Of a DNA stretch of 64,000 bases, positions 1-64,000 are shown piece after piece; position 1 is the stretch's first letter, and every line of letters starts with the position of its first letter. The DNA lies in contig CAJJAT010000023.1 in assembly GCA_905182175.1 (NCBI GenBank), forward strand, positions 1-64,000. The letters run 5' to 3'. The DNA is from Flavobacteriales bacterium UBA1494. GTDB lineage: Bacteria > Bacteroidota > Bacteroidia > Flavobacteriales_E > Vicingaceae. The translations under genes were made by a program, and so were the position numbers. Under the pieces are notes generated by a model. It worked only from the letters and a program-made list of their open reading frames with translations. It had not been told where the DNA came from and searched no databases.

Positions 1-224
1 GATTTACCTTAGATTACAATTTAAAGTTCACCAATGTTAAGTCATTAACTGCTTCATTCCTTGAGAAAGCACTTCCTGAAAATACAATTATTCTAGAATT
101 GAAGTATGACATAGCGGACGATAAAACCGCTAAAAGAATTACAACAGCCCTTCCCGTTAGACTCGGAAAATTCTCAAAATACATCCGAGGTGTGGAAATT
201 TTTAATCCACATTTAGCAGTATAA
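1..224 (+). CDS. VTC-domain protein, C-terminal end (5' partial)
   Basis: The first 224 bases are the last 73 codons of a gene that begins outside the window; the frame is open from position 3 to TAA at 222-224. The visible end contains ILELKYD, then an alternating charged stretch and KFSKYIRGVE close to the C-terminus. These fit the tunnel-fold strands and C-terminal helix of VTC-type polyphosphate polymerase domains, in which the E-x-K strand lines the catalytic tunnel. VTC-domain proteins are often encoded beside CotH-family proteins in bacteria, and the next gene, three bases downstream, is one. That linkage supports the call. The catalytic core lies upstream, so activity cannot be judged here. 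Confidence 0.7.
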   Translation, partial: FTLDYNLKFTNVKSLTASFLEKALPENTIILELKYDIADDKTAKRITTALPVRLGKFSKYIRGVEIFNPHLAV

Positions 225-227
225 CTT

Positions 228-3224
228 ATGGTTCAGCTATTTTTTAAAAATTTCTTTGTTCTCACTTTTTGTCTAGTGTTCCTTGGAGCATGTCACGAAT
301 TCAAAAAGGCTCAAGATCCTACTGAATTTTCAAAACTGACATGCAGTGTCGACTGTGATGGTTTTTCTGAAACAGACAAAAAGCATCGTCACGATTTTTC
401 TGATGGAGAGTCAATAAAGGTGAGTCTTGGAAAGGTAGTTTTAAATGCCGAATCGGGGAAAAAAGTTGTTCTTGTCAGTAAGAAACATCCTTATGGCTTA
501 AGCGCAAAAATAGAGAAGCCACAAGAGAATGCTTTCTATAAAGTTTCTATACTTAGAAAAGACATTTCGAAAAAAGCAGTCCTCGTAATTCAAGCAGAAA
601 ACCCTTCTATATTATATCATACTGAGAAACAAGGAAAGCCTGCTCCTGATGGATGGGAGAAATTAGAAACTAGTTTTGAAGTACCTCCTCACACCGGAAA
701 AATTTCGATTTTCTGTTGGATTGCTCGAGGAGACTCTGCCTATTTTGATGAACTTAAATTACAGCGACTACCCTCAAAAATATATCACAAACACGATCCA
801 TCAAAATCTATTGGACTGTACTTTTCAGACAAAAAAGTTCAAAACTTCGAGGAAGCGAAATTAATTGCTTTTGCAGAAGGAGTGCATTTTGGGGATGGAA
901 ATTGGCATAAGGGTATTTTGTCTTTCGAGAAAGGTCCTATTCCTATTAAAGCGAAATTTAAAGGGGACTGGCTAGACCATTTAATAGGCAATAAATGGTC
1001 GTTTAGGATTAAAACTAGAAAAGGGAGTACGTTCAAGCGAATGAAACAATTTTCTGTGCAAACACCTGAAAGCAGGTACTTTTTACACGAATATTTGGCA
1101 CACCAGTTATTTTTTGAAGAGGGGCTATTAACAACGCGGTACGATTTTGCTCCTTTATACTTCAACCAAACGAGCAGAGGAGTATTTGCAATTGAAGAGC
1201 ACTTTACAAAGCAATTAATAGAATACAACCTGAGGAGAGAAGGTCCAATTTTGAAATTTGATGAAAATCCGATGTGGCGAGGAATTGCCATACATAAAGG
1301 GCTAGAACCAGTCTTAGGATGGAAGTCTCATCCTAATTATGAAACAAGTAGAATTCTAGCATTTGGGTCATCGCAGATTCTAGAAAACGAAACTTTTAAA
1401 GAGAAGTTCTTAATTGGTCATAGTTTACTGTATCAATTTAAAAATAGACTAGCACCTGTAGATGACCTGTTTGAAATAGATAAGTTGGCAAAATATTTAG
1501 CTCTATCTGACCTTCACCAAGGCAAGCACGGAGCCATTTGGCACAATCTTAGATTTTACTATAACCCCATCAGCTGTAAGTTAGAAATTATTAACTACGA
1601 TAACTTTACACCCGACTATCCTTCTCATAAGAAAGATAAAACCACAGCTTTGGATTTTGAACAAGTAACGGAGAAGTTCAAATACAAACATTTTTACACT
1701 TACTTTTTCACTTCTCCTAATCTGAGAACCGCCTACCTAAAGGAATTAAAAAAGGTAACGAACGACTCGTATTTGAATGCTTTCTATGACAGAATAGAAC
1801 CGCAATTAAACGAATTCAAAAAACTAATTCAAATTGAATTCCCTGAATACGATATTGATAGAGATTTCTTGCTGAACAATGCCAAATCTCTGCGAAATGA
1901 CGTAAAAGTTATCGAAAAGAAGCACCAAGAGGGTTTTTACGACAGCCTCACCATCATCGACCATGACGAACAGTTCTCATTCGATTATTTCCCGAGCCTA
2001 TTTCCTCATTTTTTAAATGCCTATTACCACTTAGATAACAAAACGGGAAAGTTATTAATAGAAAATAATAACGTTACAGATATCATCCCAACTCGCTTAT
2101 TCAATGAATCTAAAACGCTATATAGATTTAAAGACAGCGAAGTAATTCGCAAATACGGAGAAGAAGGACAGAATAAAGAATACATCATTCCTCACTACAA
2201 AGAAGCAACCCATCTAGAATTTAAAGATGTAGACTCGAATCAGATTTACACTGCTGAAATTACTCCCTGGCAAAAGAACACTGCACTTTCTCCTTATCAG
2301 GAGTTAAAGGCTAGCTCTACCTCAAGTCCGCATCAACTATTTTCAAAACAAAATGATACCTTCTTATTGGCAGCAGGAAAATATGAGTTACGCAACAAAA
2401 TTATTGTTCCTCAGGGAAAAGTTGTGGTTATAGAAAGGGGAACAGAATTAAACCTATTGAATAATGCAGCAATTATTTCTTATTCCTCTGTGCACTTCTT
2501 AGGTACTGCGGAAAGCTCTATACTTGTTACTTCTTCCGACAAAACAGCAAATGGAATTATAGTACTTCAAGCTTCCGGTAAAAGTTCTATTCACCATACC
2601 ACCTTTAAGAACTTAAACACTTTTAGCTATAAAGGTTGGAACTTATCTGGTGCGGTTAATTTTTATGAATCAGATGTGGTCATATCAAACTCTAGCTTTG
2701 AAGGTAATTTATGTGAAGATGCATTGAATATTATAAAGTCAAATTTCTTAGTAGACAGCTGTAAATTCTCCAACATTTTTGCAGATGCTTTCGATTCTGA
2801 TTTTTGCACAGGAACATTGAGTAATAGTTCGTTCAACTACGTTGGAAACGACGCTATTGACTTCAGTACCAGCCAGATTAAGATTAAAAATTGTACCATC
2901 AAAAACATTGATGACAAAGGTATTAGTGGTGGAGAAGGCTCTACACTTTGGGTTAAAAATTGTGTTATTGATAGGTGCCAGATTGGAGCCGCATCGAAAG
3001 ACTTGTCAGAAGTTTACCTCGATTCAGTTGTGATTAGCAATTCAAAGTATGGGTTGGTTACTTTGATGAAGAAACCAGAATATGGAGCCGCTACCATTAT
3101 CGCAAAAAACCTAAAGCTGGAGAACTGCCAAGAGAATTTGCTAATTGAAAAGAAGTCAACCGTCGAAATCAATGGGATGAAAATAGAAGGCAAGCAGAAA
3201 AAAGTAGCAGAAATGTTTTACTAA
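228..3224 (+). CDS. CotH-kinase-family lipoprotein with C-terminal beta-helix
   Basis: A 998-residue exported lipoprotein. The N-terminus has a hydrophobic signal ending in the lipobox LGAC with Cys22. Residues about 235-480 show CotH-family features: WSFRIKTRKG, MKQFSVQTPESRYFLHEY, RGVFAIEEHF, then LSDLHQGKHGAIWHNLRFY and INYDNF. In CotH proteins these regions form an atypical protein-kinase fold. Residues about 690-990 are rich in short Asn/Ser strands (for example SNSSFEGNLCEDALNI), typical of a right-handed parallel beta-helix. It starts 3 nt after the VTC gene stop, so the two are co-transcribed and probably co-functional. The substrate is unknown; a role in modifying a surface protein or polymer is inference. 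It ends at TAA with no clear terminator. Confidence 0.8.
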   Translation: MVQLFFKNFFVLTFCLVFLGACHEFKKAQDPTEFSKLTCSVDCDGFSETDKKHRHDFSDGESIKVSLGKVVLNAESGKKVVLVSKKHPYGLSAKIEKPQENAFYKVSILRKDISKKAVLVIQAENPSILYHTEKQGKPAPDGWEKLETSFEVPPHTGKISIFCWIARGDSAYFDELKLQRLPSKIYHKHDPSKSIGLYFSDKKVQNFEEAKLIAFAEGVHFGDGNWHKGILSFEKGPIPIKAKFKGDWLDHLIGNKWSFRIKTRKGSTFKRMKQFSVQTPESRYFLHEYLAHQLFFEEGLLTTRYDFAPLYFNQTSRGVFAIEEHFTKQLIEYNLRREGPILKFDENPMWRGIAIHKGLEPVLGWKSHPNYETSRILAFGSSQILENETFKEKFLIGHSLLYQFKNRLAPVDDLFEIDKLAKYLALSDLHQGKHGAIWHNLRFYYNPISCKLEIINYDNFTPDYPSHKKDKTTALDFEQVTEKFKYKHFYTYFFTSPNLRTAYLKELKKVTNDSYLNAFYDRIEPQLNEFKKLIQIEFPEYDIDRDFLLNNAKSLRNDVKVIEKKHQEGFYDSLTIIDHDEQFSFDYFPSLFPHFLNAYYHLDNKTGKLLIENNNVTDIIPTRLFNESKTLYRFKDSEVIRKYGEEGQNKEYIIPHYKEATHLEFKDVDSNQIYTAEITPWQKNTALSPYQELKASSTSSPHQLFSKQNDTFLLAAGKYELRNKIIVPQGKVVVIERGTELNLLNNAAIISYSSVHFLGTAESSILVTSSDKTANGIIVLQASGKSSIHHTTFKNLNTFSYKGWNLSGAVNFYESDVVISNSSFEGNLCEDALNIIKSNFLVDSCKFSNIFADAFDSDFCTGTLSNSSFNYVGNDAIDFSTSQIKIKNCTIKNIDDKGISGGEGSTLWVKNCVIDRCQIGAASKDLSEVYLDSVVISNSKYGLVTLMKKPEYGAATIIAKNLKLENCQENLLIEKKSTVEINGMKIEGKQKKVAEMFY

Positions 3225-3251
3225 GCGCCAACTTCCCTTCATTTTCCCTTT

Positions 3252-3569
3252 TCAAGCATCAAAGTAGTAATGCAAGTGATTCTTGCACTTGTCGTTGAAT
3301 TCATGGTCACAATCTGGACAACACTTTGCAGATAAATAAGCGTTAACCGTCATCTCGCTCCTGCAATTGCCGCACAACACCACCTTGTCGTCAAATTCTG
3401 ATTTGCTCCAAGTCTCAGCTTGGTGTTCCTCCATTTCGTCGTGGCATTTAATACACGCATAGAATTTATTGCAGCACTTCATTTTAATGGCGACTACGTC
3501 GGCCTGTGTGCAATGATGAATACAACGAGTTTTTCCATCAATTTGAAATCCAAAAATTATTTCATCCAT
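3252..3569 (-). CDS. CHY zinc finger protein
   Basis: A 105-residue cytosolic protein with many Cys/His pairs: TRCIHH, MKCCNKFYACIKCHDE, VVLCGNCRSE, AKCCPDCDHEF and a final CKNHLHYYF. This is the CHY zinc-finger pattern and the length of the stand-alone bacterial form. An open frame extends further upstream, but the ATG at 3569 gives the usual N-terminus MDEIIFGF and upstream residues look like translated remains of the neighbouring broken gene. Its start overlaps the end of that pseudogene (stop at 3562-3564), so the two were once translationally coupled. The protein appears intact although the genes upstream are not. Function in bacteria is unclear. Confidence 0.85.
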   Translation of the reverse strand: MDEIIFGFQIDGKTRCIHHCTQADVVAIKMKCCNKFYACIKCHDEMEEHQAETWSKSEFDDKVVLCGNCRSEMTVNAYLSAKCCPDCDHEFNDKCKNHLHYYFDA

Positions 3570-4072
3570 GATTAAATCTGTTTTCAGTTTTATAATCAAT
3601 GCCCTTTTTAAAAGCTTCAATTTTTCGGTAAATAATATAAAGAAGTTCGAACCCAAATACACCAAAAGAACAATCAACAATTTGCCATAAAATTAGAATT
3701 TCCATGAAGGAACCGGCTATAAAGGCAGTGGGTAAAATTAAGATACAAGCCTACATTCCGTAGCGTAAAACCCATCTATTCTCAATCGGTATTTTATACA
3801 CTTCAATATAAAACATGGCAATAATAATGTGGCCAAAAGCTGGCCAATCAAAACCGTAACTTAAAAAAAGGAGAACTGTCATTTATCTCTATTAAAGCAT
3901 TGCGTACTATATACAACCAGGAGTTTATATAACGTCCAAAGCTAAAATTTGATATTATAAATTGCAATTCACTCCCTAAAAAAAACGCTGTAACTCCACT
4001 AATTAGTAAGGCGATAATAAATAGAAAAACCAGCCTTTTAATTTCCCAAATTGCTTCTACCGGATTTTTCAT
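3562..4072 (-). pseudogene. Membrane protein gene broken by a frameshift and a stop
   Basis: The first 65 codons from ATG 4072 encode MKNPVEAIWEIKRLVFLF and one further membrane segment, then the frame shifts. At 3863-3869 a run of seven A (T on the coding strand) is one base too long for the reading frame. Removing one base gives a continuous SPFLSYGFDWPAFGHIII and onward. That second frame is cut by TAG at 3751-3753 but continues as ACILILPTAFIAGSF and IVDCSFGVFGFELLYIIYR to TGA at 3562-3564. The joined product would be a four-helix membrane protein of about 170 residues resembling conserved flavobacterial proteins of unknown function, from memory. A shorter reading from ATG 3882 avoids the frameshift but still meets the TAG. 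Confidence 0.65.
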
Positions 4073-4087
4073 AATTAGTTAGGTTAA

Positions 4088-4117
4088 GACCCACTCCGAA
4101 TAAATACGGAGTGGGTC
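4088..4117. terminator. Perfect hairpin between the membrane gene and creD remnants
   Basis: GACCCACTCCG and CGGAGTGGGTC form an 11-bp perfect stem with an 8-nt loop (AATAAATA). It lies 7 bases past the reconstructed creD stop and 15 bases before the next minus-strand start. The plus-strand 3' side is T-rich after a short gap; the minus side is not. It could terminate creD transcription or act as an intra-operon processing hairpin. Confidence 0.6.
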
Positions 4118-4124
4118 GGTTAGT

Positions 4125-5434
4125 TTATTTTTCATTTAATTTTAAGCCATACCAATCAACTTTTCTAGTAAAGAACATGGTTGCAGCCAATATAATTACA
4201 AGTCCTACACTGCCCATTAATAAAGCATAATCCGTTAATAATAACGTCACAAATAAGAATCAGTAGATTAAAATAAGCAGACTTACCAGAATCCAGGTCA
4301 TGCGTTTTGCTTTAAATATGCTCAAGGAATAGAGCGAAATCATAGCGACAATTCCAAAAGTGGAAAACCCGTAAGCGATGTTGAAGTCAGTATGTTCTGA
4401 TATGGCAACTAGCAGTATGTAAAATAGACACAGAGCAAGACCTACTAAAGCATATTGCAGTGGGTGAATTCGTTGGTTGTTAAGAATCTCAATTAAAAAG
4501 GTCAGAGCAATCGTCATGGCTGCGTACTTTACCTATCGAAAAGACTTTTGATAATCGTCCAACGGAACAATTAAGTCGACCCCAAAGCTTGACTCCATCA
4601 TTAGGTTAGAAAAACCACTTCTTACAAAAGACTAAGGGAATTTTTTATTGAGTTCCAACACTTTCCACTTTACTTGAAAGCCATCTTTAGAAACTTTTCT
4701 AGAATCGGGTAAAAATTTACCCTTGAAACTTGGAGCTTCCCAAGTAGACAGCAAAGACACTTCAGTAATTCCTCCTAAGGGTATAAAATTCAATTCCTTA
4801 CTTCCTTGTAAATCGAGGTTAAACTCAAAGCCAAATACTTCATTTGTATTGTCGCTCAATTCAGGAATTTTAATGGTTACACCAGACTTAATAATTGGAC
4901 TCAACGCAGAACCCAGTTCAATTTTCAAGGTCTTTTTATTCCACTTAAATTGTATCTGATTTTTAATCCCTCTCAAGTCGGCTATTCCCGTGGTCACAAA
5001 AGCCTTCTCGTAGTGAATTGCTATTATGCCTGTCGTTTCTGATTCCAAATCCAAATCAAAACTTCCCTTCTCGTTCATATCGGACTTGTACACAACCACC
5101 TCATAAATCCCTCTTCGTAACTTTTCAGGAATTACAGTTCCATCAATTTTTAAATCCTGAGGTAGTATGTTCCGTTCTTAACAATGATCCGTTCCGTTTC
5201 TCTTTCCATTTTAGAATAACTGATGGGTATGGTCAAAATAGATTCATTAATTTCCTGACTTCCTGCCCACTTTTCGCTCTCTTCCGCAACTGCAGCTAAA
5301 TTCTGGTTTTCTCGTTCTTTAAGAATACTTTTTATCATGGATGCGGGCAACATCAGCAAAAGCATTAATACAGTTGTAACAATGAGTTTAAAACCAATTG
5401 TATTGATAAAATCACCCTTCGTTGTGTCTCCTTT
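4125..5434 (-). pseudogene. creD: creD remnant (inner membrane protein CreD)
   Basis: Pieces of one CreD-family protein can be read in order on the minus strand. The N-terminal part (5434-5165) has LLLMLPASMIKSILKERENQ. A frameshift near 5161-5170 leads to LKIDGTVIPEKLRRGIYEVV and the periplasmic beta-rich domain. The rest stays in one frame through TAG 4632-4634, TAG 4533-4535 and TGA 4260-4262, giving VDLIVPLDDYQKSFR, then QRIHPLQYALVGLALCLFY and FFTRKVDWYGLKLNEK to TAA 4125-4127. The HPLQY..VGLALCLFY membrane block is typical of CreD. The start region is also unclear: the frame is closed by TAA at 5435-5437. With three nonsense codons and at least one frameshift the gene cannot make full-length CreD. 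Confidence 0.85.
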
Positions 5435-5548
5435 TTAGCAGGTGATGTGTTGGGATGCAATCTTTCTGTGTATTCTCGTTTTCTAGTTCCGTAAAATTAA
5501 ATTTAAAAGTACTTTGAATTACAAAGCGAATGGTTAAAAAAATACGGA

Positions 5549-5836
5549 TTAAATTCCTAATATTAATTTTTCAATAGCCTTTAAATTCCTCTTAAACAAT
5601 TACTTTCCTAATATTGTAGCGGCATAATTTGTTTTCGGTTTCTTTCCCACAAATTCCTTGTACACGTCAATCATTTCCTTCTTTTCGAGAGCAGTTAAAT
5701 GACTTGCCAAATTACCATCTGTTAAATATAGCATTTCTTTTAGTGTATTAAAATCAACCGTTTCGTTGTCCATTAAATTGGACATTACCCCAAACCTTAC
5801 CCTACTTTCGAAAACCTTTTGTAGTTTTTCAATCAT
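5549..5836 (-). pseudogene. Winged-helix regulator of the creD operon, stop near C-terminus
   Basis: The intact part (5836-5600, 78 residues) is a winged-helix DNA-binding domain: MIEKLQKVFESRVRFGVMSN, a recognition-helix region LTDGNLASHLTALEKK, and a wing VGKKPKTNYAATILGK. TAA at 5600-5602 follows. Reading through it, the same frame continues LFKRNLKAIEKLILGI to TAA 5549-5551, which matches the usual C-terminal helix of this family (LGKxxFxxHLxALExLI). So it is a single nonsense change in an otherwise full-length gene. Such regulators normally sit beside creD in Bacteroidota. The product lacks only the last dimerisation helix, so residual DNA binding is possible. Its ATG overlaps the upstream membrane gene stop (ATGA-type). 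Confidence 0.8.
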
Positions 5837-6423
5837 TCCCAGTCATATTTAAAATACATCACAGCCCCATAAATGATATGTAAAACGCCAATACCTATTG
5901 CCCACAAAATTAATCCGTAACCAATATAAAAAGACCCAACCAAGCCCAATACAATCTCAAAAATTCCCAAGAACCTGATATCATTTAGGGTGTATTTACT
6001 TGCGTTGATTAGTGCCATTGCGCAAAACAACGAGGTTACTGGAGCATTTAACCCGATCAAATTGTGTTGGATTAAAATGAGAGCGAAAATCCCTCCCACC
6101 ACTAAAGGAATAGACAAATTAATCAACAGTCGTTTACTTGACGCACCTCATATTTTCTGACCTTTTTCTGAAGCTTTTTTATAGGTTAAAACAATTCCCA
6201 AGGTAATGGACACAATTAGCATGCAAATGCCAATTAACAGCAATTCTTGAATGGTATAGGGCTGTGTAGTATGCATACTCAAACGAACCATGAGAGGATT
6301 TTCTTCTGTCGCTGCGCCTCTAATTTTTAAAAACCCAAAAGCGACTCCAACTAATGCGGTTAATCCGGCCAAAATACCGGATAACCTACTCAATGAAATA
6401 AACCTAGTGGACTGTTCCATCAT
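5833..6423 (-). pseudogene. Polytopic membrane protein split by one TGA codon
   Basis: Two open frames, 6423-6148 and 6126-5833, are in the same phase and separated only by TGA at 6148-6150. Read through, the junction is KKASEKGQKI-stop-GASSKRLLINLSIPLVVGG, where a Trp would fit the stop. The joined protein is about 196 residues with roughly six membrane segments and no obvious catalytic motif. It is the first gene of the creD operon and its last codons overlap the winged-helix gene start. The Trp-to-TGA change explains the split; no indel is needed. The second half alone begins MINLSIPLVVGGIF and might still be translated, which cannot be judged from sequence. Confidence 0.75.
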
Positions 6424-6590
6424 GGAGTGAATTTGGTTTAGTTGATCTAAACTACTTTTCTATAATTTATCTTTTTCAATTTAAAAGTACTTTGTAATAT
6501 AAAGCAACATATTTTTATCTTTACAAACCAACTGTATAAAAAATAAATGATTAAACATTGCAATAAATTCTGTATAAGAACTGTTGAGCT

Positions 6591-6598
6591 TACCTTTG
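6591..6598 (+). promoter_or_regulatory. -7 element TACCTTTG of hemN
   Basis: Perfect match to the Bacteroidota sigma-ABfr -7 box TAnnTTTG. Only four bases (caaa) separate it from the GTG start at 6603, so the predicted transcript starts at or next to the start codon. Confidence 0.7.
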
Positions 6599-6602
6599 CA
6601 AA

Positions 6603-7964
6603 GTGGAAAATCTTATAGCAAAATACAACATACCAGGCCCCCGTTATACATCTTACCCTACTGTTCCTTTTTGGAACAAGGAAGGCATCCAAAAGTCAGT
6701 TTGGATTGAATCTGTAAAGCAATCTTTTGCAGAAAGCAACGCCAAAGAAGGCATCAGTTTATACATACACTTACCTTTTTGCGAAAGCTTGTGCACTTTT
6801 TGTGGTTGCAACAAAAGAATCACAAAAAACCATGGTGTGGAATCACCATATATTACTGCTGTTTTAAAGGAATGGGACTTGTATTTGGCCTTATTTGATG
6901 AAAAACCAATTATAAGCGAGTTACACTTTGGTGGAGGAACTCCTACCTTTTTCGCACCTGAAAGTTTAGACTTCCTACTTTCAGGAATCTTGGACAAAGG
7001 AATTATTCCTGAAAAGCACTCCTATAGTTTTGAAGGGCACCCAAACAACACCAAAAAAGGGCATTTGGAGGTGATGGCCAAACATGGTTTTAGAAGAGCC
7101 AGTTATGGTGTTCAAGACTTTGATGAAAAAGTTCAGCGTTCCATTAACAGAGTGCAGCCCTACGAAAATGTAGAAGTTGTTACTAAACTTAGCCGTGAAC
7201 TTGGGTATAATTCAACAAGTTTCGATTTAGTGTATGGGTTACCTTTCCAAACCATTGGAAGTATTGAGGGCACTATTGAACTAGTAAAAAAGTTAATGCC
7301 AGAGCGCATCGCATTTTACAGCTACGCTCATGTGCCTTGGATGAAAGGAAACGGCCAACGTGGATTTGACGATAACGATTTACCAACACCTGAAGGGAAA
7401 AGGGCCATGTATGAAGCTGGGTATCGTTTGCTATTAGAAGCAGGTTACAAAGAAGTAGGAATGGATCACTTTGCGCTAGAAACAGACGAAATGTACATCT
7501 CCTATAATGCTAAAACTTTGCACCGAAACTTTATGGGCTACACTGCCTCAAAAACTCAACTAATGGTGGGGTTAGGAGTGTCTAGTATCAGCGACAGTTG
7601 GTATGCTTTTGCGCAAAATGTAAAAACAGTTGAAGAATACTACGAAGAAATAGAAAAGAACGAGATTCCAATATTCAAAGGTCATTTATTGACAGAAGAA
7701 GACTTGATTATAAGAAAGCACATTTTAAACATTATGTGCCACTTTGAAACAGACTGGAACGAAGAAGCTCTGCAACACAAACTAGTTTTCGAAGCCGAAG
7801 ATCGTTTGCAAGAAATGATTCAGGATGGCCTATTAACGATTGAAAACTGTACCCTAACTGTTACCGAAAAAGGGAAACCATTTGTCCGTAACATTTGCAT
7901 GGCATTTGACGAAAAACTACTGGGTATTAAACCGGGAACGCAACTTTTTTCAATGACGATATGA
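6603..7964 (+). CDS. hemN: Oxygen-independent coproporphyrinogen III oxidase
   Basis: A 453-residue radical-SAM enzyme that decarboxylates two propionates of coproporphyrinogen III to give protoporphyrinogen IX without oxygen. The family N-terminus YNIPGPRYTSYPTVPFW begins at residue 8, which fixes the start at the GTG at 6603. The iron-sulfur motif is HLPFCESLCTFCGCNKR with Cys60, Cys64 and Cys67, and the extra Cys69 usual in HemN. The SAM-binding GGGTPTF and the motifs NRVQPYENV and DLVYGLPFQT follow, with a HemN-type C-terminal domain. It overlaps hemY by 4 nt (ATGA), so the two late heme steps are coupled. A -7 promoter box lies 4 nt upstream, which suggests leaderless translation. Confidence 0.95.
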   Translation: MENLIAKYNIPGPRYTSYPTVPFWNKEGIQKSVWIESVKQSFAESNAKEGISLYIHLPFCESLCTFCGCNKRITKNHGVESPYITAVLKEWDLYLALFDEKPIISELHFGGGTPTFFAPESLDFLLSGILDKGIIPEKHSYSFEGHPNNTKKGHLEVMAKHGFRRASYGVQDFDEKVQRSINRVQPYENVEVVTKLSRELGYNSTSFDLVYGLPFQTIGSIEGTIELVKKLMPERIAFYSYAHVPWMKGNGQRGFDDNDLPTPEGKRAMYEAGYRLLLEAGYKEVGMDHFALETDEMYISYNAKTLHRNFMGYTASKTQLMVGLGVSSISDSWYAFAQNVKTVEEYYEEIEKNEIPIFKGHLLTEEDLIIRKHILNIMCHFETDWNEEALQHKLVFEAEDRLQEMIQDGLLTIENCTLTVTEKGKPFVRNICMAFDEKLLGIKPGTQLFSMTI

Positions 7965-9319
7965 TTGTAATACTTGGTGGTGGAATAAGTGGATTATCAG
8001 CCGCTTTCGAGTTAAAGAAAGCTGGAAAAGAATTTATTTTATTAGAAGCCAACAAACAAGTTGGAGGCCAAATTCAGTCCTCTCAGAAACAAGACTTCAC
8101 CTTAGAGCACGGCCCCAATACGGTCTTGGTAAACAACCCAGAAATTAAGAAAATAATTGAAGACTTAGGGTTGTGGGATGAATTAATTTTTCCCGATGAA
8201 AAGGCTTCAAGCAATCGCTTTGTGCTAAAAAACGGGAACATAGAACCCTTTCCAAGTGGATTGGGAAAGATGCTAAAAAGCAATCTTTTTAGCATCTCTA
8301 CCCTCCTTTGTGTCTTGAGGGAACCTTTTAATTCATCTAAAAGTGCCACTGATGACGAAAGCCTTGGTGCTTTGGTAGAAAGAAGGTTGGGCAAGCAAAT
8401 ACTGGATGATTTTGTAACGCCATTTGTTACTGGAATTTACGCCGGCGACCCTTATAAAATGAGCGCTAAATACACCATGAACGTGCTAAAAGAAGCGGAA
8501 GAAAATCACGGTTCAATTGTTAAGGGTGCATTTAAAATAATAAAGGCTAAAAAGCTAGAGAATGAGAAATTTGGTCTACCGAAACAAAAGATTTTTACTT
8601 TTAAAAATGGCTTGCAACATCTGATTACTGTACTGCGGACGAAAGTAGAGAAAGAAATACAATGGGAAGCAAATTGCACCAAAATTGAATTTTCTGACCA
8701 ACAATATATTATTTATTACAAGCAAAATGGAGAACAACAATCAATAATAGCTTCAAAGGTCATCGCTGCATTGCCAGCTTTTACTTTGGCTGAACTAGTC
8801 CATAATTTCGCTTTTGGTTTATCTAGCCATCTAGAGCAAATCAAGTATGTTCCTGCCATGGCTGTGCACTTAGGCTTTCAGTCAAAGAATATGGCTTTTT
8901 CTGAAAAGGCTTTTGGGATTTTAAGCCGCAATGCAGAGAAGGTACCTTTTTTAGGTGTCCTGTTCAACAGCCACTTTTTTCCGCATACTGCACCGCAAGG
9001 AAAAGACCTAATTACTGTTATTTGCGGTGGAGTTCGTTACCCAGAGATTGTGGAAAAAAGTGATCAAGAAGTATTGGAAGAGATAGGTTCTTGCCTAGCA
9101 GATTTACTAGGAATAAGCGGAGGGTTTGAGTTGACAAACATTGTACGCTGGAAACAAGGAATTCCTCAATATGACATTGGCTACAGTAAAATTGAAGCCG
9201 ACATTGACCTGTATTTAGGTGCACACCACAACTTTAAAATTGCTGCTAACTACTACAAGGGAATCTCTGTTAGCGATTGTGTTAAAAATGGTAGCTTAGC
9301 CGCCCAATCTTTTATTTGA
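7961..9319 (+). CDS. hemY: Protoporphyrinogen oxidase (HemY type)
   Basis: A 452-residue FAD enzyme that oxidises protoporphyrinogen IX to protoporphyrin IX, the step after HemN. The dinucleotide-binding motif IVILGGGISGLSAAFELK is at residues 2-19, followed by LLEANKQVGGQIQS. Other family features are HGPNTVL, the segment VTPFVTGIYAGDPYKMSAKY, and a C-terminal RWKQGIPQYDIGY followed by NYYKGISVSDCV, which closes the FAD site. Length matches the bacterial HemY family. The start ATG overlaps the hemN stop and the gene runs into the next frame by TGATG, giving a three-gene unit. HemY-type enzymes may also oxidise coproporphyrinogen, but pairing with HemN points to the protoporphyrin route. Confidence 0.93.
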   Translation: MIVILGGGISGLSAAFELKKAGKEFILLEANKQVGGQIQSSQKQDFTLEHGPNTVLVNNPEIKKIIEDLGLWDELIFPDEKASSNRFVLKNGNIEPFPSGLGKMLKSNLFSISTLLCVLREPFNSSKSATDDESLGALVERRLGKQILDDFVTPFVTGIYAGDPYKMSAKYTMNVLKEAEENHGSIVKGAFKIIKAKKLENEKFGLPKQKIFTFKNGLQHLITVLRTKVEKEIQWEANCTKIEFSDQQYIIYYKQNGEQQSIIASKVIAALPAFTLAELVHNFAFGLSSHLEQIKYVPAMAVHLGFQSKNMAFSEKAFGILSRNAEKVPFLGVLFNSHFFPHTAPQGKDLITVICGGVRYPEIVEKSDQEVLEEIGSCLADLLGISGGFELTNIVRWKQGIPQYDIGYSKIEADIDLYLGAHHNFKIAANYYKGISVSDCVKNGSLAAQSFI

Positions 9320-10071
9320 TGTTCTTTTTTCTTTCCAAAATTCTAACATTTTTACTTCAACCGTTAGTTTGGGTTGTCGTTCTTTTGCTGCTTTCCATTT
9401 GTTCGAAAGTTCAAAAGCGAAGAAAAAGATATAGAATAAGTGCATTAGTTGTTTTACTCTTCTTTTCCAACCAATTTATTTTTAACGAAGTAAGCCGAGT
9501 TTGGGAAAATCAAATTCCAGCTTACCAAGGCGCAAAAACATTTGATGTTGCTATTGTTTTAGGCGGACTTTCCAACTTCGATGAATTTCATAACCAACCT
9601 GCTTTTCATGCCAATACTGAAAGGCTGATGAATGTTTTACCTCTTTATTTTAATGGCCAAGTAAAAAACATTTTGTTTGCTGGAGGTTCCGGTAGAATCG
9701 ATAAGCAAAATATAGAAGCTATCTTCATAGAGAAATACCTGATAAGTTTGGGTGTTAAAAAAGAACATATTTTACTCGACACCAAATCAAGAAATACCTA
9801 TGAAAATGCGAAATATGCAGTAGGATTAATCAGTAAAAACGATAAACTCTTACTCTCTACGTCAGCTTCCCACATGCCGAGAAGTTTGGCTTGTTTTAAG
9901 AAATTAGGCGTTTCCCCTACTCCATTTCCAGTAGATTATGTGAGTTACGAAAAGAATCGTTTTAACGTAGATAAAATTCTTGTCCCCGATGCCAGCACCA
10001 TAAATTATTGGTATTTACTGCTGCATGAATGGGTAGGCACCTTAAGCTACAAGCTGAAGGATTATTGTTAG
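9319..10071 (+). CDS. YdcF-family (DUF218) membrane protein
   Basis: A 250-residue protein with two N-terminal membrane segments (about residues 2-28 and 36-52) and a DUF218 domain. The domain shows DVAIVLGG, NILFAGGSGR, the segment LDTKSRNTYENA, and LLSTSASHMPRS near the C-terminal half. The ATG at 9319 overlaps the hemY stop by one base (TGATG); a TTG three bases earlier is possible but less likely. It is co-transcribed with hemN-hemY. YdcF/SanA/ElyC relatives affect the cell envelope and lipid-carrier metabolism in E. coli, but no biochemical role can be assigned here. Position after heme genes need not mean a heme function. Confidence 0.85.
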   Translation: MFFFLSKILTFLLQPLVWVVVLLLLSICSKVQKRRKRYRISALVVLLFFSNQFIFNEVSRVWENQIPAYQGAKTFDVAIVLGGLSNFDEFHNQPAFHANTERLMNVLPLYFNGQVKNILFAGGSGRIDKQNIEAIFIEKYLISLGVKKEHILLDTKSRNTYENAKYAVGLISKNDKLLLSTSASHMPRSLACFKKLGVSPTPFPVDYVSYEKNRFNVDKILVPDASTINYWYLLLHEWVGTLSYKLKDYC

Positions 10072-10351
10072 AAACGTCAAATTCCCGCACTACAGGTAAC
10101 AATACTACCTTAAAAGCTTAATGTGCTAGTTACAACTACCTTTGTTTTATAGTGCCTTCCACTATTTTTTTTCGGTCTACTTAGTGTTGTTGATCGTAAT
10201 AGTCAACTATTCCAATGAACAGGCTTCATTTATTCAAAATTAAGCTCCAAAATATCTGGCATACTACTACATATTGGAAATCATGAGACCTCAACAGTAA
10301 ATTTTTAACTCAATACTTGAGAAATTTACTGAACGAATTGTTTCCCGGAAA

Positions 10352-10606
10352 TTATGCAGCTATTTAACAATAGCAATCCTATCTATTTCGTTTTTTCCTT
10401 GCAAACAAGATGATTCCATTTGTACTAATCACACAGCAGCATCTGCAACAAAAACTTACTATTTGCCAGTAAAATACTAAATAACATCGGTTTACGCAAC
10501 ACATGAGGTAGATAGCAGTGACGATAAAGTTCTGCTAAGTAACGATGCCGTGACGGTTATTGATAGCATCAACAATTCGCAACAATATCAAGTGTATGTC
10601 AGTTAG
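10352..10606 (+). pseudogene. Remnant of a small lipoprotein gene
   Basis: One reading frame gives LCSYLTIAILSISFFPC, a lipoprotein-like signal with a possible lipid-attachment Cys, then KQDDSICTNHTAAS and TYYLPVKY. TAA at 10478-10480 interrupts it, but the same frame continues ITSVYATHEVDSSDDKVLL to TAG at 10604-10606. No start codon remains. It looks like an eroded lipoprotein gene. The rest of 10072-10763 holds nothing recognisable apart from the terminator below. Confidence 0.5.
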
Positions 10607-10637
10607 CTCGGACGTAAATACAGAAAAGCAAACCAAC

Positions 10638-10677
10638 AAAAAAGCCCGTTTCAACGTAAGTTGAAACGGGCTTTTTT
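10638..10677. terminator. Strong bidirectional intrinsic terminator
   Basis: GCCCGTTTCAAC (10644-10655) and GTTGAAACGGGC (10660-10671) form a perfect 12-bp stem with a GTAA loop. It has A6 before and T6 after, so it can work in both directions. It closes the heme-side region and the end of the minus-strand sucD transcript. Confidence 0.93.
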
Positions 10678-10763
10678 ATCCTATTCTTTTAAAATTACCG
10701 AACTAATCGATAGTCGAAGGACAATTTTAAGTTTTGTATTTCTTTGTAGCTAAATTGAAAAAT

Positions 10764-11633
10764 CTACTTCATTAAATCAGCCATTAATTTGCCAATTTCA
10801 GCAGGAGAATCAGCAACAGTGATTCCACATACCCTTAAAATTTCCATTTTTGCAGCAGCAGTATCGTCAGCACCACCAACAATTGCACCTGCGTGGCCCA
10901 TTGTTCTTCCTGCGGGAGCAGTTTGACCTGCAATAAATCCTACAACTGGCTTCGTACCGTGCTCTTTAATCCAATGGGCAGCATCCGCTTCCATAGAACC
11001 TCCAATCTCACCAATCATGATGATTCCTTTCGTTTCAGGATCGTTCATTAACAATTCAACCGCTTGTTTAGTATTTGTTCCAATAATTGGATCTCCACCA
11101 ATTCCGATAGCTGTTGTAATTCCTAAACCAGCTTTTACAACTTGGTCAGCAGCTTCGTAAGTCAATGTTCCAGATTTAGAAACAATACCAATGTTTCCTT
11201 CTTTAAAAACAAACCCAGGCATAATACCAACTTTCGCTTCACCCGGAGTGATAACGCCAGGACAGTTAGGCCCTATTAGCGTACAAGCTTTGTCCGTCAA
11301 ATATTCCTTGACCATAATCATGTCTTTGGTTGGAATACCTTCTGTAATACAAATAATTACTTTAATTCCAGCTTCAGCAGCTTCCATAATGGCGTCAGCA
11401 GCAAAGGCTGGCGGTACAAAAATAATTGAAACGTTCGCTCCAACCTTAGTAACCGCATCAGAAACAGTATTAAAAACTGGACGATCTAAATGTGTTTGAC
11501 CACCTTTACCGGGGGTTACACCACCTACAACGTCTGTTCCGTACTCAATCATTTGACCTGCATGGAAAGTTCCTTCACTGCCTGTGAAACCTTGTACAAT
11601 TACTTTTGAATCTTTGTTTACTAAAACACTCAT
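10764..11633 (-). CDS. sucD: Succinyl-CoA ligase, alpha subunit
   Basis: A 289-residue TCA-cycle subunit that, with SucC, interconverts succinyl-CoA and succinate with nucleotide triphosphate formation. It starts [21 protein letters not shown] with the CoA-binding Rossmann fold, has TPGKGGQTH, the segment [20 protein letters not shown], and GGDPIIGT. The phosphorylated His is in [12 protein letters not shown] (His247). Length is standard. The beta subunit gene sucC is not adjacent, so the subunits are encoded separately, as is common in Bacteroidota. The terminator at 10638-10677 lies downstream and a TAATTTTG promoter box at 11668-11675 lies upstream, so it is a single-gene transcript. Confidence 0.96.
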
Positions 11634-11667
11634 TTTATATCTTGTTTCGTTCTTTTTATAAGGTTTC

Positions 11668-11675
11668 CAAAATTA
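11668..11675 (-). promoter_or_regulatory. -7 element TAATTTTG of sucD
   Basis: Perfect TAnnTTTG on the minus strand, about 34 nt before the sucD ATG. A TTTG 16 nt upstream could serve as the -33 element. Confidence 0.6.
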
Positions 11676-11729
11676 GTTTTTATCCGTTTGCCAAACAAGA
11701 ACAAATAGGAAATAAAATAGAAGATCTTT

Positions 11730-12824
11730 TTAGAAATCTAAAGTCAGTTGATAGCCATCCAACCCTTTCATTTTGTTTACATTATCTAACTGAGATAGCG
11801 TTATCCCAAGTAGACGAACTTCCTTTTCCAAATATTCAGGTTGGTGCAGCAATTCATTCACTACCGTCCATATTACGGTTGAATCGTTGGTGTAATAATC
11901 CAGGCTTTTAGAGCGAGTTTTAACGGTAAAATCGTGGTATTTTATTTTCAACGTAATCGTTCTTCCCTTCCTGCCAGTTTTGTCAATCCGCCGCGACAAA
12001 GTTTCATGAATTTGCCTTAACGATTCCGAAACCTCAGCCTCATCAAATAAATCGTTCGAAAAGGTATTCTCTGCCCCTATGGATTTCCGCAGTCGATCTG
12101 TTTTTACTTCGCGGTTGTCGTTGGCCGTTACAATGTCATGATAATGTCTTCCTGCTTTTCCATATCGCCGAACCAATTCACTGCGCTCCAATTTCATTAA
12201 ATCGGAGCCCTTAAAAATCATTTGAAGGTTCATTTTTTTTGCCGTCACTTTTCCGATGCCATGAAATTTTTCGATGGGCAACTGCTCCATGAAAGGAATT
12301 GCTTGTTCGGGTAAAATGACACTCAATCCGTCGGGCTTATCCAAGTCAGAGGCAGTTTTTGCTAAAAACTTATTAAAAGAAATTCCTGCAGAAGCCGTTA
12401 AGCCAACTTTTTCTTTCACCTCTTGCCGAATGAGCATGGCAATTTTAATGGCCGATTTTAAATTTTTCTTGTTATAAGTTACATCCAAATAGGCTTCATC
12501 CAAAGAAAGTGGCTCTACTAAGTTCGTATAACTTTGAAAGATTTCCATAATTTGACCTGAAACTTCTTTGTAACGGTCAAAACGCGGTTTAACAAAAATT
12601 AAATGAGGGCAACGGCGCGCTGCAATACTAGAGGCTAATGCAGAGTGGACACCATAAGCTCTTGCCTCGTAACTTGCTGCCGCAACCACTCCTCGCTCTC
12701 TTGAGCCGCCGACAGCAATTGGCTTTCCTTTTAATTCAGGTTGGTCCATTTGCTCTACCGAAGCATAAAAAGCATCCATATCGATGTGAATTATTTTTCG
12801 GTATTTACTTTTGGGAGCGATCAT
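11730..12824 (-). CDS. dinB: DNA polymerase IV (Y family)
   Basis: A 364-residue translesion polymerase. Catalytic acidic residues are visible in IIHIDMDAFYASVEQ (Asp15, Asp17) and LSLDEAYLDVT (Asp109, Glu110). The family signatures GVVAAASYEARAYGV and SAGISFNKFLAKTASD, a helix-hairpin-helix thumb (FHGIGKVTAKKM), and a little-finger domain follow. The C-terminus ends YQLTLDF, which resembles a beta-clamp-binding peptide. The conserved HIDMDAFY at residues 13-20 fixes the start near ATG 12824. A perfect -7 promoter box sits only 5 nt upstream of that ATG, so the mRNA is probably leaderless. No LexA-type operator was recognised. Confidence 0.95.
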   Translation of the reverse strand: MIAPKSKYRKIIHIDMDAFYASVEQMDQPELKGKPIAVGGSRERGVVAAASYEARAYGVHSALASSIAARRCPHLIFVKPRFDRYKEVSGQIMEIFQSYTNLVEPLSLDEAYLDVTYNKKNLKSAIKIAMLIRQEVKEKVGLTASAGISFNKFLAKTASDLDKPDGLSVILPEQAIPFMEQLPIEKFHGIGKVTAKKMNLQMIFKGSDLMKLERSELVRRYGKAGRHYHDIVTANDNREVKTDRLRKSIGAENTFSNDLFDEAEVSESLRQIHETLSRRIDKTGRKGRTITLKIKYHDFTVKTRSKSLDYYTNDSTVIWTVVNELLHQPEYLEKEVRLLGITLSQLDNVNKMKGLDGYQLTLDF

Positions 12825-12829
12825 TATTT

Positions 12830-12837
12830 CAAAATTA
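12830..12837 (-). promoter_or_regulatory. -7 element TAATTTTG of dinB
   Basis: Perfect TAnnTTTG on the minus strand, separated from the dinB ATG by five bases (aaata). Predicts a transcript starting at the start codon. Confidence 0.65.
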
Positions 12838-12927
12838 ACTAGAACAATCCAACGAGCTTATCGTTTTTTCAATGTTAAAATTTATAGAAAAGATGAAAAA
12901 CGTTTCCACCCATCTAAAAAAGCAAAT

Positions 12928-12935
12928 TATATTTG
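12928..12935 (+). promoter_or_regulatory. -7 element TATATTTG of the YceI gene
   Basis: Perfect TAnnTTTG, 25 nt before ATG 12961. It lies inside a longer upstream open frame and so supports the ATG at 12961 as the true start. Confidence 0.65.
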
Positions 12936-12960
12936 TCATTATATAAACAACCTGAACAAA

Positions 12961-13548
12961 ATGAAAAAGTTAGCCTTCACAAGTCTTCTATTATTTCTAG
13001 CAATCATCCAACTTTCTGCGCAGGACGATTATTTAGTGAATACAGAAATAAGTTCAGTAGAGTGGATTGGAAGAAAAGTTACTGGAGAACACAGTGGCGT
13101 TATTAAGTTAAAAAACGGGAGCTACACTTTTGAAGGTGGGTTAATTACAAAAGGTGAATTCATCATCAACATGAAAACCATTGAAGTAACTGACATTGAA
13201 GACGAACAGAGTAATGAAAAGCTAAGAGGGCACCTTATATCCACTGATTTTTTTAGCGTTAACAACTATCCTAATGGAAAATTAACGGTTATCAAAAGTG
13301 AAAAAATAGGTAACAATAAATTAAAATTGACGGCAACTTTAGAGTTAAAAGAAATTTCAAGGCGCATTGAATTTGAAGTTACTATGCTACAAGAAGGAGA
13401 TAATATGGTCGCTATCGGTCAAGTTGACATCAACAGAACTGATTTTGATATCAGATATGGATCAGGTTCATTTTTTGATAATTTAGGCGACAAGGCAATC
13501 AAAGACAACTTTACAGTAAAGTTTAAAGTAGCAGCAATCAAAAAGTAA
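12961..13548 (+). CDS. YceI-family periplasmic protein
   Basis: A 195-residue protein with a Sec signal peptide (MKKLAFTSLLLFLAIIQLSA, cut before QDD). The mature part is a YceI-like lipocalin fold: SSVEWIGRKVTGEHSGVIKL, a DIEDEQSNEKLRGHL segment (family pattern D..N..R..HL), FFSVNNYPNG, and a final FTVKFKV strand. YceI proteins bind isoprenoid or fatty amphiphiles in a beta-barrel. The ATG at 12961 gives a normal signal peptide and follows a perfect -7 promoter box, so the longer frame from 12811 is not the gene. Divergent from dinB. Confidence 0.9.
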   Translation: MKKLAFTSLLLFLAIIQLSAQDDYLVNTEISSVEWIGRKVTGEHSGVIKLKNGSYTFEGGLITKGEFIINMKTIEVTDIEDEQSNEKLRGHLISTDFFSVNNYPNGKLTVIKSEKIGNNKLKLTATLELKEISRRIEFEVTMLQEGDNMVAIGQVDINRTDFDIRYGSGSFFDNLGDKAIKDNFTVKFKVAAIKK

Positions 13549-13566
13549 GAGTTCATCGGAAGTCCT

Positions 13567-13574
13567 TATTTTTG
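13567..13574 (+). promoter_or_regulatory. -7 element TATTTTTG of the 770-residue membrane protein
   Basis: Perfect TAnnTTTG, 10 nt before the TTG start at 13585. The predicted leader is only a few bases. Confidence 0.55.
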
Positions 13575-13584
13575 AGATCAAAAA

Positions 13585-15897
13585 TTGAGTAAGACTTCTT
13601 TTTATAGAATTTTGACAGTGTTGTGCACTTTTGCCTTTTTACTGTGCTTTTATTCGGATGCTTTCTTTAGTCCAAACAGCTATTTATTTAGCAACTCAAA
13701 TGACGGCATAAAAAACTACTACACATACGCTTATCACATAAAAAACAACAAGAGTGCTACTAATTTTGAAGGCTTAAATTATCCTTACGGAGAACATTTT
13801 TTATACACCGATTGCCATCCAATTCTTGTTAGTCTACTCAGACCTTTAACAACATTTTTACCATTCGTTGAAACGCATGCCATTGGTATTTTAAACAGCC
13901 TACTACTGCTCGCAATTATACTAAGTGCATACATTCTGTTTTTACTGCTGAGAGGATTACAAGTGAATCACTTTTTGGCTTTCCTAGGCGCTATCGCCAT
14001 TACAGCACTTGCTCCCCAAATCTTTAGAATACAAGGTCATTTTGCCCTCTCGTACTCCTTTGGTATTCCGCTTACTCTACTGTTCTTGCTGCGTTACTTA
14101 AAGGGCATTAAACCACAAAAGCAGCTTTTATTTCTGATCCTTTTTAATGCTCTCTTGCTTTTTGTACATGCTTATTTAGGCATTATTTGCATTTCCATTT
14201 TAGTGGCTTACTTTTTAGTTGAAGGTATTCTAACCCGATTTAAAAAAGCAAAAACTTGGAAGCTACTTTTCAGTGCGGGCATTTCTATGGTACCATTTTT
14301 AGGCGTTAAAGCAGCAACCGACTTTCATAAATTCAGAACAGATAACCCCTATGGCTTTTTTGAATATTATGCTGATGTTGATACTATTCTATTGCCCAAT
14401 CAAGGACCTTGGCAAGAATTCCTATTTCCTTTTTTACCGCACTTTACCCAAACGTGGGAAGGCTGGGCTTACATCGGATTAGGTACCGTTTTATTATTGC
14501 CATTTATTTCCTTTTACTTTTTTAAGAATTCCAACAATAGCTTGACTTTTAGCTTAAGTAAAATACTGCTGGCTTCGCTGCTGTTGCTGATTTTTTCATT
14601 CGGTATCCCATTTCGTTTTGGACTAGAAAACGTACTAGAGTACTTGCCTTTTTTAAAGCAATTTAGATCCATCGGTAGATTTGCCTGGGTATTTTACTTT
14701 GTTATTTCTCTATCTGCATTTTACCTCCTTACTGTTTGGTCAGAAAAAATTGAATCAAAAACTGGCAAAATACTTTTAGTGTTGAGCCTTCCATTGCTCA
14801 TGTTAGCCGAAAGTTTGCCGTATCACACAGCCATAGGATCGGACATTAGTAAAGTAAGAAACAGTTTTAAAAAATCAAACCTTGACCACGAGTTAGCTGC
14901 ACTCATTGAGCAAATTAATCCGTTAGAATTTCAAGCCATTGTCTCCATTCCTTTTTACAACATTGGTAGCGAGAACTATCAAAAGGAAGCTTCAACGGAA
15001 ACGTACTTAAACTCAATGCTACTTTCTTACCATACTACATTACCGCTCACATCAGCTCATTCAGCAAGGTCTTCGCTGCTAGAAAGTAAAAATGCAATGC
15101 AATTTTTTGCTCCAAGTTTTTACCAAAAAGCGATTCAGAAAGACCTACCTTCCATCCTACCATTTTTAGTGCTGTTAGCTAAAAATGAGCCCATCGAAAA
15201 TGCAGAAAAAAATCTGTTAAAACCTGTTCAATGGATCAAGGAGACCGACAATCTTTCTGTTGGCTTATTGCCGTATGATGCCGTTTTTAAAAATACAGCA
15301 CAACGAGAAATTGATGCTTTTACGAAGGACAGTTCTTTAGTTGAATCAATTGAATTTCTCGTATCAGACTCTTCCAAATACTTTTACACACCTAAATTCA
15401 ATTCAGATAGGGTAACTGTTTCGGGTAAAAAAGAGCAATTTAGAAGTAACAAATCGAAGGTTATAAATCAGCAAGAGCAAAATAAGTTACTGGAACTAGC
15501 ATCCTCAACTTTACAGAGAACTAAACGTTACGAAGCATCCATTTGGGTAAGCAGTAACGCTACAAACCAAGGGCAAGACGACTTGAACCATTTAGGGTTT
15601 GTAGTGGTGGAAAAAAATAAAAATGGAACTCCTGTTCAATCTATTAACCAAAAAGTTATGTCAACTTTCGTTCATTTTGAAGGTTGGAGTTTGGTTCAAT
15701 TGGAATTCTCCCCACTCACAAACAACAGTAGGTTCGAATTTTACCTCAATGGAAATTCACCACAACCCAATCAGACTTTTGCTGCCGATTTATTAATCAG
15801 AGATGTTGGTTTGGATGTGTTTAAAATATTAGAGGGTAATAAGGCTAAACCAACCGTTTTGTATAAAAATAACCACAGGATCAAAACAGTAAATTAA
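13585..15897 (+). CDS. Large polytopic membrane protein, GT-C glycosyltransferase-like
   Basis: A 770-residue protein starting at TTG 13585 (MSKTSFYRILTVLCTFAFLL). About eleven membrane segments fill residues 8-400, with an early non-cytoplasmic loop NSNDGIKNYYTYAYHI and GLNYPYGEHFLYTDCHP. A large soluble C-terminal half (about 420-770) follows. A first loop with acidic residues followed by many helices is the layout of GT-C transferases that use lipid-linked sugars; no specific family motif was recognised, so this is inference from architecture. The C-terminal half ends in beta-rich sequence (VQLEFSPLTNNSRFEFYLNG) that could be a sugar-binding sandwich. It may be expressed alone from the box at 13567-13574. 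Confidence 0.6.
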   Translation: MSKTSFYRILTVLCTFAFLLCFYSDAFFSPNSYLFSNSNDGIKNYYTYAYHIKNNKSATNFEGLNYPYGEHFLYTDCHPILVSLLRPLTTFLPFVETHAIGILNSLLLLAIILSAYILFLLLRGLQVNHFLAFLGAIAITALAPQIFRIQGHFALSYSFGIPLTLLFLLRYLKGIKPQKQLLFLILFNALLLFVHAYLGIICISILVAYFLVEGILTRFKKAKTWKLLFSAGISMVPFLGVKAATDFHKFRTDNPYGFFEYYADVDTILLPNQGPWQEFLFPFLPHFTQTWEGWAYIGLGTVLLLPFISFYFFKNSNNSLTFSLSKILLASLLLLIFSFGIPFRFGLENVLEYLPFLKQFRSIGRFAWVFYFVISLSAFYLLTVWSEKIESKTGKILLVLSLPLLMLAESLPYHTAIGSDISKVRNSFKKSNLDHELAALIEQINPLEFQAIVSIPFYNIGSENYQKEASTETYLNSMLLSYHTTLPLTSAHSARSSLLESKNAMQFFAPSFYQKAIQKDLPSILPFLVLLAKNEPIENAEKNLLKPVQWIKETDNLSVGLLPYDAVFKNTAQREIDAFTKDSSLVESIEFLVSDSSKYFYTPKFNSDRVTVSGKKEQFRSNKSKVINQQEQNKLLELASSTLQRTKRYEASIWVSSNATNQGQDDLNHLGFVVVEKNKNGTPVQSINQKVMSTFVHFEGWSLVQLEFSPLTNNSRFEFYLNGNSPQPNQTFAADLLIRDVGLDVFKILEGNKAKPTVLYKNNHRIKTVN

Positions 15898-15953
15898 TCG
15901 AATTATTTTCGATTAAAGTCCTATCATTGCGTTATAAAAAATGAAGCACAGTA

Positions 15954-17732
15954 TTGGAAAAACAAGGCTTTTTATCTCTTATTAACCTGCGCTTAAGACA
16001 AGCAGCGTTAGCAGTTAGTATTGTGGCAGTATTTGCTGTTTTCTACGACTTTGGCTTCAATCAAAATACAACTGTACAGTTCTGGTTGAATTCTCTTTAC
16101 TCCTTTACACTCGCAGTTGGAATTGTTGCCACTATTATTCGTCATCTAAAAAAAACAGAACGCCCCCCTTTTCAGGTACTCATTTTTGACTTTCTAAGCG
16201 TTTCACTTTTCAGCATATTATTAATCGACAAGTTTAAATTGCTGTCATCGGTTGAATTTTTTCAATTTTTCAATTCTGCCCCTTGGTTCTATGCTGCTAT
16301 TTTTCTGGTTTTCATTAGAGAGTTGGCAACGAGACAACTAAACCTAAACAGAACATTCTTCAACCCTGCCCAATTGTTCATTATTAGCTTCTTGGGTATC
16401 ATATTTCTTGGCACTACGTTGTTACTGCTACCCAATGCAACACACGATGGAATACGTTTTTTAGATGCACTTTTCACCTCCACATCGGCTGTTTGTGTTA
16501 CTGGTCTTGTCGTGGTAGATACAGGCACCTACTTCACCCTTTTTGGCCAGTGTATTATTCTGGCTTTATTCCAAATTGGAGGGCTTGGCATCATGACGTT
16601 TGCTAGTTACTTTAGCTATTTCTTCCGCGGCGGTACCACCTATGAAAATCAATCGATGTTAAGCGATATGACGAGTTCTAGTAAGCTTGGCGAAGTATTT
16701 AACACCTTAAAAAATATTATATTAATCACAGTAAGTATTGAAGCGATTGGAGCGATAATCATATTTTCTAATCTTCACCTTTCAGAAATGCCATCCTTTT
16801 TCGATCGCGCATTCTTCTCCATTTTTCATTCGGTTTCTGCATTTTGTAATGCTGGATTTAGCACCTTACCAGATAGTTTATACACTGGGTTTTTCAAGTT
16901 TAAATATGGAATTCATTCTGTAGCCATGGTGCTCTTTATTTTTGGAGGATTAGGCTTTCCAATTGTTTTCAATTTATTCAAGTACCTCCGATATTTGGTT
17001 ATCAAGCGCCTGATGCCATTTCTGCTAGGAGAAAAGAATGAAACTACTGTAACTCCCTGGATGGTTAATTTAAGTTCAAGAATTACGTTAATTACAAGTT
17101 TAACTTTGTTTGTCTTGGGAAGTGTTGTCTTCTTCATTTTCGAATACGATAATACGTTAGCAGAACACAGCGGCTTTGGCAAAATCATCACATCCATGTT
17201 TAGCGCTGCGACTCCACGTACAGCAGGATTTAATACAGTTGATACTTCTGCATTAAATTTCTCTACCCTCATGCTCATTTTTTTACTAATGTGGGTAGGA
17301 GCTTCGCCGGCTTCTACGGGTGGTGGAATTAAGACTAGCACATTTGCCATTGCTACCCTTAACTTTTGGAGTTTAGCGCGCGGTAAATCAAGGATTGAAA
17401 TTTTCCGCAGAGAAATAGCTGATTTAACAGTAAGACGTTCATTTGCAATTATATCCCTATCGCTTGTAATTATTGGAGCAGGCGTTTTTGCAATTGCACA
17501 TTTCGATAGTGACAAAGACCTGTTAGGAATTGCATTTGAGTGCTTTTCTGCCTACAGCACAGTAGGACTTAGTATTGGCATTACTTCTGAATTAAGCGAC
17601 CCTAGCAAACTAGTGATCATAGGAATAATGTTTGTGGGAAGAGTAAGTATGCTGACCATTTTAATTGCCATAATTCGAAAAGAAAAATTTAATAAATACA
17701 GGTACTCGAAAGAGGAAATATTGATCAACTAA
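15954..17732 (+). CDS. trkH: TrkH/KtrB-type potassium uptake channel subunit
   Basis: A 592-residue membrane protein of the Trk/Ktr family that forms the potassium pathway. N-terminal helices (residues 10-125) precede the four M1-P-M2 repeats. P-loop regions are seen as FTSTSAVCVTGLVVVDTGT, HSVSAFCNAGFSTL, AATPRTAGFNTVDTS and CFSAYSTVGLSIGI, each keeping the selectivity Gly. GASPASTGGGIKTST is the typical segment before the last repeat. The start is TTG 15954; the nearby ATG at 15941 is in another frame and closes quickly. A near-consensus -7 box TATCATTG lies at 15922-15929. The regulatory subunit follows 64 nt downstream. Confidence 0.9.
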   Translation: MEKQGFLSLINLRLRQAALAVSIVAVFAVFYDFGFNQNTTVQFWLNSLYSFTLAVGIVATIIRHLKKTERPPFQVLIFDFLSVSLFSILLIDKFKLLSSVEFFQFFNSAPWFYAAIFLVFIRELATRQLNLNRTFFNPAQLFIISFLGIIFLGTTLLLLPNATHDGIRFLDALFTSTSAVCVTGLVVVDTGTYFTLFGQCIILALFQIGGLGIMTFASYFSYFFRGGTTYENQSMLSDMTSSSKLGEVFNTLKNIILITVSIEAIGAIIIFSNLHLSEMPSFFDRAFFSIFHSVSAFCNAGFSTLPDSLYTGFFKFKYGIHSVAMVLFIFGGLGFPIVFNLFKYLRYLVIKRLMPFLLGEKNETTVTPWMVNLSSRITLITSLTLFVLGSVVFFIFEYDNTLAEHSGFGKIITSMFSAATPRTAGFNTVDTSALNFSTLMLIFLLMWVGASPASTGGGIKTSTFAIATLNFWSLARGKSRIEIFRREIADLTVRRSFAIISLSLVIIGAGVFAIAHFDSDKDLLGIAFECFSAYSTVGLSIGITSELSDPSKLVIIGIMFVGRVSMLTILIAIIRKEKFNKYRYSKEEILIN

Positions 17733-17796
17733 AAAATTAAACTATTTGGAATCAATAATTGAATAATTCGCAATTCGTAATTCATAATTTTACCGT

Positions 17797-18480
17797 ATGA
17801 AATACATCATCTTTGGTTTAGGAAACTTTGGTTCCTCTTTAGGTCAAAAATTGACAGAGGCAGGCAACGAAGTAATTGGGATAGATAACAACATGGACAA
17901 AGTTGATGCTTTAAAAGAGACCATTTCGCATACCATTTGCATGGACTCTACCGACCAATTTACCGTTTCAGGTTTACCCTTAAAAGATGCCGATGTGGTA
18001 ATTGTTGCCATTGGTGAAGATCAAGGTGCGAATGTGATGACAACCGCAGTACTGAAAAACCTTAAAGTAAAGCGACTTATTTCAAGAGCAATTACGCCGT
18101 TACACGAAACAGTTTTGGAAGCCATTGGAGTAGACGAAGTTGTTCACCCTGAAGAGGAAACTGCAGAGCGTTGGGCCAAAAAACTAACCTTAAAAGGGGT
18201 CGTTGAATCGTTCGAATTGAGCAGCCAATATAGTATTGTAGAAGTAAATGTTCCGAAGCGCTACGCGGGCAAAACCTTAGCAGAAGTTGGCTTTAGAAGA
18301 AGGTACAATGTTCTGGTATTGACCACCATTAAAAAAGAAGACAAAAAAAATCTTTTAGGCGTGAATCGAGAGGTGAACGCGGTACAGGGTGTCGCTTCAC
18401 CAAAAACGGTATTAGAAGAAGACGATATTATGGTGATTTATGGCGACAACAAAGACATTAAGGGCCTATTGAGTGAGTAA
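17797..18480 (+). CDS. trkA: TrkA/KtrA-type potassium uptake regulator
   Basis: A 227-residue cytosolic RCK protein that gates the TrkH channel. It has an N-terminal Rossmann domain (KYIIFGLGNFGSSLGQKL, acidic IGIDNN after strand 2, then MDSTD) and a C-terminal RCK_C domain from about residue 135 (EVNVPKRYAGKTLAEVGFR). Single-RCK length is that of KtrA rather than E. coli TrkA, which has two. A near-consensus -7 box TAATTTTA at 17785-17792 ends 4 nt before the ATG, so a separate, possibly leaderless transcript is likely besides read-through from trkH. Upstream, GTAATTC-type words repeat in the 64-nt gap. Confidence 0.9.
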   Translation: MKYIIFGLGNFGSSLGQKLTEAGNEVIGIDNNMDKVDALKETISHTICMDSTDQFTVSGLPLKDADVVIVAIGEDQGANVMTTAVLKNLKVKRLISRAITPLHETVLEAIGVDEVVHPEEETAERWAKKLTLKGVVESFELSSQYSIVEVNVPKRYAGKTLAEVGFRRRYNVLVLTTIKKEDKKNLLGVNREVNAVQGVASPKTVLEEDDIMVIYGDNKDIKGLLSE

Positions 18481-19374
18481 TAAATTACGTACGAAGTTTT
18501 CATAGAGACGAGACTCCTTCACTTCACCGCGTTTCGATCGTTATGACAAATTCAGTATCATTGGGAACGAAGTATGACTGAGGCAATCTAGTTTCTAATT
18601 TACATCTCTTCATTTTATCTCTTTCATCTTTTAGCCGCAAAAAACGAGACAAAACAAACTCATACTGCGAAGTCTTATTTCCCCCGAATTTGTAAACCTA
18701 AGTTCGGTTGGATGATTTTCGAGCGAAGCCCTCAACTTACCAAACTCTCTAAAATTTTACAGCTTTCTTCATATAACGATTTCAAGAGACAACTACCATA
18801 CACCCTGCGTTTTTAATTGAACAGATTGCCTCTCTCCTAAGGTTGAGCAAGCGCAATGACGAATTCAATATCATTGCGAAGGAGGAACGGCGGTGGCAAT
18901 CTGTTCCAAACAAACGCTACTCCTAAAGCATAATAGCTTCTCGACACAACTAAAAATTTGGTTTGTACACTTTCCGTGTAAAACTCATATTCCTTGAAGA
19001 TTTCGATAATTCAATTATTAAGGTATTCTCTGATATCATTAATATTTAGAGTATCCAATATCATTAAAGTAAAATTTAACCTTTTTACCAGATATAAATT
19101 TTAAAAGTACAGCGAACTAACAGACTCTTCGATCAATGACAAAGGGTTTAGAGAATCTTGTAGGACTTTAAAAGCTCTTGAATCAAAATATCCCTTCAAT
19201 TGTGAATCGCTCCCTTTTTGATCACCATCAATTATTTAATTAATGGCACAAGTCAGTTCTTCTTTATGACTACTAGTCAGTTCTTCGCACTTCACTACAT
19301 TACGGATTAAATCCTTTAGCTCTCGGCATTAAGCGCCCGAACTAAATTTACAAATAAGCCCTGCATAACATTAC
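18481..19374. other. 894-bp intergenic region with degenerate repeats
   Basis: No gene is supported. The region holds one clear palindromic repeat (18819-18906) and a degenerate relative near 18545-18600, where GACAAATTCAGTATCATTGG and GGCAATCTAG parallel words of the first. The rest is low-complexity AT-rich sequence. Confidence 0.6.
18819..18906. repeat. Nested palindromic intergenic repeat
   Basis: GAACAGATTGCC (18819-18830) pairs perfectly with GGCAATCTGTTC (18895-18906), and inside it CGCAATGA (18852-18859) pairs with TCATTGCG (18871-18878). The words ATTGCGAAGGAGGAACGG and GGCAATCTG are like a common family of dispersed bacterial palindromes (ATTGCGAGGAACGAAGCAATCTG type), recalled from general knowledge. 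It is probably a non-autonomous repeat able to fold as RNA. Confidence 0.7.
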
Positions 19375-20922
19375 TTATTCCTCAACCTTCATAGCTTCTC
19401 TGTACACCTCAAAATTTGGTTCGTACTCCCTCTTTAAAAGCTTCGCCTCAAACCAATCGTGGAAAAGGATTAACTCGGGTGAATCTGGATTCCAAGCGTA
19501 TTTTTTATTGGTTGATTTTAGCTTGTCTAGTTCGTTTGCAACAACAATTGCCGTGATACTAAAATTATAATTATTTTTGTCTAATTCCAAGAGTACTTTC
19601 AGCACGAGTTTATCTCTCTCTCGAACTTCATACTGCTTAGCTGTTCGTTCCAAGTATTTCCTAAAACTCTCCATGTCATAGTCAATCATATTTAACTTCA
19701 ACATTTCAATGGAACACAGCAAACGCATAATTCGAATCCAAACGTTCCAGCCTTCTTTGTCTTTTTCAATTTCATTTTTTTGCAATAGCATCGTTTGAGC
19801 TTCTTTAAATTTATTTAAACCAAAATAAGCTATGGACTCAAAATACAAAACAATTGAGTTTTCGAATTTTAATGTAGCTAGGTGTTTAGTAAATTTTAAT
19901 AAATTCAATTTATCAATTGCTTCTACATATAAACCAGTTAGAATATAAATCTGAATTTTCTTAACATTTAAATCAATATAAATAAGACCTTCAACGCCTA
20001 TCCAATTGCTCGAATCACTAATTGCAGTTAGGGCATTTCCAAAATCTAATTGTTTTAGTTTAGATTCTGATAATAGCTTGTACATTATCGATATCCTATT
20101 CTTAGAATATAACGAGGGTGATTCCTTGATCAGTTTGATGAATTTATCAATTGTATTGTCGACTTGAAAATACTTGTTTTCAATATTTTCAACTTCCAGT
20201 TTCATAATATAGTAATAACTCAATATATTACTTGACTTAGTAGCTTCATAATAAATATACAACAAACTTAATTTATCTTTAATTGACTTATCAATCTCTC
20301 CTTTGTTGGATTTTCTATCTAGATTATACTCAAGCTCTCGCTGAATAGCTTTGGAATTATTAAGTAAACGTCTGCAGTTTTCATAAAATGCAATTTCTTC
20401 CTTGGAATCTTCGTATCCTTTCATTCCATGCATAGAATATGAAAGTGTTTGTTTAAAATACAAAGCTTCAAGTAGTTCGTTGTACAATTCGAATTTCTTA
20501 GCTCTTCTAATAATATTTATAAAAATACTTTCAGACCTCAAGATCAAACCTCGTCCCGCTATTATTTGCGCTTGCGAAAGCATTTTATTAAGATGAAATT
20601 TCGTTTTAAAAAGGTCTGGATACGAGTTTTTTCTACTAATATTTACGTCGACAATCAAGGATTCTTGAATTCTTTCTGTTGTCCGGCGAATTAATTTATT
20701 GAAGGAATCGTCCGTTGAGTCAGGAGATACTCGTTTTTTTAGTTTCCCATAATTTTGTATGTTATTAATTTTAACATACTTGTACAGTTGAAACATTTTT
20801 CGACGGTTCACCGTATGATTAGATTCATATGCCTTCAAGTGTTTTCTAGCTACATCTAATTCAGGTCCTTTTAACACTTGAATAATATCTAGTAATTGAC
20901 TTAAATATCTCTTTTTTTCCAT
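19375..20922 (-). CDS. Helical, TPR-like protein of unknown function (515 aa)
   Basis: I do not recognise this family. The 515-residue product is almost entirely helical, lysine- and leucine-rich, with no signal peptide or membrane segment. Segments such as YILTGLYVEAIDKLNLLKF and AYFGLNKFKEAQTMLLQK have the spacing of TPR helices. The N-terminal 130 residues (YLSQLLDIIQVLKGPELDVA, RTTERIQESLIVDVNI) may be a separate helical domain. Codon use is very AT-rich. A perfect -7 box TATTTTTG at 20937-20944 and a TTGTCCAA word lie just upstream. It is divergent from a small secreted peptide and a second helical protein, which may be distantly related to it. A scaffold or peptide-sensing role is only a guess. 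Confidence 0.8.
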   Translation of the reverse strand: MEKKRYLSQLLDIIQVLKGPELDVARKHLKAYESNHTVNRRKMFQLYKYVKINNIQNYGKLKKRVSPDSTDDSFNKLIRRTTERIQESLIVDVNISRKNSYPDLFKTKFHLNKMLSQAQIIAGRGLILRSESIFINIIRRAKKFELYNELLEALYFKQTLSYSMHGMKGYEDSKEEIAFYENCRRLLNNSKAIQRELEYNLDRKSNKGEIDKSIKDKLSLLYIYYEATKSSNILSYYYIMKLEVENIENKYFQVDNTIDKFIKLIKESPSLYSKNRISIMYKLLSESKLKQLDFGNALTAISDSSNWIGVEGLIYIDLNVKKIQIYILTGLYVEAIDKLNLLKFTKHLATLKFENSIVLYFESIAYFGLNKFKEAQTMLLQKNEIEKDKEGWNVWIRIMRLLCSIEMLKLNMIDYDMESFRKYLERTAKQYEVRERDKLVLKVLLELDKNNYNFSITAIVVANELDKLKSTNKKYAWNPDSPELILFHDWFEAKLLKREYEPNFEVYREAMKVEE

Positions 20923-20927
20923 TTCTA

Positions 20928-20935
20928 TTGTCCAA
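20928..20935. promoter_or_regulatory. TTGTCCAA motif, copy 1
   Basis: First of three exact copies of this 8-mer in the intergenic DNA of this locus. It lies between the -7 box and the ATG of the 515-residue gene, where a bound protein could block transcription. Confidence 0.35.
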
Positions 20936-20936
20936 G

Positions 20937-20944
20937 CAAAAATA
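20937..20944 (-). promoter_or_regulatory. -7 element TATTTTTG of the 515-residue gene
   Basis: Perfect TAnnTTTG on the minus strand, 14 nt before the ATG at 20922. Confidence 0.6.
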
Positions 20945-21024
20945 AAGAAAAGACTTCTACTCCAAATTGTTAAAATTTCATTAACCCTGTTAATGTCGTT
21001 TTAATTATCCGCTAATCAGCGTTT

Positions 21025-21032
21025 TTGTCCAA
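21025..21032. promoter_or_regulatory. TTGTCCAA motif, copy 2
   Basis: Exact copy, 22 nt before the ATG of the small peptide gene at 21055. The preceding GTTTTTG could alternatively be a -33 element. Confidence 0.35.
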
Positions 21033-21054
21033 ATTATAAGTTACAAACAGTGGT

Positions 21055-21267
21055 ATGTTTGCAAAGAGAAGTGAAATAACTAAAAAAATTACTATGACTA
21101 CATTGATTATATTACTGATGAGCTTATTAGGTCATGGAACTACTGCAAATTTTGCAGATATGAATGAAGCAGAACTAAACCATGAAATTGAAATGGCACA
21201 GGCTCAAGATGGCGGAGGAACTCAAGGATGGGATTTTCCAGGTGTAGCTTCAAACCCAACACAATAA
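21055..21267 (+). CDS. Small secreted peptide of unknown function (70 aa)
   Basis: Seventy residues with a basic start (MFAKRSEITKK), a hydrophobic core (MTTLIILLMSLLGHG) and a likely cleavage site near TTA-NFA. The predicted mature peptide of about 40 residues is acidic, then ends in Gly-rich GGGTQGWDFPGVASNPTQ. An internal ATG at 21094 would give only the hydrophobic part onwards. It is not a recognised family. A strong hairpin at 21312-21356 follows and TTGTCCAA words flank it on both sides. Lying between two large helical proteins, it could be a signal or a processed peptide, but that is speculation. The signal-peptide pattern and isolated start make it likely to be a real gene. Confidence 0.55.
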   Translation: MFAKRSEITKKITMTTLIILLMSLLGHGTTANFADMNEAELNHEIEMAQAQDGGGTQGWDFPGVASNPTQ

Positions 21268-21300
21268 TAGTAAGTAAAAAATATATTTAGCAGGAATCAT

Positions 21301-21308
21301 TTGTCCAA
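21301..21308. promoter_or_regulatory. TTGTCCAA motif, copy 3
   Basis: Exact copy between the small peptide gene and its hairpin. A fourth, variant site TTGTCCCAAATATTGGGCAA follows at 21380-21399 and is itself palindromic (CCCAA-ATA-TTGGG). Confidence 0.35.
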
Positions 21309-21311
21309 TAA

Positions 21312-21356
21312 ATAATACACTTAATCAATTTTAAATAAATTGTTTAGGTGTATTAT
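21312..21356 (+). terminator. Long AT-rich hairpin after the small peptide gene
   Basis: ATAATACAC (21312-21320) pairs with GTGTATTAT (21348-21356), and the stem extends inward with a few mismatches. No clean T-tract follows, so it may be a terminator or an mRNA-stabilising hairpin. Confidence 0.5.
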
Positions 21357-21428
21357 CGTATTAAATTTAATTGATCTTATTGTCCCAAATATTGGGCAAA
21401 TGTCCTATAAATAGATAAGTAGTGTAGC

Positions 21429-21436
21429 TATGTTTG
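21429..21436 (+). promoter_or_regulatory. -7 element TATGTTTG of the 343-residue gene
   Basis: Perfect TAnnTTTG, 24 nt before ATG 21461. It overlaps the in-frame TTG at 21434, which therefore cannot be the start. Confidence 0.65.
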
Positions 21437-21460
21437 CAACGTACAATAAACACTGAACTT

Positions 21461-22492
21461 ATGCTTTCCGTAACTACTCTTGTAAATCAACTAACTACCA
21501 TGCAACAGCTAGCGTTAGAAAGGGATTTACAATCAAAAGTAGCCTACAACAGTTCAACATTGTCCGTGTACAGCAGCATGCTTTTTGGAGAGACAAAAAA
21601 GGAAATCATAGCTAACTGCTCATTAGACAACAAAAACTATCCAAAAAGAGAGCGTCCAATTTATCAAGCAATTTTGGATTTTTACGGGCTAAAACCTAAA
21701 ACTACAAAAGACCAATTGTTGTCAGACGTATATTTCGCGATTCATGAGGAAACTTACGAGACAAATTCAAGCAAAGTAAAAAAGTTAGACGAACTTTTTC
21801 ATCAATTAAAAAGAGCAAACCTAGAGCAAGAGTCAGCGGAATTGCTTTTAGAACTTACGACTTGCAGCGAAGCTTCACCTTTATACACTGTCTACAAGCA
21901 CCTATATGATAAATACAACGCTACAGAATTAAATAATAATCTCGCTTACCAAGCATTTGAAAAATTAAACATTCAACTTTCTAATTTCTTAAATGGTAAT
22001 TTGAAAAATTACAGGGTTAGAGATTTAATTACAACCTACAAAGAGGTGCGAAGTATTCACCTTGAGAACGTAAACAGAGTTTCAGAAAGTATCTTAAATG
22101 TTAGCATGCTTTTGTTGGCCAACTATTGCGGACAAACCCAATTGCTAAACGAAAACAAATGGGATTTAAGCAACCTACTTGAAATTTGTAAAACACAAAT
22201 TAAAGATTTACCATTTGGAGTAGAACGTATGTTTATTCAAAATACTTTTGACAATACGCTGAAAAACGCAATACAAAAAGAGAATTTAGAAATATCTACA
22301 TTATCACTAAGGAAACTAGAGTTAACTAAAAATCACCCTTCCCATTATAATTTTGGCTTAGAAATAGCTAAAAGATCAGCAACTAAGCAAATAACACAAA
22401 GAGAGAACCTAATTAGCGGCTTCGTAAGAAGAATTACTACTACTATTTCAATCAAGCAAAACTCCATTATACAATCTCCTAACAGGATTTAA
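21461..22492 (+). CDS. Helical protein of unknown function (343 aa)
   Basis: I do not recognise this family. The ATG at 21461 gives MLSVTTLVNQLTTMQQLAL; the longer frame from TTG 21434 is ruled out by the promoter box overlapping it. The product is a soluble all-helical protein: ELFHQLKRANLEQESAELLL and LYTVYKHLYDKYNATELNNN resemble helical-repeat hairpins, and the C-terminus is basic (FVRRITTTISIKQNS). The general layout (N-terminal helices, then an ELL-rich repeat) resembles the divergent 515-residue neighbour, so the two may be distant paralogues. A clear terminator at 22544-22574 follows. Function unknown. Confidence 0.8.
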   Translation: MLSVTTLVNQLTTMQQLALERDLQSKVAYNSSTLSVYSSMLFGETKKEIIANCSLDNKNYPKRERPIYQAILDFYGLKPKTTKDQLLSDVYFAIHEETYETNSSKVKKLDELFHQLKRANLEQESAELLLELTTCSEASPLYTVYKHLYDKYNATELNNNLAYQAFEKLNIQLSNFLNGNLKNYRVRDLITTYKEVRSIHLENVNRVSESILNVSMLLLANYCGQTQLLNENKWDLSNLLEICKTQIKDLPFGVERMFIQNTFDNTLKNAIQKENLEISTLSLRKLELTKNHPSHYNFGLEIAKRSATKQITQRENLISGFVRRITTTISIKQNSIIQSPNRI

Positions 22493-22543
22493 TTGGTTAA
22501 TAAAGTAGTTTCGGAGTAAATAACTCTAATGGAAACATTTTGC

Positions 22544-22574
22544 AACCCTTGAAGGCATTCCAACTTCAAGGGTT
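22544..22574 (+). terminator. Intrinsic terminator after the 343-residue gene
   Basis: AACCCTTGAAG (22544-22554) pairs with CTTCAAGGGTT (22564-22574), a perfect 11-bp stem followed by a T-run. It also lies two bases past the end of the convergent pafA gene. Confidence 0.9.
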
Positions 22575-22576
22575 TT

Positions 22577-24175
22577 TTATTGCCCAAAAAGTTCTTCAAT
22601 AGGCTTGGCTAGTAGTCCCTGATTCATTTGAAAACCAAATAATAGTGATAAACTCGAAACAATAGAAGTCACAGGATAAGGCTTTACTACTTCTGCTTTC
22701 CGAATTCCAAAACCGTAAAAAAGTAAAGGAACATGAGTATCATATTTATAAGGTGATCCGTGAGTTGAGCCTTTATCTGAATAGCTTGACCAGTTTGCCT
22801 CTTCAATTAATATTAAGTCTCCACTTCTTTTGGGATGGTAACCACGAATTGCCAATTGTTCTCTTTCGTCTAGAGAATTTGAAGTACATTCAGAATCTAA
22901 AACTCTTGCAATACCTTCTTGTTTTGTAAGCCAGTTGGCGCAAATTACTTTTAACTTTAAGTACTGGTCATTTTTAAGGGTTTTCAAGCTATCACTGAAG
23001 TATAAATTCAAGTTCATCAGCTTTGAAATCCAGTTATCATTAAATCCTTCTGCTGCAATTAACCTCTCCAATTCCTTCTGCATTGTTCTTTCATTCAACT
23101 GTCCATTTGGAATTCCTTTATCTTGTAAATACGCTCTCGGCATACCTGCACCATGATCTGAAGTTAAAAGTACTGTATACTGTTTTTTTCCAACTTGCTC
23201 ATCTAGAAATACCAACAAATTTGCTATTGTTTGGTCTAGTTTAATATAGGTATCGTGTACCTCAACCGACTGCACACCAAAGCGATGCCCAACATAATCT
23301 GTAGCAGAAAAGCTCAATGACACAAAGTCAGTAAATTCGTCCTTCCCTATGCTCTCATTTTTTATTAAGACTTTAAATAAATCGGCACTCATCTGATTTC
23401 CTTGTGGTACTTTTTTCAAAATTCCCCAATCTGTTTCCTTTTGCGCCTCTACCAAATTATAAGGAAAAACAGTATTTGACTTTTTCGTTAGTGAATATTC
23501 GTAGTTATTTAAGTCAGGAATACTCTCTTCATATTCAGAGATATTTTTAGATAATTTCCATCCATCTTTTAAATACAAATTCGATTTATCCTGCGCATTA
23601 AACTCTTTTAACCAATAAGGGTTTTTTTTAGCATAATAATCGTCTGAAACCCAAATTCCCTCTTCACTACTAAACCAATATGCTCCATCTGCTAAATGCC
23701 CTGCAGGTAAAATTGCACCCCTGTCTTTTAATGAGATGCCAAAGTTTTTTGATTTAAAATTTGAGAACTGCTTCATCGCATCACCCAAAGTTTCTACCAA
23801 CAGTCGACTTGGATTGTATCTTTTTTTTCCGTCTTCTTCAAGCTCTACGCAATATACCCCTACATTTTTAGATCTTTGAAACCAATTGTTCCCTACAATG
23901 CCGTGAACAGATGGAGATGTTCCTGTAAAAATAGTTGCATGTCCGGGGCCAGTATAAGTTGGTTTATAAGAATAATGTACATTTTTACAATTGACTCCTT
24001 CTCTCATGATTTTCTTAAAACCATCGTTTCCAAAGTCGTTATAAAAACGAGTTAAATAATCGTAACGCATTTGATCCACCACAATTCCTACAATTAATTT
24101 GGGTCGCGCAATTTCTTGTGACTGCAAACTTAATATAGTAAGCGAAAACAGTGCTCCTAAAAATTTCAATTTCAT
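22577..24175 (-). CDS. pafA: PafA-like alkaline phosphatase
   Basis: A 532-residue exported metallo-phosphatase of the alkaline phosphatase superfamily. A signal peptide (MKLKFLGALFSLTILSLQS) precedes KLIVGIVVDQMRYDYLTRF, with the first metal-binding Asp. The nucleophile Thr is in PTYTGPGHATIFTG (about Thr75). Metal-binding residues follow in FSATDYVGHRFG and LLTSDHGAGMPRA, and the last His in GSTHGSPYKYDTHVPL. This pattern is that of the phosphate-insensitive PafA enzymes of flavobacteria. It is the last gene of the obgE-PAP2-crcB-pafA operon, starting 4 nt after crcB. The enzyme would release phosphate from organic esters in the periplasm. Confidence 0.9.
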   Translation of the reverse strand: MKLKFLGALFSLTILSLQSQEIARPKLIVGIVVDQMRYDYLTRFYNDFGNDGFKKIMREGVNCKNVHYSYKPTYTGPGHATIFTGTSPSVHGIVGNNWFQRSKNVGVYCVELEEDGKKRYNPSRLLVETLGDAMKQFSNFKSKNFGISLKDRGAILPAGHLADGAYWFSSEEGIWVSDDYYAKKNPYWLKEFNAQDKSNLYLKDGWKLSKNISEYEESIPDLNNYEYSLTKKSNTVFPYNLVEAQKETDWGILKKVPQGNQMSADLFKVLIKNESIGKDEFTDFVSLSFSATDYVGHRFGVQSVEVHDTYIKLDQTIANLLVFLDEQVGKKQYTVLLTSDHGAGMPRAYLQDKGIPNGQLNERTMQKELERLIAAEGFNDNWISKLMNLNLYFSDSLKTLKNDQYLKLKVICANWLTKQEGIARVLDSECTSNSLDEREQLAIRGYHPKRSGDLILIEEANWSSYSDKGSTHGSPYKYDTHVPLLFYGFGIRKAEVVKPYPVTSIVSSLSLLFGFQMNQGLLAKPIEELFGQ

Positions 24176-24179
24176 GATT

Positions 24180-24551
24180 CTAGTTTTGTTTAAACAACAT
24201 AAATAAAGACCCTAAACCAGCAGTGATACTAATTATAACATTTAGAATTGCAAAAGCTACATTTCCTTGTTTTATTAATTCAAATGTTTCTATGCTAAAA
24301 GTTGAAAATGTACTTAACCCTCCGCAAAGTCCAACCACTAAAAACAGGTACAAAGTCTTTTGGCTTGCATCAAGTTTCAGGTTAAATTGATACACCAAAA
24401 AGCCAACAAGAGAACAAGCAAGTAGGTTTGCGACTAAAGTTCCAACAGGAAAATTAGTTTCAAAAATTTGGGTGGAAAATTTCCCGATTAAAAAACGGAG
24501 TACTGCTCCCATTCCTCCTCCTAAAAAAACAAACAACAAATTTTTAACCAT
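24180..24551 (-). CDS. crcB: Fluoride channel CrcB/Fluc
   Basis: A 123-residue, four-helix membrane protein that exports fluoride as a dual-topology dimer. It starts [20 protein letters not shown] and has the family blocks FPVGTLVANLLACSLVG and GLCGGLSTFSTFSIE, with the Phe residues of the fluoride path. It overlaps the PAP2 gene by 8 nt, so it is translated from the same operon. No fluoride riboswitch is visible in front, and none is expected inside the operon. Single-copy crcB genes are the dual-topology type; none other is present in this window. Confidence 0.93.
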   Translation of the reverse strand: MVKNLLFVFLGGGMGAVLRFLIGKFSTQIFETNFPVGTLVANLLACSLVGFLVYQFNLKLDASQKTLYLFLVVGLCGGLSTFSTFSIETFELIKQGNVAFAILNVIISITAGLGSLFMLFKQN

Positions 24552-25107
24552 GTTGAAAGTATTTTTGAATGGGTGAAGCTATTCGATATATCGCAACAGA
24601 TATAAATACGCCCAAAATTGCTCCACATAAAATATCTAAAGGATAGTGAACTCCTAAATAGACTCGACTGTAAGAGACCAAACTAGCCCAAAACAGCAAT
24701 AAAATTAGTGCTTTTCGATTGATAAACATACCAAGTAATGTCGCTATAGCGAAAGAATTAGTAGCATGGCTGGAAACAAAACCAAACCGACCTCCGCATT
24801 TATTATTTACAGTATGCACCAAATCTTGAAGGTCTAAGTTATGACAAGGCCGCCAACGTTCAAAAACCTCTTTAAATAATTTTACCGAAAACTGATCTGC
24901 GAACGCAACAGTTACAGCCGCCGCCACAACAATTACCCACACTGATTTGCCGTATTTTTTAAAAACAACATACAATAAAAACAAGTACAATGGAATCCAC
25001 TGTAGTTTTCCTGAAACATGCCACATGATAAAATCTAACGCTTCGGAGTGAAATCCATTTAACAATAGAAATAAATCATGATCCCATTGTTCCAGAGTTT
25101 CAATCAT
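24544..25107 (-). CDS. PAP2-family membrane phosphatase
   Basis: A 187-residue protein with about five membrane helices and the three phosphatase motifs: [13 protein letters not shown] (K-x6-RP), FVSSHATNS (usually PSGH, here SSHA), and [12 protein letters not shown] (SR-x5-H-x3-D). Such enzymes dephosphorylate lipid pyrophosphates or lipid A on the outer face of the inner membrane. The exact substrate (undecaprenyl pyrophosphate, phosphatidyl phosphates or lipid A) cannot be told from sequence. It overlaps obgE by 8 nt upstream and crcB by 8 nt downstream, so it lies within a tight operon. Confidence 0.9.
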
Positions 25108-26098
25108 TCGCTTCGTTAATTTTTTGCCACAACATGTCTTTCAATTCAACAATGTTATCCTGAACCATCGCAGATATGAAAATACATTCTTGCGGTGCAA
25201 TTATCTTCCTAATTTCATCTTTCAATTCATCGTCTAACAAGTCTGACTTTGAAATGGCAAGAATTCTATTTTTATCTAATAGTTCGGGATTGTGCTGTTT
25301 CAATTCATTTAACAAGACCTGGTATTCTTTAACAATATCATCACTATCCGCAGGAATTAAAAATAGAAGTACTGCGTTTCGTTCAATGTGTCTCAAAAAG
25401 CGGAGGCCTAAACCTTTTCCTTCGTGCGCTCCTTCAATAATCCCGGGAATATCCGCCATCACAAAAGACCTATGATTTCTATAGGCAACAATTCCCAAGT
25501 TCGGAGTTAAGGTGGTAAATGCGTAATCTGCTATTTCCGGCTTCGCCGCTGAAACAACCGATAAAAGCGTCGACTTTCCTGCATTTGGAAAACCAACCAA
25601 ACCAACATCTGCTAAAACTTTTAATTCTAATATCTTCCACTCTTCTCTACCATCTTCTCCGGTTTGAGCGTAACGTGGTGTTTGATTGGTAGATGATTTA
25701 AAATGAGAATTACCAAGACCTCCACGACCGCCCTTCAAAATTACATGCTCTTCGCCTTCCTCTAGCACTTCAAACATTATTTCACCAGTTTCAGCATCTT
25801 TCGCCACTGTACCAATTGGCACATCGACATATTGATCATCTCCTTCTGCCCCGCTTGAATTACTGTCGCCACCATTTGCTCCAGGTTTTGCAATTACATG
25901 CTTTTTGTACTTGAGATGTAATAAAGTCCACAACTGCTTGTTTCCGCGAACAATAATATGCCCCCCTCTTCCACCATCTCCGCCATCGGGACCACCCTTT
26001 GCGGTTAGTCTATCTCTTCGCAAATGATGAGAACCCGAGCCGCCTCGTCCTGATCTACAGCAAATTTTTACGTAATCAATGAAGTTGCTACTGGCCAT
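25100..26098 (-). CDS. obgE: Ribosome-assembly GTPase Obg/CgtA
   Basis: A 332-residue GTPase of 50S ribosome maturation and stress response. The glycine-rich Obg fold is at residues 1-158 ([38 protein letters not shown]). The G domain follows with [10 protein letters not shown] (G1), FTTLTPN (G2), [16 protein letters not shown] (G3) and SKSDLLD (G4). It lacks the variable C-terminal domain found in some Obg proteins, as is usual in Bacteroidota. It is the first gene of a four-gene minus-strand operon and has a perfect -7 box 13 nt before its ATG. Confidence 0.95.
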
Positions 26099-26111
26099 TT
26101 TTTCTTTTTTG

Positions 26112-26119
26112 CAAAGGTA
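26112..26119 (-). promoter_or_regulatory. -7 element TACCTTTG of the obgE operon
   Basis: Perfect TAnnTTTG on the minus strand, 13 nt before the obgE ATG at 26098. Confidence 0.7.
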
Positions 26120-26216
26120 TTGATTCTACACTGATTTAACAGTACCGTATATTCTCAGAATTATAAAAAATAATACCCTCTAACGCAGACATTATTCAAC
26201 CGTTCGTCGAAAAAAA

Positions 26217-27932
26217 ATGCAACAAACCAATCTTCTTAATTACCTTTCATTTTATATTAAAATTACGCGTTTTTTGGAGAAAATAAATCTACTTTTAGTA
26301 GAAAACATAGAGGATGAAGCCATACAAGTGGCTGATTATTTGGGAGAAATAAAAGACCTAGATATTGAGATACATCTGTGTCAAAGTTTAAGTGAAAGCT
26401 ATGAACTTTTGCAACGACAGAAATTGGATATCATTTTGATAAATCTATTTCTTCCTGATGGATATGGGCTTCAATCCTTCACTAATTTGTTCAATAAATT
26501 CCTGGACATTCCTTTTCTGGTACTAACTGACTTGAATGACAACTCTATTGCTTTAGAGGCTGTAAAAAGTGGTGCTCAAGATTTCATATCCAAGGAAAAC
26601 TTAAGTAGCTCATTCTTATATCGATCTATCTCTTACGCAATAGAAAGAAAACAATCTGAAAAAAAGCTAAGACGGAGTGAAGAAAAGTATAGACAACTCT
26701 TTGCTAGATCGAGAGATGCAATATACATGACTACACTAGAAGGCGAATTCATAGATTTTAATCCGGCAGCACTTTCTCTATTTGGTTATTCTGAAGAAGA
26801 ATTAAAAGCATTAAAAGTAAAAGATTTATACGTTGATGAAGCGGATCGGAAAACACTAAGAAGTGAACTTGAAAAAGATGGACAGATTACCGATTACGAA
26901 CTTGTTCTTCAAAAAAAAGACAAAACAACAAAAATTCAGTGCTTATTAAGTTCTATGACCATTTATGATGAAGAGAAAAATATTTTAGGCTACCAAGGGA
27001 TTATTAGGGACATTACAGATAAAAAAAATGCAGAGCAAGCGCTCTTGAAGAGTTTAGCCGATTTAGATTTAGCGAATCAAGAAATGCATCAACTCAACGA
27101 TACGTTGGAGCAAAAAGTTGTTAACCGAACAGTTGCTCTTAGAAAAGAGAAAGAAATTGTAGAAATAAGTAGTAAAGAGATTAAGGAAAGTATTAAATAC
27201 GCCAAACGAATTCAAGCTTCTATATTACCTCCTAACAAACGATTAAAAGAAGGCTTCAAAGATTCATTTGTTTACTACAAACCAAAAGATGTAGTAAGTG
27301 GCGATTTTTATTGGTATGAAAAAGTAAATAAAAATGCCCTTTTTGCTGTCGTAGATTGCACAGGTCACGGTGTTCCAGGAGCTTTTATGTCAATGATTGG
27401 GTACACCCAATTAAATGAAATTGTGAGCCAACAAAAGATTACAGATCCGGGTTTAATTCTAAAGGAATTAGACAAACGAGTTAAAATTGCCCTGCACCAA
27501 AACGCAATCAACGATAAGAATAGCAAAGATGGAATGGAGCTAGGTCTGATTCATTTGGATTTTTCAAAAAGTCAACTTGAGTTTGCAGGAGCTATGCGGC
27601 CATTGTATTTAGTTCGAAATGGTCAATTGCAAATTATTAAAGGTTCAAAATTCGCTATTGGGGGAGTTACTCTTCGTAAAAAAGAATTTACCACAACCAG
27701 GCTACAAGTAAAATCAGGAGATTCTATTTATATCTTTTCAGATGGTTACCCTGACCAATTTGGCGGACCAAGAGGTAAAAAATTTATGACCCGGAACGTT
27801 GAAGAAATGCTTCGAAATATTGGCCACTTATCTATGGTTGAACAAGATGAAATTGTCAAACAGACCATTCAACATTGGATGAATGAAGAGGAGCAAGTGG
27901 ATGATATTCTATTCTCTGGAATAAAAATCTAG
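26217..27932 (+). CDS. Pseudo-receiver/PAS/SpoIIE-type phosphatase
   Basis: A 571-residue cytosolic signalling protein. Residues about 22-145 form a response-regulator receiver fold (INLLLVENIEDEA, DIILINLFLPDGYGLQ, FLVLTDLND, GAQDFISKENL). The phosphoacceptor Asp position holds Asn76 (LINLFLP) and one acidic-pocket residue is Asn30, while the Thr and Lys switch residues remain. Residues about 153-275 are a PAS domain, 278-330 a coiled coil, and 335-571 a SpoIIE/PP2C-type phosphatase: KDVVSGDFYW, VDCTGHGVPGAFMSMIG, DGMELGLI and DGYPDQFGG. Such outputs usually dephosphorylate an anti-sigma-factor antagonist. The gene meets hpt-adk tail to tail with overlapping stops. Confidence 0.88.
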   Translation: MQQTNLLNYLSFYIKITRFLEKINLLLVENIEDEAIQVADYLGEIKDLDIEIHLCQSLSESYELLQRQKLDIILINLFLPDGYGLQSFTNLFNKFLDIPFLVLTDLNDNSIALEAVKSGAQDFISKENLSSSFLYRSISYAIERKQSEKKLRRSEEKYRQLFARSRDAIYMTTLEGEFIDFNPAALSLFGYSEEELKALKVKDLYVDEADRKTLRSELEKDGQITDYELVLQKKDKTTKIQCLLSSMTIYDEEKNILGYQGIIRDITDKKNAEQALLKSLADLDLANQEMHQLNDTLEQKVVNRTVALRKEKEIVEISSKEIKESIKYAKRIQASILPPNKRLKEGFKDSFVYYKPKDVVSGDFYWYEKVNKNALFAVVDCTGHGVPGAFMSMIGYTQLNEIVSQQKITDPGLILKELDKRVKIALHQNAINDKNSKDGMELGLIHLDFSKSQLEFAGAMRPLYLVRNGQLQIIKGSKFAIGGVTLRKKEFTTTRLQVKSGDSIYIFSDGYPDQFGGPRGKKFMTRNVEEMLRNIGHLSMVEQDEIVKQTIQHWMNEEEQVDDILFSGIKI

Positions 27933-29059
27933 GACTTAATTGAAACAGTTAACCTTTCAAAAACATCATTAATATCGCCTACACCAGCTATTGAATGATA
28001 CTTTCCTTGCTCATCGTAATAATTTTTTAAAGGTGCTGTTTTCTTGTTATAAGTTACAATCCTGTTAAATATAATGGACTCATTTTTATCGTCTTCGCGT
28101 CCACTTTCCTGCCCTCTTTTGATAATTCTATCTACCAATTCTTCATCGTCTACTTCTAACGAAAGCATTGTATCAATTTCTGTTTTATGTTCTTCAAGTA
28201 AGTTGTCTAGCGCCTGAGCTTGTGTTGTAGTTCTCGGAAATCCGTCGAAAATAAATCCTTTTGCATCTTTGTGCACATTTAGGCAGTTTCCAATCATATC
28301 GATTACCACCTCGTCGGGCACTAATTCTCCTTTGTCCATAAAGGTTTGGGCTAACGTTCCTAATTCGGTTGCATTTTTGATTTCGTTTCTCAAAATATCT
28401 CCTGTTGAAAGGTGAACCAAATCATATTTCTCCTTTAGTTTAATCGCTTGAGTTCCTTTTCCAGCTCCCGGAGGGCCAAATAATACGATGTTCAGCATAT
28501 CTTCGTCTAATTTCAAGTTTTGTGCCTGTGAAAGTACGTAAAGTTGGTTTAGATTTCTACCGAACCCATCATAATCCAATCCATAACCAACTACAAATTC
28601 TGGATCAATATCCATGGCGACGTAGTCAATCTTAATTTTCTTGTTGTAAACGTCTGGCTTCATTAATAAGGTAGCAACTGAAACACTCGAAGCGCCCATG
28701 TTACCTATTATTTCAGTTACTGCTTCAATTGTATTGCCGGTATCAACAATGTCTTCAATAATTATAACATCTCTGCCTGAGACTTTTTGGTCCAGCCCTA
28801 AAAGTTGGCGAACATTTCCGGTGGTTTGTGTTCCGGCATATGACGCAACTTTTACAAAAGAGATTTCACAAGCAAAATTTATTTTCCTCATTAAGTCAGC
28901 TGCAAAAAAGAAGCAACCATTTAAGACTCCAATAAAAACTGGCTTTCGCCCTCTGTATTTCTTTGTGATGTTCTCAGCTACTACTGTAACCGCTTTATCA
29001 ATATCTTCTGCCGAAATGAATGGCTCAAAGATTTTATCGTGAATTTTTATTCGGCTCAA
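27929..29059 (-). CDS. Fused hypoxanthine phosphoribosyltransferase / adenylate kinase
   Basis: One chain of 376 residues from TTG 29059 carries two purine enzymes. The first 185 residues are a phosphoribosyltransferase: FEPFISAEDI, FIGVLNGCFFFAADL, and the PRPP loop VIIIEDIVDTGNT. From about residue 188 an adenylate kinase follows: MLNIVLFGPPGAGKGTQ (P-loop), HLSTGDILRNEI, FIFDGFPRT and the short LID form RGQESGREDDKNES. An ATG at 29125 is in frame, but a near-consensus -7 box (TACCTTTA, 29086-29093) lies between it and the TTG, and family N-termini fit the TTG. The fusion links hypoxanthine/guanine salvage to adenylate balance. An internal ATG at the kinase start could yield a free kinase. 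Confidence 0.9.
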   Translation of the reverse strand: MSRIKIHDKIFEPFISAEDIDKAVTVVAENITKKYRGRKPVFIGVLNGCFFFAADLMRKINFACEISFVKVASYAGTQTTGNVRQLLGLDQKVSGRDVIIIEDIVDTGNTIEAVTEIIGNMGASSVSVATLLMKPDVYNKKIKIDYVAMDIDPEFVVGYGLDYDGFGRNLNQLYVLSQAQNLKLDEDMLNIVLFGPPGAGKGTQAIKLKEKYDLVHLSTGDILRNEIKNATELGTLAQTFMDKGELVPDEVVIDMIGNCLNVHKDAKGFIFDGFPRTTTQAQALDNLLEEHKTEIDTMLSLEVDDEELVDRIIKRGQESGREDDKNESIIFNRIVTYNKKTAPLKNYYDEQGKYHSIAGVGDINDVFERLTVSIKS

Positions 29060-29085
29060 ACTAAATGTTTTGATTTTGAAAAGCG

Positions 29086-29093
29086 TAAAGGTA
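29086..29093 (-). promoter_or_regulatory. Near-consensus -7 element TACCTTTA of hpt-adk
   Basis: One mismatch to TAnnTTTG, on the minus strand, 26 nt before the TTG start at 29059. A TTG about 17 nt further upstream may serve as -33. Confidence 0.45.
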
Positions 29094-29150
29094 TTAATAT
29101 TTGAGGATTCAATGAACAGAAACAATGTTAATTCTCTCGCTAATTCCTTT

Positions 29151-29158
29151 TATCTTTG
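29151..29158 (+). promoter_or_regulatory. -7 element TATCTTTG of purK
   Basis: Perfect TAnnTTTG, 22 nt before the purK ATG at 29181. Confidence 0.68.
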
Positions 29159-29180
29159 CTATTCTAAAACGATTATCTAA

Positions 29181-30326
29181 ATGAAGAACATCCATTCTCA
29201 AAATTTTAAAATTGGAATCTTAGGCGGCGGCCAACTTGGCCGAATGACGCTGCAGGAAGGGTACAACTTAAACTTGCATATCGACATATTAGATCCCTCA
29301 ATAAAAGCACCTTGTAAAAATTTAGCCAATGAATTTGTTGTAGGAGATTTCAAAAACTACGACGACGTTTATGCCTTCGGAAAAAATAAAGATGTCGTAA
29401 GCATTGAATTTGAAGATGTAAATTCTGACGCCTTAGCCCAGTTAGAGAAGGAAGGAGTAAAAGTATTTCCTCAGCCACATATCTTGAAAATTATTCAAGA
29501 CAAAGGATTGCAAAAGCAATTTTATACTGACCATAAGTTGCCAACTTCAAAATTTCAACTCATTAACAACAAAGAAGAAATTGCGAATTCTGATTTAAAC
29601 TTTCCAGTTTTTCAAAAGCTAAGAACATCCGGTTACGATGGTTACGGAGTGCAGCGAATTGATTCGAAAGAAGATCTAAATAAGGCATTTGACAAACCTT
29701 CAATAATTGAAGAAGGAGTTGATTTGGATAAAGAACTGTCTGTTATCATTGCCAGAAACGAAAAAGGAGAAATCAAATATTTCCCATTGGTAGAATTGGA
29801 GTTTAATCCAAAAGCTAACATGGTGGAATTTTTATTTTCCCCTGCAAATGTGAGTGATGCTGTTGCTGAAAAAGCCTATGGTTTGGCAACAACCCTAATT
29901 AAAGAATTAGAAATGGTGGGTTTACTTGCCGTTGAATTGTTTCTGAATAGAGAGGGAGAAGTATTAATCAATGAAATTGCTCCAAGAGCTCATAACTCAG
30001 GTCACCAAAGTATTGAAGGAAACTACACCTCTCAGTTTGCACAACATTTAAGAGCTATTTTAAACTTGCCTTTGGGCGATACTGATATTAAAGTTCCCTC
30101 TGTCATGCTAAACTTACTGGGTGAAGAAGATGCAAATGGAACAGCTCACTACGAGGGTTTTGAAGCAATTCTAGAGCAGAAAGGTGTTTACCCTCATCTG
30201 TACGGGAAGGAAGAAGTGAAACCCTTCAGAAAAATGGGACACATTACTATTTTAGATGATGATTTAGACAAAGCAAAAGCCAAGGCTAGATACATAAAAA
30301 CAATTGTTAAAGTAACTTCAAAATAA
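29181..30326 (+). CDS. purK: N5-carboxyaminoimidazole ribonucleotide synthase
   Basis: A 381-residue ATP-grasp enzyme that carboxylates AIR to N5-CAIR in purine synthesis. It has the N-terminal [19 protein letters not shown], the acidic [12 protein letters not shown]-grasp blocks [18 protein letters not shown] and [12 protein letters not shown], and the metal/ATP site [17 protein letters not shown]. Length matches the family. The next gene, purE, starts one base after the stop, so the two sequential enzymes are made together. Transcribed from the TATCTTTG box upstream, divergent from hpt-adk, which also belongs to purine metabolism. Confidence 0.95.
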
Positions 30327-30327
30327 T

Positions 30328-30822
30328 ATGGCAGCAAGAATTGGAATTATCATGGGCAGTATCTCTGACTTGAAAGTAATGCAAGTTGGATTGGATTTTT
30401 TAAAAGAACAAGACATTGATTTTGAAGTAGAAATTGTTTCAGCACACAGAACACCGGAAAAGATGTTGACGTATGCCAAATCTGCAAAAGACCGTGGCCT
30501 AAAGGTAGTTATTGCCGCTGCAGGCGGAGCAGCTCACTTGCCAGGAATGGTAGCAGCTTCTACACCACTTCCTGTAATTGGTGTTCCCATTAAATCTTCC
30601 AACTCAATTGACGGTTGGGACTCTATTCTTTCGATTTTACAGATGCCAGGCGGTGTCCCAGTTGCAACAGTGGCTTTGGATGGTGCAAAAAATGCAGCGA
30701 TTTTAGCGGCACAAATTTTAGCGACCTCAGACGAAAACATCGCTGCAAAAATGGACCAATTTAAAATTGACTTGGTAAAAAAAGTGGACCAAATGAATGA
30801 GGAATTGAATTCTCAGAAATAA
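30328..30822 (+). CDS. purE: N5-carboxyaminoimidazole ribonucleotide mutase
   Basis: A 164-residue class I PurE that moves the carboxylate of N5-CAIR to give CAIR, the step after PurK. Motifs are [14 protein letters not shown] (substrate phosphate site), [10 protein letters not shown] (catalytic His), [14 protein letters not shown] and GVPIKS. ATG lies one base after the purK stop. A short perfect hairpin overlaps the stop codon (30820-30837). Confidence 0.95.
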
Positions 30823-30837
30823 GACCAGGTGGTCTTA
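30820..30837 (+). terminator. Short palindrome overlapping the purE stop
   Basis: TAAGACCA and TGGTCTTA form an 8-bp perfect stem with a two-base centre; the TAA is the purE stop. No T-run follows, so it may be a weak terminator or a protein-binding palindrome. The 225 bases after it hold nothing recognisable. Confidence 0.4.
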
Positions 30838-31062
30838 GCTAATTTATGTGAGGAAATAAAGTAGTGGAAGAGCACAGTCGAGTGCAGCCATGAATTCATT
30901 GCCTTTTTGTCTACTAATCACTGCTTTTAGACGCAAAATGCCTTTCAGAAACAAAAACTGTCCGTGTTACTTTACCTGTTAGAAATGAGATATAGTGTGA
31001 TTGTCGGTAAAGAAATCCACTGTTAAATAAAAACATAATTATCTTGTATCTGCTGAAAATAG

Positions 31063-31608
31063 TTAAAATTCATATCTCAGGTCAAATTGAAATCCCACAG
31101 CACCACCCAGATCGATATTAACTACATCTGGATAGCCATTGCCTAAATAAAATGAGCCAAGAGCTCCACCCATGAATTGATCATAGAGGTTCCCATCGTC
31201 ATCGTACACATTGATAGAAATCCCATTATAATTTCCCAGAAATTCTAATGGAGATGTCAAGGGAACACTAAATGGCATAATCGTAACATTCTGAAATGCA
31301 ATCGGGTTTTGCCAAAGGATATTCGTTCCTCCTTGTATTATTTGAATAATTAAATCCGGACCAGACGAAGGATCCCACAAATGATTTGGAAATCGTTTTA
31401 CAATAAAATTACTCACCACTATTTTTTTTGGCCTAAGCTGGCTATTAAACGCCAATTTATTCTGATCAAAAACAACACACTCACCATTCACACAAACCTC
31501 GTCTTCAGAGCATTCGCTATAATAGCAATCGTTTAAATCCTCCTTAACACAGGACGTAAAAAAGAGGCTAAAAACAAATACGAGAACGGAGTATATATTG
31601 AATCTCAT
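31063..31608 (-). CDS. Cys-rich lipoprotein with EGF-like segment
   Basis: A 181-residue lipoprotein starting at ATG 31608: MRFNIYSVLVFVFSLFFTSC with the lipidated Cys at the lipobox. A short Cys-rich block CYYSECSEDEVCVNGECV follows, like the EGF-type or dickkopf-like inserts seen in surface lipoproteins. The remainder is beta-rich and may be a C2-like sandwich (PDLIIQIIQGG, GISINVYDDDGNL). An open frame upstream of 31608 is the tail of the adjacent gene in another phase. It is the last gene of a three-gene operon, 10 nt after the preceding lipoprotein. Function unknown. Confidence 0.75.
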   Translation of the reverse strand: MRFNIYSVLVFVFSLFFTSCVKEDLNDCYYSECSEDEVCVNGECVVFDQNKLAFNSQLRPKKIVVSNFIVKRFPNHLWDPSSGPDLIIQIIQGGTNILWQNPIAFQNVTIMPFSVPLTSPLEFLGNYNGISINVYDDDGNLYDQFMGGALGSFYLGNGYPDVVNIDLGGAVGFQFDLRYEF

Positions 31609-31618
31609 GATTTTACGA

Positions 31619-31996
31619 TTATGGAATGTATATAAATTGAGAAGGCTTAGATTCTTTTCTAGTTTTTGAGTTGTACAGTGTAAGCTCATAAGTAGTGGAA
31701 CCATCGCAACTAGAAATAAAGTAAAGCGATTTGGTTTCGCTAAACCTAATAGCGTTGCCCACTTGGTCTCTCACAATTATGTGAGTATATATTACTGTAT
31801 CAGGAATTCTATCTTCGTAAACTTTCAGATCAGCTCTTATTACATCACAAGAGATTGGAATTACATTTTCAAGGGTTATGATATCCACCAGTTCCTGATC
31901 AAAAAGATTAATCAATTGAATACCTTCAAGTGTGTTTTCTTTTTTACATGCATTCAAGAAAGACAAAGCGCAAAGCAGAATAAAAACCTTCTTCAT
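31619..31996 (-). CDS. Small lipoprotein of unknown function
   Basis: A 125-residue lipoprotein: MKKVFILLCALSFLNACKKE has a lipobox with Cys17. The mature part is a single beta-rich domain (LENVIPISCDVIRADLKVYE, YELTLYNSKTRKES) with two further Cys. It starts 5 nt after the PEGA-domain gene stop and is followed 10 nt later by another lipoprotein, so the three are co-transcribed. I do not recognise a family; an Ig-like fold is possible. Confidence 0.75.
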   Translation of the reverse strand: MKKVFILLCALSFLNACKKENTLEGIQLINLFDQELVDIITLENVIPISCDVIRADLKVYEDRIPDTVIYTHIIVRDQVGNAIRFSETKSLYFISSCDGSTTYELTLYNSKTRKESKPSQFIYIP

Positions 31997-32001
31997 ATCT
32001 A

Positions 32002-32724
32002 TTAAAAATTTGACTTTATAACCAACATGGTTTGACCATTTCCAACTATTGGCGTTACTGTTAAATTAGAAAGCAATGGCGTTTCTTCAAAACGTGGCTT
32101 ACTCATAGTGTTTCCTAACTTCCATCCGAAAAAAGTTGTAATAAGAGTCACACCGGCACCAATTTGAACCATCCTTGTTCTTTTATCCACCTCGTCAATA
32201 GCATCTTCGTAATTTCCTTTACTTTGATTGTACTTTTGAGTGTAAAAATTATGATCTTCAGTCCAGAAAGATTGCTGATAAAGAAGCTGGTACTTACCTG
32301 CTTCCTTTTCAAAACGAGATGCATCGTCATTAAAATCTGATATATCTGATATATAACTAGATGCAAATATTAGATAACTAGCAATAAATCCATATCTCAA
32401 CGAATATTTTTTGAAATTATAAAATTTAAGTCGTCTTCTGTATTGGACGTAATCTTTTGAATAAGGTAACTTAATCGCGACTGTTTTTAAGTGGTTATTT
32501 CCGAGAATAACTTTCTTCTCTACCAAATCTCTTTTTGGTGCCCATGCTTTAATGATGTATTCGCCAGAATCCAAAACAATAAATTTCCCGTATGTTAGTG
32601 TTTCTCCATTCATCTTAATAATGGCGCCACTAGGTCTAGTATACACCCTAAGTTTGCTAGTATCTTGCGCAAACATTTGAAATAGAAACATCAGGGCTAA
32701 CAATGTAAAAAACAGTTTCTTCAT
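32002..32724 (-). CDS. PEGA-domain exported protein
   Basis: A 240-residue protein with a signal peptide (MKKLFFTLLALMFLFQMFAQ), a PEGA-like domain at about residues 22-75 (KLRVYTRPSGAIIKMNGETL, DSGEYIIKAWAPKRD), a middle region with two possible membrane segments (about 112-125 and 187-205), and a coiled segment of Tyr/Asn-rich sequence between them. PEGA domains are small beta units often in surface or membrane-tethered proteins. It leads an operon with two lipoproteins and has a perfect -7 box 19 nt upstream. The function is not known. Confidence 0.78.
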   Translation of the reverse strand: MKKLFFTLLALMFLFQMFAQDTSKLRVYTRPSGAIIKMNGETLTYGKFIVLDSGEYIIKAWAPKRDLVEKKVILGNNHLKTVAIKLPYSKDYVQYRRRLKFYNFKKYSLRYGFIASYLIFASSYISDISDFNDDASRFEKEAGKYQLLYQQSFWTEDHNFYTQKYNQSKGNYEDAIDEVDKRTRMVQIGAGVTLITTFFGWKLGNTMSKPRFEETPLLSNLTVTPIVGNGQTMLVIKSNF

Positions 32725-32743
32725 TTCTTCATTTTCTTCAAAG

Positions 32744-32751
32744 CAAAAATA
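32744..32751 (-). promoter_or_regulatory. -7 element TATTTTTG of the PEGA operon
   Basis: Perfect TAnnTTTG on the minus strand, 19 nt before ATG 32724. Confidence 0.62.
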
Positions 32752-33267
32752 GATCTTTTATCTATAACTGGCTTGGGCTATATTATCGATGATAAAGCCC
32801 TACTTCCAAGAATAAAAACTGGGATTCTCTATCAGAAGAAATGCTAATTAAAGAAAGTTGATCTTTTAAAACTCCGCTTCTAAAAACCTAGACTGCAATT
32901 TATCAATTATTCCAAATCAAGAAATATATTTAAGCCCTATTTTAAAATAACTTACTCTGGAACTGAAAGCTATTATGCTTTGTAAAATTACTTGACAGCC
33001 TTCAAAATCTGCCAAAAATTAGCAAACTCCCCGATAATTTTTTCAAAATATTATGAAAAGGGCTTTGATAAATTAGTTTCCATTGAAAGAATGTTAGAAA
33101 TCATTCATTTAACCAAATAATATGCGATTCGTCTAGTCGCTGTTACGGGCCAACTTCCTACCTAGAGAATCCTACACTCCCTAATATTTTAATTAACTTT
33201 CTGTTTCTATATTTTCAAGCTATTGAAGCAACAAAAAGAGAAGAAAATTCGAATAAAAGCAAACCAG
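32752..33267. other. Intergenic region before the tryptophan dioxygenase gene
   Basis: About 516 bases without a supported gene. It is AT-rich and holds the divergent promoters of the PEGA operon and the dioxygenase; a TATATTTT word at 33208-33215 is a weak -7 candidate for the latter. Confidence 0.5.
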
Positions 33268-34233
33268 ATGGACGATAAGAAAACGAAGCTCATAGACGAT
33301 TTAAAGGTAAAATACGATAAGATTGGCCAAAATGTAGACACTCATTTAAGCGGATTATTACATTCAAAACCGATAACGTACTGGGATTACATTCAGCCGG
33401 AAGCGTTGTTAAATCTTCAAGTTCAGCGAACGAATCAGCCAGACGAGATGGTATTTATTATGTACCATCAAATTAATGAATTATTGTTTAAAATGATTCT
33501 TTGGGAAATTGAGCAGATTGCTACCAATGAGAAGTTAACCACAGAATTTTTCGCTGCGAGATTAGACCGAATTAGTCGTTATTTCGACATGCTCTCCTCC
33601 TCTTTTGAAATTATGGGCGACGGAATGGAAGTGGAACAGTACATGAAGTTTAGAGATACCTTGACCCCTGCTAGTGGTTTTCAAAGCGCGCAATACAGAA
33701 AAATTGAATTTGCTTCTACCGAGTTAATCAACCTAATTGACATTCGTTTTAGAGCAACCATTGACAGAGATACTCCGTTTAGTCATGCATTTGAACACTT
33801 GTATTGGCAAGCTGCAGGGAAGGATTATAAAACCGGGAAAAAGTCTGCTTTATTGAGTTTGTTTGAAGACAAGTACATGGAAGACTTTATCACTTTCATG
33901 AAAACATACAACACGCTGAACCTTTGGACCAAATTCAAATCATTGCCAACTGAAGATCAACTAGACGTTGAGCTAATTAATGCCATGAGACACTATGACC
34001 ATACCGTAAATGTGATGTGGGTAATGGCACATTTTGATGCCGCAGGAAAATACCTCAACAGCGGTAAGACAAAAGCAGAAGCTACGGGTGGGAGTGAATG
34101 GCAGAAATACATGCATCCACGATATCAAAAAAGAATTTTCTTTCCAGAATTGTGGACTGAAGACGAACTAGAGAATTGGGGAATTAATAATTTAAAAAGT
34201 CACGAGATCATTGAGAGCTCTCCGATGGCTTAA
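33268..34233 (+). CDS. Tryptophan 2,3-dioxygenase family protein
   Basis: A 321-residue heme enzyme that opens the indole ring of tryptophan to N-formylkynurenine, first step of the kynurenine pathway. It has the family blocks ITYWDYIQPEALLNLQ, PDEMVFIMYHQINELLFKM (substrate region and the His-containing motif), SGFQSAQYRKIEF, and MRHYDHTVNVMWVMAHFDAA near the heme ligand. Another in-frame start (TTG 33223) would add 15 basic residues; the ATG at 33268 (MDDKKTKLIDDLKVKYDKIG) fits the family start better. No other kynurenine-pathway gene is adjacent. Family assignment is firm; the substrate is inferred from the family. Confidence 0.88.
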   Translation: MDDKKTKLIDDLKVKYDKIGQNVDTHLSGLLHSKPITYWDYIQPEALLNLQVQRTNQPDEMVFIMYHQINELLFKMILWEIEQIATNEKLTTEFFAARLDRISRYFDMLSSSFEIMGDGMEVEQYMKFRDTLTPASGFQSAQYRKIEFASTELINLIDIRFRATIDRDTPFSHAFEHLYWQAAGKDYKTGKKSALLSLFEDKYMEDFITFMKTYNTLNLWTKFKSLPTEDQLDVELINAMRHYDHTVNVMWVMAHFDAAGKYLNSGKTKAEATGGSEWQKYMHPRYQKRIFFPELWTEDELENWGINNLKSHEIIESSPMA

Positions 34234-34459
34234 ATTGTTAGTAGACTTGTTCCTTTTAATAATTGCAGAAGAGCTGTAAACCCGGTAAAGTAAAATGTCT
34301 GATTAATTATAGTCAACAATATTAACCATTCGAGTCATAATTTCGTCAGTTCGAAATTGCCTTAACTTCTTCTTTTGCAAGAATCGGTTTTAAATCTAAA
34401 AAAAAGAAATTCTTTTTAAGAACATGTCCGTAAAAAGCTGACAATGTTTCTAAAATATA

Positions 34460-34494
34460 GAGACCATGGAGGTTTTGAAAACCTCCATGGTCTC
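34460..34494. repeat. Near-perfect 17-bp-arm palindrome
   Basis: GAGACCATGGAGGTTTT (34460-34476) and AAAACCTCCATGGTCTC (34478-34494) are exact inverse complements with a single G between. It lies in the 352-bp gap between two convergent genes (dioxygenase and cusB-like) and may be a bidirectional terminator, though no T-run follows. The rest of 34234-34585 shows nothing else. Confidence 0.85.
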
Positions 34495-34585
34495 ACACTC
34501 TGAAAACAATTATAGCACCTAAAGTCCCTGCAAGTATTCCGTTTTTAAACTTTAACCAGAAAATAAAAACTCCTATATTAACCCA

Positions 34586-35728
34586 TCAATCTGCTATTAC
34601 ACTAAATACTCCTTTTACAAGGATTGGTTTTGAATCCATCTCAACATTTATTGTTTTCAACGCTACATTGCCATTGTAACTTGCTCCTATTTCAATTTCT
34701 ACGGGTTTAAAATAATATCCCGTTTCTGTTTTTTCATCCATTAGCACTATCATTTTTTTACCCTCACGTTCAACAATAGCGGTCTGTGGAACTGCTTTTG
34801 CGGAAGTGGATGCTGTAATTATGTCAGCATCTACGAACATTCCCGTTAAAAAATTCTCTTCAGATTCATCGTTAATGTGGCCGTGGACCTTGATGGTTCT
34901 ATTTTCTTCAATAACTGTTCCCATTAAGTGGACTTCCGCTTTGTAATTCTTTTTGGAAGATTCTGGTATCCGAAAACGAATGGACTGCCCTCTCTTTACT
35001 TGCAAAACATCTTTTTCAAAAACAGATAATTCCAAATGAATGTGATTATTGTCAACTATTTCTAAAATCGCTGTAGCTGGAGAAACATAGCTTCCTCGAT
35101 TCACATTTACCTTAGTGACACTTCCTGAAATTGGAGAGTACAATGTAACTAGAGATGTAAAACGACCTGCCTTAACGTCAGTCAGCGATATGTTTAGCAT
35201 AGTTAGTTTCTTTTCCAAACTTTTTTGGGTGGCAACTGCCGACTTGTAAGTGCTTTCCGCCTGCAAATATTTTTTTTGTGAGCTAATCTTCTCCTTCCAC
35301 ATAGTTTGTTGGCGTTCAAATTCCGATTTTAAGTAGGTCAATTGCTCAGTAATTTCTAAACAGTTTTGCTGTAAGGTCACAAATTCCGCATTTTCAAGCG
35401 TTATCAATTCCTGTCCTTTTCTTACAACATCTCCAATTAACAAAGGCGATTTTTTTATGTAGCCGCCCATTGTGGCGTTAACAATGGCTCTATTTTCCGG
35501 CGGTACGTCAATAATTCCAGTGCACTTTACGGTGCTTGAAAAAATCTTTTCCTCTATTGATCCAAGCATCATTTTACCTTTTTCAAATTGCGCTTTCGAA
35601 ACAAATATTCGAGCATCCACAAGATTCTCTGTTCCTTGCTCTTCATCTGCTTGACTCAGATTTGCACCACAACTTGTTATCAATAAGGCGAAAACGTAAA
35701 GACCAAGTGTATATATCGTATTTTTCAT
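34586..35728 (-). CDS. RND efflux periplasmic adaptor (CusB/CzcB family)
   Basis: A 380-residue lipoprotein (MKNTIYTLGLYVFALLITSC, Cys20) of the membrane fusion protein family. The barrel-sandwich hybrid is seen as VNATMGGYIKKSPLLIGDVV and LYSPISGSVTKVNVNRG, with a coiled-coil hairpin between them (residues about 120-180, QLTYLKSEFERQQTMWKE). A beta-barrel and membrane-proximal domain follow. It bridges the inner-membrane pump and the outer-membrane channel, both encoded in the gene immediately upstream (7-nt gap). The adaptor is the last gene of the operon. No N-terminal Met-rich or His-rich metal extension is seen, so the metal cannot be assigned. Confidence 0.9.
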   Translation of the reverse strand: MKNTIYTLGLYVFALLITSCGANLSQADEEQGTENLVDARIFVSKAQFEKGKMMLGSIEEKIFSSTVKCTGIIDVPPENRAIVNATMGGYIKKSPLLIGDVVRKGQELITLENAEFVTLQQNCLEITEQLTYLKSEFERQQTMWKEKISSQKKYLQAESTYKSAVATQKSLEKKLTMLNISLTDVKAGRFTSLVTLYSPISGSVTKVNVNRGSYVSPATAILEIVDNNHIHLELSVFEKDVLQVKRGQSIRFRIPESSKKNYKAEVHLMGTVIEENRTIKVHGHINDESEENFLTGMFVDADIITASTSAKAVPQTAIVEREGKKMIVLMDEKTETGYYFKPVEIEIGASYNGNVALKTINVEMDSKPILVKGVFSVIAD

Positions 35729-35734
35729 TGTATG

Positions 35735-38700
35735 TTATTTTGTTAAGTAATTCATTTCAATCACGATACTATTGTATTGCTTCAATTTTTCTAAATACTG
35801 CAACTTCACTTCGTAAGCACTTTCTATGCTTTGTATGTACTGAAAGAAATTAATTTCTCCGTTTTCAAAACTCCCATTTGCCATTTTTAAAATTTCATCC
35901 GACAAGGCTGCACCTTCACTATCGTAATATTGTAAATGTTTCGTTAATAATAGCTTTTGAGAGTTTAGCGATTGAAATTCAGCATTCAATTGAATTTTAT
36001 ATTCCTTTGCTTCTTGCTTCGCAATTTCTTCAGCAAATCCTGCCGCCTTAATTCGCGAAGATTGACCGCTAAACAATATTGGAATTTTAAGTCCAATTTG
36101 GTAACCATTTAAACTTCTATCCAATCCATTATTTGTTCCTCTAAAATAATTCAAGCTAATGTCCGGTAGTAATTGCTGTTTAGCGAGATCTCGCTGAGCA
36201 GTTTCAAAATTCACTTTACTTTGATACAGCAGCAGTTCTGCACTTGAATTTAAGTCGGTAAGTTTCAACGCGACTTTAAAATCAGGCATTTTTTTAAGGT
36301 ATAAACTATCCTTTGACTGCACGACCTTGGCTATTCCTCTATAAGCTAGTTCTACTGTTTGATGTGCTTCTAGGTATTTAAGTTGAACTTGTTTTTGTTT
36401 TGCAGCAGCAGTTAACTTTTCCAAGTAATTGGTTTCCCCTAACTCAAAACGCCTTGTTGCAGTAGTAGTAAAATTGGTGTATAAACTAACTAAACCTTCG
36501 TACAGTCGTTCTTTCTCAAGACTAACTTGGTATTTAAAGTATGCCTCAGTAATGGCTCGTTGAAGTAGTTTCTTTTGCACATCATACCTTGTAGAACTCA
36601 CCCTCAAACTCGCTTGATTTACTTTCTTTTCAGAAAAGTAAGCAGTAGGAAAACGAAAATCTTGTTGAATGCCGAAAACGCTTAATGGTTCATTATTTAA
36701 AGCCAAGTTATTTTCGTCGTAGCCATAATAGACTTGCGCTTTATGAAAGTCAAATGCGCTATTTACTAAAGCATCAGATCTATTAACATGCTGCTGGTAG
36801 CTTTCCAACCCTGCATTGTTCTCCAAAGCAATTGAAATTAATTGTTCCAGATTTATAGGGTTTGTTTGTGCCACATAAGTCAAGGGCATCATAAAAACAA
36901 AAAACATCACAGGAATTATTGCTTTTGCAGAAATAGCTTTTCGTCTTGACTTTTCCCGATTAAAGAAAACATACAACACCGGAAGTACAAACAGTGTGAG
37001 TAAGGTAGCAGTTATTAAGCCACCTATCACTACAGTTGCAAGTGGTCGCTGAACTTCTGCTCCTGCACTAGTAGAGATTGCCATGGGTAAAAACCCTAAG
37101 GCCGCTGCTATGGCAGTAAGTAAGACAGCCCTTAACCTATCTTTTGTTCCTTGCGTCACTAACGACTCCATGCTATTGTAGGGCTTTGCTTTTAATTCTT
37201 TAAAATGCTCTATCAATACAATTCCATTGAGTACCGCAATTCCAAATAGCGCAATAAATCCAACTCCAGCAGAAATGCTAAACGGCAAATCGCGCACCCA
37301 CAACGACAACACTCCACCCACTGCAGCAAAAGGAATGGCTGAGTAAATAATGAGTGCTTCTTTAACTGATTTAAACGCAAAATAAAGCAGCAAAAAAATT
37401 AAGATTAAAGCAATGGGGACAGTAATTAACAAACGAGCCTTTGCGCTTTGCAAATTGTCAAATTGTCCGCCGTAAGTAACCGTATATCCGGTTGGTAATT
37501 TTACATTTTCATTGATTATCTTTTGAACATCATCCACTACAGACTGCAAATCTCTGTTTCGGACATTAATCCCTACCACTATTCTTCGTCTGGTATCATC
37601 TCTAGATATTTTTGCCGCTCCCTTTTGATAAGAGATGTCAGCCAATTCCCTCAAAGGGACTTTTCCTCCATCGGGTAAATCAATAAATAAATTTTCTAGG
37701 TTATCAATGTCGGTCCTTTTCTCTTTGCTTAATCTCAGTACCAAATCAAATCGTTTTTCTCCTTCAAAAACAACCCCTGCTACTCGACCGGCAAAACTCA
37801 TCGATATCATGTCATTCACCTCTTGAATGTTGAGTCCATAGCGAGCAATCTTCGTTCGATCAAACGTCACATTCATTTCAGGAAGGCCTGCTATTTTTTC
37901 GATAGAAATATCTGCTGCACCCGGAACATCTTCAATTAAGGAACCAATGCGATTTCCAATTCCAGAAAGAGCGTCCAAATCATCTCCAAATATTTTAATC
38001 GCAATGTCTGCTCGAACTCCTGTAATTAACTCGTTAAACCGCATTTCAATTGGTTGCGTAAACTCAACTTCCATTCCTTGAATAACTGAAAGGGACTCCT
38101 TAAATTTATCTGCCAACTCATCTTTTGAACGTGCTGAAGTCCACTCACTCTTGGGTTTTAAAATAATAATTACATCACTTTCTTCCATCGACATGGGGTC
38201 GGTTGGTACTTCAGCAGCTCCTATTCTAGTAACGACTTGCCGTACCTCCGGGAATTCCTTCAATAGTATCTTTTCAATTTCAGTAGTAATGGCGACCGTA
38301 TTGCTCAAAGAAGTTCCTGTTTTTAATATTGGCTGAATTACAAAATCACCTTCATCTAAAGTGGGAACAAATTCCGCACCCATGGTGGAAAACAAATACC
38401 CCGAAACAACCAACAGTAACCCCGCAATAGATAGCACAATTCGTTTCCTTTTCAAAGCCCAATCAATCATCGGAGAATATAATTTGTTCATTAACTTCAT
38501 AAAACGTACTGAGCTATTTTTAGGTAAATTGGTAGAAGGTTTTAAAAATAATGAGGCGGCTACCGGAACATAGGTAAAGCAAAAAATCATCGCTCCAATT
38601 AAGGCAAAACTGAACGTTAACGCCATTGGTTTAAACATTTTACCCTCAACTCCTGATAAAGAAAGAATAGGGATAAAAACGATTAAGATAATCAGCTGTC

Positions 38701-40066
38701 CAAATACTGCTGAATTCATCATTTTTGAAGCTCCTTCAAAGGTCACCTTGTCCTTAAATTCCTGTTTTTTATCGCTGTCGAAAGAGTTTAAAACGTCCTT
38801 ATTTTGGGTCATTCGGAAAGCAATAAATTCCACTATTATTACTGCCCCGTCGATAATAATTCCAAAGTCGATTGCACCAAGCGACATCAGGTTTGCATCG
38901 ACTCCAAAAAGGTACATTAAAGACAAAGCGAAGAGTAAACACAGCGGAATAACCGAAGCAACCACAAATCCAGATCGAAGGTTACCAAGTAACAGCACCA
39001 CCACAAAAATTACAATAAGACAGCCTAATACAAGGTTTTCAATTACGGTAAATGTGGTTTTTTCTATTAGTTCACTCCGGTCTAAAACAGCATTAATGTA
39101 AACCCCTTCTGGTAGGGAATTTGAAATTCGGTCTACTCTTTCTTTTACGGCCTCAATCACCTTTTTAGAATTAGCACCTTTCAACATCATCACTTGTCCA
39201 AGTACCTTCTCTCCTTCTCCATTTCCGGTAACGGCACCAAACCGAGCTGCACTACCAAAACCAACTTCAGCAACATCTTTGATATAAATGGGAAGGTTGT
39301 TCTCGTTTTTCACAACAATATTCCGAATGTCTTCCAACGAAGTTAGTAAACCTTCGCCACGAATAAAAAATGCCTGATTTATTTTTTCAATGTACGCTCC
39401 ACCGGAAACGCTGTTGTTCATTTCTAGCGCCTTAAATATTTCTTGAGCCGAAATTTTCATGGCATTCAGCTTATCGGTATTAATGGCAACCTCATATTGC
39501 TTTAAAAACCCTCCCCAAGTATTTACTTCAACCACTCCAGGAATACCTGAAAGTTGACGTTTTACCACCCAGTCTTGAATGGATCGCAAATCTGTTACCG
39601 TATATTGATCCTTAAACTCAGGTTCAACATCTAAAATGTATTGATAAATTTCTCCTAATCCCGTCGTAATTGGTCCCATCTCCGGTGTTCCAAACCCTTC
39701 GGGAATTTTCTCTGAGGCAGATTTAATTTTTTCCGCAATAAGCTGCCGAGGTAAATACGTTCCCATGTCGTCGTTAAAGACAATCGTTACAACAGAAAGT
39801 CCAAATTTTGAAACCGAACGAATCTCTTCCACTCCTGGAAGGTTAGCCATTTCTAACTCAACTGGATAAGTAATAAACTGTTCCATATCTAAGGTAGACA
39901 GGTTACGAGAAGTAGTAATCACCTGTACCTGATTGTTGGTAACATCGGGCACGGCTCCGATTGGAATTTGAGACAATGAATACAACCCAAACCCTACAAT
40001 AAAGGTTGTAAATAGCAGAACAACAAACTTGTTCTTTAAACTAAAATTAATAATACTTGACAGCAT
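35735..40066 (-). CDS. CusA/CzcA heavy-metal RND pump fused to a TolC-like domain
   Basis: A 1443-residue fusion. Residues 1-1035 are a heavy-metal-efflux RND pump: IPIGAVPDVTNNQVQVITTS near the start, the family signature GAIDFGIIIDGAVIIVEF in TM4, porter domains, and a second set of helices ending LPVLYVFFNREKSRRKA. After a hydrophobic segment (about 1046-1062), residues 1070-1443 are an outer-membrane-factor coiled barrel of the TolC type (LEQLISIALENNAGLESYQQ, FGIQQDFRFPTAYFSEKK). Such fusions are known in Bacteroidota. The hydrophobic linker looks like a signal peptide, so processing into two proteins is possible. It sits between a His-rich protein and the adaptor. Cation selectivity (Cu/Ag or Zn/Co/Cd) is unresolved. 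Confidence 0.92.
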   Translation of the reverse strand: MLSSIINFSLKNKFVVLLFTTFIVGFGLYSLSQIPIGAVPDVTNNQVQVITTSRNLSTLDMEQFITYPVELEMANLPGVEEIRSVSKFGLSVVTIVFNDDMGTYLPRQLIAEKIKSASEKIPEGFGTPEMGPITTGLGEIYQYILDVEPEFKDQYTVTDLRSIQDWVVKRQLSGIPGVVEVNTWGGFLKQYEVAINTDKLNAMKISAQEIFKALEMNNSVSGGAYIEKINQAFFIRGEGLLTSLEDIRNIVVKNENNLPIYIKDVAEVGFGSAARFGAVTGNGEGEKVLGQVMMLKGANSKKVIEAVKERVDRISNSLPEGVYINAVLDRSELIEKTTFTVIENLVLGCLIVIFVVVLLLGNLRSGFVVASVIPLCLLFALSLMYLFGVDANLMSLGAIDFGIIIDGAVIIVEFIAFRMTQNKDVLNSFDSDKKQEFKDKVTFEGASKMMNSAVFGQLIILIVFIPILSLSGVEGKMFKPMALTFSFALIGAMIFCFTYVPVAASLFLKPSTNLPKNSSVRFMKLMNKLYSPMIDWALKRKRIVLSIAGLLLVVSGYLFSTMGAEFVPTLDEGDFVIQPILKTGTSLSNTVAITTEIEKILLKEFPEVRQVVTRIGAAEVPTDPMSMEESDVIIILKPKSEWTSARSKDELADKFKESLSVIQGMEVEFTQPIEMRFNELITGVRADIAIKIFGDDLDALSGIGNRIGSLIEDVPGAADISIEKIAGLPEMNVTFDRTKIARYGLNIQEVNDMISMSFAGRVAGVVFEGEKRFDLVLRLSKEKRTDIDNLENLFIDLPDGGKVPLRELADISYQKGAAKISRDDTRRRIVVGINVRNRDLQSVVDDVQKIINENVKLPTGYTVTYGGQFDNLQSAKARLLITVPIALILIFLLLYFAFKSVKEALIIYSAIPFAAVGGVLSLWVRDLPFSISAGVGFIALFGIAVLNGIVLIEHFKELKAKPYNSMESLVTQGTKDRLRAVLLTAIAAALGFLPMAISTSAGAEVQRPLATVVIGGLITATLLTLFVLPVLYVFFNREKSRRKAISAKAIIPVMFFVFMMPLTYVAQTNPINLEQLISIALENNAGLESYQQHVNRSDALVNSAFDFHKAQVYYGYDENNLALNNEPLSVFGIQQDFRFPTAYFSEKKVNQASLRVSSTRYDVQKKLLQRAITEAYFKYQVSLEKERLYEGLVSLYTNFTTTATRRFELGETNYLEKLTAAAKQKQVQLKYLEAHQTVELAYRGIAKVVQSKDSLYLKKMPDFKVALKLTDLNSSAELLLYQSKVNFETAQRDLAKQQLLPDISLNYFRGTNNGLDRSLNGYQIGLKIPILFSGQSSRIKAAGFAEEIAKQEAKEYKIQLNAEFQSLNSQKLLLTKHLQYYDSEGAALSDEILKMANGSFENGEINFFQYIQSIESAYEVKLQYLEKLKQYNSIVIEMNYLTK

Positions 40067-40139
40067 ATGTTCACAATAATGATAGACAATAAACCTACAA
40101 TCAAGACTGATTTAGGCATACAATTGAGACTAACGATAC

Positions 40140-40538
40140 CTATGAAATGCGCGGAGGCTGTAAGATTCCCTCTAAGAATGTTGAAGAAAGGAGAGCGTTG
40201 TAAAAGAAATGAATTGAACTAATTCCGAAAGGCTCGGGTGCTTTAACATCCGTTTCATTTGAAGCTAAAATAAAGGCAGCTGAGCAAGCTGTTTTCGATT
40301 GATGCTGAAATGGCAACTCTTCGTGCTCTTTCTTTTCATCTTGATGCTTCTCGCCATGTTCTTCTTTTAAATCTCCATAATGTTTGGAGACAAACACTAG
40401 AAAGTTATCGCCATGCTCTTCACTGTGGAATTGGGCATGCTCAATAAACTCATCGAATTGAACAAAATCATTTGCTGTTATCCCAAAACCTTGGAATAAA
40501 ACCACAAACGATAATACGATGGATGACAGTTTAATCAT
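40140..40538 (-). CDS. His-rich exported protein of the metal-efflux operon
   Basis: A 132-residue protein with a signal peptide (MIKLSSIVLSFVVLFQGFGI) and a middle rich in His, Glu and Lys (EHAQFHSEEHGDN, KHYGDLKEEHGEKHQDEKKE, then LPFQHQSKTACS). That composition suggests periplasmic metal binding. It is the first gene of the efflux operon, 73 nt before the pump gene. Similar small His-rich proteins precede CusA-like genes in Bacteroidota, from general knowledge. A perfect -7 box TAACTTTG ends 5 nt before the ATG, so the operon mRNA is probably leaderless. Confidence 0.8.
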   Translation of the reverse strand: MIKLSSIVLSFVVLFQGFGITANDFVQFDEFIEHAQFHSEEHGDNFLVFVSKHYGDLKEEHGEKHQDEKKEHEELPFQHQSKTACSAAFILASNETDVKAPEPFGISSIHFFYNALLSSTFLEGILQPPRIS

Positions 40539-40543
40539 TGTTA

Positions 40544-40551
40544 CAAAGTTA
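40544..40551 (-). promoter_or_regulatory. -7 element TAACTTTG of the metal-efflux operon
   Basis: Perfect TAnnTTTG on the minus strand with five bases (taaca) before the ATG at 40538. Confidence 0.68.
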
Positions 40552-40859
40552 ACAGATTTACAGCAGATGAAACTGCTTTAATTTAAAAGTCTATTTCAAT
40601 CTTAAAAATTTGAGTCCTTTTAAAGAGTGGATGGGTAGAAATGGAAAGTAATTTCTCTGTTCTTTCCTTTAAAAAAATTCCCGCATTTTGTATAATTCAG
40701 TGTCCTTTTCTCCTTTAGAACTAAGCATTTGAAAAAGTACTGGGAAGCTACAGCGAAAAAAAATCAAAATTGCACGTTTACTTTTCAGGAGAGCGGTTGG
40801 TATTAAATCTATTTTCAATCCAAATTAAAAACCAATTATTAGCTACCAGAACTATACAC
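40552..40859. other. Intergenic region, nothing recognised
   Basis: About 308 bases between the efflux operon promoter and the end of the convergent-side glycosyltransferase gene. No conserved frame, hairpin or repeat was seen. Confidence 0.5.
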
Positions 40860-42464
40860 TTATTCCTTCCATTCGACAAGATAAACACTCGTTTTCCATT
40901 TAGAATCCTTCCTAAAAAAATCGAAAACTCCGTATGGTTTCACGTTTACGCTATCTAAATCCTCCTTCACATAAGTCTCCCATATTGGATTAATTGTAAT
41001 TGCTACAGAAGGGAAATTTGACTTATCTAAATATGAAATTGAATTCATTGATTTTGTAGGTTTTCCAGCCAACCAAACTATTTTTGGATCCAACTCCTGA
41101 GACTCAATATAAATGGGCAATCCTTTTAATTCTTCGATCTTTTGAATTTCCGCTAAACTCTTAAATTCATCATATCCGTAAGCCCATTGAACTAATTTTG
41201 GGGTAGCTCCTAAACAAATAACACAAACCATTCCTATTGGAATAAAAAAGAGCTTTTCGTAATTAGAATGTCTTAAAAATTTGATGCCGATAATTCCTAA
41301 AAATACAACCACGGCGAAAGTTATGATCGTAACAGAATCTATCGTTTCTTTAAACAGAATAATTGTTACGATTGAGCCAATTAGGGTCAACCCAGAAAGA
41401 ATGTAAACAAATAGCTTTACAACCAATTGCTCGTACTTACTTAATGCATTATTTTTTACTTTCCTATACATGCCATAAACCAAATAGGAAACCGCAAAAG
41501 CCATCGGAATTAATGCAGGCAATAAGTACCGTTCTTTTTTAGTTGGAATTACTGAAAGTAAAATGATGGTTGCAACAACCCAAGCTAGCGCAAATTTATA
41601 GTTCCCAATTTTATTTACCAACGGCTTAGCTAATTTGTAAAAGAAGAAAGCGACTAAAAAGGGAATCCAAATCCCAATAAAAATTGGAAAATTTAGATAA
41701 AAAAGTATTGATTTCACATGCCTTGACCCCCACGAGGTTGTTTCTTTATTTAAAACAAATTCAGTTACTTCGGGCTGATTAAGGTACATGTAAATGTTCC
41801 ATGCAAATCCAATAATTAGTCCCCCTATTAAAATAAAGGTAAGTTTCTTCCAATGCTTTATTAATTCTTTGCCACCAAAACCAACACCAAATGCAATAAC
41901 AAAAGGAAGCCACAATGCATACAACGAAACCGGTCCTTTAGAAAAAACGGAGAGGCCCATAAAAAGCATGGAATAAATGATGGGTGCACTTTTTTTGCGA
42001 TTTATTCCCACCATGAATTGCCAAAGACTGCCAACCATAAAAGCATGGGTGTATACATCCCAACTGTTTGTGCGGCCCATTTGTACAATTAAAAGGCTCG
42101 TAGCTAAAACAGAAGCGGCTACAAAAGGCAAGTACTTTTCCGAGGTTTGTTCTTTCACGAATCCATAAAAGAAGAAAATCATTAAGGTTGACATAATTGC
42201 ACCAGGAAATCTTAGCGCATATAGATTGTCGAAATCACCAAAAGCCAATACTGACCAAGCAGTTATCCAGGTTGGTAAAGGGGGCTTTTCTAGCCTTGGT
42301 TCTAGATTTAAAGTTGTAAACCACCAATTTCCTTCTGCAATCATTTCCCTTGCAGTCGTGAAATTTCTCATTTCCATTATGTCAGGAAAGGCAGCCTCTA
42401 GGTGCACAAAAAATGTACAAATACAGATCACAAGGAGAGTTAGTAATTGTTGGGATTGTTTCAT
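40860..42464 (-). CDS. ArnT-like glycosyltransferase (GT39/GT83 family)
   Basis: A 534-residue polytopic membrane protein from ATG 42464 (MKQSQQLLTLLVICICTFFV). The first periplasmic loop has DIMEMRNFTTAREMIAEGNW and LEPRLEKPPLPTWITAW, the acidic loop and the EKPPL motif typical of ArnT/PMT-like lipid-linked sugar transferases. About twelve membrane helices follow (for example PFVIAFGVGFGG, VATIILLSVIPTKKERYLLP), then a periplasmic C-terminal domain. The motif TKKERYLLP is also typical of this family. The glycosyl donor would be a polyprenyl-phosphate sugar; the acceptor could be lipid A or another envelope molecule. An in-frame upstream start at 42491 is less likely. Confidence 0.85.
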   Translation of the reverse strand: MKQSQQLLTLLVICICTFFVHLEAAFPDIMEMRNFTTAREMIAEGNWWFTTLNLEPRLEKPPLPTWITAWSVLAFGDFDNLYALRFPGAIMSTLMIFFFYGFVKEQTSEKYLPFVAASVLATSLLIVQMGRTNSWDVYTHAFMVGSLWQFMVGINRKKSAPIIYSMLFMGLSVFSKGPVSLYALWLPFVIAFGVGFGGKELIKHWKKLTFILIGGLIIGFAWNIYMYLNQPEVTEFVLNKETTSWGSRHVKSILFYLNFPIFIGIWIPFLVAFFFYKLAKPLVNKIGNYKFALAWVVATIILLSVIPTKKERYLLPALIPMAFAVSYLVYGMYRKVKNNALSKYEQLVVKLFVYILSGLTLIGSIVTIILFKETIDSVTIITFAVVVFLGIIGIKFLRHSNYEKLFFIPIGMVCVICLGATPKLVQWAYGYDEFKSLAEIQKIEELKGLPIYIESQELDPKIVWLAGKPTKSMNSISYLDKSNFPSVAITINPIWETYVKEDLDSVNVKPYGVFDFFRKDSKWKTSVYLVEWKE

Positions 42465-42740
42465 TGGATTTACTATTACTGATACCAGCATTCAATTTAG
42501 TTGTGCTGTCTTTATTTTTTGTTTCTAGATAGGCTCCTTTTCTAGCTTCTTTTAATCCCAAATTCATTTCCTTATCCACCTTAAAGTATTTTCGGCTTCC
42601 TTACAAATTGAAAATATTATAGTTCATTCATCTCTAATTATCATTTTAGAATGCAAAGAAACTGCTTTATATTTACTTTATAATCTGGATTTGTGATTTT
42701 TCTATATGTGCTAATTAGTACAGTAAGGTAGTAGTTGATC

Positions 42741-43511
42741 TCAAACTTCCCTCTTCTCAAAGCAATCTTTCAACATTTTATACAACTCCGGGTGTTTGCG
42801 CTCCATCAGTTTTGGTCGTTCGAAAAAGTACTCTGCTGCAACTGCAAAAAACTCAACTTGAGAAGTTCCGCCATAATTCCGAATATCAGATTTATTGTTA
42901 TTGATTTTCTCCATCTTTTTATGAATTAAATCAAGCCAAGGAATAGAATTGTTATTGTTCCATAAATTCTCTGGAATACCGTCTGTTAGTCCATCCTCTT
43001 TATCAATCAAGTGTACAAATTCATGAATAGCAGTATTCTTTTTGTCCATAGGATTGGCAAAGCCATGGTGAAGCGCCTTCCGAGATAAAATCATTTTGTT
43101 TTCATAAATTCCTGTGCCCACCATTCCTGCAATATTTTTGTTCTCCGCTTCGCCATCAAAATAGAGGTTCTGATTGAAATAGTTAGGATACAAAATAACA
43201 GTAGATAAGTAATTATAATGCCACTCTTCAAAGCCAAATACAGGAATTATAGCACTCGCAGCGATCAAAACTCGATCAACATCTTCCAATTCAAATTGAA
43301 CAGCCTCAATGCGAACCTCAGCTAAAAACTGCATCATTCTATTCTGAAATTCAATTTGCCGGTCGGCATCTAAATCTTTGTAAAACTTTACTTTCTCTAG
43401 TAGAATTGGTTTCCAAATGGCAGGAAAAACTTGAACTTCTCTATTTTTATAGCTTTTCGCAAAATAACGAATCACAAAAAATAGAATTACGACTATAACA
43501 ATGTAATGCAT
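42741..43511 (-). CDS. MtfA-like zinc metallopeptidase (M90)
   Basis: A 256-residue protein with an N-terminal membrane segment (MHYIVIVVILFFVIRYFA) and an M90-family domain. The zinc motif is AIHEFVHLIDKEDG (His163, Glu164, His167), and the third ligand is probably the Glu in TSQVEFFAVAAEYFFERP. Other family blocks are FGFEEWHYNYLSTVILYP and GTGIYENKMILSRKALHHGF. E. coli MtfA binds the repressor Mlc and has aminopeptidase activity; here the N-terminal anchor is a difference. It starts 33 nt after the acetyl-CoA hydrolase gene and may be co-transcribed with it. Confidence 0.88.
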   Translation of the reverse strand: MHYIVIVVILFFVIRYFAKSYKNREVQVFPAIWKPILLEKVKFYKDLDADRQIEFQNRMMQFLAEVRIEAVQFELEDVDRVLIAASAIIPVFGFEEWHYNYLSTVILYPNYFNQNLYFDGEAENKNIAGMVGTGIYENKMILSRKALHHGFANPMDKKNTAIHEFVHLIDKEDGLTDGIPENLWNNNNSIPWLDLIHKKMEKINNNKSDIRNYGGTSQVEFFAVAAEYFFERPKLMERKHPELYKMLKDCFEKREV

Positions 43512-43544
43512 GAAGGTAAATATCTATATAAATACCGATATTCC

Positions 43545-44810
43545 TTACATTCTAAAGCGTTCTTTTATTGCTTGTTCTAATTCTTCTCTATAGTTTGGAT
43601 GAGCGATAGAGGTCAATAAATTCGCCCGTTCAACTAAATCTTTCCCAAACAAATTTACAGCACCATACTCCGTCACTACCCAATGCACATGCGCTCTTGT
43701 AGTAGTAACACTAGCACCTTGTTTTAAAAATGGAGCAATTTTACTCTCGCCAGTTCTAGTTGTTGAACTTAATGCAATGATTGGTTTCCCACCTTCAGAA
43801 AGTGCTGCTCCTCGCATAAAATCCATTTGTCCTCCCACTCCTGAATACTGATACGCCCCGATGCTATCAGCGCATACTTGTCCGGTTATATCAATTTCAA
43901 TAGCACTATTAATCGCAATTACTTTGGGGTTTTTCCGAATGTTTGCGGTATCGTTTGTAAAAGAAGCTTCCTTAAAAGCAATTCTCGGGTTGTCATCAAC
44001 AAATTCATACAACCGATTGGAGCCAATGGCAAAACAGCTTGTGATTTTCCCTGGAAGTACCTTTTTAAACTTGCCATTAATCACTCCATTTTCTACCAAT
44101 GGCAAAATTCCATCGGAGAACATTTCTGTGTGAATTCCTAAATCTTTATGATTTGTAAGTTGTGCTAAAACAGCGTCCGGCACTCCTCCAATTCCCATTT
44201 GAAGTGTTGAACCATCTTCTATTAACCCTGCAATGTGCGCCCCAATTTTAATTTCTTGTTGTGTTAATACCTTCGGTGTAGAATGAAACATAGGTTCTTT
44301 CGTTTCCACTGCCAAATCAATGTCATTTACATGAATCCATCCATCCCCATGAACCCTTGGAACATTTGAATTAAACTCTACAATGATTCTTTTGGCTGCC
44401 TTAATCGCCGCCATCGTTACATCTAATGAAACTCCTAAGGAACACCATCCGTGAACATCGGGCGGAGAAACTCTAAGGAGGGCAGTATCCACTTTTTTAT
44501 CGCCTTCTGACAAGACCTTTCCTACTTCACTTAAAAAAACAGGAATGTAGTTTGCATTTCTATTGGTATTGATTTGCTTTCGCACATTTCCCCCGACAAA
44601 ACAAGAATAAGTATGAAAATTACTAGCTGCGTCAGAAACGTAACCAGCAGTTCCTTCGGTATGTATATGAATTAGACTGATGTTATCTTCTTTGCAGTAC
44701 TTTGTCAGCGCACTAACCAAAACCGTAGGCGTCATTGCTGCACTGTGAATGAACACATTTGAATTGTTCTCAATACTTTCGATAGCTTCCTGAGCGGTGA
44801 TAATTTTCAT
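43545..44810 (-). CDS. Acetyl-CoA hydrolase/CoA-transferase family protein
   Basis: A 421-residue class-I-like CoA transferase. The ATG at 44810 gives MKIITAQEAIESIENNSNVF; a TTG at 44831 is in frame but coincides with a TAATATTG promoter-like box. Family blocks include LIHIHTEGTAGYVSDAA, RVSPPDVHGWCSLGVSLD, LQMGIGGVPDAVLAQL, the TEMFSDGILPLVENGVING segment (catalytic Glu region), and SGVGGQMDFMRGAALSEGGK. Enzymes of this family are acetyl-CoA hydrolases, succinyl-CoA:acetate or 4-hydroxybutyrate CoA-transferases; which one cannot be told. It lies 203 bases downstream of acs, so the pair may manage acetate and acetyl-CoA together. Confidence 0.88.
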   Translation of the reverse strand: MKIITAQEAIESIENNSNVFIHSAAMTPTVLVSALTKYCKEDNISLIHIHTEGTAGYVSDAASNFHTYSCFVGGNVRKQINTNRNANYIPVFLSEVGKVLSEGDKKVDTALLRVSPPDVHGWCSLGVSLDVTMAAIKAAKRIIVEFNSNVPRVHGDGWIHVNDIDLAVETKEPMFHSTPKVLTQQEIKIGAHIAGLIEDGSTLQMGIGGVPDAVLAQLTNHKDLGIHTEMFSDGILPLVENGVINGKFKKVLPGKITSCFAIGSNRLYEFVDDNPRIAFKEASFTNDTANIRKNPKVIAINSAIEIDITGQVCADSIGAYQYSGVGGQMDFMRGAALSEGGKPIIALSSTTRTGESKIAPFLKQGASVTTTRAHVHWVVTEYGAVNLFGKDLVERANLLTSIAHPNYREELEQAIKERFRM

Positions 44811-45013
44811 AGCGTTTACAACAGAACACAATATTAGCCTTCTAGTTTAGGTTTGCATATGACATAAATGACGTTTGAGGGTCGAATTTTAACTATTTCC
44901 CTTCCGGAGGTATTCAGTAAAAAAATATTAGGCTAGCACTTCCCTACCATAGAACTTTACTAAGCTAAAAAGGCCGCCTCAAATGAAGTGGCTAATGACT
45001 AAACAAATTCAAT

Positions 45014-46921
45014 TTATATCACATTGTCCATAATTTGTTGAACTACTTCAGGATTCAATAAAGTACTCGTATCTCCTAAATTACTCGTGTCTTTTTCTGC
45101 AATTTTTCTGAGAATTCTTCGCATTATTTTGCCACTTCTGGTCTTTGGTAAACCATTGGTAAATTGAATTTTATTCAACTTTGCAATGGGCCCTATTCTA
45201 TCGGTAATTAATTGATTGATCTCCTTTCTGAGGTTCTCATGATCTCTGCTTTCGCCTATTTCTTTTAGCGTAACGTAACCGTATAGAGCATTTCCTTTAA
45301 TGTCGTGCGGAAAACCAACAATGGCACTTTCTGCAACTGCAGGGTGCTCGTTAATTGCATCTTCAATTGGTGCTGTTCCCAAATTGTGACCGCTCACGAT
45401 AATTACATCGTCTACCCTTCCAGTAATTCGATAGTAACCTACTGCATCTCTGCGAGCACCGTCACCTGTAAAATACATGTTTTTAAAAGTACTAAAATAG
45501 GTTTCTCTGTATCTGTCATGATTCCCATAAATGGTTCTCGCCATTGCGGGCCACGGAAATTTAATCACCAAACGACCTTCCCTTTGGTTTTCAACTATTT
45601 CTTCACCTTGTTCGTCCATTAAAGCCGGTTGAACGCCAGGCAAAGGCAGTGTAGCAAAAGTTGGTATGGTAGGAGTTGAATATGGAATTGGGCTAATCAT
45701 TATTCCACCTGTCTCGGTTTGCCACCAGGTATCTACTATCGGGCTTTTTTGCTTTCCTACATGGTCGTTATACCAATGCCACGCCTCTTCGTTAATGGGC
45801 TCCCCTACTGTTCCCAATACTTTTAAACTGCTCAAATCGTGCTTATCAACATACTCTAATTTCTCTTTTGCTAAAGCTCGAATGGCTGTCGGCGCGGTAT
45901 AGAACTGAGTTACTTTGTGTTTTTCTACAATTTCCCAAAAGCGACCAAAATCAGGATAAGAAGGAACCCCTTCAAACATAACGGTTGTTGCTCCATTGGC
46001 TAGTGGACCGTACACAATGTAACTGTGTCCGGTAATCCAACCAATATCGGCCGTGCACCAATACACATCATTCTCACGGTATTGAAATACATTTTTAAAG
46101 GTAAAAGCAGTGTAAACCATGTAACCAGCCGTGGTATGAACCATGCCTTTTGGTTTCCCTGTTGAACCTGATGTGTACAATATAAACAGCGGATCTTCTG
46201 CATCTACTATTGTTGCTTCACATTCTGAAGAAGCACGATCTAACAAGGGTTGAATCCAAGTGTCCCGTCCTTCTTTCATAGTGACAGTTCCTCCAGTTCG
46301 TTTTACCACCAAACTTTTCTCAATGCCGGGACAAGTCACCAATGCCTCGTCAACAATTCCTTTTAAGTCTATGGTTTTGGTTCCGCGGTACGAACCGTCA
46401 GAACAAATGACCATTTTACAGTCGCAATCGTTAATTCTTGTAGCCAAAGCAGAAGCGCTAAATCCTGCAAAAACGACTGAATGCACTGCTCCAATTCTAG
46501 CGCAAGCCAACACAGAAACCGCCAGCTCAGGAATCATCGGCAAGTAAATGCATACCCGATCTCCTTTTTCAATGCCTTGTGATTTTAACACATTGGCAAA
46601 TCGACAAACTCTTTCATGTAATTCTTTATAAGAGATGCTCTGGGCCGCCTCTTTGGGGTTGTTGGGCTCAAATAAAATAGCAGTTTTATCTGCTCTGGTC
46701 GTCAAATGACGATCGATGCAATTTTCAGTAATGTTAAGCTTTGCTCCACTGTACCATTTAACCTCAGGTTTCGAAAAGTCCCACTCTAGCACCTTGTCCC
46801 ATTTCTTTCTCCATAAGAAATGCTCCTCTGCAATCTCTTCCCAAAAAATTTCAGGGTTACGCACAGACTTGCGGTACACTTGCCAATATTCTTCTAAATT
46901 TTTTATGTGGTAATTGCTCAT
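45014..46921 (-). CDS. acs: Acetyl-CoA synthetase
   Basis: A 635-residue AMP-forming enzyme that activates acetate to acetyl-CoA. It has the N-terminal EEIAEEHFLWRKKWDKVLEW, the phosphate loop LFILYTSGSTGKPKGMVHT, the acetate pocket WWQTETGGIMISP with the Trp that limits acyl length, YFTGDGARRDAVGYYRITGR, and the acetylatable C-terminal Lys motif LPKTRSGKIMRRILRKI. Length matches the family (about 630-650). It is apparently transcribed alone; the upstream region to 47118 has no clear -7 box, only AGCATTTG near 46942. Confidence 0.95.
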   Translation of the reverse strand: MSNYHIKNLEEYWQVYRKSVRNPEIFWEEIAEEHFLWRKKWDKVLEWDFSKPEVKWYSGAKLNITENCIDRHLTTRADKTAILFEPNNPKEAAQSISYKELHERVCRFANVLKSQGIEKGDRVCIYLPMIPELAVSVLACARIGAVHSVVFAGFSASALATRINDCDCKMVICSDGSYRGTKTIDLKGIVDEALVTCPGIEKSLVVKRTGGTVTMKEGRDTWIQPLLDRASSECEATIVDAEDPLFILYTSGSTGKPKGMVHTTAGYMVYTAFTFKNVFQYRENDVYWCTADIGWITGHSYIVYGPLANGATTVMFEGVPSYPDFGRFWEIVEKHKVTQFYTAPTAIRALAKEKLEYVDKHDLSSLKVLGTVGEPINEEAWHWYNDHVGKQKSPIVDTWWQTETGGIMISPIPYSTPTIPTFATLPLPGVQPALMDEQGEEIVENQREGRLVIKFPWPAMARTIYGNHDRYRETYFSTFKNMYFTGDGARRDAVGYYRITGRVDDVIIVSGHNLGTAPIEDAINEHPAVAESAIVGFPHDIKGNALYGYVTLKEIGESRDHENLRKEINQLITDRIGPIAKLNKIQFTNGLPKTRSGKIMRRILRKIAEKDTSNLGDTSTLLNPEVVQQIMDNVI

Positions 46922-47117
46922 GGTGATTTAGTTTTTTTGTTTTGCAAATGCTTTTCGAGCATCAAAATCCAACTTTCTAAAATTAACTAATTCGGTTTGC
47001 AAATTGAGCAAAGGCAGTAGCTTTCATTTTCTGATTATAGAAGGTGGTTAAACCAAGTAATTAGTTCCTCTTTAAGTTTCCATGAAAAAACAGCATAAAA
47101 AAAATATGGATATACTA

Positions 47118-47261
47118 ATTTATGCCTCATCTATATTTTCCTGATAACAATCAGCCTATTTAAAGATTTTAACATCCTGACTATTAGATTTCCAATAAAT
47201 TTTAGCATCATTTATTTTTATATGGTAGGGCGTATTAGATAGCCATACGAAGATCTATAGT
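47118..47261 (+). repeat. Flanking direct repeat, left copy
   Basis: About 144 bp beginning ATTTATGCCTCA and ending near TTAGATAGCCATACG. A diverged copy in the same orientation lies at 48058-48205, on the other side of the three tandem units. Confidence 0.65.
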
Positions 47262-47269
47262 AATTAAGA

Positions 47270-47528
47270 TAGAATACTTTTCTTGAATACCAATTCTAAT
47301 GTGTTAGTTCCCTGAGTCAAAAGCTTTATTTCTTTGCACTTTTATTAGATTGTCAGACTGAGCGCTCCGATTCATTCGAGTGTATCGAAGTCAAGACAAT
47401 CTTGGGTACAAATGATTAAATCAACTTACAACAAGATGCAATCGTAAAGCAGCGATGCTCATAATTTACCACACTTCGATACAAATTTTCTGATGAAAAT
47501 TCACTCAGCATGACAAATTATTGAATGA
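47270..47528 (+). repeat. Tandem repeat unit 1 (259 bp)
   Basis: First of three head-to-tail units, each starting TAGAATACTTTTCTTGAATA. It contains diverged inverted arms (TTGTCAGACTGAG near the middle, and TGACAA preceded by ACTCAGCA near the end) and the small hairpin AATTTTC-tgat-GAAAATT. No reading frame is conserved between units. Confidence 0.85.
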
Positions 47529-47787
47529 TAGAATACTTTTCTTGAATACCAGTTCTAAGGTATTAGTTCCCTAAGTCAAAAGTTTTATTTCTTTGCACTT
47601 TTATTAGATTGTAAGACTAAGTACTCCAATTCATAGGAGTGTATCGTAGTCAAGACAATCTTTGGTACAAATTATTAAATCAACTTGCCACACGAGGCAA
47701 TCGTAAAGCATCGGTGTTCCTAATTCGCTAGACTTCTATACAAATTTTCTAATGAAAATTCACTTATCGTGACAAATTATTTAATGT
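47529..47787 (+). repeat. Tandem repeat unit 2 (259 bp)
   Basis: Second unit, exactly 259 bp after the first and clearly more diverged in its middle (ACTCCAATTCATAGGAGT). Paired bases in the small hairpins tend to be kept. Confidence 0.85.
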
Positions 47788-48046
47788 TAGAATACTTTTC
47801 TTGAATACCAATTCTAATGTGTTAGTTCCCTAGGTCAAAAGCTTTATTTCTTTGCACTTTTATTAGATTGTCAGACTGAGTGCTCCAATTCATTGGAGTG
47901 TATCTAAGTCAAGGCTATCTTTGGTACAAATCATTAAATCAAATTCCCACACGAGGCAATCGTAAAGCAGCGATGCTCCTAATTCGCCACACTTCGACAC
48001 AAATTTTCTGGTAAAAATTCACTCAGCGTGACAAATTATTTGACAC
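47788..48046 (+). repeat. Tandem repeat unit 3 (259 bp)
   Basis: Third unit, again at exactly 259 bp spacing. It contains CTCCAA-ttca-TTGGAG and ends CGTGACAAATTATTTGACAC. Confidence 0.85.
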
Positions 48047-48057
48047 GAATATCTGCA

Positions 48058-48205
48058 TTTATGCCTCAGGTATAGATTCCTTTGAACAAGCGGGCTAAAT
48101 AAAGGTTTTATTTTCTTAACATATTGATTATTAGATTCTGGTATTTTTTAGCACGGCTCGTTTTTATATTGCAGGGCTTATTAGATAGCCATATGGATAT
48201 CCATC
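48058..48205 (+). repeat. Flanking direct repeat, right copy
   Basis: Starts ATTTATGCCTCAGG and ends TTAGATAGCCATATGG, parallel to 47118-47261. It ends about 65 bp before tRNA-Arg. Confidence 0.65.
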
Positions 48206-48249
48206 AAAAATAAACTGTTTTTTTTAAGTCTATATTGGTTCAAAATTTC

Positions 48250-48257
48250 TACTTTTG
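48250..48257 (+). promoter_or_regulatory. -7 element TACTTTTG of tRNA-Arg
   Basis: Perfect TAnnTTTG, 13 nt before the first base of the tRNA. Confidence 0.7.
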
Positions 48258-48270
48258 CCCTCATCAAAAC

Positions 48271-48344
48271 GGCCTCGTAGCATAATTGGATACTGCACCT
48301 CGTTACGGCCGAGGAGATTTGGGGTTCGAATCCCTACGAGGTCA
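48271..48344 (+). tRNA. tRNA-Arg (ACG)
   Basis: A 74-nt cloverleaf. The acceptor stem GGCCTCG pairs with CGAGGTC (one G-U pair), the anticodon stem is CCTCG/CGAGG with loop TTACGGC and anticodon ACG, and the T arm has GGTTCGAATCC. The discriminator base is A and no CCA is encoded. The promoter at 48250-48257 and the terminator at 48356-48385 bracket it. ACG is normally edited to ICG by TadA and reads CGU, CGC and CGA. Confidence 0.95.
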
Positions 48345-48355
48345 CTAGATAATAG

Positions 48356-48389
48356 AATCCCATTTCGTTTATGCGAAATGGGATTTTTT
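48356..48389 (+). terminator. Intrinsic terminator of tRNA-Arg
   Basis: AATCCCATTTCG pairs with CGAAATGGGATT (12 bp, loop of 6) and is followed by a run of T. Confidence 0.92.
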
Positions 48390-48465
48390 GTTTGACGAAG
48401 TTTTTTATCTTGCAACAATTAGCAGACGTTGCAAAACGCAATGAAACAGGGATAAAAGAGACACC

Positions 48466-49047
48466 ATGAACAATACAATCGGTTGGAAAATAAGTTACAA
48501 CGCAAAATTCACCTTAACGTTTTGCTTCATTTCAACTTTTTTTTTAATTGCGGATCGACTGACAGGTGGCGGTTGGAATAATGCTCTGGCGTTGTTACCA
48601 GAATTAGGTTGGTCAAGTTTTTACAGAATGTTAAGTTACATTTTTTGTCATGCCAATTTTCAACATTTTACAGGAAACATGCTCTATTTATTGCTCTTAG
48701 GTCCTATTCTCGAAGAAAAATATGGCACAAAAGTGCTTGCGCTAATGACCCTAATTACCGCAATACTGACTGGATTAATTAATGCTCTTTTTTTTAACGA
48801 AGCCATTATTGGAGCTAGCGGAATTGTATTTATGTTCATCGTGCTCTCTTCAATTGTTAACGTAAAAGAGCGAGAAATCCCAATTACTTTTTTACTCGTT
48901 GTCATCATTTATATTGGTGGAGAAGTAATGAATGGTTTTAAAGAGGACAACATTTCTCAGTTTGGTCACATTATAGGCGGTTTTTGCGGTGGATTCTTGG
49001 GGTATTTATTCAATAAAGCAACTGTAAACAAATCCCAAATAAGTTAG
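48466..49047 (+). CDS. Rhomboid-family intramembrane serine protease
   Basis: A 193-residue protein with six membrane helices. Signature parts are CHANFQHFTGNMLYL (the N-terminal HxxxN region), the nucleophile in IIGASGIVFMF (Ser118 of GASG), and the catalytic His in SQFGHIIGGFCGG (His168). Helix 1 and the L1 loop (DRLTGGGWNNALAL) are also normal. Rhomboids cut membrane-anchored substrates; the substrate is unknown. The gene is monocistronic between the tRNA terminator and the hairpin at 49151-49182. A TATCTTGC word at 48406-48413 is a poor -7 candidate. Confidence 0.92.
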   Translation: MNNTIGWKISYNAKFTLTFCFISTFFLIADRLTGGGWNNALALLPELGWSSFYRMLSYIFCHANFQHFTGNMLYLLLLGPILEEKYGTKVLALMTLITAILTGLINALFFNEAIIGASGIVFMFIVLSSIVNVKEREIPITFLLVVIIYIGGEVMNGFKEDNISQFGHIIGGFCGGFLGYLFNKATVNKSQIS

Positions 49048-49150
49048 TGGCCAATATAAATTAATCTAATCTATTTATTTTCAGTTTTTTAAATATAGAA
49101 TATATCCATACGTCCTCGAGAAAAACACAGGAGTACCACTCATGTAAAAT

Positions 49151-49182
49151 AATTTAGCAAATTGGGAATATATTGCTAAATT
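49151..49182. terminator. Hairpin between rhomboid gene and polyamine operon
   Basis: AATTTAGCAA pairs with TTGCTAAATT (10-bp perfect stem, 12-nt loop), followed by TGTTCG. A possible terminator for the rhomboid gene or a leader element for the next operon. A TACTTTTA box (one mismatch to the -7 consensus) at 49218-49225 lies downstream. Confidence 0.5.
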
Positions 49183-49265
49183 TGTTCGCAGATCACTGTG
49201 TACGAAAAACAGACGCTTACTTTTAAAGCAAGTAAATCGTTTTAATACTAGCATAAAATTTAAAC

Positions 49266-49430
49266 ATGAATATTAGAAAACTCAAACCTATACTGTTCGT
49301 TATCTTATTGGTTGCTTTAATTTATGGCTTCCTGAATTTAATGGCTCACATATTCATCCCTCTTGTCCTTATTTTTGCGGCAATATTTATTTGGCGAAAA
49401 TACATTAGACCAAGAAGGATACATGACTGA
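49266..49430 (+). CDS. 54-residue membrane protein leading the polyamine operon
   Basis: A short frame: MNIRKLKPILFVILLVALIY, then FLNLMAHIFIPLVLIFAAIF and a basic tail WRKYIRPRRIHD. It predicts two membrane helices with a positive C-terminus. Its stop TGA (49428-49430) overlaps the speD ATG at 49423 by 8 nt, a typical sign of translational coupling. It is not a known family to me. Because the coupling and hydrophobic pattern are clear, I consider it a real gene. Confidence 0.6.
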   Translation: MNIRKLKPILFVILLVALIYGFLNLMAHIFIPLVLIFAAIFIWRKYIRPRRIHD

Positions 49431-49797
49431 ATTAGGATTACATATTTTGATGGAATTTAAAGATTGTTCCCCTGCAGAACTGAACAATTTAAAATTACTA
49501 GAATCAGAAATGAATCATGCCGCTACCATCGCAGGTGCAACTATCATTAAATCGGTATTTCACCAATTTTCTCCACAAGGAGTAACAGGGGTTGTGGTAG
49601 TAGCAGAAAGTCATTTAGCGATGCACACTTGGCCAGAACACAACTTTGCTGCTGTAGACTTTTTTACGTGTAACCACTCCATGGATTACCTAAAAGCTTA
49701 CGCCCATTTAGCCAAAATACTATCCTCGAAAACACACAGCTACGTAACTGTAAGAAGAGGATTAATTGATAAAGAAATTCCGGTTCATGAAGTATAA
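49423..49797 (+). CDS. speD: S-adenosylmethionine decarboxylase proenzyme
   Basis: A 124-residue prokaryotic-type AdoMetDC that makes the aminopropyl donor for spermidine. The start ATG 49423 gives MTELGLHILMEFKDCSPAEL. The self-cleavage site is AESHLAMHTWPE: Ser63 becomes the pyruvoyl group, with His68 and Cys83 (DFFTCN) as the processing and catalytic residues. It is the right length for the bacterial class 1B enzyme. It overlaps the genes on both sides, so its level is tied to the membrane partners in the operon. Confidence 0.95.
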   Translation: MTELGLHILMEFKDCSPAELNNLKLLESEMNHAATIAGATIIKSVFHQFSPQGVTGVVVVAESHLAMHTWPEHNFAAVDFFTCNHSMDYLKAYAHLAKILSSKTHSYVTVRRGLIDKEIPVHEV

Positions 49798-50617
49798 AAA
49801 GCTAAAACGAAGAGCTTACGAAATCCTTGAAAAAGGAGAAGAGAATGACAGCTGGAGCAGGCGGTTCGATCTCTTCATTATTTCACTTATTTTTTTAAAC
49901 ATCTTTGCCGTAATTGTTGAATCAGTTGATTGGATTGCGATAGCTTATACCAAAGAGTTCTACTACTTAGAAACATTCTCAATTATTGTATTCACGATTG
50001 AATTTATAGGAAGACTGTGGTCCATTACGGCCAACAAAGAACATGCTTCTCCCGCCTTAGGCCGACTAAAATACCTGTTTTCTTTTTATGGAATAGTAGA
50101 TTTAGTTGCCCTGTTACCTGCTTACATCCCTTTATTCTTTGGAGCAGATTTGAGGGTTGTTAGAGGAATTCGAATTTTAAGACTTTTCAGAATTTTAAAA
50201 TTATCGCGCTACAACAAAGCATTCATGCACATTAAAAGAGTAGTCGAAACCACAAAAGAGGAATTATTGATTTCATTAATAGCTGTGCTCACACTTTTGG
50301 TAATTGCTTCAAGCCTGATGTACTTTACGGAGCACGATGTTCAACCCGATGTTTTTCCAAACATTCCTGCTACCATGTGGTGGGGAGTAGCCACATTAAC
50401 AACCGTTGGTTATGGAGATGTTTATCCCATCACCGCAGCAGGGAAAATTATGGCTGGAGTAATGGCTATCTTAGGAATTGGAATTTTTGCATTGCCAGCA
50501 GGAATTTTAGCGAATGGTTTCAACAATACAATTGAAGATTCAGTAGAGGAAAAAAAAGGGAAGAATAAAAAGAAAACACCGCAATGTGACCATTGTGGAA
50601 AAGAGGTAAAAACGTAA
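49787..50617 (+). CDS. Voltage-gated-type potassium channel
   Basis: A 276-residue six-helix channel. ATG 49787 overlaps the speD stop by 11 nt. An S4-like helix has regularly spaced Arg (RVVRGIRILRLFRILKLSRY) and the pore filter is LTTVGYGDVYP (TVGYGD, potassium-selective). The C-terminus is a short basic tail with PQCDHCGKEVKT, a CxxC pair that may bind zinc. Channels of this type are a recurring partner in bacterial spermidine-synthase/DUF350 operons, from general knowledge. Polyamines block potassium channels, so an intracellular polyamine level could gate it; that is inference. Confidence 0.9.
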   Translation: MKYKKLKRRAYEILEKGEENDSWSRRFDLFIISLIFLNIFAVIVESVDWIAIAYTKEFYYLETFSIIVFTIEFIGRLWSITANKEHASPALGRLKYLFSFYGIVDLVALLPAYIPLFFGADLRVVRGIRILRLFRILKLSRYNKAFMHIKRVVETTKEELLISLIAVLTLLVIASSLMYFTEHDVQPDVFPNIPATMWWGVATLTTVGYGDVYPITAAGKIMAGVMAILGIGIFALPAGILANGFNNTIEDSVEEKKGKNKKKTPQCDHCGKEVKT

Positions 50618-50628
50618 AACAAGGAAAT

Positions 50629-51162
50629 ATGGGATTATTTGATTTTTTTAAAAAAGATAAAAAAGAAGAACCTAAAGTTGATTTTACAGTCAACGAGATG
50701 AAGAAAGGTTTCATTGTAGACTATTCAATGAAAAGTTGGGAAGTGAAAAAAGTTTCGAATTACAATTGGGGGAATAACTACTACAGCAAAGAATATATTC
50801 TGGATGCCGGAGATGAAAAGATGTTCTTGAATGTTGAAGATGACGATGGATTAGTTTGCTCGATATGGTCTTCAATTGACCTTTTCGATATTGACCAAAA
50901 CTTAGCTATTGAAATTAGAACGAACGATGAAGCTCCAAATAAATTACTCTATGCAAATAAAACGTACGTTCGTAAAGAATCTAGCCAAGCAGTTTGCGTA
51001 GAAGAAGGGGTCGAGGGAGAAAGTAAATTAGTAAATTGGACGTATCAGCATTCCGAAAGCAAAGAATGCATTTCCATTAACCGTTGGGGAGAGGAAGAAT
51101 TTGATGCATCTGTTGGCACGTACATTAAAGCGAGAGAATTCTCAAACATATTACCGCGATGA
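50629..51162 (+). CDS. DUF4178-family protein
   Basis: A 177-residue soluble protein from ATG 50629, with a basic-hydrophobic start MGLFDFFKKDKKEE that could touch the membrane. The DUF4178 domain shows SWEVKKVSNYNWGNNYYSKE, YILDAGDEKMFLNVEDDD and, near the end, CISINRWGEEEFDASVGTYI. It is small, beta-rich and of unknown function; DUF4178 genes commonly sit next to spermidine synthases and DUF350 genes. It overlaps the following lipoprotein by 4 nt. Confidence 0.82.
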   Translation: MGLFDFFKKDKKEEPKVDFTVNEMKKGFIVDYSMKSWEVKKVSNYNWGNNYYSKEYILDAGDEKMFLNVEDDDGLVCSIWSSIDLFDIDQNLAIEIRTNDEAPNKLLYANKTYVRKESSQAVCVEEGVEGESKLVNWTYQHSESKECISINRWGEEEFDASVGTYIKAREFSNILPR

Positions 51163-51872
51163 TAAAACAACTTACAATAAAAACAATAGGACTTACTTTC
51201 TTTAGTGGCGCCCTGCTCTTATTGCTTGCTTCCTGCGGAAGCAGAGAATTTAAAAAATCTCCTTTAGATCGTTTCATTGTTGAATTTAAAAATGAACTAG
51301 CTTATTCTGTCGTCTTATCTGACATGGATGTAGAGGGCACATTTTTCAAAACATACAAGCACAAGTATCAAATTATTCGGGAAAAAGAGGGTCTTCCTTT
51401 TGATACAGAATCTGAGTGGACAGAAGTTGACAAAGATTTTTTCGGAAGGAACGAAGAAAATTTAGGCATGACAATCCTAGAAAAAAATAAAGACGGAAAA
51501 ATATCTAAAACTGCCGCTCCTCCCGGCTACCAGTATGTAGGAAATAAGCAATATGGTGAATGGAGAACAAACAACGGCACTAGCTTTTGGGCTTTTTACG
51601 GACAATACATGTTTATGTCTCATTTGTTTGGCATGAATAGACGCCCAATCTATCGGAGTCATTATAATTCTTACACCACAGGAGGATATTATGGAAGCCG
51701 AGGATATTATGGCCCTAAGGTTGGAAAGTCCAACATGTATGGAACGAGTTCTGCCCAAACAAAAAAATCTAACCCCGGCTTCTTTCAACGAAGAGCAACA
51801 AGGTCGGGTTGGTCTTCTTCTTCTAGAAACAGTTCGGGAGGAAGGTCAAGAGGTTCAGGTTTCGGCAAATAA
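51159..51872 (+). CDS. Lipoprotein with low-complexity Gly/Ser/Tyr tail
   Basis: A 237-residue lipoprotein (MIKQLTIKTIGLTFFSGALL, lipobox LLASC). A folded part up to about residue 125 (LDRFIVEFKNELAYSVVLSD, DTESEWTEVDKDFFG) precedes a tail rich in Tyr, Gly, Ser and Arg (GGYYGSRGYYGPKV, RSGWSSSSRNSSGGRSRG). The tail may be flexible or mediate association. In E. coli the related yjf locus also has a small secreted protein beside the DUF350 gene, but homology is not claimed. It overlaps the DUF4178 stop by 4 nt (ATGA). Confidence 0.72.
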   Translation: MIKQLTIKTIGLTFFSGALLLLLASCGSREFKKSPLDRFIVEFKNELAYSVVLSDMDVEGTFFKTYKHKYQIIREKEGLPFDTESEWTEVDKDFFGRNEENLGMTILEKNKDGKISKTAAPPGYQYVGNKQYGEWRTNNGTSFWAFYGQYMFMSHLFGMNRRPIYRSHYNSYTTGGYYGSRGYYGPKVGKSNMYGTSSAQTKKSNPGFFQRRATRSGWSSSSRNSSGGRSRGSGFGK

Positions 51873-51899
51873 AGGACATAACGATAAAAATAGAATAAA

Positions 51900-52769
51900 A
51901 TGGAAATCAATTTTTTAGCCATAGCGGATAGTGTCATAACTGGATTAATCTATCTACTCTTGAGTTTTGCGCTTTTTCTTGTGGGAAAGAAAGTGTACCA
52001 ATTACTTCACAAGAATATTCGAATAGATCATGAACTGGTAGAAAAGGATAATCTCGCTTTTGCCTTTGCAAATGTTGGATACTATGCCGGTTTACTGATT
52101 GCTATTTCCAGTGTTTACGAAGGCGACGACATTGCCCATATTGTTGATAGTATTATTAGTATCCTGATATATGGGTCTTTGTCCATCGTGCTTCTCAATT
52201 GCTCCATTTTTATTTCAGACAAGGTTTTGCTGAGAAAGTTTTCAGTGGAAAAAGAAATTGTTGAAGATCAAAATGTGGGAACTGGAGTAATCGAAGGTGC
52301 GGTTTGTATTGCAAATGGATTAATTATACATGGCGTATTGGCCGACAACCAAGACAGTTTTATTAATATTTTAATTTTGTGGGCACTCGCCCAAGTAGCT
52401 CTGCTAGTAGTAGGTTGGGTGTACAACCTCATTACTCCTTACGACATTCATGACTACATTGAAAAAGACAACGTAGCCGTTGGAATTGGTTTTGCAGGAG
52501 CACTAGTAGCCATTGCCAACTTAATTCGATTCGGCGCACAGATTGATGCCGACAGCTGGATTGTGGTAGGAGAAAACATGCTACTAGAAACAGGCATTGG
52601 CCTTTTAATGCTGCCTTTGGTGCGTTTTTTAACTGATAAAATACTGCTTCCCGGAAGAAAGCTAACAGACGAGCTAATTAACCAAGAGAAACCAAATAAC
52701 GGTGCTGGAATGGTAGAAGCATTTGCCTATATTGGCGGCTCTATGCTTATTTGCATTAGTTTTTTATAA
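51900..52769 (+). CDS. Double DUF350 membrane protein
   Basis: A 289-residue protein with about eight membrane helices arranged as two DUF350 units, residues about 10-135 and 150-285. Each has a helix followed by the typical EKDNLAFAFANVGYYAGLLI or EKDNVAVGIGFAGALVAIAN motif, in which the Asp-Asn pair lies near the membrane. DUF350 (YjfL) proteins occur with spermidine-synthase-like and glutathionylspermidine-type genes. It lies 27 nt after the lipoprotein and 18 nt before the spermidine synthase. Its function is unknown; a pore or transporter for polyamine-related compounds is inference. Confidence 0.85.
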   Translation: MEINFLAIADSVITGLIYLLLSFALFLVGKKVYQLLHKNIRIDHELVEKDNLAFAFANVGYYAGLLIAISSVYEGDDIAHIVDSIISILIYGSLSIVLLNCSIFISDKVLLRKFSVEKEIVEDQNVGTGVIEGAVCIANGLIIHGVLADNQDSFINILILWALAQVALLVVGWVYNLITPYDIHDYIEKDNVAVGIGFAGALVAIANLIRFGAQIDADSWIVVGENMLLETGIGLLMLPLVRFLTDKILLPGRKLTDELINQEKPNNGAGMVEAFAYIGGSMLICISFL

Positions 52770-52787
52770 GCAAATTGTCTTTTTAGA

Positions 52788-54317
52788 ATGAAAAAAAGTC
52801 TCTGGCTTAAAGTTTCCATTTTTGCTACTGGCATATCGGGTCTAATCGCTGAGTTCATTCTATCTACGTTAGCATCCTATTTTATAGGCGACAGCATTGT
52901 GCAATGGACCATTGTACTTTCCATTATGCTATTTTCAATGGGTGTGGGAAGCCGCCTTAGCAGGTTTATTACAAAAAATCTGCTGCTCACTTTTATTCTT
53001 ATTGAATTTGCCCTCTCCCTATTCATTAGCTTTTCTCCGTTAGCAGTGTATGCCATTGCAGGACAAACGGCTTACATTCATTTATTAATCTACGGGCTAG
53101 CCTTTATTGTTGGTCTGCTGATTGGTTTTGAGCTTCCATTGGCTACTCGTTTAAATGAAACGCATGAAGAATTAGATAAAAACATTTCCAATATTTTATC
53201 TTGGGATTACACCGGAAGTCTAATTGGCGGACTCTTATTCGCCTTTTGGGGTTTACCTCACCTAGGCATCACCAATACAGCTTTTGTATTTGGAATTCTC
53301 AATTTCATAGTAGCATTGTTGCTGTTTTGGCAATACAGCGATAAATCTTTCTTGAAGCAAAAAGGAATGCTTTTAGTTGGAATTTTTCTAGCAGCGACCT
53401 TAGGTCTTGGCTTCTACTTTTCAGAAGAGATTGTGTTGTTTGGAGAGCAGTCTAGGTACAAAGACAAGATTATTTTTCAAAAACAAAGCCGCTATCAGAA
53501 TATTGTAATCACCCAATGGGAAGAGCATTACTGGTTGTTCATTAACGGCAATCAGCAATTGAGTACACTAGACGAGTTCTTGTATCATGAACCTATGGTA
53601 CACCCCATTATGGAACTAACCAAGGAACATCAAGATGTCCTAATTATTGGCGGAGGAGATGGATTTAACGTAAAAGAATTACTAAAATACCAAGATGTAA
53701 AAAACATCACCTTGGTGGACTTAGACCCTGCCATGACAGATGTTGGTCTTCACCACAAGGGCATGTTAGCGTACAACGATTCTGCACTTCACCACCCTAA
53801 AGTGACTATTTTAAATGAAGATGGTTTTAATTTCCTAGAGAAGTCCGACTCCTTTTACGACCTGATCATTGTTGATTTACCGGATGCCAAAAGCATTGAT
53901 TTAAATAAATTATACACCGTAGAGTTTTATCAAATGGCGCACCGCTTGTTGCGACCTCACGGTCATTTTATTACGCAAGCCGGAAGTCCTTATTATGCGA
54001 CAAAAGCCAATTATTGTATTGACAAGAGCATGCAGGCTGCAGGTTTCTCGACACTTTCATTGCACAATCAAGTACTTACTTTAGGTGAATGGGGCTGGAT
54101 TGTTGGGAGTAAATCTTACACCAGAGAGCAGATGCTGAGTCATTTAAAACAAGCAAACTACGGAGACATTCCCACCAAATGGTTAAACCAAGAAGCCATG
54201 CAATTGATTACCTCTTTTGGCAAACCGCTTTTTGATACTTCAGGAGTTGAAGTCAATACCATTAATTCTCCAGTTTTATACCGTTATTATCTAAATGGAA
54301 ATTGGGATTTGTATTAA
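52788..54317 (+). CDS. Membrane-anchored spermidine-synthase-like enzyme, copy 1
   Basis: A 509-residue protein. The first 215 residues form about seven membrane helices (LIAEFILSTLASYFIGDSIV, FELPLATRLNE). Residues 220-500 are a polyamine aminopropyltransferase: VLIIGGGDGFNVKELLKY (SAM-like donor site), TLVDLDPAMT, IIVDLPDAKS with the catalytic Asp, and GEWGWIVGS. It should transfer an aminopropyl group from decarboxylated AdoMet made by the SpeD of the same operon. The acceptor (putrescine or a modified substrate) is not clear. A close paralogue faces it at 56965-58506. Last gene of a seven-gene operon. Confidence 0.88.
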   Translation: MKKSLWLKVSIFATGISGLIAEFILSTLASYFIGDSIVQWTIVLSIMLFSMGVGSRLSRFITKNLLLTFILIEFALSLFISFSPLAVYAIAGQTAYIHLLIYGLAFIVGLLIGFELPLATRLNETHEELDKNISNILSWDYTGSLIGGLLFAFWGLPHLGITNTAFVFGILNFIVALLLFWQYSDKSFLKQKGMLLVGIFLAATLGLGFYFSEEIVLFGEQSRYKDKIIFQKQSRYQNIVITQWEEHYWLFINGNQQLSTLDEFLYHEPMVHPIMELTKEHQDVLIIGGGDGFNVKELLKYQDVKNITLVDLDPAMTDVGLHHKGMLAYNDSALHHPKVTILNEDGFNFLEKSDSFYDLIIVDLPDAKSIDLNKLYTVEFYQMAHRLLRPHGHFITQAGSPYYATKANYCIDKSMQAAGFSTLSLHNQVLTLGEWGWIVGSKSYTREQMLSHLKQANYGDIPTKWLNQEAMQLITSFGKPLFDTSGVEVNTINSPVLYRYYLNGNWDLY

Positions 54318-54371
54318 CGTAAATCCAGATTATTGAACGGATTGAAAATTTCCAAATTTTAATAGTTCAAC

Positions 54372-55886
54372 CTACTCATCAAACAACGCCTTTGCAGCTT
54401 GAATTCCTGAGTCCATTGCATCAAACATCAACGGAAATCTTCCTGAATCTACTCCTGCAAAAGCTAATCCGTCTTTGACTAAGGTTCTTTCTTTTGTGAT
54501 ATAATTTGGCGAAGGGATAGGCATTGCATGTCCCATTAATTTAATGTGAACCTGCTTTACAAAGGGACGAATGTTCTCATCGTAATACTGCGAGATTTTC
54601 TCTATTGTTTCTTCAACCAACTCATTTGCGTCTTCCTCTAAATTCTCTATTTGATAATGATGAACTTCTGGAAAGCAGAAATACGCAGTCAGCACCCTAG
54701 GTTGGTTTTTTGTTTGAATAGTTGAATCCACAAACCCAAGAAAAGTATTGTCAGGCGAGAGGAAATCGTTTTGCCATTTACTGTCTTTCAAAGAGCACTC
54801 TTCCATTTCAATGTTCATGACCACCCAAGGAGCATATTGAATGTCACTAAAACTGGCATATGATTCGGGGTGTATATACTTTAAGGCATGTTTTTGTCCT
54901 GCATAAATTACCTGATTCGCTTTGTATTGCTTTCGAGTCGAATTCTCATTGTCATAAACGTCCACTAACCAATGATCTTTTTCTTTGATCAACCCGAATA
55001 CCAAATGGTTGCTTTTTAATTGATTTGGATTGAGCTGTTGCATCATTTTTTGAATGAAGTAAAAGTTTCCTTGCGGCGGTGAAAGCAGCTCAATCTCTTT
55101 TCCATCGTAATAAGGTCGGGACTTGTAATAATGAATTCCTGCCAAAGCAGAAACTTGAGTGGAGGTTCCACCCCAATCGTCCAACATTTGGTAATCTATT
55201 GACTCCATAAACTTATCGTCAATCGGCAAATATTTATTCAAGTAGTCGTAAAAAGTGAGTTGATCTAAATGATGTAATTCTTTTGAAATAAGCGTTGAGG
55301 GCAATGTAAACTGACCTTCATACTCTTTGAGTAATGCTACAAAATTTTGGCGTAGCTCAGTATTTTCTAAAACAGACTCTCGCTTATTTCCATTGTAGTA
55401 ACAAGCCTCCTCTAGCCCGGCAGGAATGAGGTACTCTTTGTCTTTAAACTCCCACAGTTTACTTTTTGCATTGAAGTCAATAATGTTCAACTTTTGCAAC
55501 AACTCTAACCCATCTTTACCATAATGGTTTGGGTAGGCTAAATCGTAATGCGCTCCTTGAGAATACAATTGATTGTTAATGGAAATAGCACCGGAAGTAC
55601 CGCCGAAATTAGTATCTAGTTCACACACCACGTAATTATCTGAAGGTAGAGAACAAGCAGCAGCTAAACCAGCAATACCTCCACCCACAATTAAAGTATC
55701 TATCGTTTCAGTGCTGCTAACAGGCAAAGAGATCGCAGTTCGCACTTGGTGACCAACTTTTCGATTAGAGTCAACAAAAATTGGAATTTTCCTGCTTTTT
55801 TCCCATTCTTTTTGAGGAGTGGAATTTCTACAGGCTGCTAAAAAAATCAAGCCTCCTCCTACTTTTAAAAAACTTCTTCTATCCAT
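54372..55886 (-). CDS. Exported FAD-dependent oxidoreductase with Tat signal and lipobox
   Basis: A 504-residue amine-oxidase-like flavoprotein. The start MDRRSFLKVGGGLIFLAAC holds a twin-arginine motif and a lipobox ending at Cys19, so it is probably exported folded through Tat and lipidated. The FAD motif TLIVGGGIAGLAAACSL is at residues 64-80, and the C-terminal KDGLAFAGVDSGRFPLM closes the FAD site. Export as a folded cofactor enzyme fits Tat. It is the third gene of the minus-strand operon, 4 nt after a membrane protein, and beside two aminopropyltransferases. A polyamine or related amine substrate is likely but not proven. Confidence 0.8.
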   Translation of the reverse strand: MDRRSFLKVGGGLIFLAACRNSTPQKEWEKSRKIPIFVDSNRKVGHQVRTAISLPVSSTETIDTLIVGGGIAGLAAACSLPSDNYVVCELDTNFGGTSGAISINNQLYSQGAHYDLAYPNHYGKDGLELLQKLNIIDFNAKSKLWEFKDKEYLIPAGLEEACYYNGNKRESVLENTELRQNFVALLKEYEGQFTLPSTLISKELHHLDQLTFYDYLNKYLPIDDKFMESIDYQMLDDWGGTSTQVSALAGIHYYKSRPYYDGKEIELLSPPQGNFYFIQKMMQQLNPNQLKSNHLVFGLIKEKDHWLVDVYDNENSTRKQYKANQVIYAGQKHALKYIHPESYASFSDIQYAPWVVMNIEMEECSLKDSKWQNDFLSPDNTFLGFVDSTIQTKNQPRVLTAYFCFPEVHHYQIENLEEDANELVEETIEKISQYYDENIRPFVKQVHIKLMGHAMPIPSPNYITKERTLVKDGLAFAGVDSGRFPLMFDAMDSGIQAAKALFDE

Positions 55887-55890
55887 GGGT

Positions 55891-56961
55891 TTATTTCGAA
55901 AAAAAAGTTTTTAAATGAGGGTTAGAATCGTTCATCTTCCAAATAAATCCATCTATAATATAATGTGTTACCTGCGGCAATGACAACAAAGTTAAGGCTA
56001 AAGCTTGCCCTTGAGGATGACCTAAAACAGCTGCAGGATATTCCCAAATAGCAGAAAAGAAAGTTCCTTTCTCCCGGTTAAGTAACATGTCCCATAAGTA
56101 CTCTTCACCAAAAGCCAGTAAAAATGAAAACACTAGAATGCTGCCCACAATCCAATACATTCTAAGAGCGGAGAAACGCCGCTCTGCATGGGGCTTTTGG
56201 AGTTGATAAAAGATAATTAATGCAAGGTAAGGTATACCATGAGCTACAACATTGGTCAGCGTAAAGGCAAGGTCAGAGTTAAACCAAACAATGCCTAAAT
56301 ACCAATTTACCAAAGTAGTTAACATCCACAAAACCCTTCCGTAAGAAAGACGGTTAACCCCTTTTTTGACCAACAAAAACTCTTCTGCCAACCAACCTAA
56401 AATTGAACCCCAATACAGCGCTTCAAAAATTACTCTGAGCACCGGGGAAAAAGAAAGAGACAGATCAATAAAGTCTCCTTCGACAAACCAAACAAAATTT
56501 CTACTGTGAAAGTGCCAAAAAATGACTGGATAAATCATGCTAAAATAAAGCACCCATTTATCTTTAAAAAAGCGGTGCGCTTTTACAGTTTTAGCTTTTG
56601 CCGTATAAATGGCGAAAAAGCCATACTGCTGTTTCATAAAATGAAACACTGCTAAATAAGCCAAAATAACCCAAAAGAAAGTGGTCGATTCTCTGGCAAT
56701 TCCAAAAAGTACTACCAATGCAACTAGCGGAGCTAAAATCAAAACTGTTTTATGGTTTTTAAATTCTACAGGATCAAGGTAAGTTCTAAAAATGGTACTC
56801 CAAACATGACTCACATCTATTCCTAAAATAAAAATCACCCAAACCCAGATGGGCACTTCGCTAGCTAGCCAACTTTCAGGAAGCAGAAAAAGTACTACCC
56901 AAATCAACCAGACCGGTATGAAAAGGAGCAAGATGTCTTTGTATTTTCCAAATAGCCACAT
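55891..56961 (-). CDS. Polytopic membrane protein of unknown function (356 aa)
   Basis: I do not recognise the family. About nine to ten membrane helices are seen (MWLFGKYKDILLLFIPVWLI, VWVIFILGIDVSHVWSTIF, FFWVILAYLAVFHFMKQQYG). Conserved-looking polar residues lie in or near helices: Asp and His in IDVSHVW, His and Gln in FHFMKQQYGF, a His pair in WHFHSRNF, and VVAHGIPYLALI. Clustered His in the membrane may bind metal or a quinone/heme. It sits 3 nt after the second SpeE-like gene and 4 nt before the FAD oxidoreductase, so it may work with that enzyme, for example as its electron acceptor. That is inference. Confidence 0.7.
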   Translation of the reverse strand: MWLFGKYKDILLLFIPVWLIWVVLFLLPESWLASEVPIWVWVIFILGIDVSHVWSTIFRTYLDPVEFKNHKTVLILAPLVALVVLFGIARESTTFFWVILAYLAVFHFMKQQYGFFAIYTAKAKTVKAHRFFKDKWVLYFSMIYPVIFWHFHSRNFVWFVEGDFIDLSLSFSPVLRVIFEALYWGSILGWLAEEFLLVKKGVNRLSYGRVLWMLTTLVNWYLGIVWFNSDLAFTLTNVVAHGIPYLALIIFYQLQKPHAERRFSALRMYWIVGSILVFSFLLAFGEEYLWDMLLNREKGTFFSAIWEYPAAVLGHPQGQALALTLLSLPQVTHYIIDGFIWKMNDSNPHLKTFFSK

Positions 56962-56964
56962 CCT

Positions 56965-58506
56965 TTATAAAAATTTTGCCCAAGTTCCGTCCAAATAGTA
57001 CTTGTAAAGCACAGGGTTGTGAATAGTATTTACCTCAACACTGTCCGCATTTACTAAATCTCTTCCAAAAGAAGTCATCAATTGCATCGCTTCTTTGTTG
57101 ATCCATCGCACGTCTAATGTGTCAAAATTCTTCTCCAACAAGCTTTTTTTCATGACTTCGCTACTCATTTGCTTGGAGCCAATAATCCAGCCCCACTCGC
57201 CAAAAGAGTATACATGATTGTGAATGGGCAGCGTTTGAAAACCAGATGCTCCCAACGTTTTTTCGATGGAACGGTATGCTTTGGTGGTGTAATAAGGACT
57301 AACCGCTTGCGTAACAATATGCCCTAAGGGACGCAGTTTTTTGTTGCACAAACGGTAAAATTCTTTACTGTAAACTCGATTAAGGTCAATACTCTTTGGA
57401 TCGGGAAAGTCAAGAATCATGACATCGAAAAATTCATCGGATTGCTCCAAGTATTGAAAGGCATCCTGGTTCACTACTTTCACTTTTGGATCATAGTATG
57501 AACTGTCGTTCATTTTCGTAAAAATTTCATTGGTTTTCCCTATCCGTGTCATTTCCGGGTCAATGTCTACTAGCGTGATTTGTTCTACGCCTTTGTATTT
57601 TAAAACCTCTCTAATGGCACAGCCATCCCCCGCCCCCAAAATAAGCACATGTTTGGCATATGGAGTCAATTGCATTACAGGATGCACTAGTGGCTCATGG
57701 TATTGCCATTCATCGAACGTGCAGAGCTGTTTGCTGCCATTCAAATACAACCAATATTCCTCTTTCCATTGCGTAATGGTAATTTTTTGATACTTCGTTT
57801 GTTTTGAAAAAACTACCTTATCATCGTAACGTTTTTGCTCTCCATATAATACAATGGCGTCTGCATTGTAGCTTAGAAAAGTCATAAAAATGAGCAAACT
57901 TGGAATGACAACAAGAAATGCTTTTTGATACGTTGAATCTATGTGTTTTCGAAGTCGAATAAAAAGGGCCACTGCTACTAAGAAGTTTATTCCACTCAAT
58001 ACAAAAGGAGTGTGGGTTAAACCGAGATACGGAAGACCCACAAACACGAAGAAAATTCCACCGAGTAAACTTCCGTAGTAGTCGTTTTCTAAAACTCCTG
58101 CAATGTTGGTTCGCAATTCTTCATTTTCTTCATTTACCCGGGTAACTAGCGGAATTTCCATTCCAATTAAAAGGCCAATGGCCATGGCAAAACCGTAAAT
58201 AATTACTGCAATGTATTCTGTATAGCCCATAAAAAAATAAGTACACAAGGCTGCAGAGGAAGTCAAAAAGGTGAGTAAAAACTCTGCTATTAGAAATTTC
58301 TCTAATATCTTCTCCGTATATCGACTGCTCAGTCTGCTTCCCAACCCCATGGCAAATAGCATAGAGGAAAGAATCATGGTCCACTGAAAAACAGAGTCGC
58401 CTAAAAAATAAGTCGCTAAGGTGGATAAAATATATTCTCCAACAATACCTGATAAGCCTGTGGCAAATAAAGCGAGTTTAAGAATTCGAGATTTATTTTT
58501 AGTCAA
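56965..58506 (-). CDS. Membrane-anchored spermidine-synthase-like enzyme, copy 2
   Basis: A 513-residue paralogue of the enzyme at 52788-54317, with the same plan: about seven membrane helices (GIVGEYILSTLATYFLGDSV) followed by a transferase domain with VLILGAGDGCAIREVLKY, TLVDIDPEMT, ILDFPDPKS and GEWGWIIGS. The GGGDG motif of copy 1 is GAGDG here. It starts at TTG 58506 (MTKNKSRIL), supported by a -7 box 35 nt upstream. First gene of an operon with the membrane protein and FAD oxidoreductase. The pair of divergent paralogues suggests different acceptor substrates. Confidence 0.87.
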   Translation of the reverse strand: MTKNKSRILKLALFATGLSGIVGEYILSTLATYFLGDSVFQWTMILSSMLFAMGLGSRLSSRYTEKILEKFLIAEFLLTFLTSSAALCTYFFMGYTEYIAVIIYGFAMAIGLLIGMEIPLVTRVNEENEELRTNIAGVLENDYYGSLLGGIFFVFVGLPYLGLTHTPFVLSGINFLVAVALFIRLRKHIDSTYQKAFLVVIPSLLIFMTFLSYNADAIVLYGEQKRYDDKVVFSKQTKYQKITITQWKEEYWLYLNGSKQLCTFDEWQYHEPLVHPVMQLTPYAKHVLILGAGDGCAIREVLKYKGVEQITLVDIDPEMTRIGKTNEIFTKMNDSSYYDPKVKVVNQDAFQYLEQSDEFFDVMILDFPDPKSIDLNRVYSKEFYRLCNKKLRPLGHIVTQAVSPYYTTKAYRSIEKTLGASGFQTLPIHNHVYSFGEWGWIIGSKQMSSEVMKKSLLEKNFDTLDVRWINKEAMQLMTSFGRDLVNADSVEVNTIHNPVLYKYYLDGTWAKFL

Positions 58507-58540
58507 TTGAGACCTACTTTAAGTGAACATTCGGTTGGTA

Positions 58541-58548
58541 CAAATTTA
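58541..58548 (-). promoter_or_regulatory. -7 element TAAATTTG of the second SpeE operon
   Basis: Perfect TAnnTTTG on the minus strand, 35 nt before the TTG start at 58506. Confidence 0.6.
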
Positions 58549-58828
58549 AACGTTCTGTTGCTGATTATTTTTTGAAAATCGAATTTAGATTTATAATAGC
58601 AACCGGGCTTTTTTTTCTGATTTATTTATCAAGAAAGGGAGGGAAATGATTCACTAGCAAGATCAATTTAAGATTCTTTTGTGCTTCACCGCCATCTCTG
58701 GTATTTCATACTTTTCCGCCTTTACCATAGAGTAGAGCTTCAGAGAATTCTTTAGATTAAAATTGAGCAATTAGTTCCCAAACGGAGTAATTTCAGTTTT
58801 AACACAAGAATTAATACACACTTTAGTT

Positions 58829-59227
58829 TTAATCCCTCTCCTCTCTCATATAATCCATCAAACTTTGAGCATCTCTTTGAAATCGTTTACTAAAATCAGT
58901 TGAGAAGGAGTCTATTATTTTAGTTTCATTTTCTTCTACGCCATTTGCTGCTTTTGCAATACTTTTCATTGCCTCTATGAATTCTGAATAAATAGGCGTT
59001 GCTCCATAATCGTAGCAAAAATTGATACCCTTGTTATATATTTCTTTTAAAGACGATTTCTTACTCTCCTCGTATTAAAATAACCAACTTATTTTATCAC
59101 CATACGGATGATTTTTAAACAATGCCTTGAATGTGGTTCTTTCTTCCGCTTGAATTACTCCGTCTGCCATCGCCACAGCCTACAACAGTTCACGTAATAC
59201 TTCGGATAATTTTTCTTCTTTTTTCAT
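58829..59227 (-). pseudogene. TerB-like protein gene with two in-frame stops
   Basis: From ATG 59227 one frame runs 133 codons to TAA 58829-58831, broken by TAG at 59180-59182 (codon 16) and TAA at 59075-59077 (codon 51). Read through, it gives KLSEVLRELL, AVAMADGVIQAEERTTFKAL, FKNHPYGDKISWLF, then INFCYDYGATPIYSEFIEAM and STDFSKRFQRDAQSL. The MADGVIQAEE segment and helical make-up fit a TerB-like fold. There is no frameshift. Each stop can be explained by a C-to-T change in a Gln codon. The gene is inactive unless the stops are suppressed. Confidence 0.7.
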
Positions 59228-59528
59228 GAGTTGTAATTTCCTATCAAGATACCTAATAATTTAAAATTAGCGGATTTCGTTGAAGTGTACAATTGGAGTT
59301 TCAAAAAAGAAAAATTACCCACACAAAATAACCGCGCAGCGTAACTTTTGTCCTGTGATGGAAAGAAAGGTCGGACTGTTCATCGAAACTCCCCACTATT
59401 CTTTAATGAAATAGCGAGGAGAGAGAAATTAAATGAAACCGTATCCCAACTACTCATTTCAGATTCACCTCTTATTGGGTTCTTGAACCTATTGAGTTTA
59501 TAAGAGGCAATAGGTTTATAATGAGACA

Positions 59529-59566
59529 GGTGATAGCTCGAATCTCTCCGGCTTTACAGACTGACC
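59529..59566 (+). repeat. Degenerate direct repeat, copy 1
   Basis: Reads GGTGAT, then AATCTCTCCGGCTTTACA and GACTGACC. A second copy with a 7-base longer middle is at 59681-59725. Both resemble the T-arm and acceptor side of a tRNA but do not fold as one. Confidence 0.45.
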
Positions 59567-59680
59567 AAAATCGCATAAAGTCATATTTAAGTTGAAAATA
59601 AAACGAGTTTACTCAAATCCATTTTTCAGCTTAAATCTGAGGTGCAACGCACGTTTGGTTTTGGTTCCATGAATTAAAAA

Positions 59681-59725
59681 GGTGATCAAACCGAAAGGTA
59701 ATCTCTCCTGCTTTACAAATTGACC
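59681..59725 (+). repeat. Degenerate direct repeat, copy 2
   Basis: Reads GGTGAT, then AATCTCTCCTGCTTTACA and AATTGACC, parallel to 59529-59566 about 150 bases earlier. Confidence 0.45.
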
Positions 59726-59914
59726 CTTTATTCACCTGCGGAATGTTGGGTTACAATAAAAGAGTTCTTTAAAATATTGTTCAATTGCACTAAAGACGGT
59801 TAATCCCTTAACTGATCAAGACCTCTTTAATATTTCTGGATAACATCTGAGTATTGTGTGCTATGCTTTAACAATGTGCTACTTGACCCTTTAACATTAA
59901 TCTCCCTTTGTCGG

Positions 59915-59942
59915 TCGAAGGTTCGAATCCCTCCCTTGCTCA
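59915..59942 (+). other. tRNA 3'-end-like fragment
   Basis: TCGAAGGTTCGAATCCCTCC followed by CTTGCTCA has the T-loop GTTCGAATCC and an acceptor-like end, but no matching 5' half lies within 90 bases upstream. It may be a decayed tRNA or a remnant of an integration event. Confidence 0.35.
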
Positions 59943-60331
59943 TGATATATATTCAGTAGGTTACGAAAAAAAGAATGAGCGGTGCGGGTTTGACTCTCAT
60001 CATACAATTAGGCTGTATTTAACTCAATTGATAAATCAATTGAAACAAATTTTCTCGAAGTAATTAGTGTGAATACAAAGCCATCTAAAAAAATGATCTT
60101 CCTTAGCTAACCAAAAAAAAGAGGTTACTTGAAAATATAATTTAGAGTCCAATTAAAATACAGTTAAACCTGACACTTCGACTCTGTTCAACAAGGCAAG
60201 TTCCGAATAGCACCAATTAAAAATCTGTATCTTTTGTGACTTGTAGAAATTAATGAATACCTTATCTTTATTAAAATAAAGAAGCTATTCAAAGAAACCT
60301 TCTCTTACATTAAATCATAAACTAAAGCAAC

Positions 60332-61072
60332 ATGTTACAACAAGTGCACTTAGCAGCTCAATATTTAGCCGGGGCAGGAATAAGTTTTATTAAGAAGAGA
60401 GACGATGATAGCCACATAAATATGAGCTGGTCAACCAATCTAAAGGAACTATCTACGTGGCCATTATCCGAAAAAGGAGATCAACTTTCTTTAAGTCTAA
60501 AATCATTTTCATTGATTTGGTCGAATCCAGAAAAAAGAATTGAGTTTCCCTTGGATGGAAAATCACATTTGGAAATAAAGACTTGGATCAAAGGTCAGGC
60601 TAAATCAAATATAAATATGATTTATGTTTATCATTTACATTACGAACTCCCCTACCCTTTTCCATCGGACGACTCTACTTTTAAGTTAGAAAGCAAAGCT
60701 GAATTAAGTCGATTTTCAAATTTGTTTGATCTTAGCCAATCCTCTTTTACAGCAGTATTAAAACAGCAAGAATTAGAATCAGAACTTAGAGTTTGGCCAC
60801 ATCACTTTGATTTAGCTGCATATACTAATCCAAATGACTCCCTATCCATTAGATTTGGATTAGCTGTACCGGACAAAGCCATTGACGATTTTTATTTTTA
60901 CGTTAGTGGTTATAATGGCGACGATTCAGTTGAGACAAAAGACTTTAAATCACTAAGCCTTGGTGATTGGCAAACGGAAGATTGGAAAGCAGCAACACTT
61001 CGAGCAACAGGAATGAAAGAAAAAGATGCGACCAACTTTTTAAATGAGGCCATTCAGGCTTTTCGAATATGA
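60332..61072 (+). CDS. Conserved-looking protein of unknown function (246 aa)
   Basis: A 246-residue soluble protein that I cannot assign with confidence. It has no signal peptide or membrane helix. Distinct blocks are MSWSTNLKELSTWPLSEKGD, WSNPEKRIEFPLDGKSHLEI, VYHLHYELPYPFP, and VWPHHFDLAAYTNPND, the last with an HH pair after Trp-Pro that looks like a functional site. The C-terminus is helical (ATNFLNEAIQAFR). The frame is intact and codon use is normal, unlike the debris on both sides, so it is likely a functional gene. A TATCTTTA word at 60263-60270 is a -7 candidate 61 nt upstream. Confidence 0.75.
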   Translation: MLQQVHLAAQYLAGAGISFIKKRDDDSHINMSWSTNLKELSTWPLSEKGDQLSLSLKSFSLIWSNPEKRIEFPLDGKSHLEIKTWIKGQAKSNINMIYVYHLHYELPYPFPSDDSTFKLESKAELSRFSNLFDLSQSSFTAVLKQQELESELRVWPHHFDLAAYTNPNDSLSIRFGLAVPDKAIDDFYFYVSGYNGDDSVETKDFKSLSLGDWQTEDWKAATLRATGMKEKDATNFLNEAIQAFRI

Positions 61073-62146
61073 AAAGCGGAGCAATCAACTGATTGAACTA
61101 ATTTATTGTACTGGTAATTCTGCTATTTTTTCGATTTATTACTAGCAAGTGATGCTCCAATAGTAATTCGAGAATACGAATCTTAATTTTAATAATCAAC
61201 AACATACACCAAACTTTAGCGTCTATTATTTTCCACATTGTACAATATACTTTGGTATATAATTAACTCACTAATAATAATTTAAAATGATCAAATCGCA
61301 AGAGAATTGACAGAATATATTTTTCGCGGTCACTTATTTTCAACCTTAACAAACGCATAGAGGTTTTCCTGCTTTTACTATAAATTGTGCCATTGAGAAG
61401 GCGACTGGATTCAATAAACTGCAGGAAAAGACAAACTGGGGTTTAATCCTTGGAGGGAATTCTCATTTAGAGTGTGGAAGATTTTCCCCTTTGCAAAATA
61501 AAAATACGCAACTAGGGAATGAGCATAACGTATTTTCAGAAACCGTTATCCGGGTCTAATCTTTGTGGTCCACAATTTTTCTGAAAAAGGCAAATGTTCT
61601 ATCCATTCGTAACCCGCTTTATATGAATCCATTTAAATCCTTAACAGCCATTTATCTGTTATTCTTTGAGCGTAAATAATTTACTGAACGAAACACCCTA
61701 ATAAATATAGCCTGTAAAACAATAAATAAACTCCATAACATTAGCCTCCCCCAAAAACACCCCTTCTGCTATTCCAACTAAAATGGTAAATTATAGTGAT
61801 GAAAAACTTATCTTCTAATCAGATATTCTGCCAAATAATTCGTCATTTACAAAAAAAGAACATTGGAAAATAGCTTTTTAGGCGGTTTTAATTGCTGTTT
61901 TAAGAATGTCAGGCAAAACGTCGGATTAGCTCTTGCTCGATTAAGCAATAGAAAAATACCTTTTGTTGAAGCGTTGAGACTTGATTCCCAATTTGCCTCT
62001 TTTATATGGATTACTGATCAAAAAATAAAATGCATAAAATTTCACTTTCGAATTGCAACTGCACTCCGGAAAAAAAGGAATAGTCTGACGATTTTTTGAC
62101 CAATGATTCTTGTGAGGTAAATACTTTGCGAAATATTTCACTTCAA
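61073..62146. other. 1.07-kb region without a supported gene
   Basis: AT-rich sequence with short frames only. A 78-codon frame at 61863-62099 has no recognisable motif and its composition looks random, so I do not call it. Confidence 0.5.
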
Positions 62147-62971
62147 TTAAACTTCTAGAATCGTCGCATTACTTTCTTCGCCTTCATTGCCAACAAACAG
62201 CTTTCCACCCGATCCAAACGTTATATATTTATGCTGAAGAAATACAGTTTCATCCGACAGGTATATCCACTTTATCTTTAGATTTTTATCCAAAATTAGC
62301 GGCTTTGGTCTTTTACCATCTAGCACATAAATATCCTACGTTTTAGGGTGTATTGCTAAACCTGACGGACTAAATATTTTGTAAATTTTATCGAATCGAG
62401 AGGATTCAAAAGTCTGATTATCCATATTAATCTTAAAACTTGGAAAGTCATTCATCTTTTTAGGAGCTAGCGAAATTTCATACATCCCTTTGAAATTAAA
62501 ATCGCTTAAATCTCTGTCTTTAGGAGCCAACAGCAGGCTGCAGTTTAGCTTATTTAAAGCTAACGACTCCATATTATTTTTCTCAAAAAAAGGCAATTCA
62601 AATTTACTGGTTTTACTGTTATCACTTTCGAAGTTCTCCGCCAAGGAAATCACTCCGTCACTTCATAATACGTAAACATCATTTTCATGAATGCAAATTC
62701 CCTCGTAATCTACAGCTCTTGCAAATAAAACCCTGCTTGTCATTTGCTTTTTATCTAAATCATAAATAAAAATTACTCCTTCCTCATCTTATACACAAGT
62801 AATCTAATCATCTATTAACCAACAAATTCTGCTAATTTAAATTAACTCTTTTATCAAGTTCCATGTATTTACTACTGTATAATTAGACTCTATTACAATT
62901 TGCTTTTCGCCAAATCTAGGTACAAAAGAAAACAATGTAAATAGCGCTAGAGCTACTTTATCGTTAACCAT
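62147..62971 (-). pseudogene. SdiA-regulated-family beta-propeller gene with five in-frame stops
   Basis: From ATG 62971 a single frame of 275 codons runs to TAA 62147-62149 without any indel, but holds TAA at 62837-62839, TAG at 62804-62806, TAA at 62789-62791, TGA at 62663-62665 and TAG at 62336-62338. Read through, it gives DEEGVIFIYDLDKKQM, RAVDYEGICIHENDVYVL, ESLALNKLNCSLLLAPKD, YKIFSPSGLAIHPKT and DIYVLDGKRPKPLIL. These match the SdiA-regulated (phytase-like) propeller family, including the DYEGI and PSGLAIHP motifs. The first residues resemble a signal peptide. It cannot yield the full protein by normal translation. Confidence 0.75.
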
Positions 62972-63653
62972 ATTGATTTACTTTTTTTCACAGTTTAGCG
63001 TTTTCGTCTTGATTAAAATTGTGCAAAAGAAGGCATGAAGTAACAGTCATTTTACTGCTATATTAACAAGTAAGCTGGTATTTTCATTGTTGAATTACAC
63101 CCTTCAAAAAGCATTAGATTGTAATTTATTCAAAAGGAGAATTATAAAACCTACGTTTTGTTTCATTGTTTGAAAAAAAAATAATTATTCTTCCACCAAT
63201 AGTAGTTGATAAAGAGAAGCTTATTAATTACACTTTAGGTAGCAAAAAAATGCTGTCAACAGATTCAAATCCGAATTTCTTGCAGGAGCAATACAAGGAT
63301 TGGTAGAAAAATTATGAGAGAAGAGTGGAAAATTCATCCCTTCATAATATTTATAGAACAGCCAAAGGGAAGAGTAAAAATAACCCAGTTGTAAAAACTA
63401 AATTAATGTGATGAAACGATTTATATGTTACGTTAGGAATCCGGGCTTGGGGCAACGTCTTCTAATAACGTTTTTCGAGTTGATAATGTAAGTTTTTGAA
63501 AGTAATAAAAAACCAATTTGAAAAAGAAGATCTTGAAGCCCCGTTCCCATGCAGAATAATTGTTATTAAAAAAAAGACAATAAAACAGTGAGTGAAAGTA
63601 AGGATTAACAAACCATATAATTAAGGAACGTGGTTCTTACCTAGTTATAAGCA
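62972..63653. other. 682-bp region without a supported gene
   Basis: No frame, hairpin or repeat stands out. It separates the broken propeller gene from the YitT-family gene. Confidence 0.5.
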
Positions 63654-64000
63654 TTACTGCATCGGTCTTTTCTTAATCATTCCACCTTTTGTATCTCTAA
63701 TGGGGTATTGAATCACAAAAGATTCAGGGTCTATTTTGTCAATTTCCAACATCACCTTAGTAACCTCTAAGCGAGTAACTACACAGAATAAAATCTCTTT
63801 GTCTACCATTACATGTTTGTCATTTTCGTAAGCACTGTTAGATTTAAAAACAGTGACACCACGCCCTAATTTTACTGAAATAGTTTCTTTAATCTCTAAA
63901 TAGTCATTTGAAACAATCATGATACCGATGTACTCTTCAATACCATTTAAAATAAAATCTACTGTTTTGGAGGCCGCCAAATAAGTTAACATGGAATACA
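63654..64000 (-). CDS. YitT-family membrane protein, C-terminal end (5' partial)
   Basis: The minus-strand frame is open to the window edge, so the gene starts outside; ATG 63992 is probably internal. The visible 115 residues contain YLAASKTVDFILNGIEE followed by the cytosolic DUF2179 domain: SNDYLEIKETISVKLGRGVT, then FCVVTRLEVTKVMLEIDKID and SFVIQYPIRDTKGGMIKK. YitT-type proteins are about 290 residues, with five to six helices before this domain. The DUF2179 domain is a small alpha/beta ligand-binding fold. The function is not established. Confidence 0.82.
   Translation of the reverse strand, partial: YSMLTYLAASKTVDFILNGIEEYIGIMIVSNDYLEIKETISVKLGRGVTVFKSNSAYENDKHVMVDKEILFCVVTRLEVTKVMLEIDKIDPESFVIQYPIRDTKGGMIKKRPMQ

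What the first reader, a model, noticed from the sequence alone, without database searches (positions are those of the whole stretch)
49266..58506. Membrane-centred polyamine region with two opposing SpeE-like enzymes
Seen directly: SpeD, potassium channel, DUF4178, lipoprotein, double DUF350 and a membrane-anchored aminopropyltransferase form one operon; a second such enzyme, a His-containing membrane protein and an exported FAD oxidoreductase form another that converges on it. Known: SpeD/SpeE, DUF350, DUF4178 and channels recur together in bacteria. The expected ATP-grasp (glutathionylspermidine-type) ligase is absent; an oxidoreductase takes part instead. Inference: aminopropyl products are made at the membrane and may be exported and oxidised.
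Basis: partly seen in the sequence, partly recalled or inferred. Interest (0 to 1): 0.6.

Follow-up and report, generated by a model that had tools for sequence, protein, structure and literature searches.

The report
Membrane aminopropyl-transfer module with oxidase pair
This Bacteroidota-like genome carries a known kind of membrane-bound enzyme cluster that moves aminopropyl groups, joined to two uncharacterised partners (an exported flavin enzyme and a new family of four-histidine membrane protein) that sit beside it in many bacterial phyla, which points to an unknown chemical step at the cell membrane rather than ordinary polyamine metabolism.

Summary
The plus-strand operon (2-TM ORF, SpeD, K+ channel, DUF4178, lipoprotein, double DUF350, 7TM-SpeE_A) converges on SpeE_B, a four-His membrane protein (HisMem) and a Tat-lipoprotein flavoenzyme (FADox). 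In other phyla the parts form one operon, SpeD-DUF4178-DUF350-SpeE-FADox-HisMem: 56 of 80 HisMem loci carry SpeE and FADox alongside. In a 296-genome phylum sample all 9 strong HisMem hits sit beside SpeE and FADox. SpeE_A and SpeE_B are separate lineages; B goes with HisMem. The host has its own homospermidine-type route elsewhere, so this is unlikely to be housekeeping polyamine synthesis. The core (7TM-SpeE, DUF350, DUF4178, lipoprotein, often CesT/Tir-PspA) is published; no held paper found mentions FADox or HisMem there. FADox has the MAO/protoporphyrinogen-oxidase/SpdH fold. HisMem has no Pfam, curated NCBIfam or PDB-fold match and four invariant histidines at similar membrane depth. Best reading: SpeE aminopropylates an unidentified membrane-proximal acceptor; FADox with HisMem oxidises the product on the outer side. 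Acceptor, oxidation and cofactor are inferred. New variant of a known kind.

The parts
49266..49430 (+). 54-aa two-TM small protein, first gene of operon A, overlaps speD start
   Evidence: similar ORFs upstream of speD in L035 and L037
49423..49797 (+). SpeD, class 1b-type S-adenosylmethionine decarboxylase; ESHLAMHTWPE cleavage motif intact; only copy found in genome
   Evidence: PF02675 1.2e-35, TIGR03330 over cut-off; single copy
49787..50617 (+). 6-TM voltage-gated-type potassium channel (TTVGYGD filter)
   Evidence: PF00520 2.1e-29; start ATG at 49787 preferred, open frame from TTG 49766
50629..51162 (+). DUF4178 protein
   Evidence: PF13785 8.9e-19; start MGLFDFF preferred over TTG 50593
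51159..51872 (+). lipoprotein (lipobox LLASC), Ser/Gly/Arg-rich C-terminus
   Evidence: no Pfam; homologues in the same place in L035-L055
51900..52769 (+). double DUF350 (YjfL-type) membrane protein
   Evidence: PF03994 6.3e-51, 2 stretches
52788..54317 (+). SpeE_A: 7-TM N-terminus fused to aminopropyltransferase domain
   Evidence: NF002956 over cut-off, PF01564; lineage without FADox/HisMem
54372..55886 (-). FADox: predicted Tat-exported lipoprotein with flavin amine-oxidase/protoporphyrinogen-oxidase/SpdH fold
55891..56961 (-). HisMem: ten-TM membrane protein with invariant D49, H52, H107, Q111, H241, Y245, H333, D337; undescribed family
56965..58506 (-). SpeE_B: 7-TM + aminopropyltransferase, lineage linked to HisMem/FADox
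   Evidence: NF002956 over cut-off; tree

Best explanation
The locus is one functional module for aminopropyl transfer at the inner membrane plus oxidation of the product. SpeD decarboxylates S-adenosylmethionine. The 7TM-SpeE enzymes use dcAdoMet to aminopropylate an amine acceptor at or in the membrane (acceptor unidentified, probably not bulk putrescine). FADox, exported by Tat and held as a lipoprotein on the outer side of the inner membrane, oxidises the aminopropylated product (or its acceptor). HisMem, a ten-helix protein with four invariant intramembrane histidines, is its membrane partner, most likely binding heme or iron and taking electrons from FADox or completing the oxidation. 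DUF350, DUF4178, the lipoprotein, the channel and (in relatives) CesT/Tir-PspA tie it to envelope stability. Shown: gene content, conserved linkage, co-divergence, lineage split, SpeE motifs, predicted fold and export signal of FADox, invariant His, presence of separate polyamine-route genes. Inferred: acceptor, direction, oxidation chemistry, cofactor of HisMem.
For: One operon SpeD-DUF4178-DUF350-SpeE-FADox-HisMem in 8 class-mates (L019-L026) and in records labelled Planctomycetota, Alphaproteobacteria, Verrucomicrobia, Cyanobacteria/Melainabacteria, Leptospiraceae and others (56 of 80 HisMem loci have both SpeE and FADox; 40 of 51 with long flanks). In 296 phylum genomes all 9 strong HisMem hits are among the 22 with full-length 7TM-SpeE, beside FADox (hypergeometric 1.2e-11, phylogeny not corrected). 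Co-divergence r 0.97/0.92/0.89. SpeE keeps donor-site and catalytic motifs. FADox fold: MAO A, putrescine oxidase, SpdH, PPOX at E 1e-18 to 1e-21; profile hits putrescine oxidase, Fms1, SpdH; 35 of 44 members PF01593. HisMem pLDDT 91.5; the four His lie in helices 2, 4, 8 and 10 at similar depth. Independent homospermidine-type route in the genome. SpeD single copy.
Against: No substrate or product is known. FADox's superfamily also holds desaturases and dehydrogenases of unrelated substrates, and window FADox alone does not match PF01593 at E 0.1. The SpeE core occurs without FADox (10 of 22 sampled genomes) and HisMem occurs alone (9 of 51 long-flank loci), so neither strictly needs the other. 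Which side of the membrane SpeE's catalytic domain faces was not determined. Co-divergence partly reflects shared vertical descent. No coordinates were available to measure His-His distances.
Confidence: 0.5

Rival explanations
1. Polyamine export and oxidation: SpeE makes spermidine/homospermidine-type polyamines at the membrane; they leave the cell and are broken down or oxidised by FADox as a surface spermidine dehydrogenase.
For: SpeE passes the curated 'polyamine aminopropyltransferase' model; FADox has SpdH/putrescine-oxidase fold.
Against: Separate homospermidine-type route present; the literature held describes other aminopropylation substrates for these operons. From memory, Li et al. 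2019 reported that such fusions do not complement a spermidine synthase mutant.
Confidence: 0.2
2. HisMem is an independent membrane oxygenase or hydroxylase (non-heme metal) and FADox a dehydrogenase; together they tailor a lipid or isoprenoid, and SpeE adds aminopropyl as one decoration of that lipid.
For: HisMem occurs alone in some genomes; FADox superfamily includes phytoene desaturases and PPOX; four His plus two Asp and one Gln resemble a metal site.
Against: No homology to the carotene dioxygenase Blh or to any Pfam oxygenase or desaturase; no recurrent lipid genes noticed among the operon parts (flanks not surveyed systematically).
Confidence: 0.2
3. FADox/HisMem are not chemically linked to SpeE; they share only a membrane-stress regulon.
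For: Core operon occurs without FADox in 10 of 22 genomes; solo HisMem exists.
Against: Tight adjacency in distant phyla, one SpeE lineage tracking HisMem, strong co-divergence.
Confidence: 0.1

Closest known systems
CesT/Tir-PspA operon with 7TM-spermidine-synthase fusion, DUF350, DUF4178 and lipoprotein (PSP survey, mSystems 2024, PMC11237479)
   Same: 7TM-SpeE, double DUF350, DUF4178, lipoprotein; relatives carry CesT_Tir_1 (PF22550) and PspA directly upstream (L035/L153, L152)
   Different: Window lacks the dyad at this place (own copy on contig C1); has SpeD and a K+ channel; joined to SpeE_B-HisMem-FADox, which the passages of that paper read here do not mention
GspS-type ATP-grasp / K+ channel / DUF350 operons (same paper, third group)
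   Same: K+ channel, DUF350, polyamine-metabolism link (SpeD)
   Different: No PF03738 ligase found anywhere in the genome
Spermidine dehydrogenase SpdH and flavin polyamine/monoamine/putrescine oxidases
   Same: Fold and FAD domain
   Different: 12-17% identity; Tat lipoprotein; substrate unknown; mostly found beside SpeE in the loci surveyed
Brp/Blh carotene dioxygenase (PF15461)
   Same: Multi-TM protein with several conserved His
   Different: Profile-profile probability 3.9%: no homology detected

Membership tests
CesT/Tir-PspA 7TM-SpeE/DUF350/DUF4178 operon | 7TM domain fused to spermidine-synthase domain | tested here: met
   NF002956 536.7 and 545.1 bits, cut-off 472
CesT/Tir-PspA 7TM-SpeE/DUF350/DUF4178 operon | 8TM YjfL-type DUF350 protein | tested here: met
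   PF03994, two stretches in 289 aa; TM count itself not measured
CesT/Tir-PspA 7TM-SpeE/DUF350/DUF4178 operon | DUF4178 protein | tested here: met
   PF13785 8.9e-19
CesT/Tir-PspA 7TM-SpeE/DUF350/DUF4178 operon | Ctha_1186-type lipoprotein | tested here: inconclusive
   Lipoprotein present in the right place, no Pfam model to test it against
CesT/Tir-PspA 7TM-SpeE/DUF350/DUF4178 operon | CesT/Tir-PspA dyad in the operon | tested here: not met
   Absent beside this locus; dyad lies on contig C1 of the same genome; met in same-genus and same-family relatives (L152, L153)
GspS-type ATP-grasp polyamine operon | ATP-grasp glutathionylspermidine-synthetase-like ligase | tested here: not met
   No PF03738 in genome; control rings in E. 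coli
Housekeeping spermidine synthase pathway | SpeD/SpeE the genome's route to triamines | tested here: inconclusive
   Alternative SpeA-agmatinase-DHS-homologue cluster present; products not measurable here
Flavin amine/polyamine oxidases (MAO/PAO/SpdH fold) | Two-domain FAD fold of the superfamily | tested here: met
   Foldseek E 1e-18 to 1e-21, TM about 0.6-0.68; PF01593 in 35 of 44 members
Flavin amine/polyamine oxidases (MAO/PAO/SpdH fold) | Oxidises an amine | not testable with these tools
   Needs an assay
Brp/Blh carotene dioxygenase | Sequence homology to PF15461 | tested here: not met
   hhalign probability 3.9%; none of the 63 members matches any Pfam model

The most novel reading that the evidence does not exclude
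HisMem is a new family of membrane-integral heme or metal oxidoreductase that, with the lipoprotein flavoenzyme FADox, carries out a previously unknown oxidation of an aminopropylated membrane compound made by 7TM-SpeE: a new envelope modification pathway spread over many phyla.
Probability: 0.3. Interest if true: 0.75.

Novelty: new variant of a known kind. Interest (0 to 1): 0.55.

Why it matters
The substrate of the 7TM-SpeE/DUF350 systems is an open question. The conserved FADox-HisMem pair suggests what happens next (a redox step on the outer side of the membrane) and so gives a handle: the product should carry an aminopropyl group whose oxidation state depends on two named genes. It also brings to light an undescribed membrane protein family with over 500 relatives and an invariant four-histidine set.

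Tried and rejected
Carboxyspermidine route (TIGR01047) in host: only weak hits to a decarboxylase relative (probably lysA), none over cut-off. ATP-grasp elsewhere in genome: none. HisMem as Blh relative: rejected. HisMem fold in PDB: no match, best probability 0.15 among those listed; sequence-profile hit to a channelrhodopsin at E 0.037 taken as chance. FADox paralogues in own genome: none. Weak, distant HisMem homologues (L027-L032) searched for a SpeE/FADox context: none. Literature for FADox/HisMem in this context: none found in the held library; Li et al. 2019 itself is not held. Single-sequence alignment meant to map SpdH's D282/Y443 gave mainly FAD-domain matches and no SpdH.

Full report
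Observation. The ten-gene locus is as described, with refinements: a 54-aa two-TM ORF is the likely first gene, SpeD starts at ATG 49423, and the two SpeE are the only Spermine_synth matches in the genome. SpeD is single-copy, so both SpeE would share its dcAdoMet. No GSP_synth ATP-grasp ligase was found in the genome.

Linkage. A phylum sample of 296 genomes gave nine strong HisMem hits, own genome included. In the eight others the gene order is SpeD-DUF4178-DUF350-SpeE-FADox-HisMem on one strand. Some labels are of metagenome bins and may be wrong. In the 296-genome sample 22 genomes have a full-length 7TM-SpeE; 12 have FADox beside it and 9 HisMem, and every strong HisMem is in this set. 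The modules are therefore nested: core, core+FADox, core+FADox+HisMem. Co-divergence over 55 loci plus the window is high.

The convergent layout. It recurs in L035 (the same region as L153/G424), L037, L038, L039 and, with the second SpeE truncated and divergent (L046, L047) or outside the contig (L045), in bins labelled Cyclobacteriaceae, Bacteroidia and Ekhidna. In the host's family the locus is patchy: 4 of 46 genomes have full-length copies, and all four have both SpeE. A tree puts SpeE_A with copies of channel/lipoprotein/DUF350 operons lacking FADox (the wider A grouping is weakly supported, 0.29; its closest part 0.97), and SpeE_B in a clade (support 0.97) nearly all of whose members sit next to HisMem. 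In Crocinitomicaceae-type bins a single B-type SpeE serves lipoprotein, DUF350, HisMem and FADox together. So the window holds two separate lineages side by side rather than a recent duplicate (51% identity).

Relation to known systems. The core, with CesT/Tir-PspA upstream, is group two of the PSP survey (PMC11237479), which cites Li et al. 2019 on a polyamine-independent role of AdoMet decarboxylase and mentions 'aminopropylation of other substrates'. Relatives L035, L037, L038, L045, L046 and same-genus L152 carry CesT-like and PspA-like genes before the operon (confirmed as CesT_Tir_1 in L035 and L046, and as PspA_IM30 in L035); several multi-phylum operons carry a Band-7 protein before DUF4178. 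In the host an XRE-CesT-PspA set sits on contig C1 instead.

Not housekeeping polyamine. The host has a SpeA-like decarboxylase, agmatinase (over TIGR01230 cut-off) and a deoxyhypusine-synthase homologue in a row on contig C13. The eight compared genomes also have a second decarboxylase of this type and the DHS homologue, and none has an nspC over cut-off. That DHS homologues (SpeY) can make homospermidine is from the literature (PMC10407285) and not tested here.

FADox. AlphaFold model pLDDT 91.4. The whole fold matches protoporphyrinogen oxidase, MAO A/B, putrescine oxidase and SpdH. 35 of 44 family members match PF01593. The Tat motif and Cys are frequent but not universal (a crude pattern found a twin-Arg-like motif in 54 of 68). 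The substrate class is not settled by this.

HisMem. No Pfam match in 63 members and one weak NCBIfam hit; no PDB fold. Model pLDDT 91.5 with ten long helices. Invariant D49, H52, Y61, H107, Q111, H241, Y245, H333, D337, W341 in all 63, including distant stand-alone homologues. By the helix limits and positive loops, the four His fall in helices 2, 4, 8 and 10, all running outside to inside, about 11-17 residues from the outer end (inference). That is a pattern expected of a buried heme or metal site; distances could not be measured.

Mechanism. Shown: the linkage, single SpeD, intact SpeE donor-site motifs, export signal and predicted fold of FADox, invariant His. Inferred: SpeE aminopropylates a membrane-proximal acceptor; FADox oxidises the product outside; HisMem is the electron or oxygen partner. 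I put the functional unity of the module at about 0.8 and the full oxidation model at 0.5.

Verdict. Known core, new conserved redox extension with an undescribed membrane family: a new variant of a known kind, worth testing.

Noticed in passing
L151 (own genome contig C1, bases 2178-4154): XRE-type regulator, CesT/Tir chaperone and PspA sit apart from the SpeE locus here, whereas the same-genus genome L152 has rhomboid-XRE-CesT-PspA-SpeD-channel in a row; the window has rhomboid directly followed by the SpeD operon, suggesting loss or relocation.
   Followed up: partly
L027, L031 and other Bacteroidota (L028-L030, L032): Distant HisMem homologues (about 380-446 aa, extra His) stand alone; in L027 and L031 they lie beside purF-like, engB-like and serA-like genes, a conserved neighbourhood of unknown meaning.
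   Followed up: partly
L040, L044 (labelled Thalassovita/Thalassobius bins): Solo HisMem 46-50% identical to the window's lies between the same two genes in both, near an aspS-like and a hemA-like gene; the taxon labels look inconsistent with Bacteroidota-like content.
   Followed up: no
L046:8773-9984, L047:8778-9989: Second SpeE is shortened (~403 aa) with degraded GGGDG and YHE motifs in L046: possibly a pseudo-enzyme kept next to HisMem.
   Followed up: partly
window 58507-60331: About 1.8 kb without any ORF of 60 aa or more after SpeE_B: looks like decayed or non-coding DNA.
   Followed up: no
window 48271-48345: tRNA-Arg (ACG) lies about 1 kb upstream of the patchily distributed locus; possible integration site, not tested.
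   Followed up: no
own genome contig C14:147742-148515 (L137): Brp/Blh carotene dioxygenase gene (PF15461), hinting at a rhodopsin-bearing host.
   Followed up: no
L084:2919-6749: DUF4178-DUF350 pair duplicated in tandem within the six-gene operon (Solitalea).
   Followed up: no
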